Assembly: GCA_002747325.1 (NCBI GenBank)
Contig: PDOZ01000029.1
Location: 34,566-98,565, forward strand
From: Rhodobacterales bacterium
Lineage (GTDB): Bacteria; Pseudomonadota; Alphaproteobacteria; Rhodobacterales; Rhodobacteraceae
DNA: 64,000 bases
Direction of reading: 5' to 3'
The notes below the pieces were generated by a model. That model searched no databases. It saw only the letters and a list, made by a program, of their open reading frames with translations, and was not told the DNA's origin. Shown here one piece after another: positions 1 through 64,000 of the stretch. A program made the position numbers and the translations under genes. Within the stretch, counting starts at the first letter, position 1, and every line of letters starts with the position of its first letter.

Positions 1-2
1 GT

Positions 3-2414
3 TACCGGATTCGTAACACTCCTGAGTCCGCTCAAGCGCTGATGCAAACCATCCTCAGCGGCCCGACCAACTGGCTTACCGACCGCGCCCAACGCTCCGG
101 CGGCACGACCCTGCCGTTGGGCGAATATCTGACGCATTTCCACCGCCTGCCGCAGCAGGTTCAGGACCAGATCGCCGAGCGCTGGGGCACCCCGGAATCC
201 GACCCGTTTTTCGAGGATAATGCCTTCCGCCTATCGCTGTTTTCCTATGGCAACGCGGTGGTCGGCGTGCAGCCCGCGCGCGGCTATAACATCGACCCGA
301 CCGACACCTATCACTGCCCCGATCTGGTCCCGCCGCACAACTATCTCGCCTTCTATTTCTGGCTCCGCCACAGCTTCAAAACCCACGCCATCGCCCATAT
401 GGGCAAGCACGGAAATCTTGAATGGCTGCCGGGCAAGGCGCTGGCCCTGTCTGAGACCTGCATGCCCGAAGCGGTCCTTGGTCCGGTTCCGCATATCTAC
501 CCTTTCATCGTCAACGATCCGGGCGAAGGGACACAGGCAAAACGGCGCGCAAGTGCTGTAATCATTGACCATTTAACGCCGCCCCTGACCCGCGCAGAAA
601 GCTACGGGCCGATGAAAGACCTCGAAGCGCTGGTCGATGAATATTACGAAGCGGCGGGAGTTGATCCGCGCCGGATCGAGATTTTGAAGAAGGAAATTCT
701 GAGCCTGACAACTGTGACCGGGCTGGATGAAGATGCCGGTTTGACCGGCGATGAGGAAAACGATCTGGCCAAGCTGGACGCCTATTTGTGTGAGTTGAAA
801 GAGGCGCAAATCCGGGACGGGTTGCACGTCTTTGGCAAGTCGCCGGAGGGGCGTTTGTCGCGCGATCTGGTGCAGGCTTTGGTGCGTATTCCGCGCGGCG
901 ACGGCAAGGGTGAGAACGCGTCGCTGATCCGGGCGCTGGCACTGGATCTGGAGCTGAATTTCGACCCGTTGGATTGCGATTTTTCCGCGCCGTGGACCGG
1001 GCCAAAACCGGCGCAGCTGAGCGGCGAAACCGCGTGGCGCTCGCATGGGGATACGGTCGAACGGCTGGAAGAATATGCCGCGCGGCTGATCGAAGGAGAG
1101 GCGGCGCCCGGCCCGGCTTCTAGCGCGGTGCTTAACCAAGTTGAACACGTTGTTAAGCCAAAAGTAACCCAATGCGGCCCGGCAGAACTTGATGGCATCC
1201 TGACCGCCTTTGCCGGAAAATTCGTGCCCCCCGGCCCGTCCGGCGCACCAACGCGCGGACGGCTCGACACGCTGCCTACCGGACGCAACTTTTATTCCGT
1301 TGACAGCCGGGCCGTGCCGACGCCGACCGCATGGTCCCTCGGCTGGAAATCCGCCAATCTGTTGATCGACAAACATTTGCAAACCCATGGCGACTGGCCA
1401 CGCGCGATGTTGATCACCGCATGGGGCACGGCCAACATGCGCACCGGCGGCGACGACATTGCGCAGGCCTTGGCTCTGATGGGCGTCAAACCCCAATGGG
1501 ATAAAGCCAATCGGCGTGTCACCGGGTTCGAGATCATCCCCGAAACCGCGCTTGGCCGCCCGCGTGTGGACGTAACCCTGCGCATCTCCGGCTTCTTCCG
1601 CGACGCCTTTCCGTCGCTGATTTCGCTCTTCGATTCCGCCGCCCGCGCGGTGATGGAACTCGACGAACCCGACAGCGCCAACCCCGCTGCAGCGCGCGCG
1701 AAGACGGAGGGCATCCGCCCGCGTGTTTACGGCTCCAAACCCGGCGCCTATGGCGCGGGGCTTCAGGCATTGATCGACGAAAGGCTATGGAACGATCGCG
1801 CGGACTTTGCCGAAGCCTACCTCGAATGGGGCGGATATTCTTACGGCGCTGGTAACGAAGGTAAACGCGACCGGGCAGGATTCGAACAACGCCTGAGCCA
1901 GACCGAAGCCATCGTGCAGAACCAGGACAACCGCGAACACGACATTCTGGACAGCGACGATTACTACCAATTCGAGGGCGGCGCAGCGGCGGCGGTGGCC
2001 CATTTACAAGGGCAGGACCGCCCGATTTACCATAACGACCACTCCCGCCCGGAGCGCCCGGTGATCCGCACGCTGGACGATGAGATCGGACGGGTCGTGC
2101 GCTCGCGCGTGGTGAACCCGAAATGGATCGAGGGGGTGAAGCGGCACGGGTATAAGGGCGCGTTTGAGATCGCCGCGACGGTCGATTATCTGTTCGCCTT
2201 TGCAGCGACCACCCATGCAGTGAAGAACCATCATTTCGATCTGGTGCATGCCGCCTTTCTGGAGGACGAAGAGACCCGCGACTTCATCGAGGAACACAAC
2301 CCCGCCGCATTGGCTGAAATCGCACAACGCCTTGAAGAAGCAATAGAAAAGGGGCTTTGGATACCACGCTCAAACTCGGCGCGCGCACTGCTGGAACAAC
2401 TGCGACAGCGCTAA
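3..2414 (+). CDS. cobN: Cobaltochelatase subunit CobN, C-terminal part (5' truncated by window edge)
   Basis: The reading frame is open to the left edge, and 803 residues of what is normally a roughly 1250-residue protein are present. CobN is the large subunit of the ATP-dependent aerobic cobaltochelatase, which works with CobS and CobT to insert cobalt into hydrogenobyrinic acid a,c-diamide. The block HMGKHGNLEWLPGK and the later stretches GWKSANLL and AWGTANMRTGGDD are typical of the CobN/BchH family. No CobS or CobT is in view. The stop overlaps the stop of the convergent lipoprotein gene by four bases. The cobO gene lies 1.8 kb downstream on the same strand, which supports CobN over the related magnesium chelatase BchH. 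Confidence 0.93.
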   Translation, partial: YRIRNTPESAQALMQTILSGPTNWLTDRAQRSGGTTLPLGEYLTHFHRLPQQVQDQIAERWGTPESDPFFEDNAFRLSLFSYGNAVVGVQPARGYNIDPTDTYHCPDLVPPHNYLAFYFWLRHSFKTHAIAHMGKHGNLEWLPGKALALSETCMPEAVLGPVPHIYPFIVNDPGEGTQAKRRASAVIIDHLTPPLTRAESYGPMKDLEALVDEYYEAAGVDPRRIEILKKEILSLTTVTGLDEDAGLTGDEENDLAKLDAYLCELKEAQIRDGLHVFGKSPEGRLSRDLVQALVRIPRGDGKGENASLIRALALDLELNFDPLDCDFSAPWTGPKPAQLSGETAWRSHGDTVERLEEYAARLIEGEAAPGPASSAVLNQVEHVVKPKVTQCGPAELDGILTAFAGKFVPPGPSGAPTRGRLDTLPTGRNFYSVDSRAVPTPTAWSLGWKSANLLIDKHLQTHGDWPRAMLITAWGTANMRTGGDDIAQALALMGVKPQWDKANRRVTGFEIIPETALGRPRVDVTLRISGFFRDAFPSLISLFDSAARAVMELDEPDSANPAAARAKTEGIRPRVYGSKPGAYGAGLQALIDERLWNDRADFAEAYLEWGGYSYGAGNEGKRDRAGFEQRLSQTEAIVQNQDNREHDILDSDDYYQFEGGAAAAVAHLQGQDRPIYHNDHSRPERPVIRTLDDEIGRVVRSRVVNPKWIEGVKRHGYKGAFEIAATVDYLFAFAATTHAVKNHHFDLVHAAFLEDEETRDFIEEHNPAALAEIAQRLEEAIEKGLWIPRSNSARALLEQLRQR

Positions 2415-2713
2415 GCGCCGGGGCATTCCAGCCGCGCCGTCATCAAAGCCACATCGCCGCCAAGCGAGCCGTTTTCAACCCGGCATCCGGTGGCGATTTC
2501 GACCGCCCGCGTTGCCTTGGCGAAGGTCAGGGACATGGAGGGCGAAAGCTCGATGGAGGTGCGGTAAATCTCGACCTCATCGCCGCGCCAATGCACGGCG
2601 AAGAGCGACCCACCAACTTCGACAACCTGACGATTCGCCCCGTGCATCCGCAGGCTTGGGGAATCACAGGCCGTCAGAGCGGCAAGGAACATGGTTAACA
2701 ACAACGGTTTCAT
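2411..2713 (-). CDS. Small hypothetical lipoprotein
   Basis: This 100-residue protein begins MKPLLLTMFLAALTACDS, a signal sequence with lipobox LTAC. It should therefore be a Cys-15 lipidated protein at the cell envelope. I chose the internal ATG because the six residues in front of it would disrupt the signal peptide. The rest is soluble and contains two further cysteines that could form a disulfide. I recognise no family. It is convergent with cobN and divergent from the multi-pass membrane protein gene, and the shared upstream region carries a TTAA array resembling CtrA boxes. Confidence 0.7.
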   Translation of the reverse strand: MKPLLLTMFLAALTACDSPSLRMHGANRQVVEVGGSLFAVHWRGDEVEIYRTSIELSPSMSLTFAKATRAVEIATGCRVENGSLGGDVALMTARLECPGA

Positions 2714-2737
2714 GCCGCCACTATGGCGCAAAAACCG

Positions 2738-2763
2738 TTAAAAAACTCTTAACGCGTTCTTAA
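2738..2763. promoter_or_regulatory. Two overlapping CtrA-type boxes (TTAA-N7-TTAA)
   Basis: TTAA occurs at 2738-2741, 2749-2752 and 2760-2763. The gaps are exactly seven bases each, so two CtrA consensus half-site pairs share the middle TTAA. A further TTAA follows at 2770-2773 but with six-base spacing. The array lies between the divergent lipoprotein and membrane-protein starts. CtrA is the alphaproteobacterial cell-cycle and motility response regulator; binding here is inferred from spacing alone. Confidence 0.5.
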
Positions 2764-2875
2764 CCAAGGTTAACGCGCCAAGCTTAACGCACAGGTGCGT
2801 CAACTTGTCGCACAGCATTCCCCAAGCCGCTTCGCTATTTACATTCCAAATCCTGAATATGAATGGAGCCCTCCA

Positions 2876-4081
2876 ATGCAAACCAACCGTGTAGCGGACA
2901 AATATTCTCCGCTTTATTTCCTCGCCTCCGTCGGCGCCGGCGGCCTTTCGGTGTCGTTCTTCATGTATCTGCTGTTCTGGGTGCCGCACAAAGGCACCCC
3001 GGTCGCAACCTTCAATCACATCGCCGCTTACTGGCCCAATGCCTCGATGTCCGCCAAGGGCGCCATCGCGCTGGCCATGACGGCGATTGCGGTTTTCGCT
3101 TTCCTCAACCTGCAAAAGCTCGCCTGGAACATTTCCGCGTTCAACCGCTGGAAGCAAACGGACGCCTATCAAACCCTGCGCAATTCCAACGCCGAAACCA
3201 CCCTGCTCGCCTATCCGCTGGCCCTCGCCATGACCGTGAACGGCCTGTTCATTGTTGGCCTCGTCTTCGTGCCGGGGCTGTGGAACGTGGTGGAATATTT
3301 GTTCCCGGTCGCCATGTTCACCTTCGCCCTGATCGGCATGTTCGCGCTGTCGATCATCGGTGATTTCCTTGGCCGCGTACTGACCAAAGGCGGCGTGTTC
3401 GACGTGACCGCGCATAACTCCTTCGCGCAGATGCTGCCGACCTTCGCCCTCGCCATGGTCTCCGTTGGCTTCGCTGCTCCGGCCGCCATGTCGTCGGTCC
3501 CGGTTACGGTCGGTTTCTCGCTCGTCGGCTCGACCTTCTTCGGCACCGCCGCCGTGATTTATGCAGCCCTCGCGCTGTTCACCGCCTTCAACTCGATGCT
3601 GCACTACGGCACCGCGAAAGAAGCCGCGCCGACCCTGATGATCGTGGTTCCGCTGATGACCATTCTCGGCATCATGTCCCTGCGTCAGGATCACGGGCTG
3701 CACGCGACCTTCAACGCCCACGGCGCCCCGGTGGAAACCATGATGTTTCTTGCCAAACTGATCTCGGTTCAGGTCGTCTTCCTGCTGCTCGGCATGACCG
3801 TGTTGAGCCGTCAGGGCTACTTCAGGCAATTCGTGCTCGGCAACGACACCTCGCCAGGTTCTTACGGCCTGATCTGCCCCGGCGTTGCCTTCTCGGTGCT
3901 GTTGCAGTTCTTCGTCAACAAGGGGCTGGTTGCCGCCGGGCTGGTGGATAAATTCTCCATCGCTTATTGGGCCATCACTGCCATCGCGCTGGCCTCGCAG
4001 TTCCTCATGGTCTGGCTGATCCTGCGCCTCAACAAGCAGCATTTCTCCAAAGTAGAAACCGCTGCGGTTCCGGCGGAGTAA
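2876..4081 (+). CDS. Multi-pass membrane protein, TDT/SLAC1-like (possibly TsoY family)
   Basis: The 401-residue protein has about ten hydrophobic segments spread over its whole length and a short charged C terminus. I place the start at the ATG giving MQTNRVADKYSPLYFLAS, which has a GGAG-like ribosome site in front; the longer frame adds 27 non-membrane residues. The topology and the opening YSPLYFLASVGAGGLSVSF resemble the family that NCBI names TsoY (seleno)protein and, more distantly, TehA/SLAC1-type anion channels and exporters. No substrate can be deduced. It ends just before a strong terminator and has its own upstream region with candidate CtrA boxes, so it is probably monocistronic. 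Confidence 0.55.
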   Translation: MQTNRVADKYSPLYFLASVGAGGLSVSFFMYLLFWVPHKGTPVATFNHIAAYWPNASMSAKGAIALAMTAIAVFAFLNLQKLAWNISAFNRWKQTDAYQTLRNSNAETTLLAYPLALAMTVNGLFIVGLVFVPGLWNVVEYLFPVAMFTFALIGMFALSIIGDFLGRVLTKGGVFDVTAHNSFAQMLPTFALAMVSVGFAAPAAMSSVPVTVGFSLVGSTFFGTAAVIYAALALFTAFNSMLHYGTAKEAAPTLMIVVPLMTILGIMSLRQDHGLHATFNAHGAPVETMMFLAKLISVQVVFLLLGMTVLSRQGYFRQFVLGNDTSPGSYGLICPGVAFSVLLQFFVNKGLVAAGLVDKFSIAYWAITAIALASQFLMVWLILRLNKQHFSKVETAAVPAE

Positions 4082-4101
4082 ACGCAGCAAATGAAAGCGA
4101 A

Positions 4102-4127
4102 AGGCGGGCCTTCGGGTCCGCCTTTTT
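4102..4127 (+). terminator. Rho-independent terminator after the TDT-like membrane gene
   Basis: AGGCGGGCC (4102-4110) and GGTCCGCCT (4115-4123) form a nine-pair stem with one G-U pair and a TTCG tetraloop. A run of five T follows. It separates the membrane protein gene from cobO. Confidence 0.85.
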
Positions 4128-4181
4128 CGTTTGCCTTTCACACACGGGCGCGTCACTCTTGCAGCGAAACAGGAGAACGAC

Positions 4182-4790
4182 ATGAGCGCAGAGAACGAAA
4201 AACACGCGACGAAAATGGCCAAGAAGAAGGCCGCGCGGGACCGGATGATGGCAGCAAAGACTGATAAAAAGGGGCTGATCATCGTTCATACCGGCAAGGG
4301 CAAAGGCAAATCCTCCGCCGCCTTTGGTATGATTTTCCGCGCCATTGCGCATAACATGCAATGCGCCGTGGTGCAGTTCATCAAGGGCGGGATGGAATGC
4401 GGCGAACGCAATCTTATTCAGGAAAAGTTCTCCGACCTCTGCGCGTTTCACACGATGGGCGAAGGGTTCACTTGGGAAACTCAGGACCGTTCGCGCGACA
4501 TCGAGATGGCGCAGGCGGCGTGGGAGAAGTCAAAAGAGCTGATCCGCGACCCGGCAAACACCATGGTTTTGCTCGATGAAATCAACATCGCGCTGCGCTA
4601 TGACTATATCGACGTGAACGATGTCGTGGCCTTCCTGCGCGACGAAAAACCGGAGATGACCCATGTCATCCTGACCGGGCGCAACGCCAAGGAAGAACTG
4701 ATCGAAATCGCCGATCTGGTGACGGAAATGGAGCAGATCAAACATCCATTCCGTGCCGGGATCAAGGCGCAGATCGGGGTGGAGTTTTAA
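4182..4790 (+). CDS. cobO: Cob(I)yrinic acid a,c-diamide adenosyltransferase
   Basis: CobO transfers the adenosyl group of ATP to the cobalt of cobyrinic acid diamide, the step after cobalt insertion by CobNST. The 202-residue protein has the P-loop GKGKGKSS at residues 38-45 and the VLLDEINIALRY block typical of CobO/BtuR/CobA. The start at 4182 follows AGGAG with suitable spacing; an upstream in-frame ATG would overlap the preceding terminator region. The lysine-rich N terminus is normal for the family. The gene is convergent with the FAD oxidoreductase, and their stops overlap by four bases. Confidence 0.95.
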   Translation: MSAENEKHATKMAKKKAARDRMMAAKTDKKGLIIVHTGKGKGKSSAAFGMIFRAIAHNMQCAVVQFIKGGMECGERNLIQEKFSDLCAFHTMGEGFTWETQDRSRDIEMAQAAWEKSKELIRDPANTMVLLDEINIALRYDYIDVNDVVAFLRDEKPEMTHVILTGRNAKEELIEIADLVTEMEQIKHPFRAGIKAQIGVEF

Positions 4791-5815
4791 AGATTGTCCT
4801 CAACCCGGAACCCGTCCGGGATTGCGTCCGTGCCATTCAGTGCGAGGTCGGCCATAACCTGACCGACCAGCGGCGCCATGCCGAAGCCAATCTTGAAGCC
4901 GCCATTGGCGATGAAGTGCCCCGGCTTGTCGGGCCATGCGCCCAGCATCGGTGCGCGCGAACGTGCCCGTGGCCGCAACCCGGCCCAGCGTTCGATCACT
5001 TCCGCCCCCGCGAGTTGTGGGCAGACCTGAACGCATTTTTCCAACACATCGTCCAGAAGCGCATCCACACCGTCTGCCGTGTCAAATTCCCGCTCGCTGG
5101 TCGATCCAACCGCCACCGTCCCGTCCTCATGCGGCACGATATGCACCCCGTCAGCGAAGAGTTGCGGCAGGTCGCACGCCTCATAGGCCAACAGGGCGGA
5201 CTGGCCCTTGACCGCGCCGCCGACATTCTTGCCGACCCGCGCCGATAAATCCACCAGCCCCGCCGCGCCCGTGGCCCAGACCACGCGCCCCTCATACGGC
5301 CCCGCTTTCGCGACCTCACCGCCCAGCACCTCAATCGCCCCGACCAGCGCCGCCACCGCCCCGCGCGGGCGCATCCGCGCGGTCAGATCGTCGAAAATCC
5401 ACTTTCCCGTCGGCGAAACCGGCGCCCATTCCGGCGCTTCGTCGCGCACTTCCCAGCGAAACCGCCCCTGCCAAAGCTCCGCCGCGCTCAAGGCCCGCGC
5501 TTCGGCCCGCGCGATCCCGGCTTCGTCGGCAATGGGTTGCAGCCGGCCCGTGCGCCCGTAGCCCGGCGACTGGCCCGACAACGTCGCCACCTCGGCCCAA
5601 AATCCTTCCGCCATGCACAGGCTCTCAAACTGAAACGCCTTTTTCGGGTTCCAGTTTTCCGGCACATGCGGCGCCAGCGCGCCAACGATCCCGCCCGACG
5701 CCCCCGCGCCCGGTCCCGCCGGATCAATCACCCGCACCCGCGCGCCCTGTTTCAGCGCCGCATAAGCCACCGAAAGCCCGAAAATCCCGGCGCCACGCAC
5801 CGTCAACTCCACCAT
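4787..5815 (-). CDS. FAD-dependent oxidoreductase, DAO family, possibly the MnmC oxidase half
   Basis: This 342-residue flavoprotein has an N-terminal dinucleotide motif GAGIFG (residues 8-13) followed by DPAGPGAGASGG, and a C-terminal GLRPRARSRAPMLG and NGGFKIGFGMAP typical of DadA/glycine-oxidase-like enzymes. The start at MVELTVRG was chosen because the upstream 32 codons have no coding character and would run into the promoter region. It is divergent, with only 34 bases between, from mnmD. In gammaproteobacterial MnmC the same two activities are fused, the DAO domain removing the carboxymethyl group of cmnm5U34. By context this protein may do that step, but a generic amino-acid oxidase cannot be excluded. 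Confidence 0.7.
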   Translation of the reverse strand: MVELTVRGAGIFGLSVAYAALKQGARVRVIDPAGPGAGASGGIVGALAPHVPENWNPKKAFQFESLCMAEGFWAEVATLSGQSPGYGRTGRLQPIADEAGIARAEARALSAAELWQGRFRWEVRDEAPEWAPVSPTGKWIFDDLTARMRPRGAVAALVGAIEVLGGEVAKAGPYEGRVVWATGAAGLVDLSARVGKNVGGAVKGQSALLAYEACDLPQLFADGVHIVPHEDGTVAVGSTSEREFDTADGVDALLDDVLEKCVQVCPQLAGAEVIERWAGLRPRARSRAPMLGAWPDKPGHFIANGGFKIGFGMAPLVGQVMADLALNGTDAIPDGFRVEDNL

Positions 5816-5849
5816 TGTAAAGCCCTCACATCCCCCGCATTGTCCCCGC

Positions 5850-6542
5850 ATGGACAGAGACAAAATGCCCGAAAATTCCTTCGCCGAAATCAGTTGGCGC
5901 GACGAGGTCACGCCCCTGTCAAACCGATTCGACGACCCCTATTTTAACCTCGCTAACGGGCTGGAGGAAACGCGGCATGTGTTCCTGTCGGGCAACGATC
6001 TTGCGGATCGGTTGCAAAACGACCTGCACATCGCGGAGCTGGGCTTTGGCACAGGGTTGAACCTGATCGCGCTGTGGCTGGAATGGCGGCGGGTCGGCGG
6101 GGGCAAGCTGCGGTTTACCAGTTTCGAGGCCTTCCCGATGAACCCCGAAGACATGGCCCGCGCCCTAAGCGCCTTCCCGGAAGCCTTTGAGGCCGCTGGT
6201 CCGTTGCTGGCGGCGCGTGAAGCGGGGCTGGATACGTTCGACATGGCGGGGATTGAGGTGGAACTGATCATCGGCGACGCCCGCGAGACCCTGCCGCGCT
6301 GGGGCGGTAAAGCAAATGCGTGGTTTCTCGACGGGTTCAGCCCGGCCAAGAACCCCGAGCTTTGGGACGCGGATCTGTTACAAGCCGTCGCCGATCACAC
6401 CGCGCCCGGTGGCACCGCCGCAACCTACACCGCTGCCGGTTTCGTGCGTCGCAACCTGCAAGCCGCCGGGTTCGATGTCACCCGCGCGCCCGGCTATGGT
6501 CGCAAACGGCACATGACCCGCGCCCGGCTTACCGCTGCTTGA
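5850..6542 (+). CDS. mnmD: tRNA 5-methylaminomethyl-2-thiouridine(34) methyltransferase MnmD
   Basis: The 230-residue protein carries the SAM-binding block ELGFGTGLN (residues 63-71) and the MnmD signature FLDGFSPAKNPELW. The enzyme methylates nm5s2U34 to mnm5s2U34 in the wobble position of some tRNAs. The opening ISWRDEVTPLSNRFDDPYF matches the MnmC N-terminal domain. A second ATG at 5865 could also serve as start. It stands alone here, unlike bifunctional MnmC, with a DAO-family oxidase transcribed divergently. Its stop lies 14 bases inside the convergent transglycosylase gene. Confidence 0.88.
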   Translation: MDRDKMPENSFAEISWRDEVTPLSNRFDDPYFNLANGLEETRHVFLSGNDLADRLQNDLHIAELGFGTGLNLIALWLEWRRVGGGKLRFTSFEAFPMNPEDMARALSAFPEAFEAAGPLLAAREAGLDTFDMAGIEVELIIGDARETLPRWGGKANAWFLDGFSPAKNPELWDADLLQAVADHTAPGGTAATYTAAGFVRRNLQAAGFDVTRAPGYGRKRHMTRARLTAA

Positions 6543-8484
6543 GCAGTGCCGTCATCCCGATCGGCTGCGCCTGTCCCGTGAGCCGCGCGCGATAGACAAA
6601 AATGCTCTCCGTGACCCGCATGACATAATTGCGGGTCTCGTCAAACGGGATACTCTCGATCCAGTTCACAATATCCACCCCGCCCAACCGCGGATCGCCC
6701 AGCGCTCTGGACCACGAATTTGCCCGGCCCGGCCCGGCATTATAGGCCACCGCGATCAGCACCGGATTGCGCCCGTATTTCTCCTGCAAATAGGCAAGAT
6801 ATTCCGAGCCAAGCCGCGTGTTATAGGCCATGCCATCGGTCAGCCGTGCGGCGGAGTATTCGATCCCGAGCCGCTTTGCCATGTCCTGCGCCGTGCCGGG
6901 CATCAACTGCATCAACCCGCGCGCCCCAACCCGGCTCACCACCTCCGGGTCAAACTCGCTCTCACGCCGCGCAATCGCCAGTTCCAGCGCACGCGGCACG
7001 GTGCGGTTGCCCCGACCAATATCCGGCACCGGGAAATAGGGCCGCACCAGCAAATCCCCGTGATATTTGATCGCATATTTCGCCAAAACCAACTGCAAAT
7101 GCGGCGCGCCTTCCGCCTCCGCCCAAGCGGCCAGTTGCCCAACCCCGGTGCGGTCCATATCCTCGGAAAGCTGCACGAGAAACCGCTCCGCGAAATACAT
7201 CTCCCCGGCCGCAAGCGCCAACCGCGCCGCCTCGAATCGGGGATCGTTCCAACGGGGATTTTGCTTGTAATTCGGGAAGGTTTCCGCCCCGATCAGCGCC
7301 GGATCCATCCCCATCCCAACCTTTTCCGCCGCCAACAAACCGTAAAACGCGGTCTGATGCTGGCCGCCCCGCGCAAAAGCGGCCCGCGCCTCCTGCGCCC
7401 GACCAAGCGCCTCCAAGGCCCGACCCTCCCAATAGCCCGCGCGGCCAAGACTGATCGGCGTGTTTACACCCGCGGCAAACCGGCGAAAATGCGCCAGCGC
7501 CGTCTTCGCATCGCCCAGCTTAACCAGCGCCACATAGCCCGCCAGCCACTCCAACTCATTGCGCTTTGAACCGGAAGTCAGTTGATGACTCGCCGCCGCC
7601 CGATAGGCCAGCCGCGCATTGCCCTCGCGCATCGCCGCCCGCGCCAGACGTAGCCGCTGCCCCGCCCAACGCTCCGGCTTGCCAAGGCTCTCCACCGATC
7701 CCGAACGCGCGAGCAACAGCTCCAACGCCGCCCCGGACCGCCCCTTGCGCACGCGCCACAAAAACCGCTCGTAAGCCAGTCCCGGATCGCCCGCGAGACT
7801 CGCCGGAACCGCCTCGATCAGCGCATCCACCCCGTCCACATCGCGGCGCAACCCGGCCCGCGCCGAAAGCAACGCCTGCTGCCCCGCACCAAGCAAATCA
7901 CGCATCTTCTCCGCCTCGCCGGTCAGCCCGCGCCAAAGCAACATATCCGCGCGCTGCCAGTGAAACCGCTTTGTCGTCTTCGGCCAATCAACACGAAACC
8001 GCTCAAACGCCTCATCCGTCAGGGAAAGCTCCGTCCAGCCCCGAACCGCCTCCGCCATCGCCTCTTGTTTCAGCCCCGCATCCCAAAGCGCCTTGGCCAG
8101 ATGCAAAGACCCCTCGCCCGTCTGCGGCTTCACCCCGGCAAAAAACGCGCGCACCACATCCCCGCGCGGCGCGTCCGGCATCATGCCCTCGACTTTCTTG
8201 CGCAACAGCTTCAACCCCGGCCAATCCGGCCTGCGGGCAACGAACTCGACCCCCTGTTCAAAGCTGCCAAAACTCGACCGCAACCGGCTCCAGATGATCA
8301 TATCCGACGCCACCGAGCCAGGCGCCCCCGCCGCCCGAACCGCCGCATCGCCATCGCCGGAACGATAAATCTTCATGGCATTTTCAAATTGCTCAACGCC
8401 CTGCGCCGGGATCGCCCCCGCCCCCAAAACGCAAAAAATCAAAGCGGCGCCCAGCGCGCGCAAAATATCTGATCTCATTTTCAT
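6529..8484 (-). CDS. Soluble lytic murein transglycosylase (Slt70-like)
   Basis: The 651-residue protein starts MKMRSDILRALGAALIFC, a signal peptide ending near PAQG, then has a long alpha-superhelical region and a C-terminal SLT domain. The catalytic glutamate sits in ARRESEF near residue 508, followed by GLMQLMPGTAQ and VAYNAGPGRA, the standard family-1 transglycosylase motifs. It should cleave peptidoglycan in the periplasm to 1,6-anhydromuropeptides. The open frame continues upstream through the dapA leader, but only this start has a signal peptide. It is divergent from dapA, a neighbour that makes the diaminopimelate precursor. Confidence 0.9.
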   Translation of the reverse strand: MKMRSDILRALGAALIFCVLGAGAIPAQGVEQFENAMKIYRSGDGDAAVRAAGAPGSVASDMIIWSRLRSSFGSFEQGVEFVARRPDWPGLKLLRKKVEGMMPDAPRGDVVRAFFAGVKPQTGEGSLHLAKALWDAGLKQEAMAEAVRGWTELSLTDEAFERFRVDWPKTTKRFHWQRADMLLWRGLTGEAEKMRDLLGAGQQALLSARAGLRRDVDGVDALIEAVPASLAGDPGLAYERFLWRVRKGRSGAALELLLARSGSVESLGKPERWAGQRLRLARAAMREGNARLAYRAAASHQLTSGSKRNELEWLAGYVALVKLGDAKTALAHFRRFAAGVNTPISLGRAGYWEGRALEALGRAQEARAAFARGGQHQTAFYGLLAAEKVGMGMDPALIGAETFPNYKQNPRWNDPRFEAARLALAAGEMYFAERFLVQLSEDMDRTGVGQLAAWAEAEGAPHLQLVLAKYAIKYHGDLLVRPYFPVPDIGRGNRTVPRALELAIARRESEFDPEVVSRVGARGLMQLMPGTAQDMAKRLGIEYSAARLTDGMAYNTRLGSEYLAYLQEKYGRNPVLIAVAYNAGPGRANSWSRALGDPRLGGVDIVNWIESIPFDETRNYVMRVTESIFVYRARLTGQAQPIGMTALLKQR

Positions 8485-8613
8485 GCCGGGTTTGTAGCGC
8501 GCCTTTGCAATGCAACAATACACAATCTTGGCATTTGCCGCGAAGGCGGCTAGTTTCCGCGCGTCCCCGGTCTGAATCGGAACACACTGACCCCAAACGC
8601 AAAGGAGCGTGTC

Positions 8614-9483
8614 ATGTTCAAAGGATCCCTGCCTGCCCTGATCACGCCGTTCAAAAACGGCGCGCTGGATCTTGATGCGCTCAAACATCTGGTCGAGTGG
8701 CAAATTTCCGAAGGCTCGCACGGGCTGGTCCCCGTCGGCACAACCGGCGAAAGCCCGACCCTGAGCCATGCCGAGCATGAGCAAGTGGTGGAAACCGTGG
8801 TGCGGCAGGCCGCCGGGCGGGTGCCGGTCATTGCGGGTGCGGGATCGAACAACACCACCGAAGCGCTCCGCTTTGTCGAACATGCCAAACAGGTCGGCGC
8901 CGATGGCGCGCTCGTGGTGACGCCCTATTACAACAAACCGACGCAAGCCGGTTTGGTGGCCCATTTCCGCGCGCTGACCGAAGTGGGCCTGCCCATCGTG
9001 ATTTACAACATCCCCGGCCGCTCCGCCGTCGATATGAGCGTCGAAACCATGGCCGAATTGTCCAAACTCGACACCATCGTTGCGGTCAAAGACGCCACTG
9101 GCGATCTGGCCCGCGTCGCGTGGCAGCGGATGCAATGCGCCAAGGACTTCATCCAGCTCTCCGGCGAAGACGCCACCGCGGTCGGCTTCAACGCCATGGG
9201 CGGCACCGGCTGCATCTCCGTCACCGCCAATGTCGCGCCGAAACTCTGCGCCCAGCAACAGGAAGCCACCCTCGCCGGAGACTACGCCCGCGCGCTGGAG
9301 CTTTCCGACAAGCTGATGGCCCTGCATAAAGCCATCTTCCTCGAACCCGGCGTGGTCGGCGCAAAATACGGCCTCTCACTTCTGGGTAAAGCCACGGAAG
9401 AGGTCCGCAGCCCGATCTTTGGCGCCTCTGACGAAACCAAGGCCGCGATCAAATCCGCCATGCAATCCGCTGGCCTGATCTGA
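8614..9483 (+). CDS. dapA: 4-hydroxy-tetrahydrodipicolinate synthase
   Basis: DapA condenses pyruvate with aspartate semialdehyde, the first committed step of diaminopimelate and lysine synthesis. The 289-residue length is normal. GTTGESPT (residues 42-49), the tyrosine in IYNIPGRS (Tyr131) and the Schiff-base lysine in AVKDATG (Lys159) are all present. An AAAGGAG ribosome site precedes the ATG. smpB begins seven bases after the stop, so the two genes are probably cotranscribed. Confidence 0.97.
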
Positions 9484-9490
9484 GACACTC

Positions 9491-9967
9491 ATGGCCAAAC
9501 CGAAGGACAACCCCAACTACAAGGTCGTCGCCGAAAACCGGCGCGCCCGCTTCGATTACGCCATCGAAGAGGATATCGAATGCGGCATGGTCCTGATGGG
9601 CTCCGAGGTCAAATCCCTGCGCAGCGGCAGCGCCAACATCGCCGAAAGCTACGCCGAAGTCGAAAACGGCGAGCTATGGCTGGTCAATTCCTACATCGCC
9701 CCCTACGCGCAAGCCAAAACCTGGGGCCACGAAGAGCGCCGCCGCCGCAAATTGCTCGCCTCCAAACGCGAGCTGTCGCACATGTGGAACGCGACCCAAC
9801 GCAAGGGTATGACCCTCGTTCCCATCGTGCTGTATTTCAACCATAAAGGCCTCGCCAAAATCAAAATCGGCATCGCCAAAGGTAAAAAACACCACGACAA
9901 ACGTGCTGACGCCGCCAAACAAGACTGGCGCAAACAACAGGCCCGCCTGCTCAAAGCAAGGCACTAA
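9491..9967 (+). CDS. smpB: SsrA-binding protein SmpB
   Basis: SmpB binds tmRNA and rescues stalled ribosomes by trans-translation. The 158-residue protein has the family blocks [27 protein letters not shown] and the basic C-terminal tail rich in Lys, Gln and Arg. It follows dapA closely, an arrangement common in alphaproteobacteria. No ssrA gene is visible in the window. A second ribosome-rescue factor, arfB, is encoded at 34.6 kb. Confidence 0.97.
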
Positions 9968-10012
9968 AGCCATTTCTTCTTAGAAAAAATACTCCCGCCG
10001 GAGGCCAGCGGC

Positions 10013-10912
10013 CTAGCCAACCCGCGCAGGCAGATCGAAACCGCGCAAAAACGCTTCCTGATCCATCGCCCGCTTGCCGGGCCGTTGTGCGCGCAGGACC
10101 TCAATCGCCCCCTCGCCGCAGCAAATGGTAAACGGCGCGCGGATTTCCCCCGGCGTCCCCGCCACATCCGCCAAACGACAGCAATGCAGCTTCACCCGCT
10201 CACCACCCATCTGCACCCAGGCACCCGGAAACGGCGACAAGCCCCGGATCAACCGATCCACCTGCACCGCAGGCAGGCTCCAATCAATCTCCGCCTCCGC
10301 CTTGTCGACCTTATGCGCATAAGTAACGCCCTCTTCCGGCTGCACCTGCGGCTCAAGCGCATCCAACCGTGACAGAACATCCACAATCATCCGCCCGCCC
10401 ATCTGCGACAGCCGGTCATGCAACGCGCCCGTGGTCTCCTCCGGCCCGATCCCCGTCGCCTCGCGGAGCAGCACCGGCCCGGTATCCAATCCCGCGTCCA
10501 TCTGCATGATGCAAATGCCGGTTTCCGCATCCCCTTCCATGATCGCGCGATGGATCGGCGCTGCCCCGCGCCAGCGCGGCAACAAAGACGCATGAATGTT
10601 CAAACACCCCCGCTTCGGCGCGTCCAGAACCGCCTGCGGCAAAATCAACCCATAGGCCACAACAACCGCAACATCCGCCTCAAGCGCAGCAAATTCCGCC
10701 TGTTCTGCGGCGCCCTTCAATGACACCGGATGGCGCACATCAAGCCCCAATTCCAAAGCCCGCGCATGCACCGGCCCCGGACGCAGCGCCTTGCCCCGTC
10801 CCGCCCGACGCGGCGGCTGCGTATAAACACACACAACCTCATGCCCCGCCGCAACCAGTGCCTCCAAAGCCGGAACGGAAAAATCCGGCGTGCCCATGAA
10901 CACAACTTTCAT
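10013..10912 (-). CDS. fmt: Methionyl-tRNA formyltransferase
   Basis: Fmt formylates initiator Met-tRNA using 10-formyl-tetrahydrofolate. The 299-residue protein has the catalytic triad equivalents Asn105, His107 (in [13 protein letters not shown]) and Asp143 (in GLDTGPVLL), plus the C-terminal OB-like domain. The start overlaps the stop of the deformylase-like gene as ATGA, so it is the last gene of a translationally coupled def, def-like, fmt operon. Confidence 0.96.
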
Positions 10913-11403
10913 CGCTTCTTCGCCGCCTTTTTCAACAACATATCCCGCTTGGTCTTCGACAGATGGTCGAAATACATCTTACCCGCCAAGTGATCGATCT
11001 GGTGCTGCACCGAGGTGGCCCAAAGCCCGACAAAATCGCGCTCCTCCACCGCACCCTGCGCATTGAGAAACCGCACCGTTACCGCGCGCGGACGCGAAAT
11101 AACCGCGGAAACACCGGGCAGATTCGGGCTGGCCTCCTCATGCTCCGACAGCTTCACCGAAGCGTGCAGCACTTCCGGGTTGGCCATGCAAATCGCCTGC
11201 CCGCGCGCGTCTGACGCATCCACAACCGCCAGCCGCTGCATGATCCCCAACTGCACCGCCGCCAGCCCAACACCGAGCATCGCGTCCATCGCATAGATCA
11301 TCTCGTCCCAAATGGCGCGGGTCTCATCCGTGATCTCCGCCACATCCGCCGCCGCCATGCGCAATCGCCTGTCGGGCCAGAGCAGGAAAGGCCGATGCTT
11401 CAT
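10909..11403 (-). CDS. Peptide deformylase-like protein, catalytic residues lost
   Basis: The 164-residue protein is clearly a deformylase homologue: motif 1 is GVGLAAVQ (residues 44-51) and motif 3 is QHQIDH. However, the catalytic Glu of the usual HEIDH is Gln135, and motif 2 EGCLS reads EASPN, so the metal-binding Cys is replaced by Ser92. Only the two histidines of the metal site remain. It should not deformylate by the standard mechanism. It lies between a fully canonical def and fmt and overlaps both by four bases, so it is cotranslated with them. It may be a regulatory or ribosome-associated paralogue, but this is inference. Confidence 0.88.
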
Positions 11404-11921
11404 ATCCGCGCCCGTTCGCGCTTCAGTTTCTGCGATTTGCGCGTCATCATCTGCCGCTTCATGGCGCCCAGATAGTCGATGAACAACTTGCCGTTCAGAT
11501 GGTCGATCTCATGCTGCAACACCGTCGCCCAAAGCCCGTCAAAATCACGCTCCTGCTCGTTGCCCTTGGTATCGACCCAGCGCACCCGAACCTCCGCCGG
11601 GCGCGTCACTTCGGCAAATTGCTCCGGGATCGACAAGCAGCCTTCCTCGTAAACGCTGGTCTCGTCCGAGGACAATACCACCTCCGGGTTAAACATCACG
11701 ATCGGCTCCGGCGTCGCCTCCGGGTCGCGCTGCGCATCCGCCACAATCAGCCGGTCCAAAACCCCAACCTGCGGCGCCGCCAGCCCGATCCCCGGCGCGT
11801 CATACATGGTCTCCAACATATCCTCCGCCAACGCCAACAGCGCATCGGACAGATCGGGAACGGGCGTGCATACCTTTTTCAGGCGCGGGTCGGGGTGGAT
11901 CAGAATAGGGCGTATCGTCAT
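11400..11921 (-). CDS. def: Peptide deformylase
   Basis: This is the active deformylase that removes the N-formyl group from nascent proteins. All three motifs are intact: GIGLAAPQ (residues 44-51), EEGCLS with metal ligand Cys95, and QHEIDH with His137, Glu138 and His141. I chose MTIRPILIHPDPRL as the start because it matches the family N terminus; the open frame upstream is a shadow of the divergent gene region. It is the first gene of the def, def-like, fmt operon. Confidence 0.97.
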   Translation of the reverse strand: MTIRPILIHPDPRLKKVCTPVPDLSDALLALAEDMLETMYDAPGIGLAAPQVGVLDRLIVADAQRDPEATPEPIVMFNPEVVLSSDETSVYEEGCLSIPEQFAEVTRPAEVRVRWVDTKGNEQERDFDGLWATVLQHEIDHLNGKLFIDYLGAMKRQMMTRKSQKLKRERARI

Positions 11922-12017
11922 GCGTTTCACATAGGTGAAGCCGCCCCGGCAATCAATCCCGAACCCGGCCTTGCGCCGGGCGGCAAGCCGGGTAATCTGC
12001 GCGCAAAGGAGATACCC

Positions 12018-13190
12018 ATGCCCAATTTTGACACCCCTATCAATCGCATCGGCACCAATTCCCTGAAATGGGACATGATGGAAGCACGTTACGGCGTGTC
12101 GCCCAAAGACGGCTTGGCCATGTGGGTGGCGGATATGGATTTTGAGGCCGCGCCCGTGATTCGCGAGGCGCTGCAAAACATGGTTAACGGCGGCATTTAC
12201 GCCTATCCCGGCGCCGATGACGCCTACCGCGGGGCGATCCAATGGTGGATGCAAACGCGGCACGGCTGGACCGTCGATCCCGGCGATATTTTCACCACTG
12301 CTGGCGTGGTAAACGGCGTCGGCATGTGCCTGCACGCCTTCACCGAACCGGGCGACGGCATCGTTCTGACCACCCCGGTCTACCACGCCTTCGCCAGCAC
12401 CATCACCGCCGCCGGGCGCGAAGTTACCGAATGCGCGTTAACCAACAATGCCGGGCATTACGAGATGGATTTCGAGCGCTGGGAAACGGAACTGACCGGG
12501 CGTGAAACCATGTTCGTGCTTTGCTCGCCGCATAATCCCGGCGGACGGGTCTGGACGCGCGAGGAACTGGAAGGTGTTGTCGATTTCTGCGCCAAACACG
12601 ATCTGATTCTTGTTTCCGACGAGATCCACCACGACCTGACCATGCCCGGCCAAACCCATATCCCCATGGCCAATATCGAAGGCGCCGCCGAACGCCTCAT
12701 CATGCTGAGCGCCGCGACCAAAACCTTCAATATCGCGGGCGGACAAACCGGCAATGCGATTATTTCCAATCCCAAACTGCGCGCCCGCTTCGCCAAGGCC
12801 GTGGCTGGGATCGGTCTCAATGCCAACAGCTTCGGCCTGACCCTGACGCGGGCAGCTTATTCGCCAGAAGGCGCGGAATGGGTCGACGCGCTGCGCGGCT
12901 ATATTGACGGCAACCGCAAAGCGTTCGACGCCGGTATCGCCGCCATTCCCGGCCTCAAAAGCATGGCGCTGGAAGCAACCTATCTCTCCTGGGTCGATTT
13001 TAGCGATACCGGCATGGAGCCAGCGGAAATGAACGCCCGCGTGGCGAAAGAAGCGCGCATCGCCGCCAATCACGGCGCAACCTTCGGCAAGGGCGGCGAA
13101 ACCTTCCTGCGCTTCAACCTCGCGACCCAGCGCGCACGGATCGAAGAAGCGGTTACACGCCTGCAAAAAGCCTTCGCCGACCTGCAATGA
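12018..13190 (+). CDS. PatB/MalY-type C-S lyase (PLP-dependent aminotransferase fold)
   Basis: The 390-residue protein belongs to the MalY/PatB group of fold-type I PLP enzymes, which usually act as cystathionine beta-lyases or related C-S lyases. Markers are MWVADMDFEAAP near the N terminus, SPHNPGGRVWTREEL, VSDEIHHDL and the PLP lysine in SAATKTFN (Lys235). The start follows AAAGGAG. The next gene, an L,D-transpeptidase, starts inside the stop codon (ATGA), so the two are translationally coupled. Confidence 0.88.
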   Translation: MPNFDTPINRIGTNSLKWDMMEARYGVSPKDGLAMWVADMDFEAAPVIREALQNMVNGGIYAYPGADDAYRGAIQWWMQTRHGWTVDPGDIFTTAGVVNGVGMCLHAFTEPGDGIVLTTPVYHAFASTITAAGREVTECALTNNAGHYEMDFERWETELTGRETMFVLCSPHNPGGRVWTREELEGVVDFCAKHDLILVSDEIHHDLTMPGQTHIPMANIEGAAERLIMLSAATKTFNIAGGQTGNAIISNPKLRARFAKAVAGIGLNANSFGLTLTRAAYSPEGAEWVDALRGYIDGNRKAFDAGIAAIPGLKSMALEATYLSWVDFSDTGMEPAEMNARVAKEARIAANHGATFGKGGETFLRFNLATQRARIEEAVTRLQKAFADLQ

Positions 13191-13711
13191 AACAGGCCGC
13201 GAAGGTCTTTGCGCGCCTGTCGCTGCTCGCCCTGTTCGCGGGGCTTGCGGTGATTCTATACCGGCAAACGCCCCCGGAAGAGCCGCCTCTGACCGCACCG
13301 ATCGACCGCATTCTGATCGAAAAATCCGCCCGGAAAATGACCGTGTTCCGCGACGGGGTAGCGCTCAAGACATATCGCATCGCGCTGGGGTTCGCTCCGG
13401 TGGGCGACAAGGTCCGGCAAGGCGACGGGCGCACCCCGGAGGGCGTTTTCCGCATCAACCGACGCAACCCGAACAGCGCTTTTCACCTGTCGCTGGGGCT
13501 GGATTATCCGCAACCCGAAGACATCGCGCGCGCCGAGGCCGGCGGCTATTCCCCCGGCGGCGACATCTTCATTCACGGCCAGCAAAACGGGCGCGGCGCC
13601 ATCACGCTGGCATATGACTGGACCGCCGGTTGCATCGCCGTTTCTGACAAGGAAATCCAAGAGTTATGGGAATTTACCCCCATCGGAACGGAAGTCGAAA
13701 TCCGCCCATAG
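13187..13711 (+). CDS. L,D-transpeptidase family (YkuD) protein
   Basis: The 174-residue protein has an N-terminal membrane anchor or signal (residues 8-25) and a YkuD domain. The catalytic region has His130 in IFIHGQQ and the nucleophile Cys149 in TAGCIAVS. Such enzymes cross-link peptidoglycan or attach proteins to it in the periplasm. The family's usual SHGC is TAGC here, which occurs in the shorter murein L,D-transpeptidase subgroup. It is coupled to the upstream lyase gene. Confidence 0.88.
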   Translation: MKQAAKVFARLSLLALFAGLAVILYRQTPPEEPPLTAPIDRILIEKSARKMTVFRDGVALKTYRIALGFAPVGDKVRQGDGRTPEGVFRINRRNPNSAFHLSLGLDYPQPEDIARAEAGGYSPGGDIFIHGQQNGRGAITLAYDWTAGCIAVSDKEIQELWEFTPIGTEVEIRP

Positions 13712-13720
13712 CGGCTCCCC

Positions 13721-13753
13721 AAAAAGACAAACCCCCGAGCTTTCGCCGGGGGT
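13721..13753 (-). terminator. Rho-independent terminator of rpsU
   Basis: ACCCCCG (13731-13737) pairs with CGGGGGT (13747-13753) around a nine-base loop. Read on the minus strand, the stem is followed by TTTGTCTTTTT. It can serve rpsU and may also stop the convergent L,D-transpeptidase transcript. Confidence 0.75.
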
Positions 13754-13785
13754 CGCCAATGCTTTAAAAGCCAAAACGGATGGTC

Positions 13786-13992
13786 TTAGAGAAGACCCTC
13801 ACGCTGCGCCTTTTTGCGCGCCAGTTTCCGCGCGCGGCGGATGGCTTCAGCTTTTTCGCGTGCGCGCTTGATCGAGGGCTTCTCGAAATGCTGCCGAAGC
13901 TTCATTTCGCGGAAGACGCCCTCACGCTGCAACTTCTTCTTCAGGGCACGAAGGGCCTGATCGACGTTGTTATCGCGAACCGATACCTGCAT
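13786..13992 (-). CDS. rpsU: 30S ribosomal protein S21
   Basis: The 68-residue, strongly basic protein begins [20 protein letters not shown], a standard bS21 N terminus, and ends in an Arg/Lys-rich tail. S21 helps initiation by stabilising mRNA pairing on the 30S subunit. It stands alone between two convergent or divergent neighbours and has its own terminator. Confidence 0.97.
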
Positions 13993-14098
13993 GTGGTGTC
14001 ACCACCTTTCTAAGTTGGATTTGCAAGATTGCAGGAGCCGTCCGCTTAACAGACGGATTGGTGCTTGTCCAGAGTGTCGCGGGATGCGAAACAGGGGC

Positions 14099-14761
14099 AT
14101 GACACAGGATATGACCCGCGAAGAGTTCCTCGAAGCATCCCTTGGCCACGCGCTGTTCGATGGCTGGAGCGAAGCCACCATCGCCCTCGCCGCCACCGAT
14201 CTCGGCATGGATATTGCCGCCGCCCGCGCCCTGTTTCCGCGCGGTCCGGTCGATCTGGCGCTGGAATATCACCGCTCTGGCGACCGGGCGCTGGAAGCGA
14301 TGCTGGCGACCGAAGACCTCTCGGAAATGAAGGTGCGCGAGCGCATCACCCATGCGGTGAAAACCCGGCTTTTGCTCTCTGATCGCGACCTCGTGCGCAA
14401 CGGGTTTGCCCTGTTCGCCCTGCCGCAAAACGCCGCCACCGGCTCGAAGGCGCTTTGGGGCACCTCCGATCTGATCTGGCGCACGCTGGGTGATCCCTCG
14501 CGCGATATCAACTGGTATACCAAACGCGCCACCCTTTCCGCCGTGATCTCTTCGACCGTGCTATACTGGCTCGGCGATGACAGCGAGGGGCAGGCGAAAA
14601 CCTGGGACTTCCTTGATCGGCGCATTGAAAATGTGATGCAGTTCGAGCGCTTCAAGTCGAAGGTTAAATCCAGCCCCTTCGGGCGCGCCTTCGATGCGGG
14701 GCCGGGGCGGCTGGCCGGGTTGGTCAGTGCGCCAAAATCGGCACAGGAGGACGCGAAATGA
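14099..14761 (+). CDS. COQ9 family ubiquinone biosynthesis protein
   Basis: The 220-residue protein matches the COQ9 family: an N-terminal TetR-like helical fold and the C-terminal block TSDLIWRTLGDPSRDINWYTKRATLSA-type, of which DINWYTKR is diagnostic. COQ9 is a lipid-binding helper of the COQ7 hydroxylase in ubiquinone synthesis. I chose the start MTQDMTREEFLEASL; a further ATG four codons later is also possible. The stop overlaps the next start (ATGA). Confidence 0.9.
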   Translation: MTQDMTREEFLEASLGHALFDGWSEATIALAATDLGMDIAAARALFPRGPVDLALEYHRSGDRALEAMLATEDLSEMKVRERITHAVKTRLLLSDRDLVRNGFALFALPQNAATGSKALWGTSDLIWRTLGDPSRDINWYTKRATLSAVISSTVLYWLGDDSEGQAKTWDFLDRRIENVMQFERFKSKVKSSPFGRAFDAGPGRLAGLVSAPKSAQEDAK

Positions 14762-15750
14762 GCTTACCCGACACCATGCGCGCCATCGAGATCAGCGAGC
14801 CGGGCGGACCGGAGGTTCTGCGTCTGTGTGAGCGCCCGGTGCCCGCGCCCGAACAGGGCGAAATCCTGATCCGGCTGGCCCATGCCGGGGTGAACCGCCC
14901 CGACGCGCTGCAACGCGCCGGGTCTTACGCGCCGCCCCCGACCGCCTCTGACCTGCCCGGTCTTGAGGGTGCGGGGGAGGTGGTCGCGGTTGGTCCCGAC
15001 GTGAGCGAGTGGCAGCCCGGCGATCTGGTCTGCGCGCTGTTGCCCGGCGGCGGCTATGCCGAATATGTCACCTGCCCCGCCGCCCATGCCCTGCCGGTTC
15101 CCGAGGGCATGAACCTCAGACAAGCCGCCTGCCTGCCCGAGACTTTCTTCACCGTCTGGTCCAACGTCTTCATGCGCGGCGGGCTTCAAGCGGGCGAGCG
15201 GTTTTTGGTGCATGGCGGCTCCTCCGGCATCGGCACCACCGCCATCCAACTCGCCAACCATTTCGGCGCCCGCGTCTTCGCGACCGCCGGTTCGGCGGAG
15301 AAATGCGCCGCCTGTGTTGATCTGGGCGCCGAACGCGCGATCAACTACCGCGAGGAGGATTTCGGCGCGGTGCTGAAAGCGGAAGGCGGGGCCAATCTGA
15401 TCCTCGACATGGTCGGTGGCTCCTATATCGAACGCAACATCCGCGCCCTCGCCGTCGAAGGGCGCATGGTGCATATCGCTTTCCTTGAGGGGCCAAAGGC
15501 GGAGATCAACTTCGCCCTGATCATGGCCAAGCGCCTGACCATCACCGGCTCAACCCTGCGCCCGCAATCCGACGCCGCCAAGGCCGAAATCGCCGATGCA
15601 TTGCGCAAAAAGGTCTGGCCGCTGCTCGACGCGGGCCGCATCGCGCCGGTCATGGATCAGAGCTTCTCGCTGGCAGACGCCGAGCGCGCCCATGCCCGCA
15701 TGGAAAGCTCCGCTCATATCGGTAAAATCGTCCTTGATATTCAGGAGTAA
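14758..15750 (+). CDS. NAD(P)H-quinone oxidoreductase, zeta-crystallin/PIG3 type
   Basis: The 330-residue zinc-free medium-chain dehydrogenase has the GroES-like N-terminal domain (HAGVNRPDALQRAG) and the NADPH-binding motif VHGGSSGIGTTAIQLA. No structural zinc cysteine cluster is present, as expected for quinone oxidoreductases. It starts inside the COQ9 stop codon, and quinone metabolism links the two. The exact substrate is unknown. Confidence 0.88.
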   Translation: MSLPDTMRAIEISEPGGPEVLRLCERPVPAPEQGEILIRLAHAGVNRPDALQRAGSYAPPPTASDLPGLEGAGEVVAVGPDVSEWQPGDLVCALLPGGGYAEYVTCPAAHALPVPEGMNLRQAACLPETFFTVWSNVFMRGGLQAGERFLVHGGSSGIGTTAIQLANHFGARVFATAGSAEKCAACVDLGAERAINYREEDFGAVLKAEGGANLILDMVGGSYIERNIRALAVEGRMVHIAFLEGPKAEINFALIMAKRLTITGSTLRPQSDAAKAEIADALRKKVWPLLDAGRIAPVMDQSFSLADAERAHARMESSAHIGKIVLDIQE

Positions 15751-15756
15751 CCCGCC

Positions 15757-16146
15757 ATGACCCCGTGGATCCTCGCCGTTCTCGCCATCTATTTCGTGCA
15801 GACCTTCCTGCCCTCCATCACCCGTGCCATGACGCATGAAAAAACGCAGTTGCAGTATCTGCGCGGCACGCGTGACGACCGCCCGGAAACGCCGGTTCTG
15901 ACCGCCCGCATGGAACGCGCGCAGAAGAATATGATGGAAGCGCTGCCGATCTTTCTGCCCCTCGCCCTGCTGCTGGAAATGCAGGGCATTACCGGGGGCT
16001 TGGCCACGGCTGGCGCCGCGACTTTCACCTTCGCCCGCCTGCTCTATCCGGCGGGATATGCCTCCCCCTGGCCGCTCCTGCGCTCCGCCATCTGGACCGT
16101 CGGCCATATCGGACTGGGAATCATGGTCTGGGCGTTGCTGGCTTAA
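15757..16146 (+). CDS. MAPEG family membrane protein
   Basis: The 129-residue protein has four hydrophobic segments and the family stretch ARMERAQKNMMEALPIF. MAPEG proteins are membrane-bound glutathione or eicosanoid-metabolising enzymes; the bacterial members are mostly uncharacterised. It follows the quinone oxidoreductase by six bases and is probably the last gene of the COQ9 operon. It is convergent with the RNase T2 gene, with one base between the stops. Confidence 0.85.
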   Translation: MTPWILAVLAIYFVQTFLPSITRAMTHEKTQLQYLRGTRDDRPETPVLTARMERAQKNMMEALPIFLPLALLLEMQGITGGLATAGAATFTFARLLYPAGYASPWPLLRSAIWTVGHIGLGIMVWALLA

Positions 16147-16147
16147 G

Positions 16148-16774
16148 TCACCGCGGCTCAAACAACGCGTCCTGCAAGGTGCAGTCACGGATCACCTCCG
16201 GCCCGCAAGTGCGGGGGTGCAAGTCCTTGGTGAGACACAACCGCGCCTCCTGAATATGCCCGGCCTTGCAGGTTACGGTCAGCATATCCGCTTCCCAACC
16301 CGGATTGGCCTCTAAAAACGCCGCTTCAATAACCGATGCGGGCAAGGCATAGGTCTTCTGCGTGCGGTCCAGAACCTCTGGTTTCTGCACCATTTCAAAG
16401 ACTCGACGCGCCATGTCATAATACGCCGCAGGCGCAAGCCCCGAACAAGTGCCGTGTTTTTTCCACTGATACCAAGCCGCGCCGCCCGTGCCGAACAAAT
16501 CCGCCTGCGCGCCGGTCATGCTGCGCGAGGGGGCACGGAAATTGTGGCGGCAATAGGAGGGCCAACCGCGCTCGAATTGCGGCCAAAGCCCGTGCAAAAC
16601 CCAGCCCAGATTGCGCCCGCACTGCTCCGATCCCCGCGCCTCTCCCTCAAGCGCGCACCAGTTGGGCGACCAACTCATCGCCAGCACATAATAGTCAAAT
16701 TCCCCGGCCCGCTCCCCCTTGGCCCAAGCCGCCAGAGGCACACAGAAAAACGCCAGATAGATCAAAAGCCGCAT
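16148..16774 (-). CDS. Ribonuclease T2 family protein
   Basis: The 208-residue secreted RNase has a signal peptide ending near AAWA-KG, the CAS I motif HGLWPQ with His61 and the CAS II motif KKHGTCSG with His107. Several cysteines (in NWCALE, EQCGRN, SYCRHN) suggest disulfides. It should hydrolyse RNA in the periplasm or outside the cell through 2',3'-cyclic intermediates. The gene is divergent from the DUF1013 gene and appears monocistronic. Confidence 0.92.
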   Translation of the reverse strand: MRLLIYLAFFCVPLAAWAKGERAGEFDYYVLAMSWSPNWCALEGEARGSEQCGRNLGWVLHGLWPQFERGWPSYCRHNFRAPSRSMTGAQADLFGTGGAAWYQWKKHGTCSGLAPAAYYDMARRVFEMVQKPEVLDRTQKTYALPASVIEAAFLEANPGWEADMLTVTCKAGHIQEARLCLTKDLHPRTCGPEVIRDCTLQDALFEPR

Positions 16775-16911
16775 TTTCTCTTCCTTTTACCTGTCCCACG
16801 CAGTATATACCCCCCAAGTTTCCCGACAACGGTAACCCGCCAAGCCCCGGCTCGGCCGCCCATTCAGGGCAGGGTGCCGCTATGTGTCGAACGATTTGAA
16901 GGAGGTTCGCG

Positions 16912-17649
16912 ATGAACAAACCGATCATGACCAAGGCCACCGCTGTCTGGCTGGTGGACAATACAACGATCAGCTTCAAACAGATCGCGGATTTCTGCGG
17001 CCTGCATGAGCTGGAAGTGCAGGGCATCGCCGATGGCGACGTGGCTGCGGGCGTCAAGGGTTTCGACCCGATCGCCAATAACCAGCTCACGCAGGAAGAG
17101 ATCGACAAGGCGGAAAAAGACCCGCTGCACAAGCTGAAGCTGAAGTTTTACGCCGCTGCCGTGGGCGAAGAAAAGCGTCGCGGTCCGCGTTACACCCCGT
17201 TGTCGAAGCGTCAGGACCGTCCGAATTCGATCCTCTGGCTGGTCAAGTTTCACCCGGAACTGACCGACGGGCAGATCGCCAAGCTCATCGGCACCACCAA
17301 GCCGACCATTCAGGCGATCCGCGAGCGCACGCATTGGAACATTCAGAACATGGAACCAATCGACCCGGTGGCGCTTGGCCTGTGCAAACAGATCGAGCTG
17401 GATACGGTCGTACAGAAGGCCGCCGCCAAGAAGGCCGCTGAAGGGTCGGTAATGTCGGATGACGAGCGTCGCAAGCTGGTCTCGACCGAGCAGAGCCTCG
17501 CCATGGACGCCGAGCCGAAAATCCCGACCGCCATTGAAGGACTGGAAACCTTCACCCTTACCGCCGACGAACGCGAGAAAGAAGAAGCGACCCCAGACGC
17601 GGAAAGCTTCTTCAACCTGCCCGACGACAGCGACGAAGACGACAAGTAA
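16912..17649 (+). CDS. DUF1013 family regulator (TrcR-type)
   Basis: The 245-residue protein matches DUF1013, a family restricted to alphaproteobacteria that NCBI names cell cycle transcriptional regulator TrcR. It has two helix-turn-helix-like stretches (ISFKQIADFCGLHELEVQ and LTDGQIAKLIGTTKPTIQ) and an acidic C terminus ending in a run of Asp and Glu. A strong AAGGAGG site precedes the ATG. Its role in RNA polymerase or cell-cycle control is known only from relatives. A long palindrome ends the transcription unit. Confidence 0.88.
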   Translation: MNKPIMTKATAVWLVDNTTISFKQIADFCGLHELEVQGIADGDVAAGVKGFDPIANNQLTQEEIDKAEKDPLHKLKLKFYAAAVGEEKRRGPRYTPLSKRQDRPNSILWLVKFHPELTDGQIAKLIGTTKPTIQAIRERTHWNIQNMEPIDPVALGLCKQIELDTVVQKAAAKKAAEGSVMSDDERRKLVSTEQSLAMDAEPKIPTAIEGLETFTLTADEREKEEATPDAESFFNLPDDSDEDDK

Positions 17650-17655
17650 ACGATC

Positions 17656-17795
17656 AAGGCTCCCCTATAGCGAAATCGCTTTAATCTGTATTATCGAGCA
17701 TCAAGATTCACGTTCGAAATCGGCAGGATGCTGACCCCGAGGCAGGGAATTTTGATTCAGATTTAGCGATTTCCGCTCTAAACGGGAGCCTTTTT
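17656..17795. repeat. Long imperfect palindrome A (MITE/REP-like), also a terminator
   Basis: The arms are AAGGCTCCC (17656-17664), AAATCGCT (17673-17680) and AATCTG (17683-17688) on the left, mirrored by CAGATT (17758-17763), AGCGATTT (17765-17772) and GGGAGCCTT (17784-17792) on the right. Five T follow the right arm, so it can act as terminator for the DUF1013 gene. The core CTGTATTATCGAGCATCA (17686-17703) and TGATTCAGATTT (17753-17764) resemble the palindrome at 29.95 kb. Confidence 0.65.
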
Positions 17796-19810
17796 CATTC
17801 GACCTCGATCCGCACCCGCGCCGCGCGCCCGTTGGCATCGACCACGGTGAGCAACATATGTCCCGGCGCGGCGGCAATCTCCGCCTGTGCGCCGCGCAGC
17901 CCGGTGGCACGCACTTCCCCATTGACCAGCCATGTGTAAGGCGGCCTGCCCCCCTCGACCCGCGCGAAAAACCCCTCCCCCGCACGCGCAACCAGCGCCC
18001 CGTCCGGCGGAAAGGCCAGTTCCGGGCCGGCCTGCGCGCTATCCGGTTCGCCGAAGCTGCGCAGCGGCGGGGGAAGGGCAGCGTTGGACAGCATGAGCGT
18101 GCCCGGCGGCGGTGGTCCGAGCGGCTCCGGCGCCGGCTTCACGCGGGCAAAGGCCTCGAACAATAGCGGCGCCGCCGCATCCGCCCCGAATGCCCCCGGC
18201 ACCGGCGTGCCATCCGGTCGCCCGATCCACACCGTCACCACGTGCGCGGCGTCGAACCCCACCGCCCATGCGTCGCGGTAACCATAAGAGGTACCGGTTT
18301 TGTAGGGCAGGCGAAAGCGCGCGGCATTGGGCGGCGGCGGCACCCCTGCGAGGATATTGGCCACCTGCCACGCCGCCGGTTCGGACACGACCCGCGCGCC
18401 CGGCGGTTCCGCCCGCCCCGTCACGCGCAGCGCCCCGGCCTCGCCCCCGCGCGCCAGCATCGCGTAAAGCTCCGTCAGCCCAAGCGGAGACACCCCAACC
18501 CCGCCCAAAACCATCGCCAGCCCCGGCGGCGCCTCTCCCGGCAATACCGGCCCCGCGCCAGACGCCTTCAGCGCCGCGAAAATCCGCGCCGGGCCAATCC
18601 GGTCCGCCAACGCCACCACCGGCACGTTGAGCGACATCTGCAACGCCCGGCGCACCGATACCGGCCCGCGAAATCCGCCGTCAAAGTTTTGCGGCGCGTA
18701 AGCTCCGAAGCGCATCGGGCGGTCGAACATCACCGTTTCCGGCTGCACCAACCCCTCATCCATCGCCAGCGCGTAGATCAGGGGCTTGAGCGTCGAGCCG
18801 GGCGAGCGCAGCGCCGTGGTCATGTCGACAAAGCCCTGCCCCCGCGCGCCATAGCCAGCCGATCCAACCGAGGCCAAAATCTCGCCGCTGCGGTGATTGG
18901 CGACGAGGATCGCCACCGACAGTGCCGCTTCGCGCCCCGCGACCGCCCGCGCCGCCAGGGCTTCAAGGCTGGCCTGCAAATCGCCGTCGAGGGTGCTGCG
19001 GATGACCCGCGCATCGCTTTCGCGCAAGAGCCGGTCCGCCAACAGTGCCGCCCGCTGCGGCATGGCGCGCCGGACGTTCGGCACCGGGTCGCGCCGCGCC
19101 GCCTCCGCCTCTTCCGGCGTCAACACCCCTGCCGCCACCATGCGCCCCAGCACTATGTCCCGTGCCCTGCGCGCCGCCTCCGGGAAGGCGTCTGGTCGCC
19201 GCGTTTCCGGCGCTTGCGGCAAGGCCACGAGCAGCGCCGCTTCCGCCTCCGTAAGCCGCGCCGGTTCCTTGCCAAACCACGCCAGCGCCGCCGCCCGCAC
19301 CCCTTCAAGGTTGCCGCCAAACGGCGCACGGGCGAGGTAAATGTCGAGGATTTCCGCCTTGCTCAGCCGCCGTTCCAGCGCCAGCGCCAACCGGATTTGC
19401 CGGATCTTGCCCGACACCTCCCCGGTCGGCCCGCCCTCCAGCAATCGCGCCGCCTGCATGGTCAGGGTCGACGCGCCGGAAACGATCCGCCCGCGCGTCA
19501 CCGCCTGCCAAAGCGCGCGTAGCATGGCGCGCGGATCAACCCCGGAATGCTGAAAAAACCGCTTGTCCTCATAGGCCACGAGCATGTCGAGATAAGTCGG
19601 GGCCACCCGGTCCGCCGCCATGCGCCAACGCCCGTTCTCAACCATGAAGGCCCGCAACAAGTCCCCCTCCCGGTCGCGCAACTCGCGCGAATAGGCCGGT
19701 TCCAGCGGCGGGATATGCGTCGCCTCAACCCATCGGTCAAACCCATCGCGGGCAAAAGCGGCGCCCCAGAGAAGGAGCGCCGCCGTAAATATGCCCCGCG
19801 CGCGGATCAC
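17795..19810 (-). CDS. pbpC: Penicillin-binding protein 1C
   Basis: The 671-residue bifunctional murein synthase has an N-terminal membrane segment, a glycosyltransferase domain with Glu81 in EDKRFFQHSG, a transpeptidase domain with Ser339 in SPGSTLKP, SLNVP and KTGTSYG, and a C-terminal BiPBP_C domain. PBP1C is the class A PBP usually paired with alpha-2-macroglobulin, and here its start overlaps the stop of that gene by four bases. It acts in the periplasm, possibly as a repair synthase after envelope attack. Confidence 0.95.
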   Translation of the reverse strand: MIRARGIFTAALLLWGAAFARDGFDRWVEATHIPPLEPAYSRELRDREGDLLRAFMVENGRWRMAADRVAPTYLDMLVAYEDKRFFQHSGVDPRAMLRALWQAVTRGRIVSGASTLTMQAARLLEGGPTGEVSGKIRQIRLALALERRLSKAEILDIYLARAPFGGNLEGVRAAALAWFGKEPARLTEAEAALLVALPQAPETRRPDAFPEAARRARDIVLGRMVAAGVLTPEEAEAARRDPVPNVRRAMPQRAALLADRLLRESDARVIRSTLDGDLQASLEALAARAVAGREAALSVAILVANHRSGEILASVGSAGYGARGQGFVDMTTALRSPGSTLKPLIYALAMDEGLVQPETVMFDRPMRFGAYAPQNFDGGFRGPVSVRRALQMSLNVPVVALADRIGPARIFAALKASGAGPVLPGEAPPGLAMVLGGVGVSPLGLTELYAMLARGGEAGALRVTGRAEPPGARVVSEPAAWQVANILAGVPPPPNAARFRLPYKTGTSYGYRDAWAVGFDAAHVVTVWIGRPDGTPVPGAFGADAAAPLLFEAFARVKPAPEPLGPPPPGTLMLSNAALPPPLRSFGEPDSAQAGPELAFPPDGALVARAGEGFFARVEGGRPPYTWLVNGEVRATGLRGAQAEIAAAPGHMLLTVVDANGRAARVRIEVE

Positions 19811-22800
19811 TGTTGCCGGATGACCACCCGCCCGGCCTCACCAACCGCGAAACGGCTGGGCCGGTAGCGGTTTTCAACCGAAGGTGCGGCGTGGGCATAG
19901 TCGCCCGGCGTCACCGCGCACACGAGATAGGCGAAACGCAGAGGCGATTTGGACGACCAGCGCACCGAGGCGGCGAAACGGTCCGGCAGGAAGACGGTCG
20001 CCTGCGCAATATTGCTCAGGTCAAGCCAGTCCAGCGCCGCCACATCGCCATTGCGCAGGAGGCTGCCGCCATCGAACTCAAAGCCCGCGGGCAGCGGATC
20101 AAGCAGCAAAAGTTGCGCATCCATCGGCCCATAAGGCTCGACCGTCAGCACCACCACAAGCCGCTCGCCCTGCGCGATTGCATCGCCGGAAACCGGGTTG
20201 CCCTCAAAATCAAACAGAGCGCGGCTGATGGCATAGCCGTCGTTATACGCCGGACCCGGATAGATCGGCACCCCGCGCGCGCTGAGAATCAGGGACAGGT
20301 TCGCCTTGCCCGGATTCTCCACCCGAAGGCCATCCACCAGCGCTGCCGGGTCCACGTCGATCACCATCTCGCGCGTCGCCACGCCGCCCAGCCGAACCTC
20401 CGGCGCACTGTCACGCATCTGTGCCGCTGCACGCAGAACCCAGCTCGCCTCCTGCACGGAATAGGACGTCGTCCGTCCGCCGATCCGATCAACCAGCGCG
20501 GCACGGTCCACCGCCTGCGACCCGGCTTCGAGCGCTAACGCCAGAACCCCCGCCGCATCGCGCCGCCCCGTGCCGTAATCGTCGCGCCATCCGCTCTCCT
20601 TGACCTCATCGGCCAGCATCGCCCCGGCCCGTGCAAAGAGCTTGTCGGCACGCGGTTGATCGCCATAAGCGGCCAGCGCCGCGCCCAGATGCGCCGCCGC
20701 CAACGGGGTGGCCAAGGCCTCGCCCTTCACATCGGCATAATAGCGCAAATCGCCCATGCTCGCCGCACCCTCACGGGCCAGAACATAAAGCGCATAAGCC
20801 AGCCCCTCACCGCCGCTGTCAAACTCCGGGTGGTAATTGACCCGGTTGCCAAGGTTGCCAAGCGCGGCGCGCAAAGCCAGCTCCGGCACCACCTGCACGA
20901 AACCGCGTGCGCGGGTCAGGAAGTCGGTCGCATAGGCTTCCAGCCACAGCTCCCCGTTGCCCGCATACCACGCCCCGAAGCCGCCATTACCGCCCTGCCG
21001 TGCCAACAACTCGCCCACCGCTTGCGGCACATCGGCGCCGGCAAAGCCGTCAAGCGTCGGGAACGCGCGGGCAATGATCGCCTCGGTCGCGCCATAAGCG
21101 GGCCGCTGCAACCGCGCTTCGGCGGCGGACACATCCATGCGCGCAAAATCACCCAGCGCCAGCGTGACCTTCAGCCCCTCCGGGTCGAGACCCATGGTGA
21201 AATCTCTGGGCAGAACAAGGCTTCGCCCCGGATCAAGGGTTAACCAATCCTGCAACACCACTGGCGGATCAAGGCGACGAATATCGAGCGGCAAGACCCG
21301 TTCGCGCTGCGATCCGTCCGGCAAGGCGGTGGTCAGAACCAATTCCGCCAGCCCGCTTGCCCGCGCCGTGATCGGCACCGACAATACGCGACGCGCACCC
21401 GGTGCCACCGATACGGTTTCCGTGAAAGTGCCGCCGTCAACCTCAATCCCGGCGCCCCGGAGTGACACTTCAACATCCCCGCCTTCGCCCGCGCGATGCA
21501 CCAACTCAATGCGCGCTTCAGACGTATCGCCCGGCGACAGGAAACGCGGCAGTGACGCGGTAATCACAACCGGATCGGCAATCTCCACGTCGCGCGCCGC
21601 TCCCCCAACCGCGTCATCCGACCAGACCACAGCCATCAGTCGCACCGTGCCGTCAAAATCGGGCAGATCGAAGGAGACCCGCGCCTCACCATTGGTCAGG
21701 GCAATCGGCCCGCTGAACCGCGCCATCAACTCGCCCTGCGGTGGCGGCGCCTGCATCCGCAACTGCGCCATCGCATCGCCACCGGAGCGCAGCGCGCCCA
21801 TGGCCCCCGCCTGCCCGTCGATCAGCCGCCCATAGAGATCGCGCAGATCGAGGCCAAGACGCCGTTGACCAAAGTAATGATCCGCCGGATCGGGGGCGGT
21901 AAAGCCGGTGAGGTTGAGGATGCCCAGATCAACCGCGGCAACACTGGCAAAAACCTCGCCCTGCGCGCCCGGCACCCGGATCACCGCCTCAAGCGGCCCG
22001 TCCGGGCGCATCTCCTCCGGCGCATCAATCTCGACCGCCATCAGCCGCGCACCGGGATCAACTCCCGCATGGGCCAGCCCCAGCGCCCGCACCGGCGCCC
22101 GAACCGCCTCGCCCGCCAGGGGCCGCACTACCTGCACCGTGACATAAGCGCCCGCGCCCCAGTCCTCCGACACCGGCAGGTCCAACAGGTTCTCCCCCGG
22201 CACCGCATCTACCGCGACCATGTCGATCAGTCGGTTGGACATCACCGTGACCAACGCCTTGCCCGCCGCGCGCGGCACGAACCGCAACTGTGCCGTATCG
22301 CCGGGCGCATAGGCCTCGCGATCGAGCGAAACCTCCAGCACATCCGGCGTCTGCGTCGCATCGGCAGGCGCATACCACCCGGCATAAAAGTCGTAACTGC
22401 TCTCAAGATACGCCCCGCCCTTGCGGCTCACCACGATCTCGTAGCGCCCCCAATCGACCGGCGCCGCAACGCGCACCGGCTCCGTCCCAAGGCGTGCATC
22501 ACCGGAAGCAACCCGCTTGCGCGTTGTCACCGGCTGCCACTGCCAATCCCCGGAAGCGCGGAACCACTGATACCGCGTCTGCACCCGGTTGATCTCCCAG
22601 CGCACATCCATCGCCTGCACCTCCCCATCCGGGCCCAGCGCGATCAGGTCAAACGCCGCTTCGCCGCCCTCGGGCAACACGTCGTCAAACCCCGGACGAA
22701 TGCCCAGCATCGGCCCGCTCGCCGCAACCGGAACCCGCAACTGCCGCGTCACCGGCCGCCCGGACCCTTCCTGCACATCGGCGCTCACCACCGCCTGCAA

Positions 22801-25167
22801 CGGTCGCCCGACATCCGCCGGAACCGGCGCAGAAAGCAGCAACTCCGCCGCGCCATCCGCATCGGTCACGCCGCTCACCGCCTCGCCGAAAATCGGCTCA
22901 AACGGCGCGTCATAAGCGCCGAAAGCATAGCCGGGCCAACCCTCAACCGCATCCGCCGCCACGATTGTAAGCGACGCTTCCGTATAAAGATCCGCCGCCT
23001 TGGCGCCAAAGAGATAGCGCGCCGCGACGTTCAGACGGTTCTGCGCGTTGGGCACAAATTCCTCACCCCCCAGCGCGAGATCGAAATCAATGCGCTCCGG
23101 CAGGAAGTCTTCGACAAGGAACGCCACAGAGGCCAGCGCCGGCGCATCCGGATCCACGAAAGCTTCCAGCCGCCACGTCCCCCGCTGCGCCGCCTTGCTC
23201 AGCGCGGTCTCAAACACATACCCACCAGCACGCCCTTCGTTCGACACGATCCGCGCGTGTTCAACCCCGTCCGGCCGCGACACAACCAGCGTCAGTGCGA
23301 GGTCCGACAACGCGCGGCCCTGCCCGTCGCGGGCCAGCGCGGTGGTGTAAACGGTCTCGCCCGCGCGGTAAGCGCCGCGATCCGTGGTCAGGAAAACGTC
23401 AATCGGCGGTGCGGCGGGATGCCCCTCAACCCCACGGTCCGAAAGATCAAACGCCGCCCCATCGAGCGCAAGGAAAGTCATGTCGTCGCCCACGCGCGCC
23501 ATCAGCATCGCAGGCGCATCGCCGCCCTGCCCCGCTGTAGCCCCGGCGGCAAATTGCGCATAGCCGCGCGCATCGCTCAAAGCCGTGCCAAGCTGGGCAT
23601 TATTGCCGGAAAGCAGGGTCAGTTCCGCCCCCTCCAAAGCCTGCGCATCACTCAGAGCGCGCAGGAACACATGCAAGCCATCCGCGCCCTGCATCGTGGT
23701 CACGCCAATATCGGAAATCACAAACCATTGCGTCGCGGGCGGCACATCGTTCTCATCCGTCCTCGGCACGCTGGCACGAAGCGCATACAGACCCGGCGGC
23801 TGATCGCCAATCACCTCGCCCACCGGCAGGCGCATGGTGACTTCCCGGTTCAAATCAAGCGTCGCTGACACCTCCCCGCGCCAAACTTCCGGCCCGATCC
23901 GGTCGGTAAAATAATCAATATCGTAACGCGAGATGCGCTCAGCGAAATACCCGTCCTGCAACGAGCGCAAGAGGTTGCGATCAGTGACGCGGAACAGCTC
24001 CAGCTCCAGCAGAGCGGTGTTCACCGTCACCACCGGCACCCCCGCATCCGGCCCGGCGGGCAGAACATAAGCCTGCCCGGGAAAATGCACCGAAGGTTGC
24101 CGGTCGCGCACATATTGGATGAGTTCCACCGGCTTGGACAAAGTCTCGCCCGCAGCGGAAGGCAGCCCCGAACGCAGGGTGAAACGGTAGCGCGAGCCAT
24201 GCGACACGCCGGTTAGACAAAGCTGCGAACCGCGTGCCTCGACTGCAAGCCCCTTCGCGTCACTCGCCACGAAAGGCGCATAATCGACCCCGCCGCGCGC
24301 CAGTTCCTCGGAAAACACGGCACAAATCCGCGGCTCCGCGCTGTCACTGTCCACAAAACTGTCCGTCACCCGGAAACCAAACATCGCCTCCGCCCGTGCC
24401 AGATCGGGCGCAAATTCCGGCGCATCCTGCACCGCCATCCGCCATGCGAAAACCGAATCCCGCCCGTCGCCGCGCGCTTCCAGCGCACGCGCCATCACCG
24501 CCATCGGCACCCCCGGCGCCGCACCGCGCAGATACGCCATGACCGCCGCGTTAAACCCCTCTTTATGGTATTTGCGCGTTTGCGAATTGCTGTCCGCCAG
24601 CGCCACCGCCGATGCCAGCCGCGCCAGATCGGCCCAATCCTCCGGCCTGTCGCCAACAACCACCGCCGAAGCCATATACCGCTTGGCCACGACAAGACTG
24701 GCCTCCGCTTCCGCATCACGGGAATAAGCGACCAACTCGTCGCGATCCCAGCCGCCTGCCATATATTCACGCGCCAGTTCGCGGGCATATTCCCGCGCGG
24801 CAGCAATATCCCTGGAAGTCAGAAAATCCACCTCTGCCGCCCGCGCCTCTGCCAGCGCCAGATCCGCCGCGCTGCGCGTATATACCAAAGCCGAAAGCGC
24901 CCCGCCGAACGGCACCTCTTCCGCCGCACCGGATTTCAAAAAACACGCGCCCTTATTGGAATTGAAGGTAAAAGCCCGGCAATCCTCGCGGGCAAAACAG
25001 GCGCTTTCACAAGCGGCGAATCGCGTGTCAAAGATCGACTGAAGGTCCTGACCCGGAAAATCCATGTCCCGGAACACTACCGATCGACGCAGATCCATCT
25101 CCCCACCCGCCATCGCCGTTCCGGCAAAATTGATTAGAATTGTCAATAAAACAAGAACATTTCGCAT
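19807..25167 (-). CDS. Alpha-2-macroglobulin family protein with PAN domain, thioester-less
   Basis: This 1786-residue protein starts MRNVLVLLTILINFAGTAMA, a signal peptide, followed by a PAN/apple-like cysteine-rich segment (CESACFAREDCRAFTF) and the MG domains. Bacterial alpha-2-macroglobulins are periplasmic protease traps that protect the envelope. The position where thioester members read CLEQ is YGATEA here (residues 1358-1363), so the reactive Cys and Gln are absent, as in the E. coli YfaS type. Four-base overlap with pbpC shows an operon. I placed the start at the signal peptide; the frame extends 16 codons upstream. Confidence 0.93.
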   Translation of the reverse strand: MRNVLVLLTILINFAGTAMAGGEMDLRRSVVFRDMDFPGQDLQSIFDTRFAACESACFAREDCRAFTFNSNKGACFLKSGAAEEVPFGGALSALVYTRSAADLALAEARAAEVDFLTSRDIAAAREYARELAREYMAGGWDRDELVAYSRDAEAEASLVVAKRYMASAVVVGDRPEDWADLARLASAVALADSNSQTRKYHKEGFNAAVMAYLRGAAPGVPMAVMARALEARGDGRDSVFAWRMAVQDAPEFAPDLARAEAMFGFRVTDSFVDSDSAEPRICAVFSEELARGGVDYAPFVASDAKGLAVEARGSQLCLTGVSHGSRYRFTLRSGLPSAAGETLSKPVELIQYVRDRQPSVHFPGQAYVLPAGPDAGVPVVTVNTALLELELFRVTDRNLLRSLQDGYFAERISRYDIDYFTDRIGPEVWRGEVSATLDLNREVTMRLPVGEVIGDQPPGLYALRASVPRTDENDVPPATQWFVISDIGVTTMQGADGLHVFLRALSDAQALEGAELTLLSGNNAQLGTALSDARGYAQFAAGATAGQGGDAPAMLMARVGDDMTFLALDGAAFDLSDRGVEGHPAAPPIDVFLTTDRGAYRAGETVYTTALARDGQGRALSDLALTLVVSRPDGVEHARIVSNEGRAGGYVFETALSKAAQRGTWRLEAFVDPDAPALASVAFLVEDFLPERIDFDLALGGEEFVPNAQNRLNVAARYLFGAKAADLYTEASLTIVAADAVEGWPGYAFGAYDAPFEPIFGEAVSGVTDADGAAELLLSAPVPADVGRPLQAVVSADVQEGSGRPVTRQLRVPVAASGPMLGIRPGFDDVLPEGGEAAFDLIALGPDGEVQAMDVRWEINRVQTRYQWFRASGDWQWQPVTTRKRVASGDARLGTEPVRVAAPVDWGRYEIVVSRKGGAYLESSYDFYAGWYAPADATQTPDVLEVSLDREAYAPGDTAQLRFVPRAAGKALVTVMSNRLIDMVAVDAVPGENLLDLPVSEDWGAGAYVTVQVVRPLAGEAVRAPVRALGLAHAGVDPGARLMAVEIDAPEEMRPDGPLEAVIRVPGAQGEVFASVAAVDLGILNLTGFTAPDPADHYFGQRRLGLDLRDLYGRLIDGQAGAMGALRSGGDAMAQLRMQAPPPQGELMARFSGPIALTNGEARVSFDLPDFDGTVRLMAVVWSDDAVGGAARDVEIADPVVITASLPRFLSPGDTSEARIELVHRAGEGGDVEVSLRGAGIEVDGGTFTETVSVAPGARRVLSVPITARASGLAELVLTTALPDGSQRERVLPLDIRRLDPPVVLQDWLTLDPGRSLVLPRDFTMGLDPEGLKVTLALGDFARMDVSAAEARLQRPAYGATEAIIARAFPTLDGFAGADVPQAVGELLARQGGNGGFGAWYAGNGELWLEAYATDFLTRARGFVQVVPELALRAALGNLGNRVNYHPEFDSGGEGLAYALYVLAREGAASMGDLRYYADVKGEALATPLAAAHLGAALAAYGDQPRADKLFARAGAMLADEVKESGWRDDYGTGRRDAAGVLALALEAGSQAVDRAALVDRIGGRTTSYSVQEASWVLRAAAQMRDSAPEVRLGGVATREMVIDVDPAALVDGLRVENPGKANLSLILSARGVPIYPGPAYNDGYAISRALFDFEGNPVSGDAIAQGERLVVVLTVEPYGPMDAQLLLLDPLPAGFEFDGGSLLRNGDVAALDWLDLSNIAQATVFLPDRFAASVRWSSKSPLRFAYLVCAVTPGDYAHAAPSVENRYRPSRFAVGEAGRVVIRQQ

Positions 25168-25297
25168 TATTAGTCTCCCAGGCAGATGCCAACATGGTTG
25201 CACGCGCCGGATCACAAAGCAACGACCGGCAAAGAAAATCCAGCGACGTTAACCTCCCGTTCACCAATCTCGCGCAAAATGGCGACAAGCAGCGAAA

Positions 25298-27529
25298 ATG
25301 ACGGAGACCGGGATGAACGCCGAAGACCTTTTGACCCAAGAACGCCGGGCGCGCATGGCAGCGGAACAGTTGCTGGCGCAAAAGCAGGACGAATTGAACG
25401 AGGCCAACCGCCGGTTGTCGCATCACGCCATTTCGCTGACCGAAGATCTGGTGGAAAAACGCGAAGAGGTGGAAGAGGTGCGCGGCGAAAACTCGCGGGT
25501 GCGCGCCGATCTGGTGCGTGCGACCGAAGAAGTCAGCATCGCCAAACAGCGGCTTTGGGATTCAATCCAATCTATTGAGGACGGGTTTGCCGTGTTTGAC
25601 AGCGATCACCGCATGGTCATCGCCAACGAAGCCTATCTGCGCCCCTTCGACGGGTTGGAATGTATCCGCCCCGGTGTGCATTATGAAGAAATTATCGAAG
25701 CGCTGGTGTCGGAAGGCATCGTGAACCTGCAAGGGGTTGGCCGCTCGCTTTGGCGCGAAACCATGCTGACGCGCTGGTATTCTCCCCTGCCGGAACCGCG
25801 CGAAATCAAGCTTTGGGACGGGGCGTGGCTGCGCCTTCAGGACCAGCGCACCACCGGCGGCGATACCGTCTGCCTCGGCCTCAACATCACCGAAACCATG
25901 CGCCGCGAACGCGCCCTCAAGGAAGCGACCGAACGCGCCGAAGCCGCCAACCGCGCCAAATCCGCCTTCCTCGCCAATATGAGCCACGAAATCCGCACCC
26001 CGATGAACGGCGTGATTGCGATGGCGGACCTGATGGCGGAGGGCGAGCTGGACGACGAACAGAAGCTCTATATCGACACCATCCGCGACAGCGGGCAGGC
26101 TTTGTTAACCATCATCAACGACGTGCTGGATTACTCCAAGATCGAGGCGAAAAAGCTGCACCTGCAATCGGAGCCGTTCGATCTGGAGAAAACCGTGCTG
26201 GACGTGATCCAGCTTCTGCAACCCGAGTTGAAAAACAAGGGTCTGAAACTGATTTTCGACCACGATATGTTCCTGCCGACAACCTTCCGCGGCGACCCGG
26301 TGCGCCTGCGTCAGATCATCACCAACCTGATGGGCAACGCGGTCAAGTTCACCGAGAAGGGCCATATCCTGATCCGTATCGTCGGCCTGCCCGCGCAGGA
26401 AGAGGGGCACCAGCAACTGCATTTCACCATCGAGGACACCGGCATCGGCATCCCGACGGACAAGCTCGAACACGTGTTCGGCAAGTTCAATCAGGTCGAA
26501 GACGAGCGCAACCGCTCCTATGACGGCACTGGCCTTGGCCTCGCGATCACCCGGCAACTGGTGGAACTGATGGGCGGCACGATCTGGGTTGATAGTGAGG
26601 TTGATGTCGGCTCGTCCTTCGGCTTCCGCATCACCCTGCCCATCGTCGATCCGGTAGAAACGCCGACCATCCCGGACTGGCAGAAAACCGCGCTGATCAT
26701 CATGGACGATGACCTCAACCGCATCATTTTGCAAAAGCGCCTGCTCGCTCTGGGCCTGAAGGTTACGATGGTTGCTTCCACCGAGCAGGCCACCGCGCTC
26801 ACAGACCCGCAATTCGACATGATTTTCGCCGATCAGGAACTTCCCGAGCCGCTCACGGCCAGCGCCATTGAAGACCTGCGCACCCATCATATCAACGCCC
26901 CGATCCTGATGCTTTCCGCCCCGAGCAACATCCATGCCACCGTGCCAGGCATCGCCAAACGGCTCTTGAAACCAACCCCGCGCCCGGCGCTGATCGAAGC
27001 ATTGAACAACCTGCCAGAACCCGCTCCGGCGCTCGCCCCAATGCCCGCTCCGATGCCCGCCCCAATGTTTGGCAGCCGCCGCACCCCGCAGGAACCGGAA
27101 GCCCCGCAACCCGCCAAAGACACGCCGCGCAAGATGCGTGTGCTATGCGCCGAGGACAACAAGACCAACCAGCTGGTTTTCTCCAAATTCGTCAAGAATT
27201 GCGACATCGACCTGAAATTCGCGGGCAACGGGCAGGAAGCGGTGGAGTTGTTCGAGAGCTTTCAGCCGGACCTGATCTTCATGGATATTTCCATGCCGGT
27301 GATGGACGGCAAAGAGGCCACCCGCACCATCCGCGCTTTAGAGGCCGACAAAGGTTTGCCGCGCACCCGGATCGTCGCCGTCACCGCCCATGCCATGACC
27401 GGCGATGGCGAAGAGATCATGTCACACGGGCTGGACAACCATCTGACCAAACCGCTGAAGAAACCCGCTCTGTTTAAGGAATTGACAGACCATTGCCCCG
27501 AAGGCGCGACGCCTGCGGTGCCGGAATGA
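25298..27529 (+). CDS. Hybrid sensor histidine kinase (PAS-HisKA-HATPase-REC-REC)
   Basis: The 743-residue cytoplasmic kinase has an N-terminal coiled coil (about residues 8-85), a PAS domain (about 88-200), HisKA with His230 in NMSHEIRTPMNG, an ATPase domain with EDTGIGIP and GTGLGLAI, a receiver-like domain with Asp512, a Pro/Ala/Met-rich linker, and a second receiver with Asp663 in IFMDISMPVMDG. No membrane segment is visible, so it senses an internal signal. The first receiver lacks part of the acidic pocket consensus and may be a pseudo-receiver. Its partner is unknown; its stop abuts recQ. Confidence 0.92.
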   Translation: MTETGMNAEDLLTQERRARMAAEQLLAQKQDELNEANRRLSHHAISLTEDLVEKREEVEEVRGENSRVRADLVRATEEVSIAKQRLWDSIQSIEDGFAVFDSDHRMVIANEAYLRPFDGLECIRPGVHYEEIIEALVSEGIVNLQGVGRSLWRETMLTRWYSPLPEPREIKLWDGAWLRLQDQRTTGGDTVCLGLNITETMRRERALKEATERAEAANRAKSAFLANMSHEIRTPMNGVIAMADLMAEGELDDEQKLYIDTIRDSGQALLTIINDVLDYSKIEAKKLHLQSEPFDLEKTVLDVIQLLQPELKNKGLKLIFDHDMFLPTTFRGDPVRLRQIITNLMGNAVKFTEKGHILIRIVGLPAQEEGHQQLHFTIEDTGIGIPTDKLEHVFGKFNQVEDERNRSYDGTGLGLAITRQLVELMGGTIWVDSEVDVGSSFGFRITLPIVDPVETPTIPDWQKTALIIMDDDLNRIILQKRLLALGLKVTMVASTEQATALTDPQFDMIFADQELPEPLTASAIEDLRTHHINAPILMLSAPSNIHATVPGIAKRLLKPTPRPALIEALNNLPEPAPALAPMPAPMPAPMFGSRRTPQEPEAPQPAKDTPRKMRVLCAEDNKTNQLVFSKFVKNCDIDLKFAGNGQEAVELFESFQPDLIFMDISMPVMDGKEATRTIRALEADKGLPRTRIVAVTAHAMTGDGEEIMSHGLDNHLTKPLKKPALFKELTDHCPEGATPAVPE

Positions 27530-29575
27530 TCAATCGCCCGCGATAGCGGTCAGGAACGCGTCACCAAACCGGGCGACGCGCGCCTCGTCCATGCCGGAAA
27601 CACGCGCCAGATCCGCCACCGTTGCCGGGCGCCGTTCAGCCACCCGCTTCAATAGCAACGCATTGCAGGAAAGCGGCTTTTCAATACCGCTTTCACCGCG
27701 ATGCAAACGTTGCGCCGCCTCTTGCAGTCGATCAAACACCTGACCGCTTTCGCGCCCGGCCAGCTTCTTGCGCGCCGGATGCAGATCCGGCGTATCCCCG
27801 GCAATAACGCGCAAAAACGCCTCGCCGTAACTCGCGAGCTTCTTCGCCCCAACCCCGCTGATCGCCGCCATTTCATCAAGGTTGCCCGGGCGCCGCTCCG
27901 CCATCTCGATCAGGGTGCGGTCATTGAACACCACATAGGCCGGAACCCGCGCCGCCTCCGCCAGTGCCCGCCGCTTGGCCTTGAGCGCGGATAGCAGCGG
28001 CGCGTCCTCATCAGAAACCAGCGCCTTGACCGCCGGGCGGCGTTTCGATTTGCGGATGCTGTCCTTGCGCAGGGTGATTTCCTCCTCGCCGCGCAGCGCC
28101 GCATGGGCCCGCTCGCGCACCCGTAGCGCGCCGTGTCGTTCCGGGTCGGGACGGACAAAATCCAGCCCCATCATCTGCCGAAACACCGCGCCCCATTCCG
28201 CGCGGTTCAGATCGCGCCCAACGCCAAATGTCGGCAAACCATCATGCCCATTCTGCCGCACCCGATCGGTCGCGTTGCCGGTTAAAATGTCGGTCAGATA
28301 ACCCGCGCCAAACCGTTCATCGGTGCGCAACGCGGCGGAAAGCGCCATGCGAACGGGCTGCGTCGCGTCGAACAATTCAGGCGGATTGCGGCAATTATCA
28401 CAGTTGTTACAGGCCTCAGCCGCCTCCCCAAAATAGCCCAACAGAACCACCCGGCGACACCCCTGCGCCTCCGCCAGCCCCAACAGCGCATTGAGCCGCC
28501 CATGATCCGCCGCGCGCCGCTCCGGCGGGGCCAGCCCTTCGTCGATCTGGGCCCGGCGCAGGCGGATATCATCGGGACCAAATAAAGTCAGCGTATCCGC
28601 CGCTGCCCCATCGCGCCCGGCCCGGCCGATTTCCTGATAATAAGCCTCGATGGATTTCGGCAGATCGGCATGGGCGACCCACCGGATGTCCGGCTTATCA
28701 ATCCCCATGCCAAACGCCACCGTCGCGACAACGATCAGCCCATCCTCGGTCTGAAACCGCCGCTCGACCGCCCGGCGCTGATCCGGCTCCATACCCGCAT
28801 GATAGGCCACCGCGGCATGTCCCTGCGCCACCAGCGCCGCCGCGAGGCTTTCGGTCTTGGCCCGCGTCGCGCAATAAACGATGCCGGAAAGCCCCTCGCG
28901 CGCGCCCGCGAAGCGCAAAATCTGCTCCCGCGGGCTGTTTTTCGCCTCAAAGGCAAGGGTCAGATTAGGCCGATCAAAGCCGCGCAGAAAAGTTTCCGGC
29001 GCCACCCCGTCGAACAGTTTCTCAACAATCTCATCGCGCGTTTCCGCATCCGCCGTAGCGGTGAAAGCCGACAACGGCACGCCCAGCGCCCGGCGCACCT
29101 CACCAATGCGCAGATAATCGGGGCGGAAATCATGCCCCCATTGGCTCACGCAATGCGCCTCGTCCACCGCAATCGAGGACACGCCCGCGCGTCGCAAGAG
29201 GCCCAAAGTGCCGCCGGACGCCAGCCGTTCCGGGGCGAGATACAGCAGCTTGAGCCGCTTTTCGGCGATGGCCTGAAACACCTCGTCGGTCTCTTCCTCG
29301 GTATTGCCCGAGGTCAGCGCCCCCGCTTCAACCCCGACCGCCCTGAGCGCACGAACCTGATCGCGCATCAGGGCAATCAGCGGCGAGATGACCAGCGTCA
29401 CCCCGTCGCGCATCAAGGCAGGCAGTTGAAAACAAATAGATTTTCCGCCGCCGGTCGGCATGATCGCCAGGGTGTTTCGCCCCGAACGCACGGCGTCAAC
29501 AATCTCCGCCTGACCGGGTCGAAACCCGTCAAAGCCGAAAATCTCTTTCAGAAACTCGCTGTCTTTCGCCATCAT
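27530..29575 (-). CDS. recQ: ATP-dependent DNA helicase RecQ
   Basis: RecQ unwinds DNA 3' to 5' in recombination and repair. The 681-residue protein has Walker A PTGGGKS (residues 40-46), DEAH in VDEAHCVSQWGHDF, a zinc site with CNNCDNC, and two HRDC domains (each containing RPGNLDEMAAISGVG- or RPATVADLARVSGMD-type motifs) at the C terminus. Many RecQ proteins have one HRDC domain. I chose MMAKDSEFL as the start. The neighbours give no further hint of function. Confidence 0.95.
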   Translation of the reverse strand: MMAKDSEFLKEIFGFDGFRPGQAEIVDAVRSGRNTLAIMPTGGGKSICFQLPALMRDGVTLVISPLIALMRDQVRALRAVGVEAGALTSGNTEEETDEVFQAIAEKRLKLLYLAPERLASGGTLGLLRRAGVSSIAVDEAHCVSQWGHDFRPDYLRIGEVRRALGVPLSAFTATADAETRDEIVEKLFDGVAPETFLRGFDRPNLTLAFEAKNSPREQILRFAGAREGLSGIVYCATRAKTESLAAALVAQGHAAVAYHAGMEPDQRRAVERRFQTEDGLIVVATVAFGMGIDKPDIRWVAHADLPKSIEAYYQEIGRAGRDGAAADTLTLFGPDDIRLRRAQIDEGLAPPERRAADHGRLNALLGLAEAQGCRRVVLLGYFGEAAEACNNCDNCRNPPELFDATQPVRMALSAALRTDERFGAGYLTDILTGNATDRVRQNGHDGLPTFGVGRDLNRAEWGAVFRQMMGLDFVRPDPERHGALRVRERAHAALRGEEEITLRKDSIRKSKRRPAVKALVSDEDAPLLSALKAKRRALAEAARVPAYVVFNDRTLIEMAERRPGNLDEMAAISGVGAKKLASYGEAFLRVIAGDTPDLHPARKKLAGRESGQVFDRLQEAAQRLHRGESGIEKPLSCNALLLKRVAERRPATVADLARVSGMDEARVARFGDAFLTAIAGD

Positions 29576-29625
29576 GCCCGCCCGTTTGCCCTCAAAAACC
29601 ACGGGGCGACGGGCGGTGCAAGGGA

Positions 29626-29925
29626 TCAGGCATAGGCGTTATAATAATTCGCCACGAGTTGACGCAGAGCATACAGCACGAGAATAATCACCAACGGCGC
29701 CAAGTCCAGCCCGCCCATATCCGGCAGGAAGCGGCGGATCGGGCGATACATCGGTTCCGTCAACCGTTGCAGACCATACCAGATCTGCGCCACCAGCGGC
29801 TGCCGCAGGTTCAGCACCTGAAAGTTCACCAACCAGGACAGGATCACATGGGCAAGGACAATGAACCAAATGACGCCGATGACAGCGACGAACACTTGAA
29901 TGAGGGTCAGGATCAGCGGGGACAT
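29626..29925 (-). CDS. YggT family membrane protein
   Basis: The 99-residue protein has two hydrophobic regions (about residues 5-30 and 70-92) and the family stretch LTEPMYRPIRRFLPDMGGLDLAP. YggT proteins are inner-membrane proteins of uncertain function linked to osmotic stress and to cell-division clusters. It lies between recQ and a long palindrome. Confidence 0.88.
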   Translation of the reverse strand: MSPLILTLIQVFVAVIGVIWFIVLAHVILSWLVNFQVLNLRQPLVAQIWYGLQRLTEPMYRPIRRFLPDMGGLDLAPLVIILVLYALRQLVANYYNAYA

Positions 29926-29950
29926 ATCGGCTCCTAAATCTGTTTGCCTT

Positions 29951-30063
29951 CACCTAAAGCGTTTGACGAAACACCTGATATATAGAGCATCACTAAACGC
30001 GTTGAAATCTCTGATTTCAGGCAGCGTTAAGTGATTCAGGTTTTTCGCATAACGCTTTAAGGT
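29951..30063. repeat. Long imperfect palindrome B (MITE/REP-like)
   Basis: The arms run from ACCTAAAGCGTT (29952-29963) to its mirror AACGCTTTAAGGT (30051-30063), with internal pairs ACCTGA/TCAGGT, ATCACT/AGTGAT, ACGC/GCGT and GAAATC/GATTTC around a TCT loop at 30010-30012. The left arm has an extra TATATAGAGC (29979-29988) that the right arm lacks. The same asymmetric insert occurs in palindrome A at 17.69 kb, so the two are probably copies of one element. No T run follows. Confidence 0.65.
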
Positions 30064-30138
30064 CCACGCGCGCGCAACGCAAGGTTCCCGGTTGACCTGC
30101 CCGCAAAAGAAAGAGAATTGGGGGCAAAGGAGTGCGCC

Positions 30139-30672
30139 ATGTATCCAATTTTTCGTATGCTCAAGGAAATCTACAAGTACCGCAACGCCCCGGATCTGCC
30201 GGTTGACGGGGTGCATGTGTCGCAACATATCTGCTGGCCGTGGGATCTGGATATCTGGTGGGAGCTGAACAACGGGCGCACGCTGACGCTGTTTGACCTG
30301 AACCGTATTCCGCTGGGCAACCGCATGGGTCTGGTCGGGGTGATCCGGCGGGAAAAGTGGGGGCTGGCGATTGCCGGGTCTTCGGTGCGCTTCCGCCGCC
30401 GGGTTCGGGCGTTTGACCGTTTCGAAATGCGCGCGCGGCTGATCGGGCATGACGAAAAGTTTTTCTACATCGAGCAAAGCATGTGGCGTAATGGCGATTG
30501 CACCAGCCACGTCCTGCACCGCGCCGCCGTAACCCGAAAGGGAGGCATGGTGCCGCCGGTGGAGGTTTATGCGGCGATGGATGTAGCGGAAGAGGATCAC
30601 CCGGTTCTGCCCGATTGGGCGCGCGCCTGGATCGCGGCGGATGCAGAAAGGCCGTGGCCACCGGAAATGTAG
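30139..30672 (+). CDS. Thioesterase-like (4HBT/THEM6-type) protein
   Basis: The 177-residue protein resembles the hot-dog-fold THEM6 family, with the Asp-containing stretch ICWPWDLDIWWELNNGRTL and the beta-rich middle region. Such proteins are predicted acyl-CoA thioesterases, but few have been tested. The ATG at 30139 follows AAAGGAG; an earlier in-frame ATG would place that Shine-Dalgarno inside the gene. The UMF1-type transporter gene follows after 51 bases. Confidence 0.72.
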   Translation: MYPIFRMLKEIYKYRNAPDLPVDGVHVSQHICWPWDLDIWWELNNGRTLTLFDLNRIPLGNRMGLVGVIRREKWGLAIAGSSVRFRRRVRAFDRFEMRARLIGHDEKFFYIEQSMWRNGDCTSHVLHRAAVTRKGGMVPPVEVYAAMDVAEEDHPVLPDWARAWIAADAERPWPPEM

Positions 30673-30723
30673 CTTGCCCGAAGGCGGTTTATGCTGTTCT
30701 CTCGCCGGAAGAGGGAGGACAAC

Positions 30724-32088
30724 ATGGCTGAAATTTCCGCGAAAAAGCGTATTTGGGGCTGGTGGTGGTTCGATTGGGCCTGTCAGCCGTTTTACACCCT
30801 GCTCCTGACCTTCATCTACTCACCCTTTTTCGCCACCGTCGCCGCCGCCTATTTCATGACCAGCGGCATGGCGGAAGGGGCGGCGGATGCGAAGGCGCAA
30901 TCGCTCTGGTCCGCCTGCCTCACCATCACCGGGCTGATCACCGGCTTCGGCGGGCCAATCCTTGGCGCGGTCGCGGACAGTTCTGGCCGCTTGCGCCCGT
31001 GGATTTTCGGCTTCTCCGCCCTGCTGATCATCGGTTCCTTCGGGTTGTGGTTCACCGATCCGGCGGGGTCGAATATGTGGCTGATGCTGGTCTCTTTCGG
31101 AATCGGCTTCATCGGCGCGGAATTTGCCCTGATCTTCACCAATTCCCAGCTACCAGACCTCGCCCCGGAAGAGGAAATCGGCAAAGTATCCGGCTCCGGC
31201 TTCGCCTTCGGCTATCTCGGCGGCATCGTCGCGCTATTCATCATGTTGCTGTTTCTGGCCGAACAGGGCGACGGCAAAACGCTGATCGGGCTGGACCCCG
31301 CTTTCGGCCTGCTTGATGCCAGCGCGCGCGAGGGCACCCGCTCCGTCGGCCCCTTCGTCGCCATTTGGTTCGCCATTTTCTTCGTGCCCTATATCCTCTG
31401 GGTCAAAGACGGTCCGCGCAAAGCCCGCGCGTCTTTTTCCGACGCCATGCAAAACCTGCTGAACGCCATCAAGGGCTTGCGCCACAAACGCAGCCTGACG
31501 TCCTTCCTGCTATCCTCGATGTTCTACCGCGACGCGCTCAACGGCTTATACGGTTTCGGCGGCGTCTATGCCGGTCTGGTGCTGAATTGGTCCATCACCT
31601 CGATCGGCATTTTCGGCATCATCTCCGCCATTGCCGCCTCGCTGTTTGCATGGCTCGGCGGCAAGCTGGACAGCGCGCGGGGGCCGAAACCCGTCATCAT
31701 CGGATCGGTGCTGATCCTGATGGGCGTCATCGTGGTGGTGGTTTTCATGTCGCGCGAGAGCTTCTTCGGCATCCCGCTGGCGGAAGGGTCGAAACTGCCG
31801 GACATCGTGTTCTTTGGTTGCGGCATTCTTATCGGCGGCATGGGCGGCACATTGCAATCCGCCTCGCGCTCGCTGATGGTGCGCCATTCGGACCCGGAAG
31901 CGCCGGTCGAAAGCTTTGGTCTCTACGGCCTTTCCGGCCGCGCCACCGCCTTCATGGCCCCGGCGCTGATCCTGCTCGTAACCACATTGAGCGGTTCGGC
32001 GCGCATCGGGGTATCGCCACTGATCGGCTTGTTTCTTCTCGGGCTGATCCTGTTAATCTGGGTCAAACCGGAAGGGGAAAGGGTTTGA
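30724..32088 (+). CDS. UMF1-type MFS transporter (Atg22-like)
   Basis: The 454-residue membrane protein has about twelve hydrophobic segments and begins with WGWWWFDWACQPFYTLLLTF, the family opening (typically DWANSAY). Bacterial relatives are unassigned permeases of the major facilitator superfamily. The ATG at 30724 follows GAGGGAGGA. mepA starts two bases after the stop, so the genes are probably cotranscribed. Confidence 0.85.
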   Translation: MAEISAKKRIWGWWWFDWACQPFYTLLLTFIYSPFFATVAAAYFMTSGMAEGAADAKAQSLWSACLTITGLITGFGGPILGAVADSSGRLRPWIFGFSALLIIGSFGLWFTDPAGSNMWLMLVSFGIGFIGAEFALIFTNSQLPDLAPEEEIGKVSGSGFAFGYLGGIVALFIMLLFLAEQGDGKTLIGLDPAFGLLDASAREGTRSVGPFVAIWFAIFFVPYILWVKDGPRKARASFSDAMQNLLNAIKGLRHKRSLTSFLLSSMFYRDALNGLYGFGGVYAGLVLNWSITSIGIFGIISAIAASLFAWLGGKLDSARGPKPVIIGSVLILMGVIVVVVFMSRESFFGIPLAEGSKLPDIVFFGCGILIGGMGGTLQSASRSLMVRHSDPEAPVESFGLYGLSGRATAFMAPALILLVTTLSGSARIGVSPLIGLFLLGLILLIWVKPEGERV

Positions 32089-32089
32089 T

Positions 32090-32971
32090 ATGAAACGTTT
32101 CTTGCTGCCACTGGCCGCGCTGGCCCTTGTATCCTGCGCGGGATCGAATGTTGTGATGAGCGCGTCGAACAAACCAGCCAAAGAGCTATTCGGCGCGGCC
32201 ACAACCCCTTCTGCGCAATCGCCCGAAGTATTCGGCGGCTATTCGCGCGGCTGTCTGGCCGGGGCAGAGGAATTGCCCGAAACCGGCCCGACATGGCAGG
32301 CGATGCGCCTGTCGCGCAACCGCAACTGGGGGCACCCGGCGCTGATCTCCTTCGTCAAGCGCCTGTCCGCCAAGGCCGCGACGTTGCCCGGTTGGGCGGG
32401 GCTGTATGTCGGCGATATGAGCCAGCCGCGCGGCGGGCCGATGCTGACCGGCCATGTCAGCCACCAGATCGGGCTGGACGCCGACATCTGGATGCTGCCG
32501 CCCAAGCGGCTGAACCTGACGGAAGCGGAACGCGAGAGCCTGTCGTCGATTTCGACCCGACGCGCGCGCGGTGCTTATACTGGCGAGAACTGGACGCCCG
32601 CGCATATGGCGGTGCTGAAAGCAGCGGCGTCGGACCCGGCGGTGGCGCGTATTCTGGTCTTCCCCGGCGCCAAGGTCTGGATGTGTGAGCGCGCGACCGG
32701 CGATCGGTCGTGGTTGCGCAAAATCCGCCCGTGGCACGGCCATCACTATCATTTCCACGTCCGCCTCGCATGTCCTGCGGGTAGCCCGCATTGCAAGGAT
32801 CAGGCACCGCCCCCGCCGGGCGATGGCTGCGCCGATGCGCGCAAATGGGTGGCCGACATTCTCGATCCGCCGCCGCCCCCTCCGCCGGATCCGGACGCCA
32901 AGCCGCGCCCGCCACGCGGCCCCCTGACCCTCAAGGATCTGCCCCGCCAATGCGCCTCCGTCTTGCGATAG
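32090..32971 (+). CDS. mepA: Penicillin-insensitive murein endopeptidase
   Basis: MepA (family M74) is a zinc metallopeptidase that cuts D-Ala to meso-DAP cross-links. The 293-residue protein has a lipobox-like LVSCAG near the N terminus, the motif GHVSHQIGLDADIW and the C-terminal HGHHYHFHVRLACP with metal-binding histidines. A proline-rich stretch near the C terminus (about residues 262-280) is unusual but short. It overlaps the next gene by 22 bases. Confidence 0.93.
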   Translation: MKRFLLPLAALALVSCAGSNVVMSASNKPAKELFGAATTPSAQSPEVFGGYSRGCLAGAEELPETGPTWQAMRLSRNRNWGHPALISFVKRLSAKAATLPGWAGLYVGDMSQPRGGPMLTGHVSHQIGLDADIWMLPPKRLNLTEAERESLSSISTRRARGAYTGENWTPAHMAVLKAAASDPAVARILVFPGAKVWMCERATGDRSWLRKIRPWHGHHYHFHVRLACPAGSPHCKDQAPPPPGDGCADARKWVADILDPPPPPPPDPDAKPRPPRGPLTLKDLPRQCASVLR

Positions 32972-33846
32972 CCCTCGCCGCCGCATGCCTGCTCGCGGGC
33001 CCGGCCTCACAGGCGCAAAACACATACCCGGCGCAGTTTTTCGACGCTTACACCTGGTCGATGAGCCACCCGGATTTCGGCGGCTGGTCCGGGCTGGAAG
33101 TCAGCGCCGACGGCACCGGCTTCACCGCTGTTTCCGACCGCGCGAATATCGTGCAGGGCCGGTTTGTGCGCGACGATACCGGGCGGATCACCGGCATTGA
33201 AGCAGGGGAAATCACCCCCATCCGCCACATCGACGGCACCCCCCTGCCGCGCTATCACGACGACAGCGAGGGGCTGGCAATCGGGCCGGACGGACGGATG
33301 TATCTTTCCTTTGAAGCCGTCCACCGCGTTGTCGCTTACCCCGATACCCGCGCCAGCCGCAGCGAAACCCTGCCGAAACACCCAGACTTCAAGGGGATGA
33401 TCAACAATTCCTCGCTGGAAGCGCTGGCCATCGACCAGAACGGCGCACTTTACACCATCCCCGAACGCTCCGGCGGCGTGACCCGTCCCTTCCCGGTATA
33501 TCGCCTGAAAAGCACCCGCTGGGACATCCCCTTCGGTATTCGCCGCAACGACGGGATGCTGATCACCGGGGCCGATTTCGGACCGGACGGGATGCTCTAC
33601 GTTTTAGAGCGCGAATTGCACGGTTTTTTCGGCTTTTCCAGCCGGGTGCGCCGCTTCAATCCCGCCGCTACCGGCACGCAGGCAGGCGAGACCCTGCTCG
33701 AAACCCCGCCGGGGCGGCACGACAATCTCGAAGGGCTGGCGGTCTGGCGCGACGATGCGGGGCGCATCCGCCTGACCATGATCTCTGACGACAATTTCCG
33801 CTTTTTCCAGACCACCCACTTCGTCGAATACACCCTTGACCGTTAG
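32950..33846 (+). CDS. Esterase-like activity of phytase family protein
   Basis: The 298-residue secreted protein has a signal peptide MRLRLAIALAAACLLAGPASQA and a repetitive beta-propeller-like body with FGGWSGLEVSADG, YHDDSEGLAIGPDG and RHDNLEGLAVW, as in the family Pfam calls phytase-like esterase. Function is inferred from the family only. The start lies 22 bases inside mepA and is set by the signal peptide. Confidence 0.82.
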   Translation: MRLRLAIALAAACLLAGPASQAQNTYPAQFFDAYTWSMSHPDFGGWSGLEVSADGTGFTAVSDRANIVQGRFVRDDTGRITGIEAGEITPIRHIDGTPLPRYHDDSEGLAIGPDGRMYLSFEAVHRVVAYPDTRASRSETLPKHPDFKGMINNSSLEALAIDQNGALYTIPERSGGVTRPFPVYRLKSTRWDIPFGIRRNDGMLITGADFGPDGMLYVLERELHGFFGFSSRVRRFNPAATGTQAGETLLETPPGRHDNLEGLAVWRDDAGRIRLTMISDDNFRFFQTTHFVEYTLDR

Positions 33847-33921
33847 GGGCAAAGCCCGTAGAGACCGCTCCGCCGCATGGTGCGGCCAAGTGTCCGCAAC
33901 CTTGCTAAAACGGAATACAAT

Positions 33922-34545
33922 ATGAAACGCGAAACTCTCCCCGGTGTGCTGGTTATGGCCGCCGTTGTCATGGCCTCCAACATTCTGGTGCAATTTCCCT
34001 TCGGGAACTGGCTCACCTGGGGCGCCTTTACCTATCCCATCGCTTTCCTCGTCACCGATGTAATGAACCGGGTTTACGGCAAAGCCGCCGCGCAAAGGGT
34101 TGTGCTGGCGGGCTTCGTTGTCGGCATTGCCTGCTCGTTCATCGGCACGCAGATCAGCGGTGAATTCGGCCCGCTCGTCACCCTGCGCATCGCGCTCGGC
34201 TCCGGCATTGCCTTCCTGAGCGCACAGATGCTCGACGTGTCGATTTTTGATCGTCTGCGCGGCGGTGACTGGTGGCGCGCGCCACTGGTCTCGACGCTGG
34301 TCGGTTCCGCGCTCGACACCGCGATTTTCTTCACCATCGCGTTCTCCGGCGCGCTGGTTTTCCTTGAGCCGGCCAACGATGTGAGCTGGGCCACCGAAAC
34401 CCTGCCGCTGATCGGCATCGGCCCCAACGTGCCGCTCTGGGTCTCGCTGGGCTTTGCTGACTGGTTGGTGAAACTGGCGCTGGCGCTCGCCGCGCTGATC
34501 CCCTTCCGGGCTATCGTCGGCAGGCTGTCCCCGAACGCAGCATAA
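33922..34545 (+). CDS. VUT family (YhhQ-like) transporter, putative queuosine precursor uptake
   Basis: The 207-residue protein has about six membrane segments and the family markers VMAAVVMASNILVQFP, TYPIAFLVTDVMNRVYG and a C-terminal WLVKLALALAALIPF. YhhQ in E. coli imports preQ0/preQ1. I chose the start MKRETLPG because upstream codons are non-hydrophobic. A strong terminator follows. Confidence 0.82.
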   Translation: MKRETLPGVLVMAAVVMASNILVQFPFGNWLTWGAFTYPIAFLVTDVMNRVYGKAAAQRVVLAGFVVGIACSFIGTQISGEFGPLVTLRIALGSGIAFLSAQMLDVSIFDRLRGGDWWRAPLVSTLVGSALDTAIFFTIAFSGALVFLEPANDVSWATETLPLIGIGPNVPLWVSLGFADWLVKLALALAALIPFRAIVGRLSPNAA

Positions 34546-34552
34546 TAATAAG

Positions 34553-34576
34553 GGGCCACCAAACGGTGGCCCTTTT
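34553..34576 (+). terminator. Rho-independent terminator after the VUT gene
   Basis: GGGCCACC (34553-34560) pairs perfectly with GGTGGCCC (34565-34572) around an AAAC loop, followed by TTTT. It stops transcription between the VUT gene and arfB. Confidence 0.9.
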
Positions 34577-34601
34577 CGCTTTTAGCGCCTATTTTCACAC
34601 C

Positions 34602-35027
34602 ATGATCCGCATCAATGACACCATAACCATTGCCGACTGGGAACTGACCGAGAGCTTCACCCGCGCCACCGGGCCGGGCGGGCAGCGGGTCAACAAGGTC
34701 GCAACGGCGGTGGAACTGCGCTTTGAGGCGGAGCGCAGCCCGGCCCTGACGCGCGCGGTCAAGACCCGGCTCAAACGCATCGCCGGGCGCAAATGGACCA
34801 ATGACGGCGCGCTGATCATCCGGGTCGAAGACACGCGCCAGCAATCGCGCAACCGCGAGATCGCAGAAGAGCGGCTGGCGGAAATGATCCGCAAAGCCCT
34901 CGTCGCCCCCAAACGCCGCATCGCCACCCGACCGACGCTCGCTTCCAAACGCCGACGGCTGGAGGCCAAAAACCGGCGCGGAGAATTGAAGAAGCTGCGG
35001 CAGGGCAAGCCGAGCGCCTCGGACTAG
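34602..35027 (+). CDS. arfB: Alternative ribosome-rescue factor ArfB (YaeJ)
   Basis: ArfB hydrolyses peptidyl-tRNA on stalled ribosomes independently of tmRNA. The 141-residue protein has the catalytic GGQ (residues 26-28) in ATGPGGQRVNK and a basic C-terminal tail (ASKRRRLEAKNRRGELKKL) that enters the mRNA channel. I chose MIRINDTITI as the start. It is convergent with pncB, two bases from its stop, and complements smpB at 9.5 kb. Confidence 0.93.
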   Translation: MIRINDTITIADWELTESFTRATGPGGQRVNKVATAVELRFEAERSPALTRAVKTRLKRIAGRKWTNDGALIIRVEDTRQQSRNREIAEERLAEMIRKALVAPKRRIATRPTLASKRRRLEAKNRRGELKKLRQGKPSASD

Positions 35028-35029
35028 GA

Positions 35030-36322
35030 TCAGACGATCACGTCCATCTCTTCCTGATCGCCAACACCGAACACCCGCTTGTAACGCGCGATTTCCGCTT
35101 CTGGTCCCATCGCCTTGCGCGGATTGTCCGACAGCTTCACTGTCGGTTTGCCATTGGCCGAAATCGCCTTGCAGACCAGCGAGAACGGCGCGAGGCCATC
35201 GCCTTCTGTCAGGCCGCGAAAATCGTTGGTCAGCAGGGTGCCCCAGCCAAAACTGGTCTTCACCCGACCGCTAAACTGTTGATGCAATTCAATAATCTTG
35301 TCTGTATCCAGCCCATCGGAAAAGATCAGTCGTTTCTGCGCCGGGTCTTCGCCGCGTGACTTCCACCAATCAATCGCAATCTCCGCCGCCGCCGCCGGGT
35401 CGCCGCTGTCAATGCGAATGCCGGTCCACCCCGCCAGCCATTCCGGCGCGCGCTCAAGAAACCCGCTGGTGCCATAAGTATCCGGTAAAATGATGCGCAG
35501 ATTGCCCTCATGCTCGTCGTGCCAATCGGCCAGAACATCATACGGCGCCCGCGCCAGCGCGGCATCGTCCTCCGCCAGCGCCGCATACACCATCGGCAAT
35601 TCATGCGCATTGGTGCCAACCGCCTCAAGGTCGCGCTTCATAGCGATCAGGCAATTCGACGTGCCGGTAAACCGATCCCCCAGCCCCTCGATCATCGCCT
35701 GCACGCACCAATCCTGCCAAAGATAGGAATGCCGCCGCCGCGTGCCGAAATCTGCCAGTTCCAGCCCCTCCAAATCGCGCAACCGGCCAATTTTCTCCCA
35801 AAGCTTGGTCATGGCGCGGGCATAAAGAACCTGCAATTCAAACTTGCCCATCGAGCGCAGCACCGCCCGCGAGCGCAACTCCATCAGCACCGAAAGCGCC
35901 GGGATTTCCCAAAGCATCACCTCGGGCCACGCCCCCTCAAAGGTCAGTTCATACTGATCGCCCACGCGCTCAAGGTGATAGGGCGGCAGGCGTAGATTTT
36001 CGAACCACTCCATGAAATCCGGGCGAAACATCTGACGCTTGCCGTAAAACATATTACCACGCATCCAGGTGCTTTCCCCGCGCGACAGGCTCAGGGTGCG
36101 GATATGATCGAGCTGCTCGCGCAACTCGCCCTCGTCGATCAGCTTGGCCAAAGGCACGTCCTGCGAGCGGTTGATCAGCGAAAACGTCACCTGCGTGTCG
36201 GGCTTGTTGTGAAACACCGACTGCGCCATCAGCAGCTTGTAAAAATCCGTGTCGATCAGGGAGCGGATGATCGGGTCGATCTTCCAACTGTGATTATAAA
36301 CGCGACTTGCAATATCGACCAT
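35030..36322 (-). CDS. pncB: Nicotinate phosphoribosyltransferase
   Basis: PncB makes nicotinate mononucleotide from nicotinate and PRPP in NAD salvage. The 430-residue protein has the family blocks IDTDFYKLLMAQSVF near the N terminus, GIRIDSGDP and LTNDFRGLTEGDGLAPFSLVCK. Start MVDIASRVYNHSWKID was chosen by family length. It lies 63 bases downstream of pncA on the same strand, giving the two steps from nicotinamide to NaMN. Confidence 0.95.
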   Translation of the reverse strand: MVDIASRVYNHSWKIDPIIRSLIDTDFYKLLMAQSVFHNKPDTQVTFSLINRSQDVPLAKLIDEGELREQLDHIRTLSLSRGESTWMRGNMFYGKRQMFRPDFMEWFENLRLPPYHLERVGDQYELTFEGAWPEVMLWEIPALSVLMELRSRAVLRSMGKFELQVLYARAMTKLWEKIGRLRDLEGLELADFGTRRRHSYLWQDWCVQAMIEGLGDRFTGTSNCLIAMKRDLEAVGTNAHELPMVYAALAEDDAALARAPYDVLADWHDEHEGNLRIILPDTYGTSGFLERAPEWLAGWTGIRIDSGDPAAAAEIAIDWWKSRGEDPAQKRLIFSDGLDTDKIIELHQQFSGRVKTSFGWGTLLTNDFRGLTEGDGLAPFSLVCKAISANGKPTVKLSDNPRKAMGPEAEIARYKRVFGVGDQEEMDVIV

Positions 36323-36385
36323 TCTGTCACCCTTCGGCTGTTGCCCCGTTAAAGCAGCGCGGGCGCCCAAAATGCAAGCGAAGTT

Positions 36386-36997
36386 CTATCCCAGCGTCAC
36401 CCCCGCCGCGCGCATCTTGCCCAGCATCGCCTCCAGCGAGCCGTTCAGGTCAATGGCGCGGCAGGCAGAAAGGCGCACCGTGACCTCAAAGCCCAGCGCG
36501 GCCGCATCAAGCGCGGAATAGGCCACGCAATAATCCGTCGCCAGCCCGACCAGCGTCAGCCGCGACACCCCGCGCGTGCGCAGATACCCCTCAAGCCCGG
36601 TCGGGGTTGTGCGGTCGTTCTCAAAAAAGGCGGAATAGCTGTCTACCTGCGGGCGGAACCCTTTACGCAGGATCAGATCAGCGGGTTCAAGGTGCAAATC
36701 TTCGTGAAACTCCGCCCCGTTGGAGCCTTGCACGCAATGATCGGGCCAGAGGGTCTGGGCGCCGTAGGGCATGGTGATGGTGTCGAACGGCGCGTTTTCG
36801 GGATGAACCGAGGCAAAAGAGGAGTGCCCCGGCGGGTGCCAGTCCTGCGTAAACACCCGCACGGAGAAGTCGCGCAGCATCCGGTTTATCTCGGGCACGA
36901 TCTCATTACCCCCCGTCACCGCCAGCGCGCCTCCGGGGCAAAAATCGTTCTGCACATCAATAACCAGCAAGGCTTCGTCGTCGGCATGTATCATCAA
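36386..36997 (-). CDS. pncA: Nicotinamidase
   Basis: PncA deamidates nicotinamide to nicotinate. The 203-residue protein has the catalytic triad Asp14, Lys112 and Cys157 (in TDYCVAY), and metal ligands Asp52, His54 and His87. Two adjacent ATGs could serve as start. It is divergent from trhO and upstream of pncB, together a salvage operon. Confidence 0.95.
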   Translation of the reverse strand: MMIHADDEALLVIDVQNDFCPGGALAVTGGNEIVPEINRMLRDFSVRVFTQDWHPPGHSSFASVHPENAPFDTITMPYGAQTLWPDHCVQGSNGAEFHEDLHLEPADLILRKGFRPQVDSYSAFFENDRTTPTGLEGYLRTRGVSRLTLVGLATDYCVAYSALDAAALGFEVTVRLSACRAIDLNGSLEAMLGKMRAAGVTLG

Positions 36998-37090
36998 ACT
37001 TCCCCTCTCCCCCCGAATCTATGCGGTTACGTCCCGCCGATCAACCGCACCAGACCTTGCAGCCCGCCCCACACGGCGCTAAGGCGGGGC

Positions 37091-37999
37091 ATGTTTACCG
37101 TCTGCGCTCTCTATCACTTCACCCCCTTCCCCGATCCCGCCGCCCTGCGCGCCCCGTTGCTGGAGTTTTGCACCGAACAGGGCATCACCGGCTCGCTCCT
37201 GCTCGCGCGCGAAGGGATCAACGGCACGGTCGCCGGAAGCGCCAAAGCCATCGACGCGCTGATCGGCTATATCAACGCCCTGCCCGGCTGCGCGGGTTTT
37301 GATTACAAACTCTCGACCGCCGAACATCAGCCTTTCGGCAAGATGAAGGTGCGCCTGAAGAAAGAGATCGTGACAATGGGGCAACCCGATGTCGATCCGC
37401 GCGCCTCGGTCGGGCATTATTGCAACGCGCAGGAATGGAACGAGCTGATCTCGCGCGACGACGTGGTGGTGATCGACACGCGCAACGACTACGAGGTCGA
37501 GATCGGCACCTTCAAAGGTGCGATTGATCCCGGCACCAAGAGTTTCCGCGAATTTCCCGACTGGTGGCAGAAAAATCAGGCGCGCTTTCACAACAAGAAG
37601 GTGGCGATGTTTTGCACCGGCGGGATTCGGTGTGAGAAATCAACCAATTACCTGTTGGGGCAAGGGCTGGAAGAGGTCTATCACCTGAAGGGCGGCATCC
37701 TGCAATACCTTGAGGATATGCCGGAGGAAGAGAGCCTATGGGACGGAGCGTGTTTCGTGTTTGACGGACGGGTTTCCATCGAACACGGGCTGCGCGAAGG
37801 GCCGCATGAGCTGTGCCACGCCTGCCGCCGCCCGATCCTGCCGGAAGACCGCGCGCGGCCGGAATTTGAAGAGGGCGTGTCCTGTCACCGCTGCATTAAC
37901 GAATTTACCGACGAACGGCGCGAACGCTTCCGCGAGCGGCAAAAACAGATTGCCCTGTCCAAAGCACGCGGCGAGCGCCACCTTGGACAGGCGCTTTAG
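37091..37999 (+). CDS. trhO: tRNA uridine(34) hydroxylase TrhO (YceA family)
   Basis: TrhO hydroxylates U34 of tRNA on the way to 5-(carboxy)methoxyuridine. The 302-residue protein has an N-terminal acylphosphatase-like domain (SLLLAREGINGTVAG), a rhodanese domain with Cys175 in FCTGGIRCEKS and a C-terminal cysteine cluster (CHACRRP and CHRCI). I chose MFTVCALYHF as the start because it matches the family N terminus; the frame continues upstream through the pncA shadow. Confidence 0.93.
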   Translation: MFTVCALYHFTPFPDPAALRAPLLEFCTEQGITGSLLLAREGINGTVAGSAKAIDALIGYINALPGCAGFDYKLSTAEHQPFGKMKVRLKKEIVTMGQPDVDPRASVGHYCNAQEWNELISRDDVVVIDTRNDYEVEIGTFKGAIDPGTKSFREFPDWWQKNQARFHNKKVAMFCTGGIRCEKSTNYLLGQGLEEVYHLKGGILQYLEDMPEEESLWDGACFVFDGRVSIEHGLREGPHELCHACRRPILPEDRARPEFEEGVSCHRCINEFTDERRERFRERQKQIALSKARGERHLGQAL

Positions 38000-38002
38000 C
38001 CC

Positions 38003-39337
38003 TTACTTCTCCTTTTTCTCCGCGAAGAAATCCGGGCGGCCCACCGAAACATAGGCTTCAAACCCCGCATGTTTGGCGTCTTTGGCGCTGTAAATGTTGC
38101 GCAGATCGGCCATGCGTGGGGTCGCCATGCGCTTGGCGACGCGCTTCATATCCAGCGCCCGGAACTCGTTCCATTCCGTCAGGATCACCACCGCATCGGC
38201 ATTCTGCACCGCCTTATACGCATCCTCGAACCAATGCGCATGGGGCAACAATTCCGCCCCCTCGCGCTCGCCCTGCGGGTCAACGATGCGAACCTTCGCC
38301 CCGCCGCCGATCAGCGCTGGCACGATGGTCAGGCTCGGCGCATCGCGCATGTCGTCCGTGTTGGGTTTGAACGTCGCGCCCAGAACCGCGATGGTCTTGC
38401 CATTCACCGTCCCGCCGCACAGGTCCATCACCTTGTCAATCATGCGTCGCTTGATCTCGTCATTGACCAAAATCACCTTCTCGGTGATCTGCATCGGCAG
38501 GCCATGCTCCTGTCCGATCCGTGCCAAGGCCTTGGTATCCTTGGGGAAACACGATCCGCCAAACCCCGGCCCGGCATGCAGGAACTTGTTGCCAATCCGT
38601 CCGTCCAGCCCAATGCCCTTCGACACCTGCTTCACATCAGCACCCACCCGCTCACACAAAGCGGCAATCTCGTTGATAAAGGTGATCTTGGTCGCGAGGA
38701 AGGCATTCGCCGCATATTTGATCATCTCCGCGCTTTCCAGATCGGTGGTCACAATGGGAAAATCGCGCAGGAACAGGGGACGGTAAATCTCCGCCATCAC
38801 CTCGGCAGCGCGCTCGTTCTGCACCCCGACCACAACCCGGTCCGGTCGCATGAAATCATCAATCGCCGCCCCTTCGCGCAGAAATTCCGGGTTGGACGCC
38901 ACATCAAATTCCGCCTCCGGATTGGCCTTGCGAATCAACTGCTTCACCTGCCGGTTGGTGCCCAGCGGCACGGTGGATTTGGTGACGACAACCGTATAGC
39001 CATCCAGTGCGGCGGCAATTTCCTCCGCTGCGGCGTAAACATAGGTCAGATCCGCGTGCCCGTCGCCGCGCCGCGTCGGGGTGCCCACCGCAATAAACAC
39101 CGCCTCCGCCCAGGCCACCGCCTTCGCCAGATCACCGGAAAACGACAGCCGCCCCGCCGCGACATTCTTCGCCATCAGCTCTTCCAGCCCCGGCTCATAG
39201 ATCGGCACTTCGCCGCGTTCCAGCATTGCAACTTTCGCCGCATCCTTGTCGACGCAAATCACCTCATGCCCAAAATCGGAAAAACACACCCCGGACACCA
39301 GCCCAACATAGCCCGTGCCAATCATTGCGATTTTCAT
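38003..39337 (-). CDS. ugd: UDP-glucose 6-dehydrogenase
   Basis: Ugd oxidises UDP-glucose to UDP-glucuronate for exopolysaccharide and LPS. The 444-residue protein begins [16 protein letters not shown] with the NAD-binding motif, and has [10 protein letters not shown], the catalytic cysteine in [12 protein letters not shown] and [16 protein letters not shown]. It is convergent with trhO and divergent from the CaiB/BaiF gene. No polysaccharide genes adjoin it. Confidence 0.95.
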
Positions 39338-39460
39338 CTGCACACCCTCATACTTGCTCATTCCTCTATGCGCCCTGCACCAAAACCCGTCAACGCCGCT
39401 TTACTGTTGCGCCTGAGCTATGGATATATAATGGCAACAGCAGGGCGTTTAGGGGGAAAT

Positions 39461-40546
39461 ATGTCTGAATTGCAAGGGCCGCTGAAGGGGTTGAAAGTTG
39501 TCGAAATCGCCGGGCTGGGGCCAACGCCCTTTGCGGCGATGTGGCTGGCGGATATGGGAGCGGAAGTGGTGCGTATTGAGCGGCCCGGCCTCAAGCCGTT
39601 GTTCCCGCAGAACCCGGATTTTCTCAACCGCGGGCGGGGCTTTGCGGCGCTCGACCTGAAAACCCCGGCGGATCGCGACATTGCCGCCCGCCTGATCGCG
39701 CGCGCCGATCTGCTGATCGAGGGGATGCGCCCCGGCGTGATGGAACGGCTTGGCCTTGGTCCCGATGAGATGCTCGCCGCCAATCCGAAGCTGATTTATG
39801 GCCGCATGACCGGCTGGGGGCAGACCGGGCCACTGGCGCCCAGCGCGGGTCACGACATCAATTACATTTCCATCACCGGCGCGCTGCACGCCATTGGCTC
39901 GGACGCGCCCGTCCCTCCGCTCAACCTCGTCGGCGACTTTGGCGGCGGCGCGATGTATCTGGTCGCGGGCCTGCTCGCTGCGCTGCATCACGCAGGCAAA
40001 ACCGGCGAGGGGCAGGTAGTCGATTGCGCCATTTCCGACGGCACCGCCCACCTGTCCGCCATGATCTATTCACTTTATGGCTCCGGCCTGTGGGCCGATG
40101 CGCGCGAGGCCAACCTGCTCGATGGCGGCGCGCCGTTTTACCGGACCTACCGCTGCGCCTGTGGCGGCTATATCGCGGTCGCGCCACTGGAGGAAAAGTT
40201 TTACCAGATCGCCTGCGAGGGGCTTGGCCTGAGCGACTTGCCCGACCGCGCCGATCCCGCCAACTGGCCCGCTCTGCGCACCATGTTCGAGACCGCCATT
40301 CTGGAAAAAACCCGCGATGAATGGACCGCGATTTTTGAGGGCACGGATGCCTGTATCTCGCCCGTCCTGTCGCTCTCGGAAGCGCCCGATTACGCGCATA
40401 ACCGCGCCCGTCAGAGCTTTGTCGCCCTTGATGGCACCCAGCCCAACGCCGCGCCCGCGCTCTCCAAAACCCCCGGCAAACCGCACCGGGGCGAAGAGAA
40501 AATCCCGCTGGAAATCGACCCGCTATTAGCCCGCTGGGGGGGCTAA
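39461..40546 (+). CDS. CaiB/BaiF CoA-transferase family protein (alpha-methylacyl-CoA racemase-like)
   Basis: The 361-residue class III CoA-transferase-fold protein has [22 protein letters not shown] near the N terminus and [17 protein letters not shown], features of the alpha-methylacyl-CoA racemase subgroup. It probably epimerises or transfers CoA on branched fatty acyl-CoA. The ATG follows AGGGGGAAAT. Its last 21 bases overlap the convergent modC gene. Confidence 0.88.
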
Positions 40547-41602
40547 CACGACGGATTTCAGGATGGCGAAACAGGCCTTGCCGGGGGTCAGTTCAAGCGC
40601 CGCAACGGAGCGTTGCGTGATCCGCGCCAAAAGCCGTCCCGCCGGGGTGTCGAGCGTCACCAGAACCGAAGAAGCCCCCGCCGGGCGCAGGTTTTCGACC
40701 GTGGCGGGCAGATGGTTCAGCGCGGAAATCCCGTCCGGCACTTCCCGCGCGAGAATGACATCCTGCGCCAATACGCGAAGACGCACATCAGCGCCCGGCG
40801 TGGCGGCGCTTTTGGGCAAAAACAGCGTTGCGCCGCCTGCGCTGACCTCGGACAACCCATCCGCATGATCGCGCACAAACCGCGCACGAAGCAGCGCCCC
40901 CATTTCCCGCGCGCCCTCCGGCGCCAGCTCCGCATCGGCAAAGACCTCGCGCGCCGTGCCCGCGCGCACCACCCGCCCGTTTTCCAGCACCACCACATGA
41001 CTGGCCAGCCGCGCCACCTCCGCCGCCGAATGGCTCACATGCAGGATCGGGATGCCGCTCTCGCGCCGCACCCGTTCGAGATAGGGCAAAATCTCCTCGC
41101 GCCGCGCCCGATCCAGCGCCGCCAGAGGCTCGTCGAGCAACAACAATTCCGGCCGCGATAACAGCGCCCGCCCGATGGCGACCCGCGACTTCTCGCCCCC
41201 CGAAAGCCCCTCCGGGCGACGTGACAGCAAGTCTTCCAACCCCAAAAGCGCGGTAATCTCTGCGAAATTGTGCTGCGATGCCACACCCCGCGCCCGCGCG
41301 CCATAGAGCAAGTTACGCCGCACATCGAGATGCGAAAACAGCCGTGCATCCTGAAACACATAGCCCAGATGCCGGGCCGGAGGCGCAAGATTGATACCGC
41401 GCGCGCTGTCAAACAACACCCGGTCCCCCAGACGGATCTGCCCACGATCCGGCGTCAGCAAACCGGCCACCATGTTAAGGATCGTCGTCTTGCCGGAACC
41501 AGACGGGCCAAACAGCGACAGGGTGCCCTCGGACAGTTCAAACCGCGCTTCAATCGCCGCACCATCGCGCGAAATCCCAACATCAACCCAAAGCCCGGTC
41601 AT
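40526..41602 (-). CDS. modC: Molybdate ABC transporter ATP-binding protein
   Basis: ModC energises molybdate uptake. The 358-residue protein has Walker [10 protein letters not shown] (residues 32-40), signature [14 protein letters not shown], Walker [13 protein letters not shown] and a C-terminal TOBE domain that may bind oxyanion. It overlaps modB by four bases. It is the last gene of modABC; no modE is visible. Confidence 0.95.
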
Positions 41603-42270
41603 CGCCGCCTCCCGAACATCTCGGACACCACCAGCGCCCCGACGGCAATCACAACGGAAATCGACACGAAAACAAGCACTTGCGGTTCTTTTCCGGGCGC
41701 TTGCAGGAAGGTGTATATCGCGGAGGGGATGGTGCGGGTTTCGCCGGGTATGTTGCCCGCAAAGGTGATGGTCGCGCCAAATTCGCCCAGCGCCTTGGCA
41801 AATCCGAGCGCCGCGCCCGCGACGATCCCCGGCAGCGCCAGCGGCAGTGTGACCGTTGCAAAGACCCGCAAACGCGAAGCACCCAGCGTAGCCGCCGCGG
41901 CCTCCAGACCGGGATCAATCGCCGCGATGGACAGGCGCATGGCGCGCACCATCAGCGGGAACCCCATGATCCCCGCCGCCAGCGCCGCGCCCGTCCAGCG
42001 AAACGCCAGTGGCAAGCCGATGCCCTCCAGCGCCGCGCCGAGGGGAGCGGCGGGGGAGAACAGCAATAGAAGCGCGTAGCCGGTGACGACCGGCGGCAGG
42101 ACCAACGGCAGATACACCACGAGGTTCAACAACCAACGCAGCGGGAAGCGGTAGCGCTCCAAAACATAGGCCACGCCCACCGCGACCGGCAGCGCCGCCA
42201 GTGTCGCAACGATGGCCACGCGCAAAGACAGCGCCACGACCGGCCATATGTCCGGGGCGAAATCAGTCAT
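41599..42270 (-). CDS. modB: Molybdate ABC transporter permease
   Basis: The 223-residue permease has five to six hydrophobic segments and the EAA-like loop ELGASRLRVF-type sequence AATLGASRLRVFATVTLPLALPG. It forms the membrane channel with ModA and ModC. I chose the start MTDFAPDIWPVV, which overlaps the modA stop; the alternative adds ten residues. Confidence 0.94.
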   Translation of the reverse strand: MTDFAPDIWPVVALSLRVAIVATLAALPVAVGVAYVLERYRFPLRWLLNLVVYLPLVLPPVVTGYALLLLFSPAAPLGAALEGIGLPLAFRWTGAALAAGIMGFPLMVRAMRLSIAAIDPGLEAAAATLGASRLRVFATVTLPLALPGIVAGAALGFAKALGEFGATITFAGNIPGETRTIPSAIYTFLQAPGKEPQVLVFVSISVVIAVGALVVSEMFGRRR

Positions 42271-42937
42271 CGGAAACCGGCAGGAAACCGTGACGCGCAA
42301 ATATCGCCTGCCCGGCGGGCGACAGGAAATAGTCCAACACCACCTCGCCCGGCTCGCTCAGGGCAACGGCGGCATAGGAAACCGGCGAATGCGTAATCGG
42401 CGCGATGAAGCCCAGACGGTCGGTCGCCAGCGCATCGGTGGCATACACAATGCCGTAATCGACCGCGCCGATGGTGACGAGTTTGAGAACCGCACGGGCA
42501 TGTTCCGCCTCCACCAGCCTCGGGCGCAGCGCCTGCCAAAGCCCCGCCTTCTCAAGCGCCGCGCGCGCATACACCCCGACGGGCACCGCATCCGACAACC
42601 CGATCGCCACGCGCCCCGAAACTGCGCCCAAACCCTCAAGGTCAACCGGCGCCGCCCCTTCCTTGCCAACCAAAACCAGCCGGTTGCGCGCCACAATGAC
42701 CGGCTCGCCGCCAACCTGCCGAACCCAGTGCGGATCGGCGGAAATGAACAAATCCGCCGGGGCGCCGCTCAAGATCTGCCGCGCCAAAACCGATGACCCG
42801 GCCAGAACCGGCACCAGATCAACCGAGGCATCCTCCAACACATCCTGCAAACTCGCCGCCGCAAATACCCGCGCGGGCCCCGCCGCGGCGGGCAAGGCAA
42901 AGAGCAACAGAGCAACCAAGAGGCTTCGCAAAAACAT
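42263..42937 (-). CDS. modA: Molybdate ABC transporter substrate-binding protein
   Basis: The 224-residue periplasmic protein has a signal peptide MFLRSLLVALLLFALPAAAG and the oxyanion-binding blocks FAAASLQDVLED and LAGSSVLARQI. Between them it is about ten residues shorter than many ModA proteins. It captures molybdate for ModBC. I chose the start by the signal peptide; the open frame continues through the promoter shared with phoA. Confidence 0.94.
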   Translation of the reverse strand: MFLRSLLVALLLFALPAAAGPARVFAAASLQDVLEDASVDLVPVLAGSSVLARQILSGAPADLFISADPHWVRQVGGEPVIVARNRLVLVGKEGAAPVDLEGLGAVSGRVAIGLSDAVPVGVYARAALEKAGLWQALRPRLVEAEHARAVLKLVTIGAVDYGIVYATDALATDRLGFIAPITHSPVSYAAVALSEPGEVVLDYFLSPAGQAIFARHGFLPVSDD

Positions 42938-43012
42938 GCCGGACTTTCCAACAGCCGCCCCGCAGGTGCAAGCCCCTTCTCTGCGGCGCGACCAAATGCA
43001 GCTATTACATAA

Positions 43013-43057
43013 CCGTTTCAAAACCGTCACAGAATCGTTGCGCAACGCCCCTATCCT
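43013..43057 (+). promoter_or_regulatory. Candidate Pho box and promoter of phoA
   Basis: Seven-base repeats CCGTTTC (43013-43019), CCGTCAC (43024-43030) and a weaker TCGTTGC (43035-43041) are separated by the four-base spacers AAAA and AGAA. That is the 11-base period of PhoB sites (consensus CTGTCAT). TATCCT at 43052-43057 lies ten bases after the last repeat, where a PhoB-dependent -10 is expected. PhoB control is inferred from this pattern and the downstream gene. Confidence 0.65.
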
Positions 43058-43093
43058 CACCTGCAATATCCACCAGAAACGGGAAATCCTGTT

Positions 43094-44578
43094 ATGAAGC
43101 TCAAATCTCTCCTCGCCGCCTCGACCCTGCTTTGCGGCACCGCGGCCTATGCCGAAGACCTGCCGCAGGCGGGCAACACCTGGTTCACCGACGGGCAATC
43201 CACCATTGCCGCCATGCTAGCGCAGCAACCAAACACCGCCACGGCCAAGAACATCATCCTGTTGGTCTCGGACGGCAACGGCATCGGCTCGAACTACGCC
43301 ACCCGCCTCTGGAGCGGGCAACAGGCTGGCGGCTTTGGCGACGAATATGTGCAGCCGCAGGAGGCCTTCCCCTATCTGGCGCTGGCCAAGACCTACAACG
43401 TCAACGCCCAGACCCCCGACAGCGCGGGCACGGCAACGGCGATGATGTCCGGCGTCAAAACCAAAGCCGGGGTGATCGGCGTCGATGAAGACGTGGTGCG
43501 CGGCGATTGTACGACCCTGCCGGGCAACGAAGTGGCGACGATGAACGAGATCATGAGCGCCATGGGCAAAGCCACCGGCGTGGTCTCCACCGCGCGCATC
43601 ACCCACGCCACCCCCGCCACCGGCTACGCGCATTCGGTGGATCGCAATTTTGAATACAAGCTGCCCGAGGGCTGCACCGAACAGGCCGATATTGCAACGC
43701 AGCTTCTGGAAGCGATGAAATCGGGTGTTGTGGATGTGGCGCTTGGTGGCGGTCGTCGCAATTTCATTCCCTCGGACGTGACCGATGGCGAAGGCAAGAT
43801 CGGCAAGCGCGCGCCGGGCGACAACCTGCTGCCCGCCTTTGAGGAAGCCGGGGTAGCCTATGCCTGGGATCAGGCCACTTTCGACGCCCTGCCCGCCGAC
43901 GGCACCCCGCTGCTCGGCCTATTTGAAGCCTCGCATATGAAATACGAAGCGGATCGCCGCAACGAACCTTCGCTGGCAGAAATGACCGAAGCGGCCATTA
44001 CCGCGCTGAAAGCCGCCGGGGGCGATAAGGGCTTCTTCCTGCAAATCGAAGCAGGCCGGGTCGACCACGCCAACCATGACGGCAACGCCGCGCGCATGGT
44101 ATCGGATGGCAAGGCCTTCGCCGACGCCGTGGCCATGGCCGACGCGCTGACCGATGATGCCGACACCCTGATCATCGTCACCGCCGACCACGAACACGCC
44201 ATCGCCTTCAACGGCTATTGCGGTCGCGGCTCCAGCATCCTTGGCCTCTGCATGGGGATCGACGGCGCAGGCACGGCTCATAACGGCAAGCCGATCCTCG
44301 CCCAGGATGGCAAGCCTTTCACCGTTCTGGGCTACCTCAACGGCGCCGGTTCCGTCATCCGCGAAGAGCTGAACTGGGCCGGAGTGCGCCCGGAGCTGGA
44401 CGAGGAAACCGCGCATGAGCTGGACTATCTCCAGCAGGCACTGGTCCCGACCAGCTACGAGACCCATTCCGGCGAGGATGTCGCGGTTTACGCCAAAGGT
44501 CCGTGGGCACATCTTGTTGAGGGCACACTGGAGCAAAACGTGCTTTTCCACGTCATGCACCACGCCGCGACACACTAA
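43094..44578 (+). CDS. phoA: Alkaline phosphatase
   Basis: The 494-residue periplasmic phosphatase has a signal peptide MKLKSLLAASTLLCGTAAYA, metal ligand Asp60 in VSDGNGIGS, the nucleophile Ser110 in TPDSAGTATAM, and EAGRVDHANHDG and TADHEHA near the C terminus. It releases phosphate from phosphomonoesters. A Pho-box-like promoter precedes it and a strong terminator follows. It is divergent from modA. Confidence 0.96.
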   Translation: MKLKSLLAASTLLCGTAAYAEDLPQAGNTWFTDGQSTIAAMLAQQPNTATAKNIILLVSDGNGIGSNYATRLWSGQQAGGFGDEYVQPQEAFPYLALAKTYNVNAQTPDSAGTATAMMSGVKTKAGVIGVDEDVVRGDCTTLPGNEVATMNEIMSAMGKATGVVSTARITHATPATGYAHSVDRNFEYKLPEGCTEQADIATQLLEAMKSGVVDVALGGGRRNFIPSDVTDGEGKIGKRAPGDNLLPAFEEAGVAYAWDQATFDALPADGTPLLGLFEASHMKYEADRRNEPSLAEMTEAAITALKAAGGDKGFFLQIEAGRVDHANHDGNAARMVSDGKAFADAVAMADALTDDADTLIIVTADHEHAIAFNGYCGRGSSILGLCMGIDGAGTAHNGKPILAQDGKPFTVLGYLNGAGSVIREELNWAGVRPELDEETAHELDYLQQALVPTSYETHSGEDVAVYAKGPWAHLVEGTLEQNVLFHVMHHAATH

Positions 44579-44598
44579 AGCGTGAAAACCCCAAACCC

Positions 44599-44627
44599 GG
44601 AGGGCGCCCCGCGCCCTCCTTTCTTTT
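44599..44627 (+). terminator. Rho-independent terminator after phoA
   Basis: GGAGGGCGC (44599-44607) pairs perfectly with GCGCCCTCC (44611-44619) around a CCC loop, followed by TTTCTTTT. It isolates phoA from the downstream glycerophosphodiesterase operon. Confidence 0.9.
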
Positions 44628-44708
44628 ACCCCCTATTTCATGGATTCATTGAAAATTTTCCGCTAGAGAACCCAAAGAGCGGCCCCATCGGTCGTCAAGG
44701 GAGGGGTT

Positions 44709-46505
44709 ATGCGCAGTATCATTTCAAGCGCCTGGCGCGCACGCGGCGCCATTTTTTCCATTCATCTGGTGATGAGCATTCTGGCCGTTGCCATTATCGG
44801 ACCGTTGGTCGGGTTTTCGGTGCAACTCGGCGTGTCGCTGTCCGGCAAAGGCGCGTTAACCGATTTTGACATCGCGAAATTCCTCTTCTCCCCGTTAGGG
44901 CTTATCGTTCTGATCGTGCTGGCGGCGATTATCCTCACCGCTGCGGCGCTGGAACTGGCGGCGCTGCTGATCGCTCTGCGCGACGGAGGCAGCGTTGCGG
45001 GACCGTTGGCACGGCGTTTGCCTGCGCTTCTGGCCCTCACGGCGCAACTGGTGGTTCGGGTTCTGCTGCTGGTTCTGCCCTTTGCAGCCATCATTGCCAT
45101 CATCGTTTTCAGCCATATCGGCGCCTACGACATCAACTATTACCTGAGCAAAATGCCGCCGGAATTTGTCCGCGCCATCCTGTATTCAGCGCCGCTACTG
45201 CTAATCGCCATCGGCTTGCTGGCGTGGTCGCTCGCGGGTTGGGTCATGGCGCTGCCGCTGGTTCTGTCCGGCCACGCAGCGGGCGCAGCGATCAAGGAAA
45301 GCACACAGCTAACACGCAGCAACCGGCGCAAGGTTGCGATGGGGCTGTTCATCTGGGCCATCGTGACGCTGGTGATTTCCGCGCTGATCGGCGCGCTGAT
45401 GCGCGGGGCGATTGTGCTGCTGATGCCGCCGGTCACGGCGGGGCTGGGAACCGTCGCCATCATGGGGCTGGTCAGCCTGCTAATCTGGGCCGGGGCGAAC
45501 CTTCTGACCGGAGCGATCAGCGCGGGGCTTCTGGCTGCGGCGGTCGATAATCTGGCCGCGCGGCTGATCCCCGAATGGGAACGCGCCCGCCCCGCATACG
45601 TTCCCGGCGCGCGGCGCAGAATGGCATTGCTGGTTGGTGCGGTTGCCGTGTTCGGCGCCGTCACAACCGGCTGGAACCTGATGCGCGGCGCCGCCCCGCG
45701 CGACGACGTGGCCATCATCGCCCATCGCGGCGCAGCGGGCGCGCGGCCCGAAAACACCATCGCCGCAATGAAAGAAGCGCTGGCGCAAGGGGCGGACTGG
45801 CTCGAAATCGACGTGCAGGAAGACGCGACCGGCCGGGTCGTTGTTGCCCATGACAGCGACTTCATGAAGCTGGCCGACAACCCCCTGACCGTCTGGGACG
45901 CCACCCCGGAAGCACTGGCGCAGATCGACGTCGGCAGTTGGTTCGACCCCGCCTATGCGGACGAACGCGTGCCGACCCTGCGCGATGTGTTGGAACTGGC
46001 GCGTGGCAAGGCCGGGGTTGTGGTCGAACTGAAATATTACGGCCATGACGAACAACTCGCCGCCCGCGTGGCGCAGATTGTCGAGGAAACCGGCATGGTC
46101 GAGGCGACGCAATTCATGTCGCTCAAGCCCAAACAGGTCGCCGATATGCGCGCGACCCGGCCCGGCTGGCCGGTGGGCCTGCTCGCGGCGACCTCGATCG
46201 GCGACCTGTCCGATTACGACGCCGATTTCCTCGCCGTCAGCACCGGCGCCGCCAGCCGCAGCTTCATCGCAGACGCACAGGACGCGGGCAAGAAAGTCTA
46301 TGTCTGGACGGTGAACGACCCGCTTGACATGGCGCAGATGCTGTCGCGCGGGGTGGACGGGCTGATCACCGACGAGCCGGGGCTGGCCCGCGACGTCATG
46401 GCCGAACTGGCGAACCTGACCACCGGCCAGCGCCTGATGCTGGAGCTTGCCGCCCTGTTCGGCATGGACGCTTCCGACAAAACCTACCGCGACGAAAGTC
46501 CGTAA
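44709..46505 (+). CDS. Glycerophosphodiester phosphodiesterase with N-terminal membrane domain
   Basis: The 598-residue protein has an N-terminal half of several membrane segments (about residues 15-320, GPDPase membrane domain type) and a C-terminal GDPD domain with AHRGAAGARPENT, EIDVQ and VVAHDSDF, the catalytic and metal-binding residues. It hydrolyses glycerophosphodiesters from phospholipid breakdown to glycerol-3-phosphate. Placed directly after phoA and in one operon with a phospholipase A2-like gene, it fits phosphate scavenging. Confidence 0.92.
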   Translation: MRSIISSAWRARGAIFSIHLVMSILAVAIIGPLVGFSVQLGVSLSGKGALTDFDIAKFLFSPLGLIVLIVLAAIILTAAALELAALLIALRDGGSVAGPLARRLPALLALTAQLVVRVLLLVLPFAAIIAIIVFSHIGAYDINYYLSKMPPEFVRAILYSAPLLLIAIGLLAWSLAGWVMALPLVLSGHAAGAAIKESTQLTRSNRRKVAMGLFIWAIVTLVISALIGALMRGAIVLLMPPVTAGLGTVAIMGLVSLLIWAGANLLTGAISAGLLAAAVDNLAARLIPEWERARPAYVPGARRRMALLVGAVAVFGAVTTGWNLMRGAAPRDDVAIIAHRGAAGARPENTIAAMKEALAQGADWLEIDVQEDATGRVVVAHDSDFMKLADNPLTVWDATPEALAQIDVGSWFDPAYADERVPTLRDVLELARGKAGVVVELKYYGHDEQLAARVAQIVEETGMVEATQFMSLKPKQVADMRATRPGWPVGLLAATSIGDLSDYDADFLAVSTGAASRSFIADAQDAGKKVYVWTVNDPLDMAQMLSRGVDGLITDEPGLARDVMAELANLTTGQRLMLELAALFGMDASDKTYRDESP

Positions 46506-46523
46506 CTTACATCGAGAAATGAC

Positions 46524-46874
46524 ATGAAAATACTGAAAGACTTGCTTTTGGCGATGCTGAACGCCACCATGATCCTGCTGATCGCACTGGTCATCAGCGG
46601 CATTGTGCTGTTGAACAAAGCCTCCGATTTCCGCGACCAGACCGCCGCGATGCTGGCCCCGCAGGCCGCGCAACTGCAAAGCATCGCGACCTCGCTGGAA
46701 GCCATCAGCGCGGGGGCGCAGTCGGCGCAAACCGCAGCGGAGGTGGAACAGGCGCTGGACAAAATTCCGGACCTGTCGGGGCTGGAAGAAATGACCATTC
46801 GCAGCGTGGTGCAGGAAGTATTGCAGGCGCTCGGGGAATGGTTGGCCAAGGCGGAACTGAAGGAGGACGTATAA
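46524..46874 (+). CDS. Hypothetical protein with one membrane segment
   Basis: This 116-residue protein has a single hydrophobic N-terminal segment (about residues 7-28) and a helical Ala/Gln/Glu-rich remainder with coiled-coil character. I recognise no family. It follows the glycerophosphodiesterase by 18 bases and overlaps the next gene by one base (TAATG), so it belongs to that operon. Confidence 0.7.
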   Translation: MKILKDLLLAMLNATMILLIALVISGIVLLNKASDFRDQTAAMLAPQAAQLQSIATSLEAISAGAQSAQTAAEVEQALDKIPDLSGLEEMTIRSVVQEVLQALGEWLAKAELKEDV

Positions 46875-47413
46875 TGAACCCGTGGTTTTCAATGATGCTC
46901 GCTGGAGCGATTGCGCTGGTTGGCGGGCTGTTTGCCCTGATCAACCCCACGCAAACGGCGATAACGACGATTGCGCTGGTTGGCTGGTCCCTGATTCTCG
47001 TTGCCGCGCTGCAAGGCTGGGCCGCTTATCGCGCCGTGGAGTTCTGGGCCCGCATCCGCGCCGCCGCCATTGCCGTCGCGACCGGATTTCTCGGCATCTC
47101 GATGATCTTTGGCCCGTTTGGGGATGGCACGTTGATGCGTTGGCTGGTTGGCCTGCTGCTGATCGCTTCCGGCGCGTCGAAAGCATGGGCCGCGTATGGC
47201 GCCATGTCCGGGTCGCAAAATCAGATGCTGGTTTACGGCACCGGCGCGGTTTCGGCGCTGTTGGGCCTCGTGATCCTGCTGGGTATGAACATGGATTTCG
47301 GCCTGTTGCTCGGGATTGAACTTCTGGCCAGCGGGCTGGGGCTGGTTCTGCTCGCCATGCAGCGGCGCAGCAAGGCCCGCGCGCAAAACGCGACAGAACG
47401 CGCCGAGCCTTGA
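46874..47413 (+). CDS. HdeD family (DUF308) membrane protein
   Basis: The 179-residue protein has six hydrophobic segments and the short DUF308 repeats (GGLFALINPTQTAIT and GVLLIASGASKA-type). HdeD in E. coli is an acid-resistance membrane protein; other members are undefined. It starts within the stop of the preceding gene and ends overlapping the TTG start of the next. Confidence 0.82.
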   Translation: MNPWFSMMLAGAIALVGGLFALINPTQTAITTIALVGWSLILVAALQGWAAYRAVEFWARIRAAAIAVATGFLGISMIFGPFGDGTLMRWLVGLLLIASGASKAWAAYGAMSGSQNQMLVYGTGAVSALLGLVILLGMNMDFGLLLGIELLASGLGLVLLAMQRRSKARAQNATERAEP

Positions 47414-47943
47414 AGCTGCGTCGGCGGACATATCTGCTGTTGGCGGCAGGGGCCGCCGCAGCACTTGGCCTGTGGTTCTCACCGCTTGGCGCAGAAAAAC
47501 TGAGCATCGCGGACCGGATCGAACTGGCCGCCCATGCCCGCCTGATGGCGGTCCGCGACGAGGCCCCGGCAAACGCCTTCACCACCGACGGATGCAGCGG
47601 CGGCATGTCAAATATCTGGCGCGGCCTCACCGCAACCTTCCCCGATCTCGCCACCGATATCGGCGCGCATCCGCCTTGGGAAAGCTGCTGCATCACCCAC
47701 GACCAAGCCTACCACATCGCAGGCAACGCCACGACCGCCCGCGCCAGTTTCGACGCGCGCCTGACCGCCGACGAAACCCTGCGCGAATGCGTCGCCGCAA
47801 CGCAAACCGACCTGTCGCCGCAAACGCAACAGGCGCTGGCCGACGCGATGTTCCACGCCGTGCGCACCGGCGGCGGCCCCTGCACCGGCCTTCCCTGGCG
47901 CTGGGGCTACGGCCTCCCGCGCTGCATCGGGTTCTTTCAATAG
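47410..47943 (+). CDS. Phospholipase A2-like secreted protein
   Basis: The 177-residue protein has an N-terminal signal or anchor (residues 7-24) and the motif DGCSGG, then SCCITHDQAYH with His97, Asp98 and Tyr101. That matches the phospholipase A2 catalytic CCxxHDxxY, with downstream Asp and Cys. The TTG start overlaps the previous stop, so it is translationally coupled. Cleavage of phospholipids would feed the glycerophosphodiesterase upstream. Activity is inferred; a calcium-loop residue set was not verifiable by eye. Confidence 0.7.
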   Translation: MKLRRRTYLLLAAGAAAALGLWFSPLGAEKLSIADRIELAAHARLMAVRDEAPANAFTTDGCSGGMSNIWRGLTATFPDLATDIGAHPPWESCCITHDQAYHIAGNATTARASFDARLTADETLRECVAATQTDLSPQTQQALADAMFHAVRTGGGPCTGLPWRWGYGLPRCIGFFQ

Positions 47944-48000
47944 GTATAATTTCAACGCACGCCCGGCAGCGTCTTTCCGGGTCTCCCCATACGCATTGCA

Positions 48001-48022
48001 TTTAATCAAACGATTGATTAAA
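48001..48022. promoter_or_regulatory. Perfect inverted repeat, probable operator of the TetR-type regulator
   Basis: TTTAATCAA (48001-48009) and TTGATTAAA (48014-48022) form a perfect nine-base inverted repeat with the four-base spacer ACGA. It ends eight bases before the ATG of the regulator. This is the layout of an autoregulatory TetR operator, and the AT-rich repeat stands out from its surroundings. Confidence 0.8.
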
Positions 48023-48030
48023 GTGCCCGC

Positions 48031-48672
48031 ATGACCCGCCGCAAAGACAGCTCCAACACGCGCGACGCCTTGATCGAAGCCGGGCTGTATCTGTTCGGCA
48101 CCAAGGGGTTTGAGGCCACATCAACCCGCGCGATCGCCGAGAGGGCCGGGGCCAATGTTGCCTCCATCGCCTATTACTTCGGCAGCAAAGCCGGGCTGCG
48201 CCGGGCGTGTTCTGAAGCGATTGCGACGCGCATTGGCAGCGTTATCGCGCCCTTCGATGCCGCGCCGGTGCCGGATACACCGGAAGCCGCGCGCGCCGAG
48301 ATGCGGGCCGCTCTGCGCGCCTTTGTTGGCTTCATCGCCGGCACCCCTGCCGCGAAGAACATTGTCACTTTCATCCTGCGCGCCCTATCGGAGCAGGACG
48401 ACACCGCCGACTTCTTTTTCGAGCGGATTTTCCTGCCGCGCCACCAACGCTACTGTGCGCTGTGGTCCATCGCCACCGGGCAACCAGCCGATGCCGATGA
48501 GGTCAAACTGACCGTGTTCGCGCTGATCGGGCAGGTGATTTATTTTCGCCTCGCCGAACCAATCGTGACGCAGCGCATGGGCTGGTCCGCCTTCGGGCGG
48601 GACGAAGTCGGGGCGCTGACCGACACTTTGCTTGAAAACCTCGACGCCTGTCTTGAACGGAGCCGCAAATGA
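48031..48672 (+). CDS. TetR family regulator, CecR (YbiH)-like
   Basis: The 213-residue protein has an N-terminal TetR helix-turn-helix (TSTRAIAERAGANVASIAYYFGSKAGL) and a C-terminal domain of the DUF1956 type. In E. coli CecR represses itself and the ybhGFSR exporter; here the same kinds of genes follow in one operon. An inverted-repeat operator sits just upstream. The next start overlaps the stop (ATGA). Confidence 0.88.
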   Translation: MTRRKDSSNTRDALIEAGLYLFGTKGFEATSTRAIAERAGANVASIAYYFGSKAGLRRACSEAIATRIGSVIAPFDAAPVPDTPEAARAEMRAALRAFVGFIAGTPAAKNIVTFILRALSEQDDTADFFFERIFLPRHQRYCALWSIATGQPADADEVKLTVFALIGQVIYFRLAEPIVTQRMGWSAFGRDEVGALTDTLLENLDACLERSRK

Positions 48673-49622
48673 CCTTTCTATGCAGCCTGCCCCTGATCGC
48701 CAGCCTTTTGACAAGCTGCACACCGCCGCCCTTCGCCACGGGCTATGTCGAGGGGGAATACACCCTCGTGGCGCCGGTTGAGATTGCGCAGATCGGGGCG
48801 CTGGCGGTGGCGCGGGGGGACCGGGTGCCCGCCGGGACGGTGCTGGTCGAGATGGAGCGGCGCGATGCGGAGATTGCGCTGGCGGAAGCGGATGCCAATC
48901 TTGCGCAGGCGCGCAGCGGTTTGTCCGATCTGCTCGAAGGGGCGCGCCCGGCGGAAATTCAGGTCATCGAAGCCAATCTCGCTTCTGCCCGGCTGCAAGC
49001 GGAGGAAGCGGCGCGCACATTGGCGCGGGTTGAAAAGCTTGCCGGGAGCGGTGTTGCGACCGATGCGCAGTTCAAAGACGCGCAGACCGCGGCGCAGGTT
49101 GCCGAAGCGCGCGTGGCACAGATCGCGGCGCAGCTTGAAGTCGCCCGCCTTCCGGCCCGTCCGCAGACCATCGCCCGCGCCGAAGCCGCCGTTGCCGCCG
49201 CCGAAGCGATGCGCGAACGGGCGCATTGGCGGCTGGAGCAACGCAGCCTTTCTCTGTCAACACCCGTCACCGTGTTCGATGTCATCCGCCGCGAGGGCGA
49301 AATCGCCGGACCTGCCGCGCCGATCCTTTCCGTGCTGCCAGACGGTGCGGTCAAATTGCGTCTCTATGTGCCGGAACCAAGCTTTGCGGCGATTGCGGTT
49401 GGCGATGTGCTGCATGTGGAATGTGACGGCTGTGCAGATGGTCTTTCCGCCCGCATCAGTTATGTTTCGGACGCGCCCGAGTTTACGCCCCCGGTGATCT
49501 ATTCGCTCGAAAACCGGCAAAAGCTGGTATATCTCGTTGAGGCGCGCCCGGAGGGGGAACATGCGCTGCGGCCCGGTCAGATCGTGAGCGTCGCCTTGCC
49601 GGGAGCGGATCATGGCAAGTGA
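48669..49622 (+). CDS. HlyD family periplasmic adaptor (YbhG-like)
   Basis: The 317-residue protein begins with a short signal and lipobox-like LLTSC, followed by biotinyl-lipoyl-like and long alpha-helical hairpin regions rich in Ala, Glu and Arg (about residues 75-185), typical membrane-fusion adaptors. It would link the ABC permease to an outer-membrane channel. It overlaps the ABC ATPase gene by 11 bases. Confidence 0.88.
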   Translation: MTFLCSLPLIASLLTSCTPPPFATGYVEGEYTLVAPVEIAQIGALAVARGDRVPAGTVLVEMERRDAEIALAEADANLAQARSGLSDLLEGARPAEIQVIEANLASARLQAEEAARTLARVEKLAGSGVATDAQFKDAQTAAQVAEARVAQIAAQLEVARLPARPQTIARAEAAVAAAEAMRERAHWRLEQRSLSLSTPVTVFDVIRREGEIAGPAAPILSVLPDGAVKLRLYVPEPSFAAIAVGDVLHVECDGCADGLSARISYVSDAPEFTPPVIYSLENRQKLVYLVEARPEGEHALRPGQIVSVALPGADHGK

Positions 49623-50538
49623 AGACGCCATCTTCGTGCGCGATCTGAGCAAGCGCTTTGGCGACAAGACGGTGGTCAACGAGATCAGCATGTCGGTGCG
49701 CAAGGGCGAGATCATGGGGTTTCTCGGCCCTAATGGTTCCGGCAAGACCACGACGATCCGCCTGCTATGCGGCCTGCTGGAACCGGATCAGGGCGAAGGC
49801 ACGGTGCTGGGCCATGACATCCGCAGCGAACGCGACGCCATCAAGCGCAAGGTCGGCTACATGACCCAGCGGTTTTCGTTCTACGAAGACCTGACCATCG
49901 CGGAGAATCTGCGCTTTGTCGCCGGGCTTTACGACATGAAAAACCGGCGCGCCGCGGTGCATGATACGCTCAATGACCTCGGACTTCTGAGCCGGAAAAA
50001 CCAGCTTGCCGGGGCGCTGTCCGGCGGTTGGAAACAGCGACTGGCGCTGGCGGCCTGCATCATGCACAAACCGGATCTGCTGATGCTCGACGAGCCGACC
50101 GCCGGGGTTGATCCCAAGGCGCGGCGGGAGTTTTGGGACGAAATCCATGCGCTTGCGCAGGGCGGGCTGACCGTGCTGGTATCGACGCATTACATGGACG
50201 AGGCCGAACGCTGCCACCGCATTTCCTATATTTCTTACGGCAACCTGATCGCCAAGGGCACGGTGCGCGAGGTGGTGCGCAATGCGGGCCTGACCACAAT
50301 GGTTCTGAGCGGGGAGGGGCTGTCGCAGGCGGCAGCGGCATTGCGCGACGCGCCCGGCGTTGAACAGGTCGCCCCCTTTGGCGCGACGCTGCACGTCGTC
50401 GGCTCTGACAAAGAGGCGCTGCAAAGCTCCGTCGCCCGTATCGCCGCACAAACCGGCAGTAATGCCGCTCCGGCGGAAACCAGCCTTGAGGACGTATTTA
50501 TTCAACTCATGGGCGCTTCGCAGGACAACATGCAATGA
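49612..50538 (+). CDS. ABC transporter ATP-binding protein (YbhF-like, single domain)
   Basis: The 308-residue ATPase has Walker A GPNGSGKTTT, signature LSGGWKQRLALA and Walker B LLMLDEPTAGVD followed by a DUF4162-like C terminus. E. coli YbhF has two ATPase domains in tandem; this protein has one. It overlaps the adaptor and permease genes and so is tightly coupled with them. Confidence 0.92.
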   Translation: MASEDAIFVRDLSKRFGDKTVVNEISMSVRKGEIMGFLGPNGSGKTTTIRLLCGLLEPDQGEGTVLGHDIRSERDAIKRKVGYMTQRFSFYEDLTIAENLRFVAGLYDMKNRRAAVHDTLNDLGLLSRKNQLAGALSGGWKQRLALAACIMHKPDLLMLDEPTAGVDPKARREFWDEIHALAQGGLTVLVSTHYMDEAERCHRISYISYGNLIAKGTVREVVRNAGLTTMVLSGEGLSQAAAALRDAPGVEQVAPFGATLHVVGSDKEALQSSVARIAAQTGSNAAPAETSLEDVFIQLMGASQDNMQ

Positions 50539-51656
50539 GCCGCTTCTTTTCCTTCTCCCGCCTCTGGGCGCTGCTGGTCAAGGAAAGCATTCAGATGCGC
50601 CGCGACCGGATCACCTTCGCCATGATGCTCGGCATCCCGCTGCTGCAATTGCTGCTGTTCGGCTTTGCCATCAATACCGATCCGAAGGAGCTACCCGCCG
50701 CGCTGGTGGCCCCGACACAGGATCGCTTCACCCGCTCCATGGTCAGCGCCCTTGAACTGACCGGCTATTACCGCTTCATCGCCCCCGACGCCACCGCCAC
50801 CGAGGCCGAAGCGATGATCGCGCGCGGCGATGTAGCTTTCGTGGTGACGGTTCCGACCGATTTCGGTCGGCTTATCGAGCGGGGCGACCGTGCAAAGCTT
50901 CTGATTGAGGCCGATGCCACCGATCCTTCCGTTGCATCCGGCGCCATCTCTACCCTGTCCACCATCGCCAGCTCCTCTCTCTTGCGCGAGATCGGCCCGG
51001 TATCGGCCCCCTCGCCGGTCGAAATCGTGGTGCATCGACGCTATAACCCCGAGGGCATCACGCAATACAACATCGTGCCGGGCTTGCTGGGGGTGATTTT
51101 GCAACTGACCATGGTGGTGATGACCTCCATGGCGCTGACCCGCGAGACCGAACGGGGCACGATGGAAAATCTGCTGGCCATGCCCGCCAAACCGTTTGAA
51201 ATCATGTTGAGCAAAATCCTGCCCTACCTTGCGGTGAGCGCGGTTCAGGTCACAGTGGTTCTGATCCTCGCCCGGCTTATCTTTCATGTTCCCTTTGTCG
51301 GGGCGCTGCCGCTTCTCCTGGCGGGGGTGTTCGTATTCGTGTTGGCGCTGGTCACGCTGGGCTATCTGATCTCCACCATCGCGCGCAGTCAGATGCAGGC
51401 GATGCAGCTCAGCTTTTTCTTCTTCCTGCCGTCAATGCTGCTCTCCGGCTTCATGTTTCCCTTTCGCGGCATGCCCCAATGGGCGCAGTATCTCGGCGAG
51501 ATTTTCCCCCTGACCCACTTCCTGCGCCTCATCCGCGCCGTCATGCTGAAAGGCGCCGACTTTCAAGCCGTCGCCAGCTCGTTCACCGCTCTGCTGGGCT
51601 TCGCTGTTGTCCTGACCGTGGCCGCGCTCCTGCGTTTCCGCAAGACGCTGGATTAA
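50535..51656 (+). CDS. ABC-2 type permease (YbhS/YbhR-like)
   Basis: The 373-residue permease has an N-terminal membrane segment, a periplasmic domain of about 140 residues and five C-terminal hydrophobic segments with ETERGTMENLLAMP, a hallmark of ABC-2 exporters. Only one permease gene is present, whereas E. coli has two (ybhS, ybhR), so it would act as a homodimer. It is the last gene of the TetR-controlled exporter operon. Confidence 0.9.
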   Translation: MSRFFSFSRLWALLVKESIQMRRDRITFAMMLGIPLLQLLLFGFAINTDPKELPAALVAPTQDRFTRSMVSALELTGYYRFIAPDATATEAEAMIARGDVAFVVTVPTDFGRLIERGDRAKLLIEADATDPSVASGAISTLSTIASSSLLREIGPVSAPSPVEIVVHRRYNPEGITQYNIVPGLLGVILQLTMVVMTSMALTRETERGTMENLLAMPAKPFEIMLSKILPYLAVSAVQVTVVLILARLIFHVPFVGALPLLLAGVFVFVLALVTLGYLISTIARSQMQAMQLSFFFFLPSMLLSGFMFPFRGMPQWAQYLGEIFPLTHFLRLIRAVMLKGADFQAVASSFTALLGFAVVLTVAALLRFRKTLD

Positions 51657-51964
51657 GGTCAAACGCTTCCCATTACCTACACATGAAACGGTGGCTTTCA
51701 GACGCGTTTGCGCCTCTGAAGTCCCCTTTTTTGCGCTTAAATGGCAGGTCGGAGCGAGTCGATAACCCTCAAAGCTGCACCTTTTGAACATAAAATCGCC
51801 TCTTTACGATTCGTTAATAATTTGCATACGCGGCGCCTTTTTTGCGTCTTTTCATGTCGTTCAAGACATAGATTTCAGGACGCGGCTCAGGCGCCAGCCG
51901 AATGGACGGTCAATAATTCGTAAAAAGGCTTCGCGTGATCGCAGAAGCCAGTAGAGAGGCTCAG
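51657..51964. other. 308-base intergenic region before the dynamin cluster
   Basis: No gene is seen. It holds a weak hairpin with T run (51699-51732) that may end the exporter operon, then an AT-rich stretch (about 51780-51830) that could carry a promoter, with a TTGAAC at 51784-51789 as a possible -35. A five-base repeat ATGTC/GACAT lies at 51854-51869. None of these is strong. Confidence 0.5.
51699..51732 (+). terminator. Possible weak terminator of the exporter operon
   Basis: CAGACGCG (51699-51706) and CGCCTCTG (51711-51718) pair with one C-C mismatch around TTTG. The T run (51727-51732) is eight bases away, so function is uncertain. Confidence 0.4.
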
Positions 51965-53965
51965 ATGTCGCAAGGCAGTGTCAGAGAAAAGCATCAACAG
52001 GGTTTCGAAGAGCTGAACCAGTATTGGTCCCGGCTGGACATGCTGGAGCAGGCCATTGAAGAATTCAGCGAATCCGCGCTCAGCTTTGTGGAAGAACCGA
52101 TTGAGCGCGTTCTGGAGAAAATCCGGGCGTTCGAGCCTTCGGTCAGCATTATCGGTCAGATCAAGGCCGGTAAAAGCACGCTGCTGAATGCGCTGGTGGG
52201 GCAGGTTGACCTGCTGCCCTCCGACGTCAATCCCTGGACCTCGGTCATCACGGCCTTGCACCTCAACAGCCGGTATCGCCCCGAAAACACCCGCGCCCTG
52301 TTCCGGTTTTTCGACCAGCACGAATGGGACCGGCTGATCGCCACGGGTGGCCGGCTGGGCGAAATGGCCGCGCGCGCCGGATTTGAAGGCGAGGCCGATG
52401 AGGTCCGCAATCAGGTCATCGAGATGCGCCAGACCACCGAGGCTCGGCTGGGCGATGAATTTCAGGACCTGATCGGCGCGAGCCATGCTTTTGCGAGTTT
52501 TGATCGCAGCATTATTGACCGCTATATCTGCTACGGCGACCCATCGGAACTGGAGCAGGGGTCGGAAGAAGGTGTCTATGCCGACCTGACCAAGACCGCT
52601 GACCTTTACCTCGAAGCGGAAGGGTTGCCGCGCGGCCTGTGTCTGCGCGATACGCCGGGCGTCAACGATACTTTCATGATGCGCGAGCAGATCACCCTGA
52701 ACGCCATCAGCGACAGCCGGGTCTGCGTTGTCGTGCTGTCGGCGCATCAGGCGCTTTCGACGATGGACATCGCCCTGCTGCGGATCATTTCCGCCGTCGA
52801 AGCGCGCGAGGTGCTGATCTTTGTCAACCGCATCGACGAATTGCCTGACCCGGCAGGGGAGCAGAAAAAAATCCGCGCTTCGATCCAGAAAACGCTGGCA
52901 CGGGTTGGCTTGAATCAGGACATCGACATCGTATTCGGCAGCGGATACTGGGCAAATTATGCCCTTTCCGAAAGAGGCAAGCTGCCCCAGCGCAGCCTCG
53001 ACGCGCTTTTGAGCCTGCATAAGGGGGAATTCCTGTCGTCCCCGGAAGCGCTGCGCAATGCCGCGCTTGAATCCTCGGGCATTCTCGAACTGCACCGGGC
53101 CATTGCCAAACGCATTGTCGAAGGGGTCGGCGCGGCGTTCATGCGCGACATCGACCGCGAAATCGAAACCATCATCGAGATGAGCGAATCCGTCGAAAAC
53201 GTGGATGCGCTATACCCTCAGGGGGCGAGCAATACGTCCATGACGCGCGGCGATCTGATGATGAAGCTGGCCGATGTGTTGCAACAGGTCACGTCCAATT
53301 TCGATGCCGCTGCAGACGAGGTGCGCGAACAGTTGCACGAACGTCTGGGGCATGCACAGGAGACATTCGTGGATTCCGCGGTCGATGCCTTGCGGTCTCA
53401 TATCGCCATGTATGGCGAAACCGGCGCCTGGGAACACGACCCGATGGGGCTGCGAATGGCGATGAAAACGGCCTTCAACTCGGCGTGCAGCAAGCTGCGG
53501 CGCGAGGGGGAAACCGGGTTCATGGCCGTGCTGGACGGTGTTGAAGAGATTTTGCAAAACGATCTGAACGTGTTTCGCAATACCAACACGATCGAGTTCC
53601 CGGATCAGCCTGTCCATCAATCCCCGACGGTTCTGGCGCGGATGCTCTCGCTGGATCTCGGCGGGAATTTCTGGAGCAATATGTGGGTCGCGGCGGGCGC
53701 ACAGAAACTGTTGCGGATCGGGTCAGGCAAGAGGATCGAAAAGAAATACCGTGGTATCATTATCGACGAAACCACCCCTCTTATCGAAGAGCTGATGACC
53801 GAGTTCTTTGACCCTGCCGTCAACGCGACGCGGGACATCATCACCACCTTTGCACTTGATCAGGGCAAGTTCTGCGAAGCCATGCTGGAGCGGATGAACC
53901 GCGCCGACACGGCTCAGGGTTCTGGCAAGGCGGGGTCGTATGGAAACAGGAGGGCTTCCGCATGA
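51965..53965 (+). CDS. Large dynamin-like GTPase L1
   Basis: The 666-residue protein is a bacterial dynamin-family GTPase. G1 is GQIKAGKS (residues 64-71), the switch motif LPSDVNPWTSV follows (residues 84-94), G3 is DTPG (229-232) and G4 is NRID (288-291). A long helical C-terminal half follows, with a tryptophan-rich LDLGGNFWSNMW near 563-574 that could contact membrane. No transmembrane segment is seen. I chose ATG 51965 over an upstream GTG because AGAGAGG precedes it. Its stop overlaps the start of S1. It is the first of three large paralogues in the cluster. Confidence 0.88.
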   Translation: MSQGSVREKHQQGFEELNQYWSRLDMLEQAIEEFSESALSFVEEPIERVLEKIRAFEPSVSIIGQIKAGKSTLLNALVGQVDLLPSDVNPWTSVITALHLNSRYRPENTRALFRFFDQHEWDRLIATGGRLGEMAARAGFEGEADEVRNQVIEMRQTTEARLGDEFQDLIGASHAFASFDRSIIDRYICYGDPSELEQGSEEGVYADLTKTADLYLEAEGLPRGLCLRDTPGVNDTFMMREQITLNAISDSRVCVVVLSAHQALSTMDIALLRIISAVEAREVLIFVNRIDELPDPAGEQKKIRASIQKTLARVGLNQDIDIVFGSGYWANYALSERGKLPQRSLDALLSLHKGEFLSSPEALRNAALESSGILELHRAIAKRIVEGVGAAFMRDIDREIETIIEMSESVENVDALYPQGASNTSMTRGDLMMKLADVLQQVTSNFDAAADEVREQLHERLGHAQETFVDSAVDALRSHIAMYGETGAWEHDPMGLRMAMKTAFNSACSKLRREGETGFMAVLDGVEEILQNDLNVFRNTNTIEFPDQPVHQSPTVLARMLSLDLGGNFWSNMWVAAGAQKLLRIGSGKRIEKKYRGIIIDETTPLIEELMTEFFDPAVNATRDIITTFALDQGKFCEAMLERMNRADTAQGSGKAGSYGNRRASA

Positions 53966-55071
53966 GGCGCAGTCTATGGGGCATGCCCGGTGCATCGCCG
54001 ACGGCCAATACCGGAAAAACCCGCAAGCCGCGGATCATGGTCGGCGGTGAATTCAGCGCGGGCAAGACCCAGCTGATCAACGGGCTGACCGGGCGCGACG
54101 TTCTGCCGTCGAATGTCACCGCAACCGCCTTGCCGCCGGTCTGGCTGGTTGGCGGCGCGGCGGGGCTGGCGCAGGTTGATACATCGGGCGCCATGCATGA
54201 CATCGGAAGCCTTACGGACGTTGAGCTGGACTCCACGCATTTCTGCATCATGGGGCATTCGGCGCCGGTGCTTGAGAAGCTGGATATCATTGACACGCCC
54301 GGCAGTTCCGATCCCAACATGGCTGCCGCGACGTGGCAAAGGATGCTGAACTACGCCGACGCAATGATCTGGTGCACCAACGCGACGCAGGCCTGGCGGC
54401 AAACGGAAAACGCCGTGTGGCAGGCAATGCCCGAACGTCTGCGCAAGAATGCCATGCTGGTCATCACCCATGCCGACCTCATGAGCGATCAATCCAATTC
54501 CGGGCGCGTTTTACAACGCGTTGAGCGCGAAGCGGCGAAGTTTTTCGATACCTTCCTGATGGTGTCGCTGCTGGACCCGGCCGATATCGAAGGCATTCGC
54601 GAGCATGTGCAGGATCTGAGCGAACGGCTGGAAATCAGCGGGGCCGAGGCGCCAATGGTGGATCAGTTCACGAACACGCACAAGGTGGATACGGAGGCTC
54701 TCAAGCCCGCGCTTCAGGATCGGGCGATGCAGATGATCCGACCGCGCCGTGTTACGGTGCGCGAACCGCAGCCCGAAACCCCGCCCCGCAGCGCCTCCAA
54801 GGTGGTGCCGATCAGTGTCACCGCCGCCGTCGCGAATGATGAGGGCAGAGGCGATGCGCGCACCCTGTGGAACAGCCTGATGGCGCATGTCGATCGCAAC
54901 GATCCCGCCGCCATTTTGAAAGCTGCCGACCGGCTCGTGTCGATTCTGGACAGCGCCCCCGGAAAAAGACCGGAACGCAGCCCGTCGGACGCGCCCTCTT
55001 CGGGGAAGATAGACGACCATTCTGGCAACCGCCGCGGCACCCTGGCCGCAGCCGCAGGACAGCATGAGTGA
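53962..55071 (+). CDS. Small dynamin-type GTPase S1
   Basis: The 369-residue protein has G1 GEFSAGKT (residues 29-36), the switch motif VTATALPPVWL, G3 DTPG (111-114), the conserved CTNATQAWRQTE, and G4 THAD (169-172). About 150 residues after the GTPase domain are Pro/Ser/Arg-rich and low in predicted structure. Its start overlaps the stop of L1 (ATGA), so the pair is translationally coupled. It lacks the long helical stalk of the large members and resembles S3 more than S2. Confidence 0.85.
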   Translation: MRRSLWGMPGASPTANTGKTRKPRIMVGGEFSAGKTQLINGLTGRDVLPSNVTATALPPVWLVGGAAGLAQVDTSGAMHDIGSLTDVELDSTHFCIMGHSAPVLEKLDIIDTPGSSDPNMAAATWQRMLNYADAMIWCTNATQAWRQTENAVWQAMPERLRKNAMLVITHADLMSDQSNSGRVLQRVEREAAKFFDTFLMVSLLDPADIEGIREHVQDLSERLEISGAEAPMVDQFTNTHKVDTEALKPALQDRAMQMIRPRRVTVREPQPETPPRSASKVVPISVTAAVANDEGRGDARTLWNSLMAHVDRNDPAAILKAADRLVSILDSAPGKRPERSPSDAPSSGKIDDHSGNRRGTLAAAAGQHE

Positions 55072-55080
55072 GGCCCAGTC

Positions 55081-57204
55081 ATGAAAATTGCACCTAATCA
55101 ACGTCAGGAACTGGACTTCCTCCGGGACACGCTGGACAATCTGGGAAAAACCGCTGGCCGCGATAGCCGGCAAACCTTTCGCGAATTGCGCTACCGTCTG
55201 GACAGCTGGGCCGCGCGGGTAGCGGTGATCGGTCAGGTCAAGGCCGGGAAGTCGACCTTCCTTAACGCATTCCTGCACAATCACGATTTCCTGCCCTCTG
55301 ATGTCAATCCATGGACATCGGTGGTCACAAACATTCGCATCAACCTGCCCAACGATCCGATTTCGGGCGGCAATTTCAAATTCTTTGCCGAACGCGACTG
55401 GAACGAGATCGTTGCAGGGGAATCGAAGATCCGCAAGCTCACCGAACAGCTTCTGCCGGGCTTCGATACGGCATTGCTGCGCCGTCAGAGCGAGGAGATG
55501 CGCACGCGCGCGGAAGCCCAGTTAGGCATGAATTTTACCAAACTGCTGGGCCAGACGCACGAATACGATTATGTCACCTCGGACCTGCTCAAGGCCTATG
55601 TTTGCGCCGGTCCCGGCACGACCGTACACGGCGCGAATGTCGAAACCATCGGTCGCTATTCAACGCTGACCAAGGTCGCCAATCTCTACATGCGCCTGCC
55701 GGAATTTCAGGTTCCGACCATCATTACCGACACGCCCGGCGTCAACGATCCGTTTCTGGTGCGCGATGAATTTACCTGTCGCAGTCTCGACAAATCCGAC
55801 GTCTTTGTCGTCGTGCTGTCGGCGCATCAACCGCTGACCGATGTCGACGTTGCCCTGATCCGCATCCTCGCCAAACAGGACTACAAGGATGTCTTGATCT
55901 TCATCAACCGGATCGACGAGCTGGACGACTACGACACGGACGTGCCGCGTGTGCTGGAAGATGTGAGCCTGCGGTTGCACCGGGCCATTCCCGACATGGA
56001 GTTCTCCATCGTCGTCGGCTCCGGTTATATGGCCGATCTGGTAATGCAGACGGGTGAGGAGGCCGAAGCCGAGCGCGAAGCGCTGGATGATGTCCGGCTG
56101 GCCCGGTATCTCAAGACGCGTTACGGCCATGTGCCCGCGGAACGCGACGACCGGCTGTGGCTCGCCTCGGGCATCGACGCGGTCAAGGCTGAAATTTCCG
56201 ACGTGATCGACAACGGCGTGGGGCGGCAGCAACTGGCTCAGATCGGCAGCGACATCCGCGCCGAACTCGAAGGGGTGTTGTTCGTCAACCGCCGCGAGCG
56301 GGAAACACTGCGCACCCAGATCGCACATATCAATGGCGAAGTCGCGCTGCTGGCCGTCGAAGAAATGCAGGAGCAGATCGACGACATCAAGAAGTTCCAG
56401 TCCGATCTGGAACAGCATGTTGATATGGCCGAAGGGCAGATTGACAAACTGGTCAACAAAGCCTGGGCGCGGCTGGAAGGCCGGTTGCTTTCGACAATCG
56501 AGACATTCGTCGACGATCAGAAGGAAGCGTTCGAGGAGCATATCTTCGCGAACACCGTGCGCGGCGCCGCCAAAAAGAGCCTGAATGTCGATCTCTTGCC
56601 GTTGCAGAGCGCAATGGAAGAGGAAGTCAGCAAGGCGTGGAACACTTCGCGGAGCGGCACGGATGTGATCCTCAACAACTGTCTGGTTGCCTGCCGCAAC
56701 ATGCTGAAAGACAAATTCGACGAAGAGGGCGAAAGCATCACGCTGGACAACCTGCCGCATGACAGCTTCGTTTCGACCCTGACGCTCGCCAAGCGGTCGC
56801 TTCAGGTGGAGATGATGAGCAAGCGCAGCTGGGCTTTCTGGCGCAAACCCGAATTCGACGTCAACAAGATGGTCGCGGCCCTGCGCATCATCGCCGCTGA
56901 GGAACTGCGCCCGGCGATGGAGAAGATCCTTGCCGCTTTCAACGAAGCTCAGGTCGAGCGGGCCTCGGCAGGCACCGATCGTATCCGCGTTGTGCTGCGC
57001 ATGTCTGATACATCGCTGAACGAGCGCATTCGCAGTTTGAAAAAAGAAATGATCGAATACCAGAAGGTCGCAACCGATCCGGACTTCCGGCAAAGTGTCG
57101 TGATGCGCGTTCAAAGTCAGATGGAAGTGATCGAACGCCGTCTTATCAACCTATCCGCCATCGAGAGCTCCCTGATGCGCTCATCCATAGAAAGGGCTGC
57201 CTGA
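55081..57204 (+). CDS. Large dynamin-like GTPase L2
   Basis: The 707-residue paralogue of L1 has G1 GQVKAGKS (residues 51-58), LPSDVNPWTSV, G3 DTPG (217-220) and G4 NRID (276-279), followed by a long helical region. The helical part contains a coiled-coil-like stretch with Glu/Gln/Lys (about residues 410-465). Its tryptophan-rich stretch (KRSWAFWRKPEF) near the C terminus is weaker than in L1 and L3. It begins nine bases after S1 and is followed by S2. Confidence 0.88.
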   Translation: MKIAPNQRQELDFLRDTLDNLGKTAGRDSRQTFRELRYRLDSWAARVAVIGQVKAGKSTFLNAFLHNHDFLPSDVNPWTSVVTNIRINLPNDPISGGNFKFFAERDWNEIVAGESKIRKLTEQLLPGFDTALLRRQSEEMRTRAEAQLGMNFTKLLGQTHEYDYVTSDLLKAYVCAGPGTTVHGANVETIGRYSTLTKVANLYMRLPEFQVPTIITDTPGVNDPFLVRDEFTCRSLDKSDVFVVVLSAHQPLTDVDVALIRILAKQDYKDVLIFINRIDELDDYDTDVPRVLEDVSLRLHRAIPDMEFSIVVGSGYMADLVMQTGEEAEAEREALDDVRLARYLKTRYGHVPAERDDRLWLASGIDAVKAEISDVIDNGVGRQQLAQIGSDIRAELEGVLFVNRRERETLRTQIAHINGEVALLAVEEMQEQIDDIKKFQSDLEQHVDMAEGQIDKLVNKAWARLEGRLLSTIETFVDDQKEAFEEHIFANTVRGAAKKSLNVDLLPLQSAMEEEVSKAWNTSRSGTDVILNNCLVACRNMLKDKFDEEGESITLDNLPHDSFVSTLTLAKRSLQVEMMSKRSWAFWRKPEFDVNKMVAALRIIAAEELRPAMEKILAAFNEAQVERASAGTDRIRVVLRMSDTSLNERIRSLKKEMIEYQKVATDPDFRQSVVMRVQSQMEVIERRLINLSAIESSLMRSSIERAA

Positions 57205-57217
57205 GCAGTAAACTGAG

Positions 57218-58021
57218 ATGTTCTTCAAACCTTTGAAAAATACGACCCGGATTGTGATTTGTGGCGAGGTGAACGCGGGTAAATCAACGGTTCTGAACGC
57301 ATTGATGAGACAGCGATTGCTGCCGGATAATCTCGGCGCAACGATCCGTCCGGCGGTATCCGTCAGATGGCAACGCGAGGCGGGGATCACAGCATGGTTC
57401 CCGGATGGCATATGCCGCACCATCGCGCCCGGCGACCTGGATGCGCTGCGCGGTGCGGAATACATTGTGATCAACAGCAACATGCAGCATTTGCGGCCCT
57501 TCGAGTTGGTCGAGTTGCCGATGACAACTGCGGACGATCTGACGAAGGACGACTTTGCCAACGTGCAATCGGCGGCGGGGCTTTTATGGGTCACGATCGC
57601 CTCTCAGGCATGGCGTCTGACGGAACGTCGCATTCTTGACGAATTGGCGCATGTACGCCCGGCCCACGGGCTGCTGGCCATTTCACGCGCGGACAAGTTG
57701 CGCCGGGAAAGCGATCTCGCCAAGCTGAAACAACGGGTCGCAACAGAAACCCTTGATTACTTTGACTCGGCGCATTTCTGTCGCGGCAGCCCCGATTTGC
57801 TTGAGCAGTCCATCCATTCCCGCGAGGCTTGGGAACAAACCGGAGCGCCCGGAATGCTGACCGAGATGGAACGCATTGCGGCGGAAAAGCGTGATATCAT
57901 AGGGAAGGCAACGCCAAAAAACCGGCACGGAAAAGCCATGATTGCCCGGATGGAAAACCACGAAATTTCCACAATAGAGGCACAAACCCACCCAAATGTC
58001 TCAATACGTTCAACAATGTGA
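57218..58021 (+). CDS. Small dynamin-type GTPase S2, degenerate G3
   Basis: The 267-residue protein has an intact P-loop GEVNAGKST (residues 16-24) and G4-like SRADK, but at the G3 position the DTPG of its relatives reads ELPM (residues 99-102), so the DxxG Asp and Gly are lost. The motif TIASQAWRLTE is kept. There is little sequence after the GTPase domain. It probably binds nucleotide but hydrolyses poorly or not at all. A 147-base gap follows before L3. Confidence 0.83.
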   Translation: MFFKPLKNTTRIVICGEVNAGKSTVLNALMRQRLLPDNLGATIRPAVSVRWQREAGITAWFPDGICRTIAPGDLDALRGAEYIVINSNMQHLRPFELVELPMTTADDLTKDDFANVQSAAGLLWVTIASQAWRLTERRILDELAHVRPAHGLLAISRADKLRRESDLAKLKQRVATETLDYFDSAHFCRGSPDLLEQSIHSREAWEQTGAPGMLTEMERIAAEKRDIIGKATPKNRHGKAMIARMENHEISTIEAQTHPNVSIRSTM

Positions 58022-58168
58022 TCTTCGCATCTTTCGGATCAGAAAGACCCGGAGCGGCGGTCGCGCGCGCTTCATGGTGGGGCGTCGCAGAATACATGGA
58101 GGGTAGGGCTCGGTCCGGCAAGACCGATCATCGGCTGAACCTTCCGGAGCGGAGCAGAGGGAACGAAG

Positions 58169-60253
58169 ATGAAGGATATTGCACTTGAGACCGCATCAGA
58201 TGGGGCAGAAGCCGGCGCGAAAAAACCGTTGAATCGCGAGCTTCTGACCATGGGGTCTGAAACCATCCGGCCGTTCTTTGCAACGCTCGACAAACTGAAG
58301 TCGGATCTGCAAGCCCGGATCAGCAAGGGCGACCCGTTTCTGACGCGCAGGCTGAACGCGCTTATTCGCAGGATTGACAAATTCGAAGCCTCGGTGACGC
58401 TGGTCGGTCAGGTCAAGGCCGGCAAAACCGCCCTTGCCAATGTGATGAGCGGCAATGTTGGCCTTTTGCCTTCTGACGTAAACCCCTGGACTTCGGTTGT
58501 GACCTCGCTGCACATCAACGCACGCAACGCCGATCCGAAAACCCGCGCGGCGTTCAATTTCTTCGACGACCACGAATGGGATACGATGGTCAAGGGCGGC
58601 GGACGTTTCGGAGAGCTTGCGGGCCGTGCCGGTGCCGACGACGAAATGGAAAAGCTGCGTCGCCAGATTGAAGAGATGCGCGAAGCCGCCCGCGAGCGGT
58701 TGAGCGGCAAATTTGAAGCGCTGCTGGGCAAGACCCACAAATACGGCTACGTCGATCCGGAGTTGATGGAGCGTTATGTTTGTCTGGGCGACCCGGATGA
58801 ACTCGAATTTAACCCGGAAAGCCAGCAGGGACGGTTCTCTGATCTGATCAAATCGGCCGAGATTTGGCTGGATGCGCCGGAACTGGGCGGCTCTCTTCTG
58901 GTGCGCGACACGCCGGGGGTCAACGATACCTTCATGGTGCGTGAGCAGATCACCATTCGCGCGCTGCGTGGCTCCAAGGTCTGTGTGGTTGTTCTGTCGG
59001 CGCATGAAGCGCTGAACACGACCGACCTTGCGCTGACCCGCCTGATTTCCAACTACGAAAACCGCCAGTTGATTCTATTCGTCAACCGTATCGACGAACT
59101 GGCGCGCCCCGGAGAACAGGTGCCCGAAATCCGTGACAGCATCCGCTCGACATTGAAGCGTTATAAAGCGCTCAAAGATGTCAGTATCATTTTTGGCAGC
59201 GCCCGTTGGGCCGAGATGGCCCTGACCAGCGATTATTCATTGCTGGACGAAGAGGCGGAAGCCGCCGCCAAGGACTGGGCGGCACAAAAAGAGTTCAAGC
59301 GGGAAAAAGACCGCGACCGGCTGTTCTGGAGAATGTCGGGCGTCCCCGAACTGATGAAGCAGATCAACGAACGCATCGTCGAAGATTCCGGGCAGCGCCA
59401 TCTGGCCTCGATCCTGCTGGCAATGCAGAATATCTCGAACGAGATTTCGATCAGAAATGCGCTTGGAATCAACGCAAAAGCCAACCGGAAACCGCCCAGC
59501 ATCAATATTTCCGAGCTTCGCCATGAGGTGAATGACGTCGCCAAAGACGCGCAGGAAAAGCTGGAAGTCATGCTCGCAACGCTGCGGGACGACAATCTGA
59601 TGCCGGCTCTGAACAAGGTGAAAAGCGATTACGTGGACCGTGCGCAAGCCGCGCTTCTGGAACATCTGCGCTCAAACGCGCAGGATGAAACCTGGAAGTT
59701 CAACTCTTCCGGGCTGCGGCTGGTTCTGCGTACCAGCTATGACCGCTTTGCCGCAGATACAAAGACCGCAGTCGAAGGGCATTTTGACGACACCGCAGAC
59801 CGGCTGAGCGGAATATATATCGACACGCTCGGCGCTCAGGTTGATGGTTTTGAAATCCATCCGCCGATGGTTCCGAAGGTGCCGCCGCCGGTCGGGTTGG
59901 GTAGAACCATTGCGATTGACCTTAGCGGCAACTGGTGGAGCCGCTGGTGGAAGCGCCGCCGGGGCCTAAACAACCATGCCGCAGAATACAGAGCGCTGAT
60001 TGATGAAGAGATCAACACGATCATCGTCGATCTGAGGGACACTCAGGTCCGCGACATGTTTGCAGATATTGAGGCGGTGCTTGCGCAATTCCTGACCGAG
60101 CAGACCCAGTCCATCCTTGATCTGGTGCGCAGCATTTCGATGCACGCCCCCAATGCGGACGACGCGCAGGAAGAGGCACACGACTTTACGGCCATGTATA
60201 AAGCCGCTCTTGAGCTGATGGACGAAAACGCGACACAGGCGGGGAGGGAGTGA
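58169..60253 (+). CDS. Large dynamin-like GTPase L3
   Basis: The 694-residue paralogue has G1 GQVKAGKT (residues 80-87), LPSDVNPWTSV, G3 DTPG (247-250) and G4 NRID (306-309), and a helical C terminus. A tryptophan/basic stretch IDLSGNWWSRWWKRRRG (583-599) matches the equivalent in L1 and is a good membrane-contact candidate. It has a longer N terminus than L1 and L2. The S3 start is one base after its stop. Confidence 0.88.
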   Translation: MKDIALETASDGAEAGAKKPLNRELLTMGSETIRPFFATLDKLKSDLQARISKGDPFLTRRLNALIRRIDKFEASVTLVGQVKAGKTALANVMSGNVGLLPSDVNPWTSVVTSLHINARNADPKTRAAFNFFDDHEWDTMVKGGGRFGELAGRAGADDEMEKLRRQIEEMREAARERLSGKFEALLGKTHKYGYVDPELMERYVCLGDPDELEFNPESQQGRFSDLIKSAEIWLDAPELGGSLLVRDTPGVNDTFMVREQITIRALRGSKVCVVVLSAHEALNTTDLALTRLISNYENRQLILFVNRIDELARPGEQVPEIRDSIRSTLKRYKALKDVSIIFGSARWAEMALTSDYSLLDEEAEAAAKDWAAQKEFKREKDRDRLFWRMSGVPELMKQINERIVEDSGQRHLASILLAMQNISNEISIRNALGINAKANRKPPSINISELRHEVNDVAKDAQEKLEVMLATLRDDNLMPALNKVKSDYVDRAQAALLEHLRSNAQDETWKFNSSGLRLVLRTSYDRFAADTKTAVEGHFDDTADRLSGIYIDTLGAQVDGFEIHPPMVPKVPPPVGLGRTIAIDLSGNWWSRWWKRRRGLNNHAAEYRALIDEEINTIIVDLRDTQVRDMFADIEAVLAQFLTEQTQSILDLVRSISMHAPNADDAQEEAHDFTAMYKAALELMDENATQAGRE

Positions 60254-60254
60254 C

Positions 60255-61487
60255 ATGACTTCTGATACCATGACCAAACGCTATGTGACTCAGACTCAGT
60301 TTGACCGTCTTGCCGATTGGAGCATGCGCAAGCCCGTGATCGCACTCATGGGGGAATTCAGCTCTGGAAAATCGACCCTGATGAACCTGTTGATCGGGCA
60401 GGATATCCTGCCAACTCAGGTAACGGCGACACGGCTTCCGCCCGTCTGGCTGACCTATGGCACCGACGCGCCGTATCGCATGGATCACAATGGCCGTAAG
60501 CACAAGGTCAACCTGAAGAACCACGATTCCATTCCAATTCGGACAACCAGTTATATCCGCCTTTTCATTGAGGCCGACATCCTGAAGCAATGCGATCTGA
60601 TCGACACGCCCGGGATCTCTGACCCCAGCATCAAGATGGAATACTGGATTCGCACCATCCGTTACGCCAACGCCGTAATGTGGTGTACCCATGCCGGACA
60701 GGCCTGGCGCGAGAGCGAACGCGGGGCCTGGGAATCGCTTCCGGCCCGTTTGCGGGAAACCTCGATCCTGCTCGTCACACGCAAGGACAAGATCACCAGC
60801 GAACGCGACCTGCTGAAAATCCAGCGCAGGCTGGAACGCGAAACGCAGGACCTGTTCAACACGCGCATGTTTATTTCCCTGACCAATGCCCTCAAGGCCG
60901 TTGAGCAAAAGGATGACGAGGCGTGGGAAAAGAGCGGCGGCAAGGATTTCAAGGAAATGCTCGAGAAAATCGTCGAGGGCATCTATGTGCAACGCAGTTA
61001 CATGCTTTCGCGCTATGTAGTCGGCACCGCCCCGGCGGTACAACCGCCCCAGCCGGACGCACAGGAACCCGCAATTCCCGCGGCAAGCGCAGGCATGGAA
61101 AGCGCCGCCGAAAACGGGGCTGACACCGAAGCGCGAAACGGCGTTGCCGCGGATGCGCCTGACATGAACGATTATCGCCTGAGTAATCTGAAGGCGTATC
61201 ATGAGAATTATTCAAACGTCAGCCTGTCAGATTATCGCCTGAAAAACCCGTCTTTGTATGGGGCGGCGGAACCGCGAAATTCGGCGCCAACGCCAAGCGT
61301 ATCCGAAAGCCGCAATGAGGCACCGGCAGGCACGAGCAGAACGGAAAAAATTCGTGCCGTATGCGCGCAAATTCGCAAACAATACGACATGCCGAAAACC
61401 GCAGCCCCTTCTCAGGCCGCTGAGGATGTAGTCGACGAAATGAACGAGGATGCTGCTGTAATACGGCAAGCGAGAGAGACAGTGTAG
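60255..61487 (+). CDS. Small dynamin-type GTPase S3 with variable C-terminal tail
   Basis: The 410-residue protein has G1 GEFSSGKS (residues 33-40), VTATRLPPVWL, G3 DTPG (117-120), CTHAGQAWRESE and G4 TRKD (175-178). After the GTPase domain, roughly residues 255-400 are Ala/Pro/Glu-rich, with a short duplicated DYRL (in NDYRLSNLKAY and SDYRLKNPSLY). This tail looks disordered and may recruit partners. It is the last gene of the cluster. ATG at 60270 is an alternative start. Confidence 0.85.
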   Translation: MTSDTMTKRYVTQTQFDRLADWSMRKPVIALMGEFSSGKSTLMNLLIGQDILPTQVTATRLPPVWLTYGTDAPYRMDHNGRKHKVNLKNHDSIPIRTTSYIRLFIEADILKQCDLIDTPGISDPSIKMEYWIRTIRYANAVMWCTHAGQAWRESERGAWESLPARLRETSILLVTRKDKITSERDLLKIQRRLERETQDLFNTRMFISLTNALKAVEQKDDEAWEKSGGKDFKEMLEKIVEGIYVQRSYMLSRYVVGTAPAVQPPQPDAQEPAIPAASAGMESAAENGADTEARNGVAADAPDMNDYRLSNLKAYHENYSNVSLSDYRLKNPSLYGAAEPRNSAPTPSVSESRNEAPAGTSRTEKIRAVCAQIRKQYDMPKTAAPSQAAEDVVDEMNEDAAVIRQARETV

Positions 61488-61975
61488 CGAGTTGAATTGA
61501 AAAATGCAGGCAAGACGTCAAATATGTCTACCCACATTTATTCTTACACGGACCAGGCTGAGCCATCAGAACGGTCTGCATGTCGGGTATGAAGCGGGTT
61601 CTGGGCACATACCCGAAACGGCAGCGATCAAGCTTTCCGCCGGGTTGCGGAGCGTGTTGAAAAGCGCAAAGGCACCGACGCTTTGCTTCAATGAGCCCGT
61701 TCAGAGACAACCAAACCAGCGGGGCAGAACAGGAGGCCGAGGTGTCGAGGCGCATAAACGCCAGAGCGCCCCTGCACCCCGAACCGACTGCCTCAACCGA
61801 TTTGCCAGAACACGCGGCGCCCCGCGCCCTGTCTTGCAACAAAACGCGTCACGCCGGGCAATTCCCCGCCGTGACCCCTTAATGGCGCAACACCTGTTCC
61901 AACACCTGTTTACGCCTCAACTCGCCGGAAAAACACACCTTGATCCTCCGGCTTTGCCCCGAAAAGGAAATGAAA
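61488..61975. other. 488-base intergenic region after the dynamin cluster
   Basis: Open frames exist on both strands but their codons (AGA, AGG, ATA frequent) and composition do not look like this genome's genes, and no family is recognised. It may hold a degenerate gene; a short minus-strand stretch around 61.63-61.75 kb reads as protein-like in one frame but is broken by stops. No terminator or promoter stands out. Confidence 0.45.
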
Positions 61976-62377
61976 ATGTCACTTGATAAAGCTCTTCAGA
62001 CCGCAATGTCGGGCATTCCCGAATGTCTGGCCTCAGGCTATGTTGATATGGATACCGGCATGCTGCTTGGCGTGCAAACGGTTGACTCGCACCCGCAAGA
62101 AGTCCTCGACCTTCTCGCAGCGGCAACTGCGGACCTGTTTCAGGGCGCGTCGGTCGTGCAGATTGAACAGATCTTCAAAAACGCCCGTGGCACTCAAAAC
62201 GATGACCATTATTTCAATGAAATCCTCGTGTTCTCGGACAACCTGATCCACATGTTCATGCGGGCCAAACAATATCCGGGCCACGTTTGCACCTTCGTAT
62301 GCCGCCGGAGCGCGAACCCCGGAATGGTAATGACCAAAGCACGGATGGCTCTGGACAACGTATCCGGCGCCCTTTGA
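61976..62377 (+). CDS. Small protein with predicted Roadblock/LC7-like fold
   Basis: The 133-residue protein reads as helix, two strands, helix, three strands, helix: opening helix, GYVDMDTGMLLGV, HPQEVLDLLAAATADLF, EILVFSDN, IHMFMRAK, TFVCRR, and ANPGMVMTKARMAL. This is the Roadblock/LC7 order, and the last helix resembles it closely. Such proteins regulate small GTPases (MglB) or scaffold kinases. The ATG at 61976 follows AAAAGGA by seven bases; one at 61970 is also in frame. It lies between the dynamin cluster and a globin fusion. The fold is my inference. Confidence 0.6.
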   Translation: MSLDKALQTAMSGIPECLASGYVDMDTGMLLGVQTVDSHPQEVLDLLAAATADLFQGASVVQIEQIFKNARGTQNDDHYFNEILVFSDNLIHMFMRAKQYPGHVCTFVCRRSANPGMVMTKARMALDNVSGAL

Positions 62378-62476
62378 TCCGATCAGAGAACGCGAACAAG
62401 GTTCGTCCCGCCTGACGCGGTGCCGTTGAGTTTCGGGGCCATGCCTCGGCGACACATGACAGGTTTTCATGAAGAC

Positions 62477-62507
62477 CCCGGCTTGCAGCGCAGGCCGGGG
62501 CCTTTTG
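62477..62507 (+). terminator. Rho-independent terminator after the Roadblock-like gene
   Basis: CCCCGGCTTGC (62477-62487) and GCAGGCCGGGG (62491-62501) form an eleven-pair stem with one G-U pair and an AGC loop, followed by CCTTTT. It lies 100 bases after the stop and so suggests the Roadblock-like gene and the globin fusion are separate transcription units. Confidence 0.88.
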
Positions 62508-62635
62508 ATCTGAAATGCTACCTCATTCACAATTTGGACACGCATACCGCCGGGCAAGGCAATCGGTTCAACCGTCGTGAAATGGTCACTTCGGAAACGA
62601 TGCAGGAACACAATTCAGCCGGAATTAAGGCGCAT

Positions 62636-62667
62636 AATAAGGTTAATAAATCGCAGCAAACCTTATT
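62636..62667. promoter_or_regulatory. Perfect nine-base inverted repeat upstream of the globin fusion gene
   Basis: AATAAGGTT (62636-62644) is mirrored by AACCTTATT (62659-62667) with 14 bases between. It ends 20 bases before the ATG. The following TTTGCATTT (62667-62675 region) partly resembles an NsrR half-site (ATGCATTT). A regulator of the globin gene could bind here; this is inference. Confidence 0.5.
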
Positions 62668-62686
62668 TGCATTTGGAGTGGAAACA

Positions 62687-64000
62687 ATGACATCGGAAAA
62701 CTGGATCGAGTTTGAAGGTCGGAAATATAATCTCAAAGAGGGCGAAAAAGCCCTTGATGCGATGCTTCGACAAGGCGCGCCCATCAGCTTTTCCTGCCGT
62801 CAGGGCACCTGCCGCTCCTGCATGTTACAAGCGCTCTCCGGCGATCCCGGCGCGGCGGCGGTCAGCACTCTGCCGCCGGACTATCGTGACCGCGGGTTCT
62901 TCCTGCCCTGCATGGCAACCGATGTTGACAGCGTCGTGGCGCAGCGGCCAGACCTGTCGCAATGCGTGCAGGAAGCAACCGTCGCCGACAAGACCTATAC
63001 CGCCCCGGATATCGTCATTCTGCGGCTTGAACCGGCAACCGAAATCCAGTGGCAGCCCGGTCAGGTGATCAGCCTGATGAACGCGAATGACGACGTGCGC
63101 AGCTATTCTCTGGTGAGCGGCAAGGACGATTATTTCATGGAGCTGCATATCCGTATCTACCCCGAAGGTGCTGTCAGCAGCTGGGTAGACAGCCTTTCGG
63201 TCGGCGATGCGGTCCGGTTCCAGGGGCCAACGGGTGAATTCATTTATGATGACAGCATGGCGGACCGCCCGCTGTTGCTGATCGGCACCGGGACGGGTGG
63301 CGGTGTGTTGACCGGGTTGGTCAAACAGGCGCTAGCGAAAGGGCATCGCGGCCCGATCCACCTTTATCATGGCGGCCGCACCGCCGGAGATCTGTATCTT
63401 TCCGAGCATTTGGCGGATTTCCCCGCAGACCGCGTGACCATCACGCAGGCCGCCTCACGCGAAGCCGTCGGGGAACAGCCGCCGGCACGGGTTGCGGAGC
63501 TTGCCTTCGATCAATACCCGGACCTGACAGAAACCCATATTTTCCTGTGCGGCAATCCCGACATGATCGAAAACGCCCGCGTCCATGCCATGGGGAATGG
63601 TGCCGATCTGACCCGGCTGCATGCGGATTCGTTTAACCCGCCGGGGCTGTATCAGACCAACGAGGACGAGAAACTGGCCTCGATCAAACCCGACCCGGAG
63701 ATGTGGCAGGCGCTTGGCGAAGGCCGGATCCTGAGCGAAATCCTGACCGAGTTTTACACCGGATTGTTCGAAGACCCGCGCCTTGCACCGTTCTTCCAGC
63801 GCACAACCAAACAGCGCGCCATTGATAAGCAGTTCAGCTTCTTGCAGGACCTGTTCTGCGGCACCAAGCTGTTCTTTGGTGAAAAACCGTTCAATTCCCA
63901 CCACTGGATGGTCATCAGCGATGAATTGTTCGATTACCGCGAGCGGATGTTCTTTGATGTGGTGCGCAAATATGGCATCGAAGAGCGTTTCATCCACCGC
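62687..64000 (+). CDS. 2Fe-2S ferredoxin / FAD-NAD(P) reductase / truncated-hemoglobin fusion (3' truncated by window edge)
   Basis: The frame runs to the window end, giving 438 residues. An N-terminal plant-type 2Fe-2S domain has C-x4-C-x2-C (CRQGTCRSC) and a fourth Cys 29 residues later. A flavin domain follows with RSYSLVS and then GTGTGGG and CGNPDM for NAD(P) binding. The C-terminal part (from about residue 345) resembles a truncated globin: FYTGLFEDPRLAPFF, F-x-Q-x3-F helices and the proximal His in NSHHWMVIS. This would pass electrons from NAD(P)H to a haem, as in flavohemoglobin-type NO dioxygenases. The globin end is not closed, so the terminal part is missing. Confidence 0.85.
   Translation, partial: MTSENWIEFEGRKYNLKEGEKALDAMLRQGAPISFSCRQGTCRSCMLQALSGDPGAAAVSTLPPDYRDRGFFLPCMATDVDSVVAQRPDLSQCVQEATVADKTYTAPDIVILRLEPATEIQWQPGQVISLMNANDDVRSYSLVSGKDDYFMELHIRIYPEGAVSSWVDSLSVGDAVRFQGPTGEFIYDDSMADRPLLLIGTGTGGGVLTGLVKQALAKGHRGPIHLYHGGRTAGDLYLSEHLADFPADRVTITQAASREAVGEQPPARVAELAFDQYPDLTETHIFLCGNPDMIENARVHAMGNGADLTRLHADSFNPPGLYQTNEDEKLASIKPDPEMWQALGEGRILSEILTEFYTGLFEDPRLAPFFQRTTKQRAIDKQFSFLQDLFCGTKLFFGEKPFNSHHWMVISDELFDYRERMFFDVVRKYGIEERFIHR

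Follow-up and report, generated by a model that had tools for sequence, protein, structure and literature searches.

Paired dynamin-like GTPases of Rhodobacteraceae linked to a degenerate small partner and a predicted roadblock-fold protein

Paired bacterial dynamins are known from Cj-DLP1/2, from Streptomyces DynA/DynB and from the fused DynA, in all of which both partners are dynamins, and heterotypic assembly of Cj-DLP1/2 turns on GTPase activity, liposome binding and tethering (PMC6104087). How such pairs are themselves switched on is mostly open. Among small GTPases with roadblock proteins, MglB is the roadblock GAP of MglA (PMC9481161), MfpD has a roadblock fold and may be a GAP (PMC13015309), and in Rag/Gtr with Ragulator one chain carries both a G domain and a roadblock domain (PMC5696360). 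Each of the three designs, dynamin pairs in bacteria, roadblock-GTPase switches and G-roadblock proteins of the Rag type, is known, and their combination was not found in the literature searched; no paper among the matches listed, which covered few subscription papers or preprints, described a dynamin-roadblock system. Here, we describe a locus that ties candidate regulators to dynamin pairs: gene order, shared inheritance and naturally occurring fusions connect the pairs to a conserved, probably dead GTPase and to predicted roadblock proteins.

The window (the whole stretch of 64,000 nucleotides analysed, from a Rhodobacterales assembly that is 78% complete) ends where its contig ends. A sequence-only reading of it had described six same-strand GTPase genes, large and small alternating (L1-S1-L2-S2-L3-S3), as a cluster closing with S3. 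The coordinates confirm the layout (Table 1), with a 4-base overlap at the first junction followed by gaps of 9, 13, 147 and 1 bases, and 6/6 proteins passed the Pfam Dynamin_N cut-off of 27 bits (35.0 to 57.9 bits). As a description of six dynamin-like GTPases it holds for L1-L3, whereas the S proteins appear to be G domains only and S2 is degenerate at G3; its boundaries enclose the six genes, but the cluster continues with R and a ferredoxin-reductase-globin gene. That reading had missed R, the degenerate state of S2, and a set of accessory genes (PTP, ABC ATPase, kinase/FHA/PP2C and ferredoxin-reductase-globin).

Table 1. Features of the locus in window coordinates.
Feature	Position	Strand	Basis
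L1, dynamin-like GTPase, 666 aa (676 aa from GTG 51935)	51965..53965	+	Dynamin_N 55.8 bits
S1, apparent G-domain-only partner of L1, 369 aa, G3 DTPG intact	53962..55071	+	Dynamin_N 43 bits
L2, dynamin-like GTPase, 707 aa	55081..57204	+	Dynamin_N 57.9 bits
S2, small L2 partner, 267 aa, P-loop retained, degenerate G3 (VELPMTTAD)	57218..58021	+	Dynamin_N 37.3 bits
Gap of 147 bases separating pair 3 from the L1-S1-L2-S2 quartet	58022..58168	.	
L3, dynamin-like GTPase, 694 aa	58169..60253	+	Dynamin_N 35 bits
S3, apparent G-domain-only partner of L3, long tail, 410 aa, G3 DTPG intact	60255..61487	+	Dynamin_N 48.2 bits
Stretch ahead of R, no PTP domain encoded	61841..61975	+	Alignment to L004 PTP-R fusion
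R, 133 aa, predicted roadblock/LC7 fold	61976..62377	+	Homologues, AF2, Foldseek
Terminator-like hairpin, 11 pairs, between R and reductase-globin gene	62476..62500	+	Weak match
Ferredoxin/FAD/NAD reductase with globin-like domain, truncated by contig end	~62687..64000	+	Pfam

Comparison within the window revealed L1, L2 and L3 to be mutual paralogues (L1-L3, 36.6% identity over 569 residues; L1-L2, 29% over 545; L2-L3, 36% over 353), and likewise S1, S2 and S3 (S1-S3, 39% over 185 residues; S2-S3, 28% over 213; S1-S2, 25% over 177). Against L004, a second locus with the six-gene order, dN/dS was 0.11 to 0.31 across the six genes, values that are rough given a dS of 0.8 to 1.6. No promoter-like match was found in the 147-base gap, and the hairpin downstream of R is weak because terminator-like matches in the region (14) do not exceed those in shuffled sequence (mean 13.7).

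L1-L3 are bacterial dynamin-like proteins. G1, G3 and G4 were intact in all 40 aligned L rows, and neck and trunk helical bundles are predicted for L1-L3. The AF2 model of L3 (pLDDT 79.3, pTM 0.80) matched Cj-DLP1, SynDLP, BDLP, mitofusins and IniA in structure comparison, so the predicted L fold is of the BDLP/Cj-DLP/mitofusin type. At about residues 588-600, L3 has a W-rich basic stretch flanked by two long predicted helices; model confidence is low there, and this tip may enter the membrane.

That the large and small genes form units, as the sequence-only reading had supposed, is borne out by congruent trees. The L and S trees (37 rows each, one S row, from pair L006_a, being in a wrong frame) resolved the same classes 1, 2, 3/a, b/A and c; the S class 1 clade mirrors L class 1, in which L1 groups with L004, L005, L135 and L093, and S class 3 mirrors L class 3. 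Best matches between multi-pair loci agreed in 179 of 207 cases (93.5 expected by chance; pair L006_a was left out). Of the 28 disagreements, 27 were class 2 or b rows compared with a locus lacking an orthologue, and the remaining one (L007_b versus L080) involves a long branch. L/S pairs are co-inherited units across genomes.

A scan of genome contigs with L3 (best 80 of 85 loci, flanks of up to 10 kb, some ended by contig ends) returned L-S pairs throughout, all from Rhodobacterales by record title except two labelled only Alphaproteobacteria; the best named relatives were a Rhodobacterales MAG and Mesobacterium, suggesting that the organism itself belongs to that order. Within these flanks, the six-gene order occurred in 3 loci only (the window, L004 and L005), and class 3/a pairs mostly occurred without pairs 1 and 2. 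L2 relatives at E ≤ 1e-40 were present in 101 of 394 family genomes and were near full length in 14 of 394, the window's own included. Ten of these 14 carried the quartet L1-S1-L2-S2, which with L004 and L093 (an 860-kb plasmid record of Rhodobacter sp. CZR27) makes 12 quartet loci, the order being kept in all. Few flanking families recur among the 12, namely Rq (described further on), one small uncharacterised protein, and ABC genes of transporter type. In a class-wide sample, L2 relatives at 1e-40 were found in only 2 of 337 genomes, both of the window's family, so within that sample the system looks like a family-level invention. Of the earlier interpretation, the L/S pairing and the quartet order are supported, whereas the six-gene layout is not supported as it was put, and conservation was observed inside a single family.

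In the small partners, alignment was confined to the G domain. The 42 to 185 residues beyond residue 225 consist of I, L, M, F, V, W or Y for 20 to 24%, and to judge from sequence S1-S3 lack neck and trunk bundles. G3 of S1 reads D-T-P-G in 12/12 quartets. In S2, by contrast, E replaces D and the G is absent in 12/12 quartets (variants ELPM, ELPL, ELPF, EIPM, EVPM, EVPF, EVPL, ELSF and ELAC), while the P-loop GKS and an xRxD at G4 are kept in all 12. The switch I TAT of S1 and S3 is also changed in S2, the second T being retained in the window and in L185. S2 has a dN/dS of 0.26 against L004. Loss of the G3 motif suggests loss of hydrolysis, and S2 is likely a conserved pseudo-GTPase. Its best profile was Dynamin_N; it did not qualify as a Ras-like Rag G domain, and no Rag/Gtr profile was among the matches listed. 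S2 of the window is too short for the C-terminal roadblock-like domain found in some S2 relatives.

Downstream of pair 3 lies R, for which 2132 related proteins were found at E ≤ 0.001 and whose dN/dS against L004 is 0.09; together these rule out a chance open reading frame. Its AF2 model (pLDDT 78.4, pTM 0.70) aligned to roadblock and MglB structures (Foldseek, VIA-align) and also matched Ragulator and Rag roadblock domains, from which R is predicted to have the roadblock fold. Neither R nor a second family, Rq, matched PF03259 Robl_LC7 above its curated cut-off (Pfam), and we therefore call R roadblock-fold, not a PF03259 member. PDB sequence profiles likewise gave no meaningful match to either family. 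Genes adjoining distant R copies matched PF03259 in 4/4 loci scanned.

Rq (118 to 119 aa) is encoded upstream of L1 in quartets L185, L186, L187, L188, L189 and L191, and after S2 in L192. Profile comparison related it to R (Prob 90.8, E 1.2e-6, 113 columns). Across the phylum, 26 of 299 genomes held Rq relatives at E ≤ 1e-8; nearly all of these genomes lie outside the family, which makes Rq, too, older than its dynamin link. Two further conserved neighbour families were rejected as extra roadblock proteins by profile comparison with R: fam3 (~290 aa; Prob 1.6) and fam6 (~156 aa; Prob 0.4, its profile built from 8 of 11 rows).

Three loci (L135, L194 and L195) encode a degenerate S protein and a roadblock domain in a single chain, each S-roadblock fusion having been observed in one genome. 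L135 encodes an S2-PTP-R fusion of 615 aa (public protein P0140, 610 aa). The S-roadblock proteins of L194 and L195 scored 33 and 65 bits against an Rq profile; as L195 members were in the first Rq profile, these values come from a repeat with a profile built without them. Each gene follows an L2-like gene, and G3 reads EVPA in L194 and EIQV in L195; by BLAST, however, the nearest window protein to the S portion of L195 is S3. Unfused S2 tails gave fainter signals. Those of L093, L190 and L188 scored 7.2, 4.7 and 3.0 bits against Rq, above all 50 of their own shuffles; this match is weak because 4 of 1850 shuffles reached 4 bits and the best, at 7.7, exceeds L093 and L190. Tails of L185, L186, L191 and L192 fell within their shuffles (16 rows were listed, L187 and L189 not among them). 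When five S2 tails were made into a profile, the held-out tails of L188 and L185 matched it at 1.5e-6 and 3.2e-5, whereas tails of S1 and S3 all stayed at E 1 or above; a four-sequence S2-tail profile compared at Prob 98.6 with Rq but only 16.8 with R. Overall, a roadblock gene or secure domain accompanies 9 of the 12 quartets (the window, L004, L135, L185-L189 and L191); L093 and L190 have weak roadblock-like S2 tails only, and no roadblock gene or domain was found at quartet L005.

The genes around the pairs fall into two branches. Branch one comprises PTP, R, fam3, ABC, L, S, reductase-globin and GFA genes in varying arrangement. All eight are found in L134, in the order PTP-R-fam3-ABC-L-S-reductase-globin-GFA. 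L136 has no L between ABC and S and carries an oppositely oriented L3-S3 pair, L147 and L148 have reductase-globin and GFA on the other side, and L149 has no GFA labelled. In L004, a fused PTP-R is followed by ABC, reductase-globin and GFA. The reductase-globin protein combines Fer2, FAD_binding_6, NAD_binding_1 and Bac_globin domains (Pfam); at E ≤ 1e-60, 7 of the 394 family genomes carry its gene, in 7/7 at an L/S or PTP-R locus (in genome G761, L sits immediately beyond the end of the sequence retrieved). The window retains R and the reductase-globin gene of this branch, with no ABC gene between them. Its alignment to the L004 PTP-R protein runs past R into the fusion linker, through a stop, most of the score coming from R itself. 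No kinase, PTP or ABC orthologue was found elsewhere in the window's genome at the stated completeness; the best generic ABC match was 46% over 57 residues. Branch two, in Ruegeria, Leisingera and other genera, instead carries kinase, FHA and PP2C genes. Such a set is reminiscent of T6SS regulators; a T6SS link was rejected, as no T6SS product name appeared in stretches L091-L094.

We propose that the three L/S pairs and R constitute one membrane-tethering or membrane-repair machine with S2 and the roadblock protein as its switch, a proposal that we regard as evenly balanced. It is drawn by analogy with Cj-DLP1/2, where assembly activates GTPase and tethering, and with MglB as a roadblock GAP; every step beyond gene content and predicted fold we infer. 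Each S would dock on the G domain of its cognate L and set the GTPase cycle of that L. S2, presumed not to hydrolyze GTP, would be a fixed platform holding a roadblock dimer, and the dimer would gate S/L assembly, a role like that of MglB towards MglA or of the roadblock domains within Rag/Ragulator. Exchangeable modules could feed in outside signals (redox, NO or phosphorylation state), namely those of branch one (ferredoxin-reductase-globin, PTP, ABC ATPase) and those of branch two (kinase, FHA, PP2C). Under stress, L oligomers would then bridge and seal damaged or opposed membranes. A further version, in which the degenerate dynamin-type G domain of S2 and a roadblock, in cis or in trans, make a Rag/Ragulator-like switch gating mitofusin-like L/S machines fed by exchangeable redox-globin, phosphatase/ABC or kinase modules, is offered tentatively, its chance being somewhat short of even.

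Two readings compete most strongly with the one-machine proposal: defence against phages, and a module of roadblock and phosphatase that has the dynamins as clients. In the first, an anti-phage or conflict system, L and S would seal or sacrifice the membrane on infection, with the kinase/phosphatase or phosphatase/ABC genes as the trigger. It would fit the patchy distribution (10 of 394 family genomes hold the quartet), the L3 relatives on 18 plasmid records and the delay of phage lysis by B. subtilis DynA (PMC8844932). The kinase of the Ruegeria-type locus scored against the PD-T4-6 and mad6 defence kinases, as would be expected of any such kinase, and L gave low scores with LeoA/LeoBC and mad8; what L and S matched in PADLOC was, however, matched weakly and in part (13.7 to 41.7 bits, to models that have no cut-offs), and L3 had no match in 50,697 phage records, which also disposes of a phage origin. 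We consider this reading unlikely. Quite unlikely, too, is that R with PTP and ABC is a signalling module of its own, the dynamin pairs being clients or neighbours whose GTPases R does not touch. Among 13 long proteins containing R, 12 are PTP-R and one is S2-PTP-R, and in 4/4 close cases outside the family R neighbours an ABC-PTP fusion gene, the surrounding sequence that was read holding no L/S match. R is thus older than its dynamin link, a point against its acting only on S and L. Yet Rq abuts quartets with no PTP or ABC relative labelled alongside, and the S proteins of L194 and L195 themselves carry a roadblock domain.

An MglA/MglB-like switch for polarity, division or motility, with L as its localised output and not a sealing machine, is improbable. 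MglB structures are among the best matches of R, MglB being the GAP of MglA (PMC9481161), and zapE, a cell-division gene by annotation, lies ~8 kb upstream in Ruegeria conchae (L091); probably the same block (families 12-17) turns up again in a few Ruegeria loci, which has the look of shared genome background. The S proteins, though, have dynamin-type, not Ras-type, G domains, and the annotated recurrent neighbours are kinase, FHA, PP2C, PTP, ABC, reductase-globin and GFA. Plain tandem duplication, with three pairs acting apart and no common machine, is most improbable, for while class 3/a and c pairs often occur without pairs 1 and 2 and the 147-base gap separates pair 3 from the quartet, the quartet holds its order and close spacing across 12 loci, and one of its members is invariably degenerate.

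If the dynamin-roadblock link proposed here is real, it offers a circuit controlling membrane remodelling in bacteria that can be tested directly, a roadblock-fold family that is large and as yet unannotated (the 2132 proteins above), and a bacterial parallel to the G-domain and roadblock design of eukaryotic Rag proteins. LeoABC and MADS differ from this locus in gene content. What they share with it is weak similarity at the profile level (PADLOC), between L and LeoA/LeoBC or mad8, where scores are low and partial, and between the kinase and mad6. BDLP1 (2j69), SynDLP (7zw6), IniA (6j73) and mitofusins share the predicted fold of L; to our knowledge, none has a small G-domain partner or a roadblock linkage. 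The likeness to paired bacterial dynamins drawn by the sequence-only reading is right in kind for L, but whereas both Cj-DLP1/2 proteins of Campylobacter jejuni are full dynamins, one partner here appears to be a bare G domain, and here the pairs come in twos and threes with roadblock genes attached. Myxococcus MglA/MglB and the conservon proteins MfpB/MfpD likewise join a roadblock protein to a small GTPase, which in our locus is of dynamin type and has a full dynamin as third partner. Rag/Gtr has a G domain with C-terminal roadblock, a design that recurs in the S proteins of L194 and L195, although theirs is a degenerate bacterial G domain of the dynamin type, and in the window S2, which has no such tail, and R are separate; S2 would act in the manner of a Rag GTPase without being one.

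Pairs of the dynamin-like GTPase L and its G-domain-only partner S were regularly flanked by two conserved protein families, fam3 and fam6, for neither of which was a Pfam family assigned or a likeness to R, the 133-amino-acid protein with a predicted roadblock/LC7 fold, detectable. In the Gemmobacter tilapiae locus (L007, 8053-20086), R and fam3 sit between two L-S pairs, beyond which lies a third, very divergent (~22%) L-like open reading frame. Three loci with the L1-S1-L2-S2 quartet encode, after S2, a small conserved protein bearing the motif WGPWxxHDGKGCP.

Outside the L/S loci, R is adjoined in other proteobacteria (L123-L126) by a fusion gene whose product combines an ABC ATPase with a dual-specificity phosphatase. 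In one non-Rhodobacterales family, f38 (L128-L133), R-like genes are adjacent to genes of the curated roadblock family Robl_LC7, with a metallophosphatase gene beside some of these groups; no L/S match was seen at these loci.

Transport and regulator genes lie just upstream of the window's cluster, and an RbbA/HlyD exporter is likewise a neighbor of the L/S pair in Leisingera (L094); two further gene pairs of the window are included in the table. In Ruegeria and Leisingera records, the kinase/FHA/PP2C set, which accompanies L/S pairs in one branch, is adjoined by two substrate-binding-type proteins that may serve as its outside sensor.

Coordinates of features in the window and at loci of other genomes
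Feature	Location	Remark
Small conserved protein	L185 6577-6897; L187 6130-6438; L189 6672-7076	~100 aa; after S2
fam3	L049 14096-14944	~290 aa
fam6	L049 9495-9989	~156 aa
TetR/CecR regulator, HlyD adaptor, ABC ATPase, ABC-2 permease	window 48031-51656	just upstream of L/S cluster
Bacterial alpha-2-macroglobulin (1802 aa) adjoining transglycosylase/transpeptidase penicillin-binding protein	window 17795-25215	both minus strand
Alkaline phosphatase, then membrane glycerophosphodiester phosphodiesterase	window 43094-46505	
Substrate-binding-type proteins (two)	Ruegeria L091 26846-29259; Leisingera L094 17478-19822
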